Source: Halocafeteria seosinensis
Lineage: Eukaryota; Sar; Bigyra; Bicosoecida
Assembly (NCBI GenBank): GCA_001687465.1
Contig: LVLI01000004.1
Span: 1-46,691 of the forward strand
Direction of reading: 5' to 3'
DNA length: 46,691 bases
Every line of letters begins with the position of its first letter. Position 1 is the stretch's first letter. The translations under genes and the position numbers were made by a program. The notes under the pieces are model-generated. The model saw nothing but the letters and a program-made list of their open reading frames with translations. It was not told the DNA's origin and did no database searches. This document shows positions 1-46,691 of this stretch, piece by piece.

Positions 1-3000
1 GCGACACTTACAGCTCCACATGCAACACACATTGGTGGATCTTTAAATCCTATCTTTCCTGATAGAGGAAGCAAAGTTTCAATAGAGTATAAAATTGCTT
101 CAGTGAATCACGTATCATCGAAGCTGACTGTAGGTGAGACGATGTATCTTTCTTACTCATCTGTGTCGAATCGGAGTTTGGGTCGAGAATATCGAAATAA
201 TGTGTGGTTTGTCCCGTGCGACGTGGTAACAACTGACATAGTTTTATGGAACGAGAGTGTAATTAGTGAGGACGTTGCTCACAGCAATGCTGTTGTTGTA
301 GCGGGTGGAAGAGTATCGTATGAATTTTGGTTATTTGTGCCTGGTTATTTTGTGCCTTCTCCGTCTGTAGCGTTGGAGTTTGAGGATAGTTCAATGGTTC
401 GGTTGGGAGGTATAGATGTGTCAGATATTGTTGTGCATGTTAGTGAAGACCCTGAGCAAATTGATCCGGTCGGCAAAGGGATTTGCTATGGGCAGGAGAA
501 GGTGGTGGTTGGAGTCTCTCGCAATTCAAATATCCTCTGTGTTTCATTGTGCGACTTGAGTGTAATGCGTGGTATCCGTGGTTTATACGTAAAAGTATCC
601 ATTCCTTTTGAAGTGTCAGTTGTGCATTTTGTTTCTGCGGAATCGAGGTTACTGTTTTCAGCTGACTTTGGGGAACTGAGCGCTGGCAAAGAAAAAGTGC
701 TCAAGGATCTTCTGGTTGTGGAACCCGAATTTTCGTTGCTCAGCTTCAGTGTTGACAAGGAGGATGAAAGAGTGGACGTTGGTCAGGCGGTCCGTATGAA
801 TTTGGAGGTTTCGGTAAGTGGCGCACCGGCATTCAACCTTTGCGTGTTTGACCGGGCGTTGAACGAAGGGGGGGATCTCTCCCATGCGTTAGAAGTTATC
901 GATCCCAGTTATGCGGTATCCAACAGTTCGTGCTTGTTTACTTCAGTTGATAGGGTACAGAAAGACTCTAGACCGACACTGTCGTGGAGTGTCAGGATCC
1001 TCGTCGGTGTTGAGATCGGAAAAACTTACGTTCCCAGTTTGCTTGTGGAGTATCAAGTACTGCCTCATGGAGGGCGAGTAATTCAACAGGAGTGGACTAG
1101 TGGATTTGGCTTGGATACGAGCCTTGCAACGAAGATACCCAAAATTTCTACATTTCTGTATTCTGATGATTTAACTCTGGCAAATGATGCGATTGTGTCG
1201 GGACAACTGCTGACTGCCGAGATTAATATTTGGCTCCCTCGAGGGACATACAAGAATTCTAAAATCCAGCTGGATTGTGCAGGCGATTGCAGCATACAAG
1301 CTGCATTTTTGCACGACGTACAGCTACCAGACTCAGAGCGTACTACGGGTATAATGAATTTGACCATCGACCACACAGATAAGGTGGCAAGCATTGATAT
1401 ACCTGCGTTGATACGGAATGCGAAGAGTACCGCAAATGGAAACATTTCCGTCGTCTACACTGTTCAAAAGCTCCCTCCGGTAGAGTTTCCTGTGACAATA
1501 AATCAAAGCATCTTAACAACGTTCTCTTCGCCGCACTTTTTAGTTACTTCTTGTGGATGCGTCCGACCCGATGTCGCATGTGGTCAGGAGGGTACATGCC
1601 CAGCCATCTTCGAGCATCACCCGTTTATTTCGTTACGAGTAAATCTCGACACGGAGAACACTAGTATCATTACTGGTTCTCCGTTTGCTTCAGAGGTGTC
1701 ACTGACATCTGAGGTTCCGTTTTCAGGGGGTATGCAAAAAGTCTTTAACATTGAAATGGAGATATTCTTGCCTTCTTTCGTTGACACGGACACTGGTCAG
1801 TTGCTGCTACGTTTTGGATCTGATGAAGAATTCTATGGAGACTTTATAACACCAGATCATTCAATGTTGCTCTGGTATGACGAAAACGTTGATCCTTGTC
1901 GGCGTAATATTTCCAGTGAAGTGGAAGCCAGGTTGTTGGGCTCGGGACTGATTTCTACTGAGTGCTCCTCGAACGCAAGACGTTTGACGGAAGGAACTGC
2001 GGAGGGCGTCAACGTTCTCGAATTCAGATTTTCGGAATTGGAACTACCAATAAATATGGAGGCCAGAGTTCAACATGTTGTCCGTGCTTCTACGAATCCA
2101 AATTTGACTATTCCATTCCTAATTTCAAGTAGTTGGTTCTCAGCCCCTGCCACCTCTGTCAATGCTCGAGCCCTCTTCAGAGAATCCGCGGCTTCTATGG
2201 CCACAGTTGCTCCATTATCTATTGCATGTGATGACACATATTCATGCAATGGTAATGGAAAATGCATGAAATCGAACGATACGGTCACGTGCTCGTGCGA
2301 TACTGGGTAGACAGGCGAGGATTGCTGTAAGTGTGATTTGACAGCCACTAGTGGCGTATGCAACGATCATGGTGAGTGTGATAGAGGAACGTGTGTTTGT
2401 GATCCGGGATACAATGCGGCTGATCAGGATCCTTTTTGTCGTGGCACTAGGTGTAATGATTCTCCTCTGGCCTGCTCGTTCTGGGGAAAATGCCCAGTGA
2501 ACTGTGGCGTTTCCGATTGGTCTAGTGCAGGTCCTTGTCTCATGGGTGAGGCGGGGCCTGTTGAGCTCCAGAGACGGGAAGTACGACGCCTACCACGAAA
2601 TGGTGGAGATTCCTGCCCTAAGTTGTTGCGCAATCAGACATGTGCAGTACCTGTCCAGGAGGCCCAATGTGAAATTTCAAGAATCTCCTTTTCTTTGAGT
2701 GTTAGGAATGCCCCAGTTAATTTGAAGGCTTCAGATCAGGCTGCGCGGTATGCAGCCGTAACTCTTGTGTTCGTTAGCATGGTTTGCTGCATAATATGGA
2801 TAAAACGACGACGTGCTGATTCTCGGTATTACTTGCGTCCCTGGAGAGGCAAACAATGGTTGTTTCCGCACTGGAGAAATTATCTACTGGTATGGTGGTT
2901 TATTTGGGAGGGCTTTATGCTTGCTGCACCGGCATTTCTTGCCGAGATACCTTGGTTTCCGTATGTTCCCGTCAAAGGGATGGTACGCTTACTGTCTTTG

Positions 3001-6000
3001 ATTGGTATTCGTATCCTCGGTGTCTTCTTTGCCGTATTTTTCGTTGCGTGCGTGGCTGTTGCTGCTGTCAGTTTCGGTCTTTTTCTCCAGTACCGGCGTT
3101 TTCGTAGCGGAATCGCGAAGAGTAGACGGGAAGATACGAGGAAGCCTAGGGAGCGGCGTCATTCGATTGCAGAGTCTGAATATGAACATAGTGATCATGT
3201 TGGCGAGCGACCATCTGGACCGCGTTCTCTGAAGTTAAGCAGGATGAGACGAAGTTTGCACGAAGTAGTTACTCCGGACGCACTAAATCAAGTTCTCCGG
3301 AACTTACCTGCATCTCATAAGATCGTAAGCGGTCTGATATTACTGTGCATGTACTTTTCTACCACTCTCCTAAGTGTATTCTTTGAGGTGTGGACGTGTG
3401 GATTTCCCTTCGGACAGTTCGAATATGTAAACGGAAACTGCCAACGCCAGGATTGTTGGGAGCCTAAGCAAATCGTGACAATCTGCATCGCGGCTGTCTT
3501 CATGACGATATACCTCCCACTTTCGTCAATCTCTACAGCAATTCGATTAAGGTGGGATGAACCTCGATTTGACTCACTCTCCTTGGGTCGGAACAGCGGC
3601 TCTACAGAATTGGGGATGCCCAACAGGTGGCAAAACTCCGGGCCTTCGGTAGATTGGCGAGCGAGTCAACTTGTGGATCGACAATTTGATAGAGAGAGCC
3701 GTATCCGAAGGCTCTTTGTCAGAGAAATCAGCATCGAAGAGGAAGATTACGCGAAGATGTTGCCAGGGGCCGACGAAAAGACTGAGATCCAACTATCTAT
3801 CTGGTTCATGTTCATGCATTTCGTAACGAAAGGTTTCAGTGTGTGGGCTGGGGTCGTTCTTGGACCTCATTCGCCATTGGGAGCTATTCTGGTCGTGACG
3901 ACCATCAACACAGGAATGTTCGTTGTCTCTTGGCGTCATAAAGTTGTGAATCTTCCACGTTTGCGGTTGCTACCACGATTTGCTTACGGAGTGAGCAGTT
4001 GGACATGCTGGTGGCTTCTTTTCATCTACGCTGCTGTTGGCACCCAAGACTCCTATAAAACACAGGTTGGAGAAGATAGAAGATTTCAGTTCAAAATAAA
4101 TAATGGCGATACTCAGTTCGCGACCTCCCCTATCGTGGTTCTTGCAGCAGTCTTATGGCTCGTAGCGATATTCGTTTGTCTCAGCTTGTGGCAATCAGAA
4201 CAGCGCCAGTGCTTCTTCGGAGTTCCTCTATTCCGAAACACTAGCAGCAACAAAATGGGAGGAAAGCCCTCTTCGGGAGCTCAACGACCAACGTGTCGGA
4301 CCCAAGGAGCCAGCACACCGGCTAGATCACACGGCAACGGAGCTAAAGCGAAGCGAACAACCCCCATTAAAGGAAAGAAGCGAAGCAAGGCGAATGGAAC
4401 TTTGCGCATGAAATATTATAGAAGTACGCGCTCACATTGTACTGTGCTACACTACGATCACACATACCTCATCCTCAATTGGTTACTTGCAGGCAGGAAC
4501 GAGGAAATGAGAGAAAGAAATTGTGAGTGCTACTTTACAGATGCTTATGTTTACATGACTTCGACATATAAGAATGTCATTTGCTAGCAGGGGCTGAAAG
4601 TATTGCGTCCAACAAGCACGTATCCCGAGGCCCTGAACCAATGACAGAGAAGCCATTGAGTAGTATGTCGCGCAGACATGGTGAGTGGATGTAGTGTTAG
4701 ACACACGTCCCACTGACAAGCTGGTTAACCTTCGTAGTTGCAGGTAATGAATTGGTTGGTAAAAGCAAAAAACATGGACATCGAAAAAATACAGGGAAAG
4801 AATACTCTCGACATGCAAAACAACTGGGTGCACGATCCACTGGCAATCTTGTTGAATTAGAGCGAACTGATTCCAAGCGCTCGGGTAACAAACAGAGCGC
4901 AGTCGGGTCCTCGCGGCAATTGGTGGAGCCTAGCCAACCGTTTGGCACGCTCGACGAGGTGCACGAAAATGTCTCGACGCAATGCCACCAAGGCTTGACA
5001 ATTGCAAGCACCCTGTATGGATATGAAGAAGAGAACGATATTGATTTCCAAGATGCACTGCAAGAGCTTCGGAATTTAAATGATAGCTCGAACCACTCGT
5101 CAAGGCTGGTAGAAGGAGGGCATAAAACCGAAACAAGACCTCGCGATAAGGTTCGCTCTGAAGCAGACAGAAAGCATTCTCTCAGAGGATCGAAGCGCGA
5201 TCGAACATACGGGATCACACATGCAACACATGGTATGTAGGAGCTGCATTACCAGTCAGATAACTTGTTCTTCGATTTAGGAGCAATACATGCATCATGC
5301 AGGTAGGGGGGATAGGCGACAGAAACTAGGGAGCTCCAAAGATGCCAGAGGTACCAATTCTAAGGGTACCACTTCAGGTGCGGAGCGGCCCATGGGCATT
5401 ATAGTACGAAACTCCTTATCGACTGCCCTTGATTCATTTACACAGAACGAAGGGACGATGGTCAACCAATTGCCTCAGATGATTTCCCATCGCTGGGGGA
5501 AAGACCGAGAAGGAATGATAAATCATCGGAGGAAGGATCGACCGAGGGAACATGTATGTTTCAGATGCAGACAATACTCCTTATATCTAGAATTGAGTCT
5601 GCGTGGTTGCAGCTGGAAAGGGTAAGACGGAGCAAAATGACGCAATAGAGTTCGAGGATTTGGAGTGTAAGTCATGGAAACAGATGACGTGCATTCTGCC
5701 CTGTGCTCTTGATTATTGATCACACTAATTCTTTAACTTACAGTTTTTGAGCCAGCTAACGAGGCGGCTGTCCACAGGGAGCCTTCCTTGAACGGTTTGA
5801 ATACAGGTACAGATACATCAAGGAGGTGTAGGATTGTATACTGTTCAATTGTATTTTTTTGATGTTGCAGATGAATATTCAATGGCGCAAGAAAAGCCCA
5901 CTGCTTCACTGCTGGGCGTAAATCCGGTAAATGGCACAAGGGCAACGGTATCCAACTCTAATGAAGAGACGATACCATCAACTGTGGTGGAGAGAGCTCC

Positions 6001-6607
6001 CGTGCTATCAAGAGGAGCATACCCTAGGACAATTACTCCGCCAGCGTCCGATGCTACGACTGAGTATCTACCCGGCACTCCTGTTCAACGCACCCCGCTG
6101 ACCGAAGAAAAAACATCAGCTAAGTCTCGCTATGCCGCGAAGACGGTGATGAGGCTCTTCAATGCCGCGAAGAGTCGTAACTTTGGTGCAATCAGGTCGA
6201 TGGCCACTTCCTCTGACTGTCTTCTGACAACTGATGCGGCGGGAAACACGCTCCTTCATAAGCTTCTGAAAGGAGATAGCTTGGAGGATCACTCTGTTGC
6301 TAGAGCAATTTTGGAGGATGAAGATATCAGCATCGATCCGAATATTCAGGATGGTAACGGCAAAACATTACTGCACTTGGCAGTTGAGAATGGAAGCATA
6401 GAAATTGCCGATACCCTGTTTGCAATTGGCGCTGATCCGAACATCGTAGACAGAGAGAGGAAAACTGTACTAAAACATTTGGTGGAAACCAGGCAGTTTA
6501 ATTTATGTCAATACTTTTTCCGTCAGTACGACACATTATTTGACATGAGTGTCCCAAGCAATGCTTCGGCGTTGCTTGAGGAGCGGAGATCTCGTCCAGT
6601 AAACTAG
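1..6607 (+). CDS. Large multipass surface receptor-like protein with EGF, TSP1-like and ankyrin regions (5' partial, one in-frame stop)
   Basis: The frame is open from base 1, so the 5' end lies outside the window. Proposed exons are 1-4423, 4493-4522, 4591-4680, 4744-5232, 5303-5557, 5613-5666, 5744-5806 and 5871-6607, all joined in phase 1. Counting codons from base 1, residues 1-740 look extracellular (beta-rich, many N-x-S/T sites). EGF-like modules lie at about 743-820, a TSP1-like module (VSDW, RREVRR, final Cys pairs) at about 835-890, and about nine hydrophobic segments between 914 and 1397. A hydrophilic tail follows, ending in ankyrin-like repeats (NTLLHKLL, GKTLLHLAVENG, GADPNIVD). 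This suggests an adhesion receptor with a cytoplasmic interaction tail; ligand and partners are unknown. A TAG at 2308-2310 interrupts the otherwise continuous frame. It could be a real null allele, a readthrough site or a sequence error. The tail could be a separate gene, but matched intron phases favour one. Confidence 0.75.
2308..2310 (+). other. In-frame TAG inside an EGF-like module
   Basis: The residues around it read C-S-C-D-T-G-stop-T-G-E-D-C. This matches the EGF spacing C-x-C-x2-G-[aromatic]-x-G-x2-C, with the stop at the aromatic position. Coding continues in the same frame on both sides for hundreds of codons. One transition from TGG (Trp) explains it. TAG is also the terminal stop of the EF-hand gene ending at 19970, so a reassigned code is unlikely. 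Confidence 0.9.
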
Positions 6608-6699
6608 CACAAGTGCCTACACGTACCATCTGTTGTTCGCATATGTCGACCATCGGCGGAACAGTTCCCCGAAATTGTAGCGAGTGAGATGCCACAGAT

Positions 6700-7194
6700 T
6701 TACACTGCTCTTACAGTGACATAAAACGCGAAAATTTGCATACATGAGTAGATGCTAACAAGATGGGCTGATACCGTATAGCATTTAAGGAATTTATACG
6801 AGACGCAGAATGGACATACAGTTAATGTTTTGGTGTACCATTCTGATTCGTTGAGATGTGTAAGCAGACTATTGTCAGGATATTTACGTTCCAGGAAGGT
6901 TTTCGTGTACATGAAGTACTGATAGGCACTGTTCCCTTTTAGCAAGTCTCCGTTGGCCTTCCGTCCATGGTCGGCTAGGTACGTCCCATACTCGCCTAGG
7001 AGTGTCTGTGAGCAGACCACAGACTCTTCCACAAGGTCTACAGATGGGAGCTGTTTACTGGCCAAGAAGCTTTCGAGTTGATTTCGTGCCGATTGATAGT
7101 TGTCTCTGTTTTTATCAGAGTTGCCAGCTACAGCCAGTTGTGCGTAGACGACTGGCATGGGAGCATCCCCCTCGTCGAGCTCGTCTGTTTCCAT
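6700..7194 (-). pseudogene. Fragment resembling the N-terminal domain of a tyrosine-recombinase (Crypton-like) element protein
   Basis: An ATG at 7194 opens an acidic start (METDELDEGD), followed by a helical region containing SARNQLESFL, LLGEYGTYLAD and YQYFMYTKTFLERKYPDN, then ESEWYT near 6832-6846. That order (short N-terminal helices, LxEYGxxL, a Y-rich helix, then a W-Y-T motif) is how I remember the N-terminal region of Crypton-type and related tyrosine-recombinase proteins of protists. After the W-Y-T the reading becomes Cys- and hydrophobic-rich without family character. No catalytic R-H-R-Y region follows before the neighbouring gene ends at 6607. It is therefore a truncated relic or lacks its remaining exons. 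It lies tail-to-tail with the receptor-like gene. The assignment is from remembered pattern, not a search. Confidence 0.4.
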
Positions 7195-7420
7195 TCTATG
7201 CAAGAGTGCCAATAACACACGTGCTTGTTTTTTAAGTGTACGTGTGTATTACAGTATGGATTAGATCCGTCGTTAATTCATTGTTTGACTTACGAACAAC
7301 TGGCTACCCTTTCTCTGCCGAATTCCTAACACTTCCATGCATGTTGAAGTTGTGCACAATGTGCAGTGTGATCCGGGCGGAGAGCCCGGTCCGAAAATGG
7401 TCCGACGCGAAGCCGATATA

Positions 7421-7450
7421 CCCTAGGATGCAGAAATAGGGGCCGATTCT
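7421..7450 (+). repeat. Left terminal inverted repeat
   Basis: It begins CCCTAGGATGCAGAAATA and ends GGCCGATTCT. It pairs with 8759-8788 in inverted orientation with a single mismatch. Confidence 0.85.
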
Positions 7451-7961
7451 AAATGTGCCCTTATTATTGACGCTCTTATGCAGGTCTCCGACTGAGTAGA
7501 GAGCGATACCATGAGAACGGCAATCATATTTTGTGTACTCTGTCAAGTTTTTGCTTTCAAAGCATTTCTGGTTACAAAGATATGGCCCGATTTCTTGGTC
7601 ACGAGAGGGCTCGAAAAGTGGCCAGGGGTCAATTTGTGTGTCCCCTTTGCCTCCCCCTTGGGGTGGTGGAAGTTTTGCGAATGTCCAGAACGTTCGCCAA
7701 CCGATTGCAAAAAACCACCAACTGTGAAGTTCGACTTAGGTTCTTAGTCACGCATCTCACACGCCTGTCAGGGGTTGTTGGCAGATCTAACGCACGAAAA
7801 CCAATTACATACATTCTCAGCAACCATAATTACCACGGATTTTAGATTGCCGCTTCTTATCTCTTTGCACCAGGCGAAACGAGTTCAAAATTCTTCGCAG
7901 CAGCGTTTCACAAGCCCCGACGCACCTCTAATAGGGCATGGATAAGGGTAGCACTACATGA

Positions 7962-8336
7962 CGCAAGCAGAACGAGGAGATTCGTCAAAGGTGCGAACTT
8001 GCTTGGACTCGTTGTAATCCTTTCGGCACTGTGTCCCAGCACGAACTGCTTCAGCTGCTTCTTGAGCCTCTGGACCTCAAAGAATTCGGGCCAATGCTTC
8101 GACCTGCTGACCTACGCAATGCTCCGATGCTCCGTGCTGTGGGTACGTATTACATTCCCAGTCCCTGTGTAAATTCCATGCTTGTGCGGGAAGCAATTTG
8201 CCGCAAACTGTTCAAACCGATTCTCTTCCCGGCATGACCCGTTCTGAGCTAGAGCTATTGTTCAAACAAGGGGTTTGCAGGCACTAGAGCTCCAAAATCC
8301 TTTCTTGTACAGCTGCTGCAAGAGGCCATTAACTAA
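7962..8336 (+). CDS. Possible two-exon reading frame inside the inverted-repeat element, function unknown
   Basis: A frame opens after a stop at 7959 and reads a charged, Leu-rich stretch (KQNEEIRQRCELAW, then HELLQLLLEPLDLKEFG). A plausible intron, 8143-8280 (donor GTACGT, acceptor TTTGCAG), joins it in phase to 8281-8336, giving APMLRAV-GTRAPKSFLVQ and a TAA stop. The result is a little over 70 residues with no start codon clearly tied to it. More coding-like pieces follow in shifted frames at about 8380-8600 (for example GELLAGDEEEQH and DEFDASYVQVLAR), as in a decayed gene. I do not recognise a transposase motif. It may be the remnant of the element's own protein or captured sequence. Confidence 0.25.
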
Positions 8337-8758
8337 AAGGAGCAGGCGGATTCAAAACCATGGGGCACTGAGTGTACCACCAGTCATTTTTGTCGTGGAG
8401 AGCTTCTTGCGGGAGACGAAGAAGAACAGCACATTATTAACAAATGAAAAGGTTATTCAGAAACTGAAAACTCCTGGCAGTATGCGCCATCGCTCCAGGA
8501 GAACCTTGGCGATGAGTTTGATGCTTCATACGTCCAAGTTTTGGCGCGCAGCTCAGCCTCAGATCTGTTCCATCCATTTTCTGTACTTCCATGAAGGTTT
8601 AGTCCGCGAAGACAAAAATAGCACAATATACATGTATTTTTCTTTATATTTTGATTGCTTACACTCCGTTAAACACCTTCGAATCATTCAAATACGACCG
8701 TTTTGAAGAATCGGCCCTTTAAATTGACATCCGAATGTTGGCAACTTCAAGTTACCGC

Positions 8759-8788
8759 AGAATCGGCCCTTATTTCTGCATCCTAGGG
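8759..8788 (-). repeat. Right terminal inverted repeat
   Basis: This is the inverted partner of 7421-7450; its inner half starts AGAATCGGCCCTTATTTC. The inner 13 bases (AGAATCGGCCCTT) also occur as a direct copy at 8707-8719, 52 bp further in. Confidence 0.85.
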
Positions 8789-8790
8789 TA

Positions 8791-9173
8791 TGTGCCCAGC
8801 AGCTCAATGACGGTGGTTTCGGCAAGGGAGGAACCACGTCTGTCGGTTCCACGCTTATTCGTCCGAGTCGGCGTCATTCGTCTCCGACGATGTTGTACAA
8901 AGGATTATAGTGGTATAAACGGAGTTAACGAGTTCTCGTGTCACCATTGTGGTCCTCAGAGGTGCAACGGCTCACTTTCATCTTTAAGCGTGCGCTCACT
9001 CGAAACTGTTGTGGATAAGAAAACCGGACGCTTTCCCTCCACAATGTACCGTAAAATGCTTTGCTGTTGAAAATACCGGAAAGCTAAAGTGGTTCGATCG
9101 AAAGACGTTATGGCTCACAGTCATCTATCACCTTTTTGATTAAGTGAAAGCTTCCTGGGAACATGTCTCATAG
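8791..9173. other. Stretch without a supported gene
   Basis: This lies between the right end of the inverted-repeat element and the beta-helix relic. A short + strand frame near 8797-8903 reads a Gly/Ser-rich peptide (QLNDGGFGKGGTTSVGS) but stops quickly and has no start or splice context that I trust. Nothing else is supported here. Confidence 0.5.
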
Positions 9174-10146
9174 TCAGCTTACCGCATCGTACCAGCGGAA
9201 CTCTTTCAGCCCCGTTGGCATCGTGGCATTCTGTGTACCAGGTTGGACAAAACTAGCATCTGGAGCCGACGATTCATTCCTCAGTCGGCCCAGTGACCAC
9301 GAAGATGTGGAGCTACTTGAAGGAGACTCCGAACTTGGTGTAGTAGATAAACGCTGACTTGGTGACGGAATAGGAGATGGGAATCGTAGAAACGGCAGAT
9401 CCTCATCATCATAGTCTCCATCTAAAGCCCAATCGTCATTAGTCCATCGCTGTACTCCTCCTTTGTGATACAGTGTTCCACGGATATGTAACAAATCATC
9501 TGAATTTGCTATCTCTGTAAGCTTATTGCCAACGTCCACACCGATGATTGCCGATGTTTCTTCGGTGCCACTGTTGTATACCGAGTATGTCACTTGATAG
9601 TACCACTTGCTTTACTGTCTATGTGTCCTATAGTTCCACCAGTATGCACACCTGTGGGTGCTCCTGATGCGTATGCATTTGTGATGTAGACATCTATGTT
9701 GCCCCGTACAATACCTCTTGCTTATACACCACTAATATCTCCTCGTGTATAACAGTCTATGATATGTACTTCACCCTGTTGTGTGCTGTATTGTCTCCAC
9801 TGATCCCTCCACTATAATCTGCAGATATCTGCCCCACCCTATAGCATTCCTTGATTGAAACAAAGCCACGGGTGTATGTCCAGGACTTTGGCCTCCAATA
9901 CCGCCACTCTCTTCGCCAAGGATGAGGTCTCCCGTGGAATAGGAGCCGAATGGTGAACACTTGACCATTCTTATAACTAGGAGCATGTCCACAAGCACAA
10001 CCTGCACTATCTCCTGCAACATCTCCAGTCGAAGATATATCATATAGATCCCGGTCGCCAACTTCCACAAGTTGTCCATCTTCACAAAACCCATTTGATG
10101 GGACTATACCCGCGGTATAAGCTCGTTTTCCCACTGGTATGGTATT
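9174..10146 (-). pseudogene. Decayed GLUG-like beta-helix repeat protein gene
   Basis: Read on the minus strand, repeat-like phrases occur in order but in three frames: STGDVAGDSAGCACGHA, then SYSTGDLILGEESGGIGGQ, then ISADYSGGISGDNT, then VHIIDCYTRGDISG, then NIDVYITNAYASGAPTGVHTGG, and finally TYSVYNSGTEET. The pattern (x-I-x-N/D-x-Y-S/T-x-G-x-I-x-G ... G-G-I-x-G) is that of GLUG-type beta-helix repeats. The last phrase leads to RWTNDDWALDGDYDDEDLPF and a Ser/Pro-rich tail, which resembles the usual end of algal members of this family. Stops and at least three frame changes (for instance near 9784 and at the TAA codon at 9721-9723) show it cannot encode one protein as it stands. It would have been a secreted or surface protein. 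Its 5' end abuts the divergent gene starting at 10221. Confidence 0.6.
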
Positions 10147-10220
10147 GTATTCGCTCGTAGAGGGAGAGTGAACCGTAGGTCATACAGGGAAGCTGTCGGT
10201 GGCGGTCTGTATGAAGAGCC

Positions 10221-11991
10221 ATGAGTGAATGCGACCAGCCGGATCTGTCGCAATTTGGCGTTGTTATAGATACAAAGGGCTCATACGCTTCTGTTACCCC
10301 TTCGACAGCTTCAGCAGAAGCTCCTCAGTACTACTCGAGGGAAGCGATAGGACCTTTGGACGAGTAAGTGGACGTACAGAGAGCGAGCAAGCGCCGACAC
10401 CAAATTGGCTCATTCACTTCATTCATGCAGGTACTCAGAAGAAGATAACGAAGATGAGCAAGACAACCAGGTGGATTCAGTGTCGTCGTCTTCCGTAGCC
10501 AAGGCTACTGCTTCTGGGGCGCGATATACCCCACAACCTCGCCATCCCAAACGCGAAAGAAGTGCACCGGGGGCAACGTTCACGTTCACTGGGAGATATT
10601 ACGACAGTGGGCCCATACAGGAAGCATCCAGTAGAAAGACGAGACGGGCGACCTCAGAGTTGATGCAGGAATCGGCAAACTTAACCAAGAACTTGTTTTC
10701 GTCTCCGTCGGACTCAAGTGAAATTGCGTATCGGAAGCGTATCGAGCCTCCGGTTTCAAAAGAGCTTCAGGAGGCCCTTGGCATGGGCTCTCAGTTCCAG
10801 GAACCACCTTTCCTACCCGCAATGAGGAGGTATGGATATCCTCCTGGGTATATTGGGATTCCATCGAAAAAAGAAAGGGATCAAGAGGACTGGTCAAATG
10901 CCACTACAGCGGCGGGCTACAGCTACGACGCCGTGGCGCGATCTACTATACGCCAGAGACAAGGCGAGTTAATATCAATGTGGCACAGTTTGATTGACGC
11001 TTTGAATTTTCATTTGAGCAATGCAAGCAATGGTTGGCTTTCCGGCATTTTATTGGATGCAGATGTAGCTCGACATCAAACCGAAAGGCAGTGGTTTTCA
11101 AGGGAAGTAGCAATTCTCCAAAACAATGAAGTGGATCGCAATGCAAGTTTACTGAGCTCCCACGTCAAGGAGAAAGCTTCGTTTCTAGTAAGATCCCCAC
11201 GAGCAAAGGGCACGGCCAGCCAATACGACGACTGGCGGTGGGCAGAAGGGGGATGCAGCTCATTGGATAGTGATTCTACTGGCAGCTCTGCCTGTCAGAT
11301 ACTGAATAGCAATGAAGAAGAGTCGAAAGAGGGTCAAAAGGCATGTCATGAGGAAGAAGAGGAAGAGGGTGAGTTGAACTCTTCATATGAAACTAACGAG
11401 CGAACAGAAAGAGAGGCTTCATGCGAACCACTCTTGGAGTTCTTTGAAGAGGAGGAGGAATCGCCACCGAGCGAGGAGTCAATGTCTCTGGGCTCTAGCA
11501 GTGAGAATGAAAGCAATGACAAAGAGGACGGATCCCATCCGGCCCGACGACCGCGATATTGGTTCCTGGTTAGGCGCCCAGAGATTTGCTCAGAGGAATT
11601 TGACGTCGGAACTGCGGGAAACAGCTGCTACCCTTCAATCGTCTTGCGTCCTTACCTACCTGTTTGTACGTGCATTTTGCCCTCTAATAGTTCATGCACT
11701 GTGAAAGCGGATGGAAAGTATTGCCTACCGGGGATGATGAAGAGCATTCCTGGACTTTCAGGAGATCCTCCAACGTACCATATATGGACAACGCTGCCGA
11801 AGCCAAGCCCAGAACCAGCACCCCCAGGGACGGAGGATCCTGATGAGGAGCACCTTCGAGCTCTTCGACATCAGATTATCGGCGCTCCAGTTCCCTCTTA
11901 TAGGAGTGCTGAACACCTAGCTAGTTCCCAATGTGTACCTGTTCGCTCTACACCTGTGTTTTTTCCTTGGCCGGTTCCTATTGGTACGTAA
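10221..11991 (+). CDS. PSP-domain protein, ZCCHC8-like
   Basis: Exon 1 is 10221-10363 and exon 2 is 10431-11991, joined across a 67-bp GTAAGT...CAG intron in phase 2, giving 567 residues. Residues about 150-190 read EPPVSKELQEALGMG...EPPFLPAMRRYGYPPGYIG, a good match to the PSP (proline-rich, spliceosome-associated) domain. That domain is found in ZCCHC8, the scaffold of the nuclear exosome targeting complex, and in the U2 snRNP protein SF3B2. GYPPG favours the ZCCHC8 type. The protein is presumably nuclear, in RNA processing or surveillance. The CCHC zinc knuckle that precedes PSP in ZCCHC8 is not visible. Acidic Glu/Ser-rich stretches (about 340-420) and a Pro-rich C-terminus follow. The start is the first ATG keeping the frame. 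Its 3' end faces the next gene. Confidence 0.7.
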
Positions 11992-12453
11992 TGCGCTACG
12001 ATGAAATCACTGAGTTTCAGTAATAGCAACTACGATACTTGTCTTGGAACAGACTTTACGACTATTTGTTTGGTACATGGAGCCAAGAATGACGCTTACG
12101 TCATTAGCCCACCGGACAAAACGCGCAGATCTTCTAAATTGGTGGATGTGGAAGAGAAATAGCGTACTACAATTTGGCCTTGCAGCTGTATGCCAGCTTG
12201 TGGCATCCATGTATGATTGAAATTTACATTCCTAGACGTTGCTACATCGGCTGACTAGTGCAACTTGTAGGCGAATAAGTCCGAAGAAAAACAGGTGTGT
12301 ATACCTTGTTGCGTCAAAGACTCCAATTCGGCAGATGTCCTGGTTTCGATTTTGCTAAAACAACAGGGCTAGTCTTGCCCATTCACGGAGAATCTTCCAA
12401 CTGAGTGAAAATTGTTTCACCACGTGGTGTAGGACCTGTGATCGCATACTAAA
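11992..12453. other. Convergent intergenic stretch
   Basis: This is the 3' flank shared by the PSP-domain gene (+) and the first four-segment membrane protein gene (-). I see no supported coding, RNA or repeat feature in it. Confidence 0.5.
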
Positions 12454-13683
12454 TTAGCCTCCTCCGTCTCCACCGTCTCCTCCACCTCCACCAAAACCAT
12501 TACACCAGCCTCCCCTCCGTCTCCACACTCGCCATGACCATCGGAACAGGTGAATAGCGTGATATACCGTCGGCACAGATACTACTAGCAATGCCAGCGA
12601 GGACAGAATTAAGCCTACCGCGACTGCGTGCGTGCCCCAACCCGTTTAGAACGAAAAGGAGAGAATGATGAAATCTTAGGCGGACTTACATCCCACGTGA
12701 TCGGATAATTCACCCTGACTTAGGTTTACTACGACGACGAGGAGTCCGATCACGTTAATTAGGTTTATAAGCACTACCGCCATTGAAAGCTGCAAGGGCT
12801 AAACTAGGCTTAGGTATCTCAGTGTACTAGTACTGCAAAATACTGCTGGTCAATTGCCACTTACCGCCGCAAATGCTTGTGGGTGCTCTTGCAACAGAGC
12901 CACACTTGTGGGGCTGCGGAACATAACGAGCTGAGCTACGTGATTTAAAGACTCGACAACTCGGCACGCACCAAGCAAAGAATAGTGAAAAGACAATTGC
13001 TATTGCGAGGAAGCCACCCTCTCCCAGTAGGGCGGCGAAAACTCCCGTTACAATGGCTAGTGTCGGTATAAGCGCGGCAGCAGGCTTCAGTCTTTTGATG
13101 TACTTGTCGACATACTGGGGTCGTCTGTGAAGAATTGCGGTCATTCAATTAACTTTGTTGGACGATCCAAACGAGATAAAACGAAATTGACTTACTCGGA
13201 GTCTTCCTGGGATCTGCCCTGAGAAGTGGGAACCGTTACCTGAGCAGCGGTTTGCACTGGAGGGGCTACGGGAATCTGCTGAGTGTGGTGTGGCGGTTGT
13301 TGCATCTGGAATTGTTGAAACCTTGAATCCATTCCTTGCCCCATGTATTGATTACCAGCAACTACATATGCGCCTTGAGGCGGGGCGGTTGCATGCGCAC
13401 CAGGTGCAGGAGGATACTGGTACTGCGGTGGGTGTTGCATCATTGTTGCCTGGGAAGGGTAAGAAGGATAAGGGGGTTGTGCCCCTGTGTATTGCCCGGG
13501 CCCCCGTGGAGGCTGTTGGAATTGAGGGTGCTGCTGCCACTGCATTTGACCTGTTTGCATTTGTGGTTGTCCGGCGGCTGTTTGTTGTTGTCCCTCATAG
13601 GGATGGTAGTTGGGCCCCGGGTGACTCACCGCGTGAGTCGTACTTTGCGAGGAGTTGTTGGGGTTTGTTGAACCTTGCTCCAT
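12454..13683 (-). CDS. Four-transmembrane-segment protein with Pro/Gln-rich N-terminus (tandem paralogue 1)
   Basis: Exons on the minus strand are 13683-13196, 13124-12865, 12773-12690 and 12622/12623-12454, with introns of 66-91 bp and phases 2, 1 and 1, giving 333 residues and a TAA stop. Residues 1-162 are rich in Pro, Gln, Tyr and Gly (for example QYPPAPGAHATAPP), likely a disordered cytosolic region. Four hydrophobic segments follow: AALIPTLAIVTGVFAAL, FLAIAIVFSLFFAWCV, VLINLINVIGLLVVVV and VGLILSSLALLVVSV. A basic Trp/Arg stretch and a Gly/Asp-rich tail (GFGGGGGDGGDGGG) end the protein. The topology recalls MARVEL or tetraspan vesicle proteins, but I see no diagnostic motif. The third acceptor (TAG before 12773) was chosen because it keeps the phase. 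It is a tandem paralogue of the gene at 14561-15645. Confidence 0.7.
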
Positions 13684-14106
13684 TTATACTCGTATGCCCA
13701 AACGCAGTACCCGGGAAAGATGAATATATAACGGTAATTGTACCGTTGATGGGAATTATTCAATTTTGGTGATGGATTGACAATCCAACGGATTCGAAAT
13801 TCGGTTTGAAAGTTGGAAGAACTGTGTTCTTCAAGGGACATTGTTGGAACCTCCTTTCTCACAGAATTGTTTGTCGTTCCTTCGGGAAACTACAAGCTTC
13901 AAAGACTACGCTATTGTACCGAGGTGCCCTGCCTATGGTTCCGAAAGACTAGCGATATATGAGAGGAAGGAAATTTCGGCAATCCGCAACACTCAGTGCC
14001 AACTACCGTTAAATTGCGCCGGCCCCGCACCATACCGCATGGCTGCCTGTTTCCATGCGGCCGGTGCCCTTGAAGTTAGGTACAATTGTATGAGTGCCGC
14101 TTAACA
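13684..14106. other. Spacer upstream of membrane protein paralogue 1
   Basis: This probably holds the promoter and 5' leader of the gene starting at 13683 and the 3' flank of the next one. A short + strand frame at 13841-14104 has mixed composition and no splice or family support. Nothing specific is recognised. Confidence 0.45.
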
Positions 14107-14573
14107 TCAGAGAGCCTGCTGCAATAGCATCATGTTAGCATGGTAGTCTGTCAATAATAATTGATACTTTGGATCAATTCCTACCAATCCAAAGAATTGA
14201 CAATTCCTAGCGGCACTACAGCGATGCTCAGTTTTCAGTTTTGTTTCAGCGCTGGTTCGCAGCCGATGCAAGTGCAGAAGCATTTCACGGCCTTCAGTAT
14301 TCATGAGGCTTGGACTACCTTGATCGTTGCGAAATGCTGCGTTAAGACCACATGGTGTATGTGTTAACCACAGTAGACCGGCAGCTTGAACCACGGCTGC
14401 AAAGGGTGGGGCAATTGTTGTCCAAGAATTGATATCTCTGGTGGTTGCATCGTCAAGAATGCAAACACAAGATAAACATTGCCGGGGAAATCGGGGAATA
14501 GCGTCAGATATTCTTGTCTTCTCCGCATGCCCCAGAACCCAAACGTGCGGCGAAAGCCAGTCAATCTTCAGGT
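14107..14573 (-). other. Open stretch that may be an alternative 3' exon of membrane protein paralogue 2
   Basis: If an intron 14652-14574 (GTAACT...GAGCAG) is removed from the paralogue 2 transcript, the frame runs in phase 1 into this 467-bp stretch and stays open for 155 codons to a TGA at 14107. The peptide looks coding in places (NSWTTIAPPFAAVVQAAGLL, and FFGLVGIDPKYQLLLTDYH near the end). Against it, splicing cuts the fourth membrane segment short, whereas reading through preserves that segment and stops at 14561, as in the paralogue. It could be an alternative C-terminus or an unrelated open frame. Confidence 0.35.
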
Positions 14574-15645
14574 CTGCTCAGACGTAACTTATGCAGCGGT
14601 AGTTCGCTCGTCCAGATGGGGTAGCTATTGTAAGCTCCAGACATTGAGTTACCGATAATGGAGGCCAACAAGATAAGTTGTGTTACAAATTCTGTAAAGG
14701 AAGTGACCATGCTGGTATCACTGCTACAATGAGCTTGATACTTAGCTCACTCCGACCTGACACTTACCTCCCGGAGTGATTTGTGCGCCGGATGCGACCT
14801 CACTAAATAAGACCACAAAATAGAATACCATAGCAAAAGCCAGGGAACATACTAGAACGTCGGAACAACAATGCTGCACGTACGGCATAACCTGGTTGAC
14901 GAGAGTGACGGTAGTTCAATATTTATTGGAAATCGACACTCACAATAATGAACATAGTTTTCATTCGATAAAATACAGCAAAGATTCCCGTGCTGCACCC
15001 AACACGTATCATCATTGGGGACGCTTGCGTGTAACGTTGACTTCAACATTCCTCTAAGATATCGTACCTGCAGGTGATAACTGCAAGGATAATCATCCCT
15101 GCACCCATCCCTGTTTCTTGAGTAGAGGACTCCACAACTCCTGATACGAGGGCAAATGCTGGAATGAGGAAAACTAGCCACTTCAGCTTAGACAAGCGGA
15201 TTTCTGCATTGGCTACTTCGTTGCTGCGAGACGTGGGGTTTGAAGACATCGTCAACTTAAGCGAACGCACAGCAAAGTAAGCGACATACTCGGAAGTTAT
15301 CCATTCCGTATGTTTCCCTTTATTGTATTCTTGTTGTTGCGTTTCCAGCGATTCCGCGTTTGGAACTTCGGCCCCCACTTGCCTCATAGGGTTCTGATAT
15401 CCGTAAGTTGTGGTCCGATTCGGTAATGGTTCTATTGCATCGGCAAAGATGTCAGAGATAGAGGTATCGGAGGCACGTTCCTTCTTGTTCTGATACTTTT
15501 TTTTTTTTGAGTTTCCTGTTACCGAAGAATGCTGGGCTTGCACCCAAGGTCCACTTGTTCGGTAACCGCTCAATTGGGTTGCGGTACTCGATGCGCGTTC
15601 GACATCCCTCGCCTCGTCGGTCTGCGATTCTTCTTTTTCTTCCAT
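14561..15645 (-). CDS. Four-transmembrane-segment protein (tandem paralogue 2)
   Basis: Minus-strand exons are 15645-15290, 15223-15068, 14992-14944, 14891-14768 and 14691-14561 (TGA), with phases 2, 2, 0 and 1, giving 271 residues from the ATG at 15645. The N-terminal part is charged and Lys/Glu-rich. Hydrophobic segments are LKWLVFLIPAFALVSGVV, GMIILAVITCSTGIFAVFY, VLVCSLAFAMVFYFVVLF and QLILLASIIGNSMSG. The intron just before segment 1 (phase 2, after ..SE) and the one before segment 4 (phase 1) match those of paralogue 1, and LIPxxAxVxGV is shared. The first intron is 66 bp without a stop, so retention would add 22 residues. The true start may be further upstream (ATG 15769) with a frameshift at a run of twelve A. 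Function is unknown. Confidence 0.65.
15497..15508 (-). repeat. Run of twelve A (minus strand) inside coding sequence
   Basis: This homopolymer encodes a Lys run in both overlapping frames and marks the point where the coding signal changes frame. It is prone to slippage and to sequencing miscounts. Confidence 0.9.
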
Positions 15646-15769
15646 TTTCTATTGGATTTCTATACTGTATTCCGTTTCGGCATTCATGCGTAATCGTGGT
15701 ATCTTCTTCCCAGGAATCTGAGTGTTCCGAACAGCTGGCACGGTTTGGACTTTCAAAGTTCCACGTCAT
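15509..15769 (-). pseudogene. Probable original 5' coding part of paralogue 2, now out of frame
   Basis: From an ATG at 15769 a minus-strand frame encodes a Ser/Glu-rich start, then IQYRNPIE and, 27 residues later, IEYRNPIE. The two YRNPIE copies differ at five of six codons by synonymous changes only, which indicates past selection on this frame. A related YGYQNPM lies downstream, but in the frame used by the annotated CDS. The frames switch exactly at a run of twelve A (15497-15508); eleven A would join them. Either the run is miscounted or the gene has suffered a real indel. Confidence 0.55.
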
Positions 15770-16739
15770 AGATAAGGGGAAGAAAAGCAAGACGCTCCCT
15801 TTATGACATTCAAGTTGAGCCTGAATCGTACTTGTACTGCCACATTGACCTTTAAACTGCGCTCGTGGATGATGGGATCTCCTCCGTCTACCGCTCAGTT
15901 TAGCTCAAAAGGTTGTACGTTGTGAGCGATTACACCGGACGACGCGGAGGTTCGGATCTGCAAGAAGACGACTGACTTAAGTATTCGGACTGATTTTTCC
16001 ACACAATCTCCTATGATTCGAAACCAAGAAATTACGGTAACAAAGTGAACATACCAACACTACAGGTGTCGTATAATATGAATCTGTAGCGAAATGTCCC
16101 TGGTTGAAGACGACTGTGGTCGCAAGATACTTCGAAGAGGTCGGCTTCGACGCCCGTTGATGATGTGGCCTTCGGCAGGATACAATTGTAGCATTGATAT
16201 TGTAGTACAGAAGCAGTGGTGGTCATTATGGGTGGAAAGATTTAGGTTTGTGTTTCAGGAACCGAAGAATGCCATTGAGAGATCCCCCGAAGGGTTTCGC
16301 AGAGTGTATTCTCCACGAAAACCCTTCGTTTCAAGCACGTATCAAAGTTGTCTCCTCTGCATCCGTTAATTCTAGACCACCCCATTTTCCTCCATGCCTC
16401 TTGTCCGACGTCTCTGAAATATTATAATTTGGCGTGCCAGAAGTTCCTGGTCGCACCTTGCGACCGAGTGCGGCGGTGGAACTTCCACCGTGGAAGCCAC
16501 GCCATTATTAAGGCTGTACGAGTATGTAATGTCAATACGTTAGTGTTAAGTTAACATTTCTATTTTTGTCTCTCAAGTCATTGAGGGGAGAAAGTTTGAT
16601 AGTGGAAACATGATATTGTAGACGAGCGAGAGACAAAAATGGCGCGCAGAAGAGGTTTTTCGTGCTGATTTCATCCATCTTGGCACCACGGCAAACGACG
16701 ACGATAAGCAGGAAGGTGCCAATGTGAATACGCGAGAGT
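15770..16739. promoter_or_regulatory. Divergent intergenic region with small palindromes and an upstream ORF
   Basis: This lies between paralogue 2 (-) and the EF-hand gene (+), so it must carry both promoters. At 16449-16465 a 7-bp stem (GGTCGCA/TGCGACC) encloses three bases. At 16475-16489 a 15-base palindrome (GGTGGAA c TTCCACC) follows. A ten-codon upstream ORF (16639-16668) precedes the EF-hand start and could modulate its translation. Short frames at 16094-16554 look like noise. Confidence 0.35.
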
Positions 16740-19700
16740 ATGGCGGAAAACCAAAGGGCGCCGCGGATTCCTCGCTTGGATTTGCGGAAACTTCAAGTTG
16801 GCAAAGAAGCCACATTCACCGAGGAAACTCGACGTTCAGGGGAACGAGGCCGTCATTCGAATCGGAGGCAAACAGACTTCCTCGCTTCGGACCCGACGTC
16901 GTTCGCGTCACTTTTCCGAAAATCTTATGAAAAGGGAAGAAGTTCTCCCAAGGAGGATCATCGAACAGCAGTTACCGCTCGTGCAACTTCGAAACGTATC
17001 GAAGTTCCTCAGCGTCCTGAGAAGATTAAGAAGCCAGCTTATTCGGCAAGAGCGCACGTTGGAGATGGTAGAGGCCGGTCCGTAGTGTCATGTTCTCGGG
17101 GCTATCCGGAGCGGAAGGGTCAATCTACCAGCAGGAGTCGCCGCGTAGTCCAACCGTCGAATGAGCTCAGGAATGTGTTGAACTACGCATATGAGCAATA
17201 TGGAATACAAGACGATGCGATGGAAAGTCCAACAACTGCTACCGAGGAAAAGATGATTGAGCAGACGTTGTATTCAGTTAGATATTCGCCCTCGAAATTG
17301 GAGGAGCAGAATGTGTACTGGAAGCCATCGAAAGAAGTGAAGTCTCCAAGATTTGAGAGAAGCCACCAAATCCGCGCCAACAGGGCCAAAAATCTACCAT
17401 CATTGCTACCAAAATCTCCAAGGAGGCCTAAACACTTCGCTTGCGCTTCTTCGGGCAGGATTGCAGCTGTACAACAGGAGCAGTCTCCAAGATCGAAAAC
17501 TGAGGAATCCTCAGTTTCACCAAGACGCGTATACCATTTTGACACGTCGATATATGAGCGGTTTGGTCTAAAATTGGAAAGCGGTCAAAAGGAAACGGAT
17601 AATGAGCTGGATAGAGTGTCACAAGAGACCAATTGCTTTGAACATCTGTCTGTGTCTTCCGACGAAGAGCAGCCGGCCAGTGACCTTCCGCCCAAATTAT
17701 CTTTCTATTCCGGTCATGCCCCGGAAGCTACCTCTCTAAATGGGAAATCACCTGAAGGTGAAGCTAAAAAACAGTTACGTCCCAATACTGTATCTGTATT
17801 TAGGAGGTCCGAGGAACGCACCCCGCGCGAAATACCGGCACCACGCCGTCCCAGTACCGCCTCAATGTATCATGAGATGGGCACGGGTATAGCCCCAGTA
17901 ACGTCTTATGACAAGAAACTTGAAGGCAGTAGAAACAGGAGAGGCTCTGCAAATGCTAAAAGTGAAGCAAGAGACGGAAGAAGGAGTCGCACTAGCAGCA
18001 TTGGGAGGCCTAAAAGTGGGACTCCGATGGAAGACACAACATTGGAAGGACCCGCTCATCGGTCCCCGAGAAACAATTTTAGAGCGGGAGACTTGCACGT
18101 GGCAAAGACAGAGAGCCAGGATACGGCTGCTGTGAAGTCCTCCGAAAGGTCCTTGCCAGTATCTATTAGATGCTACAAACACTCGTCCAACATCTTTCTT
18201 GAACGAGAGTATTTTCCGCAGCAATTTACTGACGCTTGGAGAAAATCCTTTCAGCAATTGGACGAACATCCAGTGTCGTCCGGAGACGAAGGGAACACGG
18301 CGGCAAATGTCTCCCCTACAAAAGCAAACCCTGAGTCTTTGAGTTTCTTCGAAGATATCGACGACCGCCAGGGCACTTCACGTTCGAAAGCAAAGATACG
18401 GGCAAGGATCAAAAGCAACTTCAGGGTTGAGGATGATGCGGAGTTCCAACGGTAAGTTCCAGTGCAAGAGAAACCAAAACGTGTTTACGAAATAAATCGT
18501 AATTGATGCTAATATCGCAGATGGATAGCTAAACATGGCAGGAAGAAGTTTGTCAAGAATTTACAGAGTATGATGGACCTACTTCGGCAATGGTTCAGAT
18601 GGATAGACGCTGATGGTTCCGGTGAACTAAGTGTTGAAGAATTGACGGAACCACTTCTAAGTCTTGGGTTAGCGTCCTCGCACCAGGAAGTGCGAGCGCT
18701 TATTCATGCTGTGAAAGGATCTTTACCGCCAGACATAGCAGCAGTCTTTGCGTATGTTCATAAGAAATCTTCGAGCTCGGAGGGCACGGATTTGGAATTA
18801 GGGAAACTGTTGGGTACTTTATCCGTTTCTTTGGAGGATGATGATGACTGGCAACGGCAGCAAAGTGAAGCGGCTTATTTACAGTCACTTTCAAGCAGTA
18901 TTGGAAAGCAAAACCGAAATGCCGCTTCGACAGTTGATTCGTTGAGGCTAAGGATGCTCACGGACATAGAATTGCAGCAACAGCAATTGCATCAAGGGAG
19001 CGCGCCCAAGCATGGAAGCGCTGAGAACTACAACGTGAGTGGTTCTCGAAAACATTCTCCCGAGATCGGCTTTTCTGAGTTCGTGACCTTGCTGACCGAT
19101 CAATCTATTGTGGATACTGCAAAAGCAATAGTCAATGTACAAAACCAGGTTAAGTATGCTAGTAAGTGCTGGAATTCGTTCCACCGTTCCCGGGATACCG
19201 AGAGACAGGAACAAAACAGAAGGGTTTCAGAACCCCGGCGACGTCCGGAGGACGGGGCCAGCCGGAGGTCGTCGATGCCTAGAAGACTGAGCGTCGGAGA
19301 CATGGAATTGGATCCTACAACCCGGCGCCTCAGTATTGATCTGCCACTTGCTCGTCCGACGGCGGAAGGAAGTAGTTCAGGTGTACAGATGGGCAAACAG
19401 GAAACGATCAGGACGACGTTACGTCTAAAACCCCGCCGAGCCAGTTATCATGGGATACAGAACTTGATGGGCTCTTCCAAGGAAGGTCACAATGAAAAGC
19501 CACTGAAAGAAGACGATCAAACTCTCCAGGCCCTCAAAGATGTGGAGCACAGTACGAAGACTCTGGATAACTCGTCGAAGAAGCACGGCCGAACCGGTGT
19601 GGTCGTACTTCAAAATGCAGCTAGAGAGAAAGAGACGGAACTCTATGGCGATGGAGGAAATGTTGGCCTTAAGAATCCGTTGACTAGGCTCTTTCGAGAA

Positions 19701-19970
19701 TTTATGTTGGGTCGTCTGGGAGATTCGTCGCTGTCATTTCCTGTTATTATTTCTGCATTTCGGCGGAAGAGGTTAATGCGTGCATGTTGTGGGGATGCCA
19801 CTGAAGATGAGTTGAAGCAAGTGGAGGAAGAGGTTGCCGATAGACGCGCTGACAAGTTTGCGGCAGACAAGTTCCAGATCCCACAGGGAATCACCATGGG
19901 TCTTGCTGCTGCGAAGAATAACTTGATCCAGTATGCCAACAAACACCAGAGGCCAAAGGAACAAGAGTAG
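16740..19970 (+). CDS. EF-hand protein with long basic disordered N-terminal half
   Basis: Exon 1 is 16740-18451 and exon 2 is 18521-19970, joined in phase 2 across a 69-bp intron, giving 1,053 residues and a TAG stop. The first 570 residues are Arg/Ser/Pro-rich without a recognised fold. Just after the junction, FRWIDADGSGELSVEELTEP contains a canonical EF-hand loop (about residues 600-611, Ca2+ ligands D, D, S, E). A second motif, EIGFSEFVTLL (about 752), keeps the exiting helix of an EF-hand but has no clear loop, and a long low-complexity insert separates the two. The C-terminus is helical and charged (ATEDELKQVEEEVADRRADK). It is likely a calcium-responsive cytoskeletal or scaffold protein; I cannot name an orthologue. 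It ends 56 bp from the convergent gene. Confidence 0.75.
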
Positions 19971-20026
19971 TCGTGAAATCACGCAAACGTTAAAGAAATA
20001 GAAACAAGCACTGATGTCGCTTATTC

Positions 20027-21866
20027 TTAGCTTATGAGATTCTGTTTGCAGCGCTTGTTGTAATCAGCTATTATGCCTTGGTTTGTGAATCCAATAACGT
20101 TTTCTATGGGTCTGCTGGAAGTTTCATGAGCGATTTGCTTTGTAGTTTTGAATGGTTTAGGGTCATGTGCAACAGCTGGTACTCCACACGATAAGTCCAG
20201 TTTGCTCTTGAACGGGGACTGAGCCTTACCGCCACTATGGTCGACATGGTTCCTTGCCGCATTGGGATGGTATGGCTCCAATTTCTTGCGTCTGTCGCCA
20301 ACGCTGGTATGTTTCTTACCGGCAAACTGGGCTCTGTTTTCGGTCACGTTAGCGTCGCGCGTATCATTCAGCACTGGGTTAACACTGCCGTAGGGCTTAG
20401 CACTATAGTCGCGCTTGAACGGCTGTTGACTAGTCCTAAATGGTTTCGCGACAATTCTTCCTCCTTCTAGTCGGGTTTGTTGAGCATGACCTACTCTAGC
20501 AGTAGCCTGAGCTCTACTCCCACCTGTAGCCGATCTCTTGCCAGCTGAGGAAGCTTTTCTCGAAGTAGTGCCATTCAGTTGCTGCGACGATCCCAGCGTG
20601 TTTTCATCATAGAGTTGCTGGGTTCCACCCTTGGCAGCCCATTGCCTATATTTTTGGCCAATTGAGGTTCCGCTGGAATTCATGATTACTCGTTGAACGG
20701 CCGTTTCCCAGGCTCGATCCGTGAATGGTTCCTCGCCCTCTGTCGAAAGTCTGTAAAATCAACAACATGGAAGATCGATAGCAAAAATAAATATAGAGAA
20801 AAAGACTCTTTCTGCCTGAAGACTGAACCTAGACACATAAAAATAAACTTTGCGCGCGCATGTGATGTGCGTGGAATTCAAGTTCCTCCTGGCGAGCCTT
20901 TTCTTTCCCTCTTTTACAAACGCAGTTGCCACCCCCTCGAACGTTATACCATACGCTCGTATCGGTACTACTGACATACCAACACCACCACGGAATTATT
21001 GTGGGGGAGAGAAAAACACGAGTTTTGGCTTCCAGTCCTGGAACTTACGTTGAACAGGCGTCGCAAGAACCCCACCCGTACGAATTAAATTACACACCAG
21101 TCTCACACCCTCTCAATCTCTTCACACAAGATGCGCATTTGTGCTGAGTATGACAACACGCTCTCAAACGTGGAATTAACCCAAGAGAATGAGGTGAAAT
21201 GGCCCCTGGAAACTTGAAGGCTTCCTGGCTCGGTTGCGACCGGATGACTCGTCGCGCGTTTTCCCACGCGTTGGAATTCAAACGCCCCCCCCTTTCAGAG
21301 TATGCCACGTTGCACTCTCTTGTTCAACAAAACAACCATCGGTGAACGTGATGGAAGATGAAAATGACTTACCGCCTGTCGGTAGTTAATTTGCCGTGAC
21401 CCTGCATAGCTTTCTTTATCATTACACTCGGACGACGTTGCATGGCTTCTTCCAGTTTCATGGTCCTGTCTCGACCTTCTGTTCCTTGCGGATTCCTGTA
21501 CCGTTGACCGCTCGCATATCGGAGATAACTTCGCTTTAGATCGTATTTAGAGTCGAATAGGTCTTGTCCTGAGAATCGGCGCTCCAATACTGCAGTCCTT
21601 CCAAGTTGCTGAGGAGGTGCCGGAGCTATCCCTCCAGGTCCTGGAGGTGGCGGAGGGGGAGGACATGCTGCTTGCTGCTGTTGTTGACGTTGTCGATAAT
21701 ACTCTCGCTTCCGGTGCTGATATGATTTCTGCTGCCTTGGTGGAGGTACTGGAGGAGCCTGAGCTCGCTGTTGCGGTGCTCTACTGCTGTGCCGGGGTTT
21801 TCGACTTCGCGAATGAAGCAGATGACTTCTTTCCTCTTTGGGGAATACTGCTGCCGAAAGCCACAT
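20027..21866 (-). CDS. Pro/Gln-rich basic protein of unknown function
   Basis: Minus-strand exons are 21866-21373 and 20750-20027, joined in phase 2 (CG|A) across a 622-bp intron, giving 405 residues. The join is supported by coding continuing before the internal ATG at 20683 (STEGEEPFTDRAWETAVQR). The N-terminus is rich in Arg, Gln and Pro, with a Gln run followed by seven Pro. The middle has short charged blocks (DLFDSKYDLKRSYLRYASGQ). The second half is basic with Ser, Asn and Gln and ends in a compact motif (NVIGFTNQGIIADYNKRCKQ) that looks like the best conserved part. No catalytic domain is visible; a structural or adaptor role is a guess. The ATG at 21866 is the first in frame, but a short upstream exon is possible. 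Confidence 0.6.
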
Positions 21867-22834
21867 CGCCCTCTTTGACTATCTCTTATTCTTGCTTGTA
21901 TCCCTTTTCCTCTGTCTTCCTGTCTGTGTCTTAAAGGGAGGATCTGGCAAACGCTCACTGAGACATGGTCACTCTTTTAGTGAATTTCGCTGCGTTGTGG
22001 CCAGTTTGATATGTTCAAGAGCGCGAATCGGTCGACACTGAACTTAAATCACTTATGGTAATGTGGATCAGTGTCATGTAGTGGCCACATTTGATAGAGC
22101 CCCGAAATGTTCACTCTCGCGCCAAATTACGTCCCCGTTGCTTTGCTACCCCAACTGTGTTGGAAAGAAACTCCCTGAGTTATGAGTCGATCATGAAGAT
22201 TGAACACTCAATTTAGGGCTATATCTACCATATGAACAAATATACTACAAAACTTACTATTGTCGAGATCCATTGAGCGAATCTCGGGAGGAGGCAAATG
22301 GCTATCTGTGAAGTGCAGCACTTAACGGTTGCGGAAGTTGCAAACATGGCCAGTACAGTAGTCGTCGAAACAAATGGAACGAAAGGAATGTTGATAACCG
22401 TACATGATTTATGTTGTTTAAGTGACGAGACGTCTATATGTGCAATGGGAAAGAGTTGAATGAAGCCATGGTCTGAGACAGCCGATGATCTAAGGACCCA
22501 AGCCAATCCAAAGATCCACAGGATCTTCAAGAAGAGGCTTCCGCATTGACTATGCCATTAAGTGCAGTGTCTACTAGAAACCGACAAAATGGAAAGCAAA
22601 ATCGGTACAGGAACACTCCGTCGTCTAAACTGCTCTGCAGGACCTTGTTGCGAGCAACATCTGTCAGATGTTGCTTGAATTGTGGTGATAGACATGATGA
22701 TCTAAGACATCTAGCCACTAGTTCTCAATATGCTTCCATGAGTTGTAGCCGCTACACGCAGGAAGACTAAAGCGGAAGTGGTCTTTTCAAGAGAGATAAT
22801 CTCGTTTGCGGATAGATTGTGGCCGGACATTCTC
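21867..22834. other. Intergenic stretch without a supported gene
   Basis: It contains a 101-codon minus-strand frame (22225-22530, hydrophobic, Cys-rich) and a 74-codon + strand frame (22546-22770) with a CLNCGDRH phrase that only faintly recalls a zinc knuckle. Neither has splice, start-context or family support. I found no repeat or RNA gene here. Confidence 0.45.
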
Positions 22835-23863
22835 TCAACTTCCCAGCCCCATTCCAACGCCACCATTTACCTTTAGTACAGTTCCAGTTACGAAAGACGC
22901 ACTGTTATGCCTATGTTGCCCATCTACTGTGTATGCATATAGTCCCGCTAACCAGCAGATAGCGTCAGAAACCTCATGCGCTTTTGCAGCTCTCTTCAGC
23001 GCTATCTGTTCCGTCATTTTGTCTTGCAGATGCTGCAGCTCTTCTTCATTGTAGTGTCCTTGCAAGCTCTGCGAAAGCATTTCTGTATTAACATGAGAAA
23101 TAAAGTCAACAAGCTCGTTATTTGGCATTTTTCTCAGTCACAAGTCAAGCGATATATTGCCTTCAATCATACCTGTTTCAACTAACCCGGGTTCTACCAG
23201 ATTCACTCTAACCTTCCTCGTAGCCACCTCAGCTGCTACGGATTTGACAAATCCTGAAAGGCCAGATTTCGAGGCTGAATATACGCTCTGTCCTCTGTTT
23301 CCCAAGCTTCCAGCTGCACTCCCCACACATACTATAGAGCCTGCATAGGAGGAAGTCAGGCATTCATGGAGTGTCTCTTCCTAAACTGAGGAGCCTTATA
23401 ACCTTACCTCCTGATTTCTGTCTGATCATCCTTTGCACAGCATGTCTGGTGGAATATATACTTCCGTGAAGATTCACGCGTAAACTGTGCTCAATAGCTT
23501 CATCTGAGCTGCGAAGCAATAACCCATTCGTTGCTTCGCCTGTGGCGAAGAAAAATCCAATGCTTCCGGTAACTTTTGAGGACTCTCACGTATCGCCTTA
23601 CCTGCGCAATGTACGAATGCGTCCAACTGAGGGAAATCGCTCTTGTGTGCCTCGAACACTGATTTTATGCTTTCTGGGTGGGAAACGTCGCATTCCAGGC
23701 CCCGGATCGTCGCATTTTGATGTTCGGATCCCAATTCCTCAGCTACCTGTTGCGCTTTTAAAGCAGATCGAGAGGTCACAGCTACTCTATGACCCAGATG
23801 CAGACACTGCTGAGCCAGAGTACGACCTATACCCTTGGAACCACCTATAATAAGCACATTCAT
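22835..23863 (-). CDS. Short-chain dehydrogenase/reductase (SDR), FabG-like
   Basis: Minus-strand exons are 23863-23602, 23539-23408, 23340-23173 and 23082-22835, all joined in phase 1 across introns of 62, 67 and 90 bp, giving 269 residues, the usual SDR length. The N-terminal NAD(P) motif GGSKGIG is at about 7-13. HCAG (85-88) replaces the common NNAG. The catalytic set is Ser139, Tyr152 and Lys156 (YSASK). EPGLVET and the C-terminal FVTGTVLKVNGG complete a classical SDR fold. Closest in style are 3-oxoacyl-ACP reductases (fatty acid synthesis), but many SDRs share these motifs, so the substrate is open. ATG 23863 is the first ATG and places the Rossmann strand immediately, leaving no room for a long targeting peptide. 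A TTTATAT box about 45 bp upstream could be a TATA element. Confidence 0.9.
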
Positions 23864-24866
23864 GGCCAATAATGCCCCAAGATCCAACTTCACAAGGCAG
23901 AAAATCCATATAAAGGCAGGTCTACACTGCTTCCTTTGTATCCATCACACCATGATATCATCGTATACAATATGCAAAGCGTTGAATATCGGTCAATCCG
24001 GCTGGAAGTGACCAGATTGGCGTATATAGCCCCTCTTTCCCGGTAAGTTGAAGCTGCCACGACTCGCCAACGGCGGCGTTGGCAACTTTCTCGCTTTGCA
24101 AGTTAAATGGGATGCATGCCATTTCCATTTTCACATAGCATCTGGCGGATCCTATTCATTACGGTATGGTGAAAAAAGCTTCTTCATTGGCCTCCGTGGA
24201 GGCCTGAGAGAGGCAAATGACCACAAAGTTCTGTAACGCGACCTGGGCGAGTCAACGTCATTTTGGCTCATTATAGAGCATTTCAAGCTCTCAGGGAACC
24301 CCACATGCTCCCCGAAAGCTGTTTATGTCATTTTCGTGATTGACGCACGCTTGGCTTGAGAGCAATTGCACAGTGCAGGGAAATGCGTCAGCACTGTGCA
24401 ACAGCTCCGCTCACGTTGCGGAGCTTCCTGACCGCGTGCGTCTCAAGTTTATGCCCACTTCACTTCCTTCATGATCGCTTTTCGTTCCTTAAGGATCTAA
24501 ATCGTCGGGTATTGAATAGGTAAAGGGGTTCGTATTTGACAATTGATCGGGACGGAACATAGTGCATGGAGCTTTCACACGTGCCCGCTGGCGACTCATC
24601 AATTAATGGCAGTTGCAAACGCACACACGTTAAGGAAGGTGAGAGCCATCGCATATGGCGCAGAACAATTATTGCATTCACAAGTATTGTAAGTCAACGA
24701 CAAAGGGACAAACTGAAAGAAGAAAAAGACTCTGAATAGTAATATCAAGAGGTGCCTAACTGTAGGGCGTGAACGAGAATAGATCTTGTAGAGCTTAGCT
24801 GCTGTATAAGCACGTCATTTCTGACTCTCTTTTCTAGTGTGACCTTCACATTCTTACAAAGGAGAT
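23864..24866. promoter_or_regulatory. Divergent intergenic kilobase rich in inverted repeats
   Basis: This region separates the SDR gene (-) from the giant gene (+). No coding frame is supported. It contains several short perfect palindromes, for example GCCAACG/CGTTGGC near 24070-24095 and GGCCTCC/GGAGGCC at 24189-24204, and the larger nested structure at 24342-24442. It should hold both promoters. Confidence 0.45.
24342..24442. ncRNA. Nested inverted repeats: candidate structured RNA or regulatory cruciform
   Basis: An outer 9-bp stem (24342-24350 GACGCACGC with 24434-24442) encloses two perfect hairpins side by side. The first is an 11-bp stem, TTGCACAGTGC (24366-24376) with 24391-24401 and a 14-base loop. 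The second is an 8-bp stem, AGCTCCGC (24403-24410) with 24418-24425 and a 7-base loop. Together they form a three-way junction. I do not recognise a known spliceosomal, RNase P or SRP RNA signature. It may instead be a protein-binding regulatory site or a foldback element remnant. Confidence 0.35.
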
Positions 24867-27800
24867 ATGTTGAATAGTTTAAACCATTTTATATTGCTCT
24901 GTCTGGTGGTCACAGCCAGTGTGTACCCTCAGAAACTAAGCAGGGTTCCTGATGTAGCGCATGTTACTTGGAACTTCCAGCGTGATAGCATTTACCCGGA
25001 CTCGCAGTGTGTATTAAACAGCGTTAACTGTTCTATCACTGTTAATTATCATGAAGTACGTAAAAAACCGTTGGCAACGCATGTTAAGCCGTCGACCCGT
25101 TGGTTCTCGCTCTGCAGTTCTTTTCGGACTTCCACTTAAGTCCACGATATAGACAACAGGCACTCCGGGGAACCATTGACTTTGGCGATAGCAGTACTAC
25201 GCTACTGACGTCGTTTAGAACAAGTCATGAAAACATTCCCGGTGCTCGTATATCAGGAAGAGCAAAGCACACGTAAGAAATGTTGCTGCGACCTTGTATA
25301 CGTCGAATGCTGCACGCTATTCCATGTATGCTTGATGCAGATATTCTAATGGTTTCACAGATGAGCCATTCTTAGTATCTGTTCATCCATGTGATGTATC
25401 TAGAAACTTCAGCTCTACCTCAGGGTGCAGAGCTTACCAATTTGCCGTCGACTTATCACTCGCCACGGCGGTTTCTACTCTTCATTTCGGTAAATTCAAT
25501 GCGGTCAACTCGCTTGATGCCGACAGAAGGAAGTCAGCTACTATGGTATCACCTATATTTTCAAATGATGGGAGGCGCTCCATCTTAAATTTACCGGAAT
25601 TTGGCGTTCAAGAATGGCTAGCCCAACTAGGGAACGACTCGTCCTCGGAGCTGGCTATATTCCTTCCTCAGGAGACTAAAATACTTGACTTGGAGAACAG
25701 CCAGCTGCTACCGTTCAGCTTTCATGGAAACGTGTTCATCTTGAGCACTGGAGAGGAGATCTCTGCAGGTTGCAGCCGGTACAAACAATCATTTGCTGCA
25801 TGCGATGTGGGCCCCGAAGGATTGCGCTTGTCCCAAGAGCAGTCTGCTGTCCGACTCAGTATCGAGGGGAGTTCGGGAGCTTATCAGTCTAGCGTTGATC
25901 TCGCGTTGTTTAGTGGGAATGTAGATTTAGGAAACGCAACTACAGAACACTATCCGATAAGCATTCTTAGGTTAAACGTTGAAGAAAATGACATCTTCAC
26001 GGACGCGACTAACGAGTGGACCGTTGACGACTTGTCCTTCGCAAATGAGGATGGAGGAAGTTCCACAAGTTACTCGCATAAGGTGGTAATGCAAGTGAGC
26101 AGTACTGTGGGGCACGATTGCAACACAACAGTGGACAAATTGAACTCGACGTTGCAAATTTGGGCGGATAATACATTTCGCGGAAGTACAGATAAACTCA
26201 CGGAGCTCAACGAGGTAGAAGTAGGACCTTTCATTTTGGCAAGTTGCAAATGTTCATCAAACGGAGGAGCAAAATGCAATTACACGGCATCTGCGTTTAC
26301 ATGGCCAGTAGAGCATGAAGCAATGGATCTTGATGTTTTGCGTAAGGATGCTCTATGCGTTCAAGCAGTTAGAACTGTCCTAAAGAATGAAGAATTGTCA
26401 TCGTGGACCGAAAACTCAATCGCCGCCAGTATTAAGTATGAGCACGCCTCCGAATGTCTTGATTTGCCTCGCACAGTACAAAGACGAGCACAATACAGTG
26501 GGGGAGGTGAACTCTGCGGCTCGATGCCGACACTACTCGGTCTACCAGAGAATGTCACGGAGTTTGCGTCGTCCACAGAAAACGGACAGCCTATCGGAGG
26601 GTACGGCTACTCGGCACAGGTGCCTTTGATGCTTGGGCTGCAATTTAACAGCATCGTCAAGGAAGCAAAGCATCTAGATAATGAGCTTTCAATTCAATCG
26701 TTTTCCTTACTGGTATCTAGTAGCCCCAAAGTTCGAGGAGGAGATACCCCTCCTTCGTTAACCTCGGATAGAATGGCTTTTGCCCCTTCGAAGGCGATAC
26801 TTTCACAATTTTCGAAACAATGCCGTTGTTCTGGCATGAGATGTAAAGTGTGTTTGCGTGTAAGGATCCCTCGGAAAACAGCGGAATTCTTTGACCAGTA
26901 TACCAGCGCATGCTCTTTAGACGGCTGGTGCGATGTCGCCAGCCAAGAAATGCCATCTTGGTCTCTGGATTCAGAGTCTTTATGTAGTAATTGTACGGTG
27001 GTTTATAGCCTGGATTGGAAACATTGTCCCGTGGATAATAGCGTAGTGCTAGAGTTCAATGCTCAGGTCCTCTCTCCTGAGGGTGTGCCGATGACAGAAG
27101 TCAGCTCCACTCTCTCAACGAGCATTTCTCCCACCATACTCCATCATGCTGTCTACGGGTCTTCAACAGGATATAGCGCTGCAATGGCTACTGCAGATGC
27201 CGCATACCCCGCAATACTCATTCAAAGGACGCAGTTTACGCCTGCGGCTAAAATTGGACTCAAGCGCTTTGAAGTGAGCGGAGTAGCTTTATCGCCCAGC
27301 AGAGCTGATACGATAGGCCATTGGAGGCCTTTCTACTCCCAGCAGTTGGTACACGAACCCTTAGTAATCAAATGGAGAATTCCAATTGGAGTTGCTGTGC
27401 ACGGATACTGCACTTCGCAGGATATCTGTCGGCACTTCAGGAAACGAGCTATGGAATTCTTAACTGGGTACTTTGGGATAGAGTTGCGGAAGAACCAAAT
27501 TCGAGGAGACACGGTTACCGAGTCTTTGAACTTGCTTTTAATGGCCAACTCAATTCGCTGTCTGGACGCTTTGTGCTCAACTTCCGCGGTCTTTCTCCCG
27601 TCCCCGAAGATCGTTGTTCAGGGAGCTTGCTCTCTTACGTTTAAAGGAGCAGTGGAGGATACCGACTTTAACCAGCCCGGAGAGTACAGCTTGGAATGGA
27701 TTCCTGGATACACGTCTATTTGCGAAGTGGAAGTTCCACCGAGCGCTGCAGCAGGAACCCTGCAAACTAAGACTGTGTACAAGTTTCCAGTGCATTGCCT

Positions 27801-30800
27801 TGATTATTTGCACGCTGCACAAGCTCATGCTTTTGACGAGATTACTCTTTCGGTAGAGAGCGCCTCCCATGGAACATTATTCCCATCTCACGAAATGTAT
27901 GTGTTAAGTATCCATACAGACGGTTTCAAGAAAGGACAATATGTAGCAGCGCTGGAGTTTCAGTTGCCAGTAAAAAATGCGACATTAATCGCTACAGTGA
28001 ATGGGGTAAACGATATGGTCGCGTTCAATAGCGGGGTATCCCAATCAGAGCGCTTCATTGTCCATGTGAATTGCTCATGTAATGGACAAGCAGTCCCAAA
28101 TGTACTGGAATTGCACAAGCTGGATATTGGGAGCGGAGTGAGGACATTCTCCGGTACTGAGGAGACGGTTGACATCATCGCGACAGATGACGAAATCAGC
28201 TGGGATCTAAGTTTCAGTAGAGGCTTTCAAGGTGTGGACGGTGATTGCGGTATTACCAATTCCTTTGATTTGTTAGTAAAAAGTTTGGAAGCATCTACAG
28301 ACACTTCTGTAACATGCATTCTTAGTTCAACGGGTAGACGATACGTCTGTTCAAACAATGGATTCCATAAAGCCGGTCTCTACATGCTCTCTTCCGAAAG
28401 TGTAACGATTATCTCTCCACGATTGCGGGTAATTCCAGGCGACGTCGACAAAACACATTCTTTCCAGGAGGCTGAATTCTTTGGTATTTCAGAGATGGGA
28501 TATTTGTCAAAGGCTATCTTCTGGTTCAAAGATGGATTTGATAACATTGTGTCCCCTATCTGTAAAGAGGCTAAGCAGTCGATCCTCAACGGAAGCGATG
28601 AGTTTCGAATTTCTGCTGTTTCTCAAGGTGGCAGCGTGGGTGCTGTCTCCATTAGCTCTGGAATACAGCAAGCTTTTGGTAACATAACGAATATATCCCG
28701 TGTGTGTAACTCGAATGGCAGCGTGTCGGCACTTATTACTACTCAGGGGCGAGAATTGCATTCCTTGGATGTTAAACGCGAACACGATAATTTCGCACTA
28801 TTGTCAACCGAAATTGATTTTGCCGTATTAAGCTGCTCCGTCCATCCCGTAGTAACGCTAGAAGAGAGCGAGTTATGCCAAGTTGGGGCTGCATGCAGCA
28901 TACGGTTTTCTATCGCAGATAGATTTGGGAACAATATTCCGAGCGCGTGCTACAACTGGACGGCAGTCGCAAATAGTGGATTCACGGAGACAGCCGTGAT
29001 CACGGGTGTAGATGAGTATATGGTGGAAATTAGCGTCACCGCCAAGCGCAATGTAAATGGGAGCGTGCACATGTTTAGTAAATTCCGGTCAAACACTGAA
29101 GTAGAGTCGCATGGCCCATTCTCTCTTGTAGTCGTACCGAGCAAGACGATTCACGAGTTGGCAGTAAAACGAACCTCCGTAGAGGACCTCACCCCAACTG
29201 CTTCGTGCATACATGGCACTTTGGATGATTGCTACGCTATATCGTTCGACCTTTCAGCGAAGGATAAATTCGGTAACGGTATTTCATGTAGCTATGATTA
29301 TGATATCGTGTGGGATGACGGTATTATCGCTTTTACTGAAGCGACTTCCCCCCAAGGAGCTGACCTGACATTATCGAACGGTGATGGAGTATTTTCTTTA
29401 AGATTCAGGCAGCTTTCCTCAGTAGTCCCCAGGCAAATTGTTCTCAGCTTTCCTGCAACTACCGTACGAGTAAAAGAACCGTTTCGAGCTTTGCACATAC
29501 TAGTAAATAGCTCAAGTTTGGAAACATCGGAAGAAACGCTTTTCACCGGTACGGGGTTGTCCGTCTCCCAGTATGAACTGCCTATCTCAACCCCTTATCA
29601 TGCAAGAACTTTCGGACGGCTACCAAACAATACCTTCTTTGTGGCTGCGAGCTCCTGGGATAGCCGCAACGTTTATAATGCAACAAGCGGTACGTACAAG
29701 CTCATACTATATACAGACGCTAGAGCAGACCAGCCTCCAACAGCTGTGACAACCCTAGAGAGTATGCGTGCGAGTCACATGAGTCAGACATTAGCTGCTG
29801 CTGAAATAAATAGCAATATGGAGTCTTTTAGTATTTCCAAGGATATATGGACGTCCGCTGTGAACCTCGAAACCTCTGTTCCCATGTGTGACGACGGTAC
29901 TTTCCTGGTGACAGCCGAAGGATCGGACCGGCTAGTTAAGGAGTTCGAGCGGGATTTTAGAGCCGTGTGTCTGGATCAACTTGGCGGCATCAGCAATTGC
30001 GTACATCCAATCAACATTAATGTGTCTTCATCAACCGATCAATGTATAGGAACGATGACCGAGTTTCGATCGGTTAAATTTGATTCAACGGAGAGAATTA
30101 ATTCCACTTTGTCAGGGCGTGTTTATCAGACACCTTTAGATGAAGCCTGTGTAGCGCAGACCGTCCAGAGATTACACCAAATGCCCAACGACTTGTCGGT
30201 AGCACTTTACGATCACAGTACGCTTTATGCTTGGAGCAACGTGTCCATATATGTTTGGTCAGATACGGTTGCGGCAAATACATTGAATCAATTTGATGAC
30301 CTGCGAATAGAAGCCGAAGGTGGGAAGGCGAACCTCCCGAGCGTCTGTGCCGCGACGACAACAGACGTCCCGTCACTGACAGAATTGGATAGCTCGTTCA
30401 GCGCTCTGAGTCATTCATTTGATGTTTCTCAATGTAATCAACATGAGCGAGTTGAAATTTCGATAAATGTGTCGTCGTCGGCCGACACGAAAGTCTTCCA
30501 GACTAGCCTGAGAAAACTCCCCGGCCCCGATACAAGTCTACGCGTTCTTCAACAAACTTTATCATTACGGATGAGGACCTTCATTCTTAGCGTGGTTTTT
30601 GACTTTGTGGACCAGCACGGACTTACTCTGTCTCATATAAGCGATCTAACAAGGGTCGATTCTCCTCATTTAGTGCCAATATGCGCCATCTCCCAGGAAT
30701 CCTCCGGGGCATATCATATGTTGTGCCGAGCTCAAACTAACTCTGAGTACCAGCAAGTGTCAATCATAAGTTCATCCCTGGGCCTCACCCTTGTAGAAAG

Positions 30801-33800
30801 TACACACCTGGAGGCTACAATGATCGAGATCGGCGACTATATCAAAACGGGTGACAATACTCTTAGCATTATGACGCAGCCCCTGAACGCGTTCGGCGAA
30901 CCGACACAAGCAAACAGTAGTAGGGCAGGGCTATTGGTCTGCGTCAGCCTTGACGATACGCTTCTTCGTCCCCCCAGTTTTTTAGTTAATGGTTTAGCCT
31001 TGCAGTCTTGCACCTGGATTGCTCCAAGCGAAGCAGTCGAGCGCTCTATGTTCTCTCTAAATACCTCTGTACTGGATTTTCCGAAGAGCTCTACCATTGT
31101 TTCAACGGTTGGAAATGGATTTAAAGCAGTGGTATCTCCTCTCCGTTTCATTACGGAATGCACGCTTACAGAGGCGGAGATAATTGAAACGATAGCTGTT
31201 CAAGCGCTTGTATCCACAATATTCAGAGACAGTATTGTTCAGAGTGCCGTCCTATACCGCGTTGTTTTCCCTCAAGATACGCGTAAGGAATGCCTGAAAC
31301 ATATAGTCTCAGTGATACAGTCTTGGCAGGTCAACTTGTTCGGTAATGACACCGCTCCTTCGTGTGAGCTTCAATGTGCGGAACTGCTGTGCGATATCAT
31401 CTGTAATATTTCGTTGACGTCCACTCTTCGAATCGTGGGCATAGAATTTGTGGATAGCACCGGTAACGAGGATGAGCTGAAACCCATGAACGATACATTT
31501 TCTTTCCTAACTCTGGGACTCCCAAGCAATCGCACCTCGGTATTGAGCACCCCAACCCCAGAATGGGACCCAGGCGAGTTTCACCCAGTTCGTCTTGTAT
31601 TGAAGGATCAAAATGGACTAACAATCGACGAAGAGTTGTTTCGTGGCTCCGACTTTAACACTTGGTGTTTAGTTGTCTATGGAGAAACAGGTGTACGACC
31701 CCTGCGAGTCTACGACATATTCTGCTCGGTGTACCCTCCGTCGCAAATAGTCTTGGATGGAGAAAGCACAAATATTTCCCAAAGTTGGAACTTCGCTGAG
31801 CCGTCAAACTTGGTGGATTTTAGCCTAATGCCTACCGAACTAGTAGCGGGAGGGATTGAGGCGCAGCTGCATTTTGCCGGCCAAGACTTTGCAGGCGACA
31901 ACCAACAAGTGTTCCAAATATCTTGGTTTGAAGGCAGCACCGTCAGCATCAACGTAGGCCCTCCCTATGCGGAAGCAAGTAACATTAGGCTGATTTCCTC
32001 CAGCGGTGAGGCTGCTTCCGATGCACCAGCGCTGTACCTAGCACTCCACGATGCGGGAGGAAACGATATCGTCAATGCAAACTGCTCAAACGCGAAGAAC
32101 TTTGTTTCGGGCACAAGGCTCTTATTTTTTAATCACGATCACGTGTTTCATACATCTTCTTGGCACCTTGCAGACACTGGAGATCGCTTTGAGGCATCTC
32201 TAGAGAAAATTCTTGTATCTGGGACCTACAGCGTGTGGGCAACCTCCAACTTTGGGGAGCTGCTTGGAGAAAGTCTAGGGTCTGCCTCATTAAGCATACG
32301 GGAATTCGAAGTCTCGGGATCAACAAATCCGGGAGACTTCGATGCGAACAGAACGTTCGTCCTGGGTCCACTTCTATCCGGCTTTTTCGAAGGCGATGCA
32401 AACAGAGATTCCATCTATTTGTCAGTTCACGTTTTCGACAAATTTGGGAACATTCCAGGAGAAGGAATTTCTAGGCAAGGCTTTACTCCATGCGTTCTTC
32501 TTGGGACAGCGGTGATTCCCTTCAACGAAAACTCTCACGGAACCGTTGCTGACCTTTTCGGTGTGTTCAAATTTGAGGTTGGTGAGTGGGGCGGGACAGA
32601 TACCGGAAATGTTCAACTGTCAGTGTATTGGCCAACTTGGGATGGCTCCGTGTTTTCATGTCCTTCGGATCTGGACAACTCCTTGCTAGTGGCATCAAAG
32701 GAAATTCACATATCAAGTGCGTCTCCATGGGATGAGCAACTCGAGTCAGTTCCGTCTAGTGCGACAGTCTCTCAAGAAGTTGACATCTTGGTACAAATGG
32801 TAAAGAGCGATAGCTGTGACGACTACGGCTACGGTTACGGGTATGGAGGAGACTGCGGAAATTATGATGACAATGACCCAGACCTTCCTGGGGAACCTTT
32901 GCCAAAATCGATTTTCCAAGTTGAGGCTGTCGTTCCATTACCCGCCGGTAACCCAGCGAGCGGTAGAGAAGGAGCAACTGAGGAGCTCCACCATCAACCA
33001 CTGGAGCAAACTGTGACAAAAAACGGAGATGGAACTTTTACAATTCATGTCCAAATGCCCGGTAACCATGGAGATGACCCGGTAGTCGCAATTAGATTGT
33101 ACAGCATGGGACACAAGATCCAAGATGATGATCCCACTGTCACGCTAGCACCAACTACAGTAGAACCAGCAAATAGCATCGTTCACGGCTCCTTTTATCA
33201 CAGTGACTCCAAATACTGGAAACAATCGCATTCTGCGCTGAGCGCCATATCTAACAGGGAAATGGAACTTACCATCCTATGTAGAGATGAATACGGCAAT
33301 CCGTCATCGTGTGCATCAGCGGATTTTGTAGCAAACGTCACCAAACACTCACAGGAAACAGATTGCGAGGTCGCCCTCTCCCCTAGTGAGACTTCATCAA
33401 ATGAGTTGCTAGTTAAATATCGATGTCTCCTGAGTGAGAGAGTAAACGTTTCTGTTGTGGCCGGAGTGACTGGGCAGCACATAGTCAACTCGCCAATATC
33501 AGTGGACATTATCCCGGGAGCCCCCGCCATACACAAGAGCACCGTCGAGAGTTACACTTCCATTATGACAGCGGGCACATGTGGTACTGCCATAATTCAG
33601 TTAAGGGATGCACACGGAAACCCGCTCAAAAGCTTACCACATACAGATTTGGCCTTTTCGGCAAGGTGGGTGGACGAAAACATTTCCGCAACTTTGTGGG
33701 ATAACCTTGATAACCTCGGCATGAAGAATGCCTACGTTAAGAACGGAAGGGCAAAAATAAGTTTCTGCAGTTTTAATATGAGTCTACAAACTTCCCTGCA

Positions 33801-36800
33801 AAGACTCCAAGTATCTATGGCTAATCCCGAGGAAAGGGAACTTCTAGACCCTGGATCGCTGCCAACAGTATCCGTGACGGCAGGACCAGCCAGTGCTCAA
33901 CATTCCATCGTGACTGTAGAAAACCAGTCGCCTTCTGGGATTGCTTTGATCATTCGGGGGATAGACCGCTTAGGCTATTGGTGTAGGTCGGCAGACGAAT
34001 TAAAAGACTCAGTCAGGATTGTTGTCGTGAGGAATTCTTCTGTATCTACATTAACCGAGGAGACGCGATTTATAGTCGATGCCACCTTATGCCATGTCAG
34101 CGTTTTCCTAAAGCCACAGACGACCGGCCAGTATGTTTTCCAGGTTGCATTTAACGGCGTGCTCGCTCTGAACATTGATGATTCTCCCGTAGTATCGTTC
34201 ATATCTGAAGATGCACCTGCAAGCAACTGTCCAGAGGTGATCGCGGACGGTATCATCGTAGATACCCAGACTGCATCAAAGTTGGGGCCCCGCCCCAATG
34301 AGACAGATCTGTTACAGATAAGATGGGACACAAATGCAAACCTGGGATACTGCATGGAGACTCAATCGTTTCAGTTCGACCAGGCTGTCGTTGAAATGGC
34401 TGATGGAACGCTTGTGAACAGCTCCGTCCACGTGATATCGACATTTAAGTTTAGTGTCTCCGTACCAGTAGGCACAATCTGCGCCGACACGGTTCGAGTT
34501 ATGCTTGGACTCAATGTTGGAGGAACGAAGACTCTCAGAGTAATACCATCGCAATTTTCATTTTGCCAAATCTCTCAAGGCATTCCGGCAGGAAACCATT
34601 CTACTATTGTCGCAGACACGTCATCGGAAGGCTGGCCGCTTGAGCAACCGGTGTCATTAAGCACTTCTTTCATTGACAAGAACGACATTGCTGTTCTCGA
34701 AGAGCTTTTTATTGCCACACCCTCGAACTTTTGGTGTATTAAGATATCTGTCGAGAATGCTCTGGATGTGGTCTGCTCTATGTATCCACCATCCCAGCTG
34801 TTAGGTAATACTCAAGAAACTGGCGTTTCTTTCTCATCAGCGAATTCGACGAATCTTACATTGACAACAGACATTGTACTCTTTGTTCCGGCAAGCACTG
34901 ACTATCAGCAAGGGCAGCCGTTAACGGCGGAATTACTCCTCGGCAATTCGGACGATTTCAGTCAACATACTACGCATGCAATCGAATGGAATCCCCACCC
35001 GAAATCAATTTTCCATGACATACCCACGCAACGTAGCACGCTGTCCGTCTCGGCTTTCACCGCAGAGGTTGGCCGAACAGATGTTCTTGTTTATGCAACA
35101 TTAAGGGATTGGAGTGGAACGCCAATCGTTGACCAGAACGCATCAGGTTTTCTCCAAGGCGTAGACGTAATTGCAGTGAGGGATGATGGGGCACAATTCT
35201 CGCTGCCGTTGGAGTTCTCTCAGAGCAACGGTAGATATGAGGCGTCTTTGCAACCCCTTAAAAGATCAGGAACTTATGTGTTTTGGACAGCTCTCGATGA
35301 TGGGTTCATATTGGCTGGGCAACCAAGCATTGAACTAGTAGGGATTAAGCAAAGGAGCGAGGCTTCGAAAGATGCGACGCAGTTCTTTGGCACGCTTCTC
35401 TCCGGCTACCAAACAGATCATTTGACGCACGAATTAATTGTCAAGCTCTTCGACGTATTTGGAAACATTCCGGGGAGCGTCGTTGAGCAGTTTCACCCTT
35501 GCGTCACGCTAGGACAAGATGTTGTTCCATTATTTGGTGACGTTTCATTCACTGAGGTAACGCATAACGCTGAGTATTCCTTCCAAATGGATAAGGAAAT
35601 TGGGGCAAGCGCAGGAGTATTGGACTTGCTTGTATACTGGCCTAACGTGAGCGAAGCAGGAGACTATTCGTGTCCCGTGGATGTGGCTGAATATTACAGC
35701 TTGGAAAAAGTTTTTGAAAAGCAGATACTTTTTGACCCCGAGCCCTCATTTTCTCCGGAAAGTACTCAGATAGTCTCTCTGGATGGTGAAGGCTCCACAG
35801 GAACGTTCTACATTGTCTTGCAGCTACGCGATGTAGCCGATGAGGACGTGCTCACTGACGAAGGGGCCCCTGCTGAGATATTCCATCTTGAGGGTCTTCT
35901 TCCTGACGCCCCAGATGGGAGACAACTTGTACAGGTGTCACCGTTAGGGGAATACGTTGGGGAGGGGAGGTACAACATATCATTTTCCATTGAGAAGCAT
36001 CTGAATGAAGAAATCCAATTGTATATCTACTGTCTGGGAGTGTCGGTGGAGCAATCGCCAGCGACTATATCATTAACAAAAGGAGCAGTTTTTCCCTCTA
36101 TGTCTTATATTGAGGGAGTGTTCACCGACTTCCTTTTTCCCTACCAGGCGGAGAGAGCCAGTTGGCTGCGGGACTATTCGACGCTAGTGGCTGAATCAGT
36201 GCAAAAGATGACTCTTAAGATCAAATGCAGAGACGAGTTTGGTAACGCGGCGTCTTGCGAGACCTCAGACGTAGTAATATCTTATGTGCCTGTAAAGGGA
36301 GATTCCGGATGCCGCACTAGTTCTGTATCGAAGGATAGTTCTGGGGATTTCGAGGAGATCACAATACTTTACATATGTGATTATACTGGACACACAAACG
36401 TGTCCGTTCAAGATCCTGCGGGGAATCATTATGGCAATTCACCGTTATTTATCCGCACGCGCCCAGGAAATCCTCTATCGATACCGGATCTAGATCCACC
36501 GTTCTTCTCTACACTGCTTGAGTATGATAGTTCGCTCACAATTGGCACATGCGGAGTTGGGAAAATCCAACTGCAGGACCTGAAGGGCAACAATTTAACG
36601 TCATTTCCATATGAAGATCAACGATCAGCTTCTCTTCTCTTTGAGCCTGTTTGGTCAGAACTTCCGGGAGCTACAGCAAACGGACTCTCAGCTGCCCCTT
36701 GGTTGGAATCCTATCCATACAGTCAGGGATATATAGGGAACGGTCGAATCCAGTTTAGATATTGCAATTTCGAGCAAGATTTGGATTTGTCGAAAACTTA

Positions 36801-39800
36801 CGCTCTCCAGGTTAGAATTAGTCTTACTCCAAACGTTCCTCTCCTTGAAACCGAGCCCCAGATCGCGATTCGACCGGGACCTGCCCACTATTCGCGTATT
36901 GAAACCATGGTTTCAAGCAACGGATCTCATCTAATTCTGGAACTCACTGGAAGGGATCGGCTAGGATACATCTGCCGCTCCGGAGCAGAGCTGGCTGAGC
37001 ATACTTCCTGTCGAATATTATACGATGACTCTGTCATTCATTTGGACAGCGAGATAGAGAGTGAGGAAAGAAGTATCGAAGACGAACTATGCAGTCTAAC
37101 AGTGGCTATCAAACCGTCAATTCCAGGCCCTTTTCGTCTTGAGGTACAACTTGCAGGACATTCTGTCCTAGCTTTTGCGGAGAGTCCAATTGTGCATGTC
37201 GGGAATCCAGCCAGTCCTACCACTTCATATTTACTTGCTCCAACTACCATCGGAAACATTCTTGAGGAATCATGTACGGATGTCCGCTTGTTAGATGAGA
37301 ATGGTTTGCCTGGAGTGGTATTAGAAAGTTCGTCATTGAGATTTCATGTGTCACATGTAGTCGAGCAGGAAGGACAAAGGGTTGAGAACGGAACTGTCAA
37401 TACCACGTCCAAGGTGGGTACCGTCTCTACGTGTTTCACTCCTCAAAACACGGGAATGTATGTCATTAGTGCCACCCTTGATGGAATTACTATCCCAACC
37501 TCCGCCGTAGGATACTCGGAAGAGATCAAGGAAATAGTTCCCGCATTGGAAGAGCATCACTTGCCACTACTAGTTGAAAGCAAGTGCTCCGTTCTTTGGA
37601 ATGTTTCGGAGATATCGTCGAACCCTGAGATTGTTTCGGAGCCAGATTCGTTTAAGAAGCAGTTTTTCACGAGGAATCAAACGACTAATCTAGCCTCAGT
37701 GATTTTGTACCTCCAGCTGATCGATGTATGCGGCGCGAGCAAGCTGCTCAGCGATGTGACCGAAGATGTAAACGCTTCGCTAGTAATGTCTTCGGGATCT
37801 CCATTGCAATCATTTTCTGTTTTCGACGCGTGCACTCAGTGGGGGAAGGAGTGGATCCGGTGCACGGTGGAGCTAAGTCACAGCAATGAGTCTCTGCAGA
37901 TAGGAGTGGAAATTGACGGCAATCAATTGGATGGCATTCTCGAATACGCAGAAATACCACCTGAGGTAATCTCCCTGAAGATGCTTTCTGGATCGAGTTC
38001 TCATTTCGTCAATATCACGTCTTCTGTGCGATTCTTATGGGTCTTTGACGATGGCACGGAAGGTGCCTGCTTCCACTGCAAAGTTCCGCCACAGATGTGG
38101 TTAACGCCAAAGGAAGAAGATGCCGATAGCAGTCAAATCTTTGCACCTGTAGAGATGGCAGATGATGGGTTCCTCGATGTCACCCTACGGTCTGCCAAGG
38201 TAGGGACCTTCTACATCGAGGCGACCATAGAGACAGGAACCCTCAGTAACCTAACGGAAGTTTCTTTCAGCAACGTAGACTGTGATTTAGACAAAACCTT
38301 TGCAGCGGGACAAGGGTTGATCCAGGCTTCCAGTTTTGGGCAAAGTGACGACAAGAACGAATTCAAAGTGTATTTCCAATCAAATTCGAGCATTCTCTCC
38401 GGATCGGAATGTGACTTGTCCTTCTCGGACGTCAAGGAGCGTGTTTGTGTCCTAATTGCCAACGCAACGAGCAAGGAGGTAAGTCTCTCAAGTTGTAATA
38501 GCTCGGCACTAGTTGCTATTGCATCGCAGAGTACCCTAGATATTTCTCCCGAGGAAGTTGGCTCGCTGGAGGTCAATGCTACATTGGGAACGCGGGAGGG
38601 TGGCATGGCTGCATCGTTTAGCTACTCTTCCAACACATTGAAGAAGGGAGGGTACTTCATTTCGCTATGGTTCCTTCGCCCGTTGGAGACTGAATGGAGA
38701 CCGATCACAGTTCTCCATCCGAGTTATCAGTTCGTGCCCGAGACGGATAGTGCAGTTTTGGCCGTTCAAAGTGGCTGTCCGATTCTCCAAGACTCCACAA
38801 TCAAAAGTGATTCTCCTGTGTCAAAGCCGGGCTTCATTATTGTCGATTCTACAAGGAACGTCCCCGTAGAGATTGTACTCCGCGATGGACACGGGCAGAG
38901 CGCTCCTCCATGTGGTGAGCAGAAGGCAAAGCCACTGCTCTTGCTGCACGTACACTGTACAGGCACCACGTCGGTTGGATACCCACGAGACCATGAATCA
39001 TTTTCGGGAGTTGTTAATGTACCATCGAGCTGCAATAACACCAAGCTAAGCGTCTGGTTTATGGGCTTGAACGAATCATTTAATCAAAGCAGCTGGACAC
39101 TCTCCGGAGATTCTGGCGAATTTTACGTGCTTACTGCCTCGAGTTCTACGTCATTTGAAGAATTTGTTACTCAGGGACTCGAAACAGGCTTCAGAGTGCC
39201 TACTGAAAAGATAGTCTTCCGGGCTCGAGAGGACACGCACACTCTTCAGAATGAAGACGACGAACTGGAAGTAATCTGGTGCTTGGTGGAGGCACCGGAT
39301 TTTCTGATTCAGAATGAAAGTAGGGAAGCTGAAAAAATCATCGCCATCGTCACGGCTGAGGTTACAGGTTACGAAACATTCTTGTCTGTCAGAACCATGG
39401 AAAACACGGGAAAATGTTCCACCTCATACGACACAAATGGCATAACTGATGTGGCGGTCAGAATCAACGCTACCTTCTTCGAACCCGAAACGTACATCAT
39501 CAATTTAAGCTATGAGAGCTTGCCAATAAGTCGAAAGTCTGAGTTACTCATACCGGAACGAAAGGTGAACTTATCAAATTCACTTTTGCAATTCGAGAAG
39601 AATGCTGTGGCGTACGATAGACTCCTGAATGTTTCTCTGACCCCGCGAGACCGAAAGGGATATCCGTCTTCATCACTGGAACAGAACACACTATGCTTGA
39701 GGCTTAACTTCACTGGAATCGACGGAGCCTTCTCGCAAGTTGTATACAGCAACTACACAAAGACCCAGATTACTGATTGTACCGATGCTACCTGTCTTGC

Positions 39801-42800
39801 CCGTTTTGACGCTCCGGCAATAGGAGTGTTTGATAGCACAGCGGAGTTACGGATGACAGACAGCAGTGCTGCCTGCGATTTGCTACATGAATTCGACGAA
39901 ACGAAAGACTTAGACCGACTCCACATTCTCCCCCCAGCAGAGCTTCCGGAATTAGAAGTATCCTTGAGTACTTCAGAGGCTGAAATTGCGGATCTCTTTG
40001 AAGTCACTGTCGGACAGCCAGCAAACTGGTTTCACTTCCCAGTTCTCACAACTGACGATTGCTTCAAAATGTTGGCTTCGGGAGCAGATGTCAAAAATGT
40101 AACGCAACCGGCAAGCCTGGCTGCAAAGTGCCAAGTGGTAATGCAAGTCACGAACAGCACAATGGAAGATACGTCTGAGGTCAAGATAACTACTACAGAT
40201 GAAGCGTTTGCATACACGCGTACTCTCGCCACCGAGAAGACTTCCGAAATTGACAAACTCGTCGTAGAAACACAGTCTATCAACGATCTGAATGAAACAG
40301 AAATAAGTTTCCAGCTTCTGGACAGATTTGGAAATTCTATTGCATGCTCAGACGGGGTCAGGAAGTGGTTTAGTTTAGGAGGACGATCAGGAGATTCAGA
40401 TGATGATATGATAACCAGTTCTTGCAATACAGCGACAGTAAACTCGACATTCTGCTCAGGATACGACCTAGCGATTGCACAAGGATATAAGACTTGGAGA
40501 TTTTCGCCACTCACAGTTGCAAAACCGTTGCAGTTAAACGGATCAAAATTTACATTGAACCAACTGAGTATGGGATCCGCTTCGGTAATCACAGAGTTGA
40601 CGAATGAGTCCGTACCGACGTTGCAAGCAGAGCTCAATTCCGTCACCGACGCAGAGATTGAATTTTTTTTCGAAGGAGACGTCACATGTGACAGTAACAT
40701 ACCGAAGAGTTTGCAGCTAGCGTTTGATCCGGTTGTATGCTCCTCCGGCCAGGCTTCGACGAACTGGGTCTCTTTTGTTGACTCCAACCTTCAGCCACAA
40801 TCCGAGTTACTAGAAGCGTGTGAAGAGCTCGTCATCGATGCAACGCTCGAATTGGTGGGGCCTGGGCGTTTGTACAAGGCAGTTGGGATCTCTCTGGAGG
40901 AATTGACCGCGAATACCTACACAGTCTCCACTGAAGTTGGAGGGGTCAATCGCACATTGCTGTACCTGACTTTGACAAATACCTCTGGTATCACGGCTGA
41001 CAGTATTAACACCCTGATGGTTCATCCCTTAGCAACAGAAGTTGATAGGTCGGAAATGAGCATTAGTATACCGGATCCGGCGACTACTCACTTTGAAGCA
41101 TCACTTCCGAATGCTCTCGGCTCTATCGTGAAAAGCGTAGAAACGGAGCTGATATGCGAAACTGAAATATCCGATCGAGTTTCCGCAGCATTGTCCTCTC
41201 CGACCACACTGTCTATCCAGGTCGATCGCCCCGATAACGCTTCGGAGTGCGATTTGTCCCTATCCCACAGTGGTACACTGATCGGTAAATTCTTGCTTAT
41301 TTTTCCCGAGGACATCAGCAGCGTCCGCGAGAGTGATTTTTCATTAAACGATAGTGGAAGGGTTATGCCGGGTTATGACACTCACGTAAGGGTAAAGAGA
41401 ATCCCAACTGAAGACTTTATGTTAGCAGCAACAGCACTTGAGGATACATTGGAGCAAGCTCTACCGTACAACGTAGAGGAAACATTTAGTGCAAGTAGCT
41501 TCAAACTCAGTATTCCAGTGCCGCTTGAGTTTTCCGATCGGATTACTTTCAGCGAGATTCGGAAACTCACCAAAACCGCCAACGAGACCGCCAGCGTACC
41601 GATATACCTCGACATGGATTCATCGACCATGGTGTATACGCTGTCAGCTGCTGCAAGAGACACATTTGACATCAAAGGGGCTCAAATCGACGCTCTTCAC
41701 ATCCGAAAAGAGACAGCCATCGACGCACATGATACAGATTACAGTCTCAAGTCTGTTGGTCCCTATTGTGGAGCTGCGGCTCCGATTGCGTGTCCTGACG
41801 GTTCCTGTGTTAAAGAAGGCGAGATATGCTCAAACGGTCTGAACTCTACTCAATGCTCCCGAGGGGATAAAATGCTTTGCCTTGCCACTGGAGGATGCTT
41901 ATCATCATCTGATTTCAACAACTGCCCGTGCCTAAACGACGGTACTCTAGTCCGCAGTGGCGATGGAGTTTGTCGATTGGACACACCGGAAATAAAGCGG
42001 ATCGGCAGTATCAGAAACTGTCCTAGAGGTCTTGGGCTATGCGACGATGGAGTTACATGCGCATGGCTATCGGATGTAGAGAAAATGTGTCCAGCCATGG
42101 TAGAAGAGTCAACTTTGGACGAGAACACTGTACGCAAGTCGTTAAATGGTACTCACTCAGGGCAGCCATCATTAGTGAATACAGTGACTTTATCTCGAGG
42201 GTCAATATGCCCACCAGGGTCACCAATTCTTTGCGCCGGTGGAAGTTGTGTGTCAGACTCCAAACATTGTTCGCACACTTTCGCAGGTAGTTGCCACTCG
42301 AATTCGTCGAATCTTGAACTAGCGACTTGCCTTGATGGGACTTGTAGGCAATCGGTAGACGACTGCCCTGAGTCAAACGGAGCCAACCTTGCAGTCAATG
42401 CCAAGGACATAACTGTATGCCCACAGTCTTACGTCCAATGCGCAGGCAGTAACGGTGTCGTAAGTTGTCGAAGGAACATTGACACCACTCACACGGACGT
42501 TACTAACCCTTGCATAGGCAACGAAGTAGAAATTGGCATCTCCAAGGCGTACGTAGTAGGCTCGACCACGTCTGATGAAGATGAAATGATACGTGCCACA
42601 TGTCCATCTCACAAAACTGAATGCCCTGGAAACGGAGCATGTGTTGATTCACCCTGGCATTGTAACACTCAGCCTAGCTGCCCTGATGAGCTACCATTCT
42701 ACTGCCCTGAGATGAATCGCTGTGTTCGGAACGTCGGACTCTGCGAAGCTATACTTCCAGTTTCAAGCGCATGCGGCGAAGGATGGATGCCGTGTCCTCT

Positions 42801-45800
42801 GGCAAGCGGACAAGCATCCGGAGTTTGTATTCCTGTTGAGCAAATTGATTCCTTAAGGGAGTTTCACTCAATTTGCAAATCGCTTGAAACAGCGGCTGGG
42901 CTTTACTCAACATGCCCTATCAATGCGCCAACACGATGTGCGGATGGGAACTGTGCACCCTCTAAGAGCGACTGCCACGGCTATGGAGACTTAGGAGACA
43001 AAGTGGAAGTTCAGTTATCGTGCCCCCCAGAGTTACCCGAAAAGTGCAAAGACGGAACATGCATGAAGTACCGACAACAATGTCTCTATCAACAGGCAGT
43101 CGATCGACAGTGTCCGAGATCACGTCCTTTCCAATGCAGACATGGAGGTTGTGTTCAAACCTCCGAAGACTGCCCGTCGTTTACCGATCAAGTAACGATA
43201 TGTGCCCCTGAGGAGGCCAAATGTCCATCTGGACGATGCATTCAAGATACAAGCTGGTGTGGATCTGGTCACAACGATGTAACCATGATGATTCTCTACG
43301 GCTGGATCAGTACCGATGATTTGGAGTCTCTTAAAATGCATAAAGATTTACTCAATATTCTCAATGAGCATCCTACCACCGAAACGCTCCTAATAGGAAA
43401 GGAAGCCCAGCGAGACGAGACGTCCATATTTTTGCCATATCTTCACGGCACAGAAGTATGCCGCTCCAGTAAATTTCCTCATAGGTGTGAATCCGGAATG
43501 TGCGTTCAAGGCCCTTCAGATTGTCCAACGTATCTTCTTTGCCCAATAGACACACCTGTACGGTGCTCGGATTTTAGTTGTGGCCACTCGTACCACGATT
43601 GCATCAGCAGGACCCAGACCGCGTTGCAAGATGGATATTCATCTTGGAAGAGGTACATCTATCATGAAACTGTCTGCCATCCGAAACTACCAATCAAATG
43701 CTGGGATGGAAGTTGTCATGCCCACCCCAATGACTGCCCTGTGTATCCGAGTTCAGGATGTTCGTGGAGGTGTAAAAGCGGAGGGCTATGTGTCGACGAT
43801 GCATCTCAATGTGTAACCGATGTCTTCGACGGAGCTCAGCTGAATTCATCAAGTCGCAGCAATTTGGCAATTACTGATGTAGTCGAATGCCCTGCAGATA
43901 CTCCGGTCTTGTGTGTAGACGGATCCTGCCAAAAAACCGCAAACAAGTGCCCTGACCTCTTTACGTGCCCTATCGGGACCGAGCAATGTGTGGATGGTTC
44001 TTGTACCATCCCTGGCGAATGTGAGGACGTCGCGTCGACCGATGAACTCGAGTGCCCCAAAGAAACTAGCTACAGGTGCACTAATGGGGGCTGCGCAGTT
44101 GATGCGGTGGCATGTAACGCAAGCGTATGCACGGCTGCTAATCCAGTGCGATGTGATGACGGACTTTGCGTGAAACATAGGTCTTACTGTGGTTCTAATG
44201 GGTTCCTATCAAGTGTACAGCAACTCATGTCAAAAACTGTTTGCAATGGTTCCTTGAGTAAGCTTTGCGCAGACGGCCAATGTGCTGACTCCGAATTATC
44301 ATGTACCTTCATTGATTCGTCTAGAAGGAAGGCTCTTGACTACCCCTGCCCCTCAGCTCTTCCACATCGTTGTTCTTCTGGAGAGTGTACACTGTCCGCA
44401 GGGACGTGTAGAAATAGCTCCACGGGTTGCCCAGCAGAATTACCTGAGCGATGCGAAAAGACAGGTGAATGCCTTAGCAAAATTACTGAGGATAATTGCC
44501 AGACAACGAAGAGTATAGAGTGTCCTAAGAGCAAACCATTTCGGTGCCATGACGCATCATGCAGCAGAGATACAGATGACTGCCCAAGTGTTACTCCACT
44601 CTCCTTTTTCTCCAAAGAGGCCATACCAAGCCTAGCAGCAGACAAGATCTCGGTCTTTAACTCCTCGGAGTCGATGTCCGATTCGGTGGAATGCCCGTCA
44701 GGCGCGACAACACTCACTGGAACCCAGTGTGGCAATCCATCACTCAGGCTTCCTAAAGTCAGTGCTTCCGAGACCGAGCCAATAAACGACTTCTCACTGG
44801 CACGCGAAGTTTGCAATAGTGGTCCTCATCGAGATCCGAGAAGCAAGACCACACATCGCTGTTTTGATGGCCGCTGCGAGCGATCCGCCCGGCTATGTCC
44901 TGCTCATATCGCACTGCGCAATACGTCCCTTCATCTTCAGTCAAGGATATACATTAATGAAGACAGGGCAAAATTAGTCAATTGGAGGGCATCCAGACTC
45001 GAAATAAATTCCTCTCGGTTCCGGGAACAACTCGCCGACGAGATTCCTCAATGCACTTCGGACAAACCGGTGCTTTGCCAAACACTGCAGAGCGACAGCA
45101 GTGCTGTGAACATTACAGGTATCGAATCAATTGACAAGTGGCTTTCTGGCTCGTCTTATACCTGCACAATCTCCATTGAACGATGCGTATGCGGGACAGA
45201 TGCAAGCTTGTGCACCGATGGTAGTTGTGCGCCATCGATGACTCAGTGCGACGTTGTGGACCAAGGTTGTGGGATCATGCAGAAACGATGTGCGGACGGT
45301 ACATGCTTAGATCTACGCCAGTCATGTACAGAAGAAATGCTAAGCCTTTCTGCTGCCTCCGAACGCGATCCACTGTATGTGTTTTCCAATTCATCTGTGG
45401 AAACGGTTCAGTGTCCCGACAGCAACTTATTCAGGTGGACGGACGGTTTATGCAGAAACACAAAGCAGGTATTTGACGCGTACTGTGACGCACTTGGAGC
45501 TATAAATTGCCCATCCGGCAAATGCATTCAACATTGGAAACAAATGGCCATCGACAGTATCATAGCTGAGTGTCGCGAAGACTGCCGCAACTCAACTATC
45601 CAGTGTTGGTCCGGCAAATGTGTAGAGGACTACAACTTTCTAGAGCAGTCTTTCAAATGCCCACGTTGCTCTCACGGTTGCGGGGAAGATATAGCACCAA
45701 GTTTAAAATTGGAGCGATCCCGAATGTCGTTCAAACTCGCACATATTGTCAAACAACGTGACGGACATATCACGACGTTTTCTCGCCAACAACTAGTTCG

Positions 45801-46691
45801 CGAGCAGCTCTTTTCGAATCCCATCAAAGCCGAGCAAATAGGAATAATCATACAGATCCATGAATCTACGGAGCTTAATCTCGTCGATGGAATATTAGCC
45901 AACGACCACTATATCCCACTAGTACAACTGAGCACGCGGCCAACGGAGCGAAGCAACAACGACGCAGAAGCAGCGAATATGCCACTGCAAATTTCTCTGC
46001 AGATGGCACACACATCTCAAAACTATACCCATGAGGGCCCGACAACCTGCGTACAAATAAACTCTACTCATTTCGAAAAGTCAACGCCTGCAACGAGACG
46101 ACCTAAGCTCGCCTTTAGCAAGCCACTGATCCTGAAACTACCCAGAGACGCGACGGATACAACGTCAAACGAGACATGCCTAGCGACTTGGGACAACGCA
46201 TGCAAGGTATGGCAGTGTATCACCCCCGATGAGTCAATTACTGCACTAAGGAGTCTCGAGGTATCCAGCAAAGAAGCGTACCAAACAATGCACTTCAACA
46301 GTTTAAGAGACGGGGACGAAGTCACAGTATCGACGGTAAACACCGATGAAACCTTTACAATCACCACACAAACAAACCCAAGTCCCTCACCCACACCGAC
46401 AACCACATCAACAGCAACACCAACAGCTACCCAAACCGCTAGCATCACACCATCAAATACAATGACCCAAACCCCTACCTCCAGTCTTACTGAAACTCCG
46501 ACATCAAGTCAAACGGCGTCGAATACCATGACTGGAACACCCAGTGTCACAGAAACTCCCACATCCAGTCAAACAGCTTCCAATACAAGGACCCAAACCC
46601 CTACCTCCAGTCTTACTGAAACTCCGACATCAAGTCNAACGGCGTCGAATACCATGACTGGAACACCCAGTGTCACAGAAACTCCCACATC
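24867..46691 (+). CDS. Giant secreted or surface protein with filamin/Ig-like modules, Cys-rich repeats and Thr/Ser-rich repeats (3' partial)
   Basis: Exons are 24867-25055, 25118-25272 and 25341 to the window edge, across introns of 62 and 68 bp. The third exon stays open for more than 21.3 kb, giving about 7,230 residues with no stop seen. Residues 1-20 (LNHFILLCLVVTAS) are a signal peptide. Beta-rich modules follow with the filamin/Ig-like phrase D-x-F/Y/H-G-N, for example near 28915, 29265, 32431, 33280, 33610, 35455, 36232 and 40325. N-glycosylation sites are very frequent. A 3-kb segment is tandemly duplicated (31561-37200). From about 41761 come Cys-rich C-x-D/G-G-x-C repeats, then a mucin-like Thr/Ser/Pro tail. 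It resembles an adhesin or cell-wall protein. Its C-terminus is unseen; a membrane anchor is possible. I do not recognise an orthologue. Confidence 0.85.
31561..34230 (+). repeat. Internal tandem duplication, copy 1
   Basis: Landmarks in order are EELF (31630), NxWCL, CSVYPPSQ (31726), GTYSVW (32221), FDKFGNIPG (32437), CRDEYGN (33277), TAGTCGTAIIQL (33570) and DRLGYWC (33964). The same order recurs about 3.0 kb downstream at the protein level, with strong divergence, so the duplication is old. Confidence 0.75.
34631..37200 (+). repeat. Internal tandem duplication, copy 2
   Basis: Matching landmarks are EELF (34699), NFWCI, CSMYPPSQ (34774), GTYVFW (35270), FDVFGNIPG (35450), CRDEFGN (36226), TIGTCGVGKIQL (36538) and DRLGYIC (36955). 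Offsets from copy 1 are 2,970-3,070 bp. Confidence 0.75.
41761..45660 (+). repeat. Array of about 28 short Cys-rich repeats (C-x-D/G-G-x-C type)
   Basis: Each unit follows roughly C-P-x(4-7)-C-x-D-G-x-C-x(5-8)-C. The central box varies: CPDGSC, CAGGSC, CLDGTC, CADGNC, CKDGTC, CRHGGC, CPSGRC, CESGMC, CWDGSC, CVDGSC, CTNGGC, CDDGLC, CADGQC, CSSGEC, CFDGRC, CTDGSC, CADGTC, CPSGKC, CWSGKC. Spacing is irregular, with longer non-Cys inserts near 43270-43450 and 44600-45160. Paired Cys suggests small disulfide-stabilised extracellular modules, as in other protist surface proteins. Confidence 0.75.
46455..46691 (+). repeat. 126-bp tandem repeat encoding Thr/Ser/Pro-rich sequence
   Basis: The sequence from 46464 recurs at 46590 with near identity and a 126-bp period (42 codons). 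Each unit is two related sub-blocks starting TPTSSQTASNT. The encoded sequence is mucin-like, likely an O-glycosylated stalk. The array continues past the window edge. The ambiguous base at 46637 falls where the previous unit has A. Confidence 0.9.

Follow-up and report, generated by a model that had tools for sequence, protein, structure and literature searches.

A giant Ig-type gene with two ancient versions of its middle and a possible role in cell recognition

Two versions of a giant open frame

The window, by which we mean the whole 46,691-bp stretch of DNA analysed here, is a complete contig of its assembly (C3) and carries a giant gene whose middle exists in two ancient versions, one on C3 and the other making up the whole of a second contig, C561. 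Our best explanation, which we rate as even between right and wrong, is that the gene encodes an extracellular recognition or adhesion protein under long-term balancing selection.

The gene model lies on the forward strand. Exon 1 (24867..25055) starts with an ATG at 24867 and a hydrophobic, signal-peptide-like segment, as judged by eye; exon 2 (25118..25272) was placed by enumerating splice sites. Intron 1 (25056..25117, 62 bp, GTACGT..CTGCAG) and intron 2 (25273..25340, 68 bp, GTAAGA..GATGCAG) are each the best consensus choice among several. In total, 96 combinations of splice sites between the frames leave the reading open, so the exact intron borders are provisional. Exon 3 (25341..46691) then runs for 21,351 bp to the contig end without a stop, giving a spliced gene of 7,231 codons up to base 46,691 and bearing out an earlier note on this DNA, which had described a single long exon behind two short introns. 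Residue numbers used below count from the ATG at 25543, not from 24867. Between 24867 and 46691 the other five frames contain 425, 356, 208, 374 and 335 stops; the coding frame contains 11, all upstream of 25543. What the earlier note called the window edge is the edge of contig C3, and because the frame is still open there, the gene is truncated by the assembly and its stop codon lies beyond. Two repeat patterns with which we searched the assembly for the 3' continuation matched C3 only, and the 3' end was not found.

Contig C561 (11,645 bp) corresponds over its whole length to 27141..38821 (+) of C3, the two matching exactly across the leftmost 246 bp and the rightmost 148 bp. All 3,881 codons of C561 are open in the matching frame and colinear with residues 534-4426, and 3,910 of the 11,613 aligned nucleotides differ. 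Equally many random differences would be expected to generate about 119 stops (minimum 95 in 200 draws), against none observed. The differences are distributed over codon positions 1, 2 and 3 as 1135, 831 and 1944, with dN/dS values of 0.07-0.38 in those 150-codon windows that have an estimable dS. From either identical end, divergence rises inward over 2.5-3 kb (Spearman coefficients against position of 0.975 on the left and -0.95 on the right for codon positions 1+2, and, at fourfold sites, of 0.85 and -0.95), up to a core at 30304..36207 (+) where amino-acid identity is 30-59% per 150 codons (27-64% per 100 codons), pS is 0.74-0.93, and synonymous sites are saturated or nearly so. Across residues 1284-3555, the two versions keep 46% of all residues, as against 95% of the Cys and 89% of the Trp. 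Codon usage and GC content are alike in C3 and C561, which argues against a foreign contaminant.

C561 also speaks to the worry, raised in the earlier note, that assembly errors had fused separate genes into one long frame. The terminal tandem repeat of contig C3 does contain an N (at 46637), and at least that end is hard to assemble. However, C561 independently reproduces 3,881 codons in order and without a stop, which largely answers the worry, although no independent copy covers the sequence right of 38821. We consider such an artefact very improbable, and it is nearly certain that the giant Ig-type frame is a genuine gene.

Protein architecture and search for relatives

The modular zoning proposed in the earlier note is well supported: the predicted protein contains modules of ~1,000 residues, a Cys-rich zone and a Ser/Thr/Pro-rich repeat. 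Module A (residues 1974-2895; 31462..34227, +) gives a filamin-type Ig-like signal, and module B (residues 2993-3895; 34519..37227, +), which is 29% identical to A, is its tandem duplicate; since both versions carry this module pair, the duplication predates the split between C3 and C561. A structure model of module A reached a pLDDT of 45 and was set aside. In a modelled two-domain piece (36094..36885, +), the first domain is predicted to resemble filamin/invasin-type Ig-like repeats. The filamin repeat profile (PF00630) scored at best 25.2 bits, below the Pfam gathering cut-off of 26.9, and the GEX2_N Ig domain (PF23616) 23.4 bits, below its cut-off of 27, matching two of the four module sequences at E<=0.5. 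With filamins and bacterial intimin/invasin-type adhesins the domain type alone is held in common: a filamin-type actin-binding CH domain gave no match at E<=0.1 in eight overlapping pieces covering 25543-46689.

Farther downstream, the motif C-x(1,3)-G-x-C is matched 24 times in the Cys-rich zone (41791..45690, +), and residues 5400-6720 include 132 Cys. The zone is weakly LDLa-like (PF00057, LDL receptor class A, 16.9 bits, below the cut-off of 24.1); LDLa repeats carry six Cys, and the repeats here appear by eye to have four. A Ser/Thr/Pro-rich tandem repeat with units of 60, 66 and 126 bp (46456..46691, +), within which the single N falls, takes the sequence to the end of C3. Hydropathy, scanned across the 7,049 residues up to that end, nowhere exceeded 1.7 in a 19-residue window. 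Taken from these sequence features, the product is likely a surface protein.

Searches of a protein collection scored 753 candidates for residues 1-5000 (none at E<=1e-3), 750 for residues 2140-2860 (none at E<=1) and 7,992 for an alignment of the four modules (none at E<=1); such searches pick up sequences of similar length that have exact words in common with the query, and may overlook distant relatives. Viral contigs, compared with 36208-38820 only, gave no match. Searched by sequence with residues 2020-3686, the PDB returned one row at chance level, and the two-domain profile returned seven weak rows, the best being an adhesin chain (E 0.005), with Filamin-B at E 0.26. Among the matches listed for open-licence PMC papers, we found no account of such a gene.

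The size of the protein has precedents, and the view that few proteins this large occur outside animals, put forward in the earlier note, was too strong: excerpts of two papers give 3,000-8,000 aa for Apilactobacillus surface proteins (PMC12863079) and ~700 kDa for Plasmodium Pf332 (PMC2680261). The Apilactobacillus proteins resemble the putative product in size and in their extracellular role, but they are bacterial and, as the excerpt describes them, have beta-solenoid heads and diversified mostly by short intragenic recombination (PMC12863079).

One locus or two

On the simplest reading, which we hold to be probable, C3 and C561 would represent two ancient alleles at one locus. Alternatively, C561 could be a paralogue located elsewhere, with gene conversion keeping the ends alike and the middle diverging toward different adhesive specificities; we judge this unlikely, though not markedly so. 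In the assembly (30.6 Mb, 605 contigs), protein searches with residues 1-1000 and 2701-3700 matched C3 and C561 only. Against a paralogue, the 5' part (DNA 19900-27140) and residues 5401-6816 matched no contig other than C3, and DNA 36000-46450 matched only C561 among the matches listed, the self match being missing; the copy count of 38822-41742 depends solely on that listing, so absence weighs less there, and the assembly search scores best candidates only. Moreover, C3 continues unbroken through the points where a two-locus repeat ought to branch, and these single-copy flanks together with the unbroken contig favour an assembly bubble between two haplotypes. The gradual, two-sided slopes into exact identity are also less expected from discrete conversion tracts.

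Other features of the assembly point the opposite way. The smallest of 27 sized contigs measures 10,213 bp, and the assembly looks filtered against contigs under ~10 kb, so the flanks of a paralogue may be absent. A second giant gene in the window, at 1-4587, is multi-copy (C154 at 86%, C94, C343). Small contigs, too, often have second copies: these were found for 7 of 14 pieces (13 of ~200 nt and one of 57 nt, from 14 of a set of 20 contigs), with best identities of 83-98% (C600, C460, C530, C520, C480, C560 and C555); each may be a repeat or a haplotig. The C480 piece matches, by query position, contig C217. Even as paralogues, the two versions would clearly illustrate how a giant adhesin-like protein diversifies while its Cys and Trp residues stay under strong constraint.

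Recognition as a possible role

We propose that the gene product is a giant glycoprotein, either secreted or anchored in the membrane, that would start with a signal peptide and continue as a long rod of Cys-bearing, perhaps disulphide-bonded, Ig-like domains of the filamin/invasin type, including the tandem ~1,000-residue duplication; the rod would be followed by the Cys-rich repeat zone and by a mucin-like stalk leading toward a membrane anchor beyond contig C3. The two ancient ectodomain versions would most simply be alleles of one locus: long-term balancing selection would maintain the difference in the middle of the rod, and recombination would keep the ends uniform. That middle would then be the specificity region for cell-cell recognition, either between gametes or mating partners or between self and non-self, presented on a shared stalk. 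A recognition role is our best inference for the protein, with about even odds of being correct. Self-recognition had entered the earlier note as a guess, and the diverged second version now lends it indirect support. A very old alternative middle that grades into identical ends is what one would anticipate for genes that discriminate self from non-self or pair mating partners. To our knowledge, mate- or kin-recognition molecules are known from few protist lineages, and a single exon whose versions pass from identical to saturated and back to identical would mark its own specificity region.

The protein could instead be a structural giant, a cell covering or a feeding adhesin with no part in recognition, whose second version came from a second strain or a hybrid parent. 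In favour of this alternative, nothing that we found connects the gene with mating, and structural surface proteins too are known to combine rods of Ig-like domains with Cys-rich and mucin-like zones. The distance brought in by a second strain or hybrid parent, however, should appear genome-wide, and neither an 8.5-kb control around HAP2 nor 19900-27140 has a second copy in the assembly. We regard the structural explanation as improbable.

HAP2-GCS1 itself is encoded at C217:89347-90904 (L031) in four exon pieces separated by short gaps, of which three score over the cut-off (best 106.8 bits); none of 14 control genomes matched. One exon piece matched six HAP2 sequences in the PDB, the best rows being 6dbs, 6e18 and 5mf1, which we take to be Chlamydomonas HAP2. 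The presence of HAP2-GCS1 implies that gametes probably fuse, and since the chlorophyll-binding protein family had no match in the genome, the organism is probably heterotrophic; we thus probably deal with a heterotrophic, sexual protist. That the giant gene alone would be a mating-type or allorecognition determinant, with two or many ancient ectodomain alleles and with recognition preceding HAP2-driven gamete fusion, is a tentative and rather doubtful extension of the recognition role. On that reading, most of the difference between alleles would fall in the central ~6 kb of the 21-kb exon, and recombination would keep the flanking parts in common.

As described in parts of PMC8777248, FUS1 of Chlamydomonas, which resembles plant GEX2, mediates gamete adhesion ahead of HAP2 action; this glycoprotein of 823 aa has seven Ig-like domains and a single TM helix. 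The giant protein resembles GEX2 and FUS1 in its secreted-type N-terminus, its Ig-like domains and a weak match to Pfam GEX2_N. It differs in being about nine times longer, in having a Cys-rich zone, a mucin-like repeat and two diverged versions, and in that the Pfam cut-off was missed and overall similarity was not found. Surface-type proteins in strongly differing versions also occur in other systems, which we liken to the present one by description, not by sequence; Hydractinia Alr, for instance, is a polymorphic self/non-self recognition protein. Excerpts of two papers likewise characterise Dictyostelium TgrB1/TgrC1 as polymorphic membrane proteins (PMC11088635) and Botryllus fuhc as a highly polymorphic locus (PMC3691228). 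A further parallel lies in the ancient balanced alleles of fungal het and mat genes, whose deep divergence, according to sections of PMC11138114, is confined to one gene, as it would be here; the edge of that divergence is abrupt in the sections concerned, whereas here a slope of 2.5-3 kb lies on either side, inside one exon.

Neighbouring sequences

Upstream in the window, 1-4587 (+) is the 3' part of a second gene for a giant surface-type protein; hydrophobic segments are visible by eye, and EGF-like and TSP1-like domains match weakly, with scores under the Pfam cut-offs. Among the matches listed, several contigs carry its relatives at or close to their ends (C343, C154:1707-6003 and the end of C94), the C154 copy being 86% identical over 4.3 kb; the first 10 kb of C343 contain frames of 1,504, 750 and 1,128 aa. 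An element of ~1.38 kb occupies 7416-8791; its two ends (7418-7450 and 8759-8791) match each other in inverted orientation, and it has no internal frame much over 150 aa. Among the matches listed, copies occur at 94-95% on C64 and C61 and, partially, at 97% on C232. It looks like a non-autonomous DNA transposon. A ~720-bp family at 9311-10033 has at least 17 matches in the assembly at 67-72% identity. The neighbouring frames 5801-6607 (+), 18513-19970 (+) and 23474-23944 (-) show ankyrin repeats, a weak EF-hand and a short-chain dehydrogenase. Elsewhere in the assembly, a sampled 400-bp piece, C440:5000-5399 (L056), has 29% GC, against 45-50% in the window, and is perhaps organellar or foreign.
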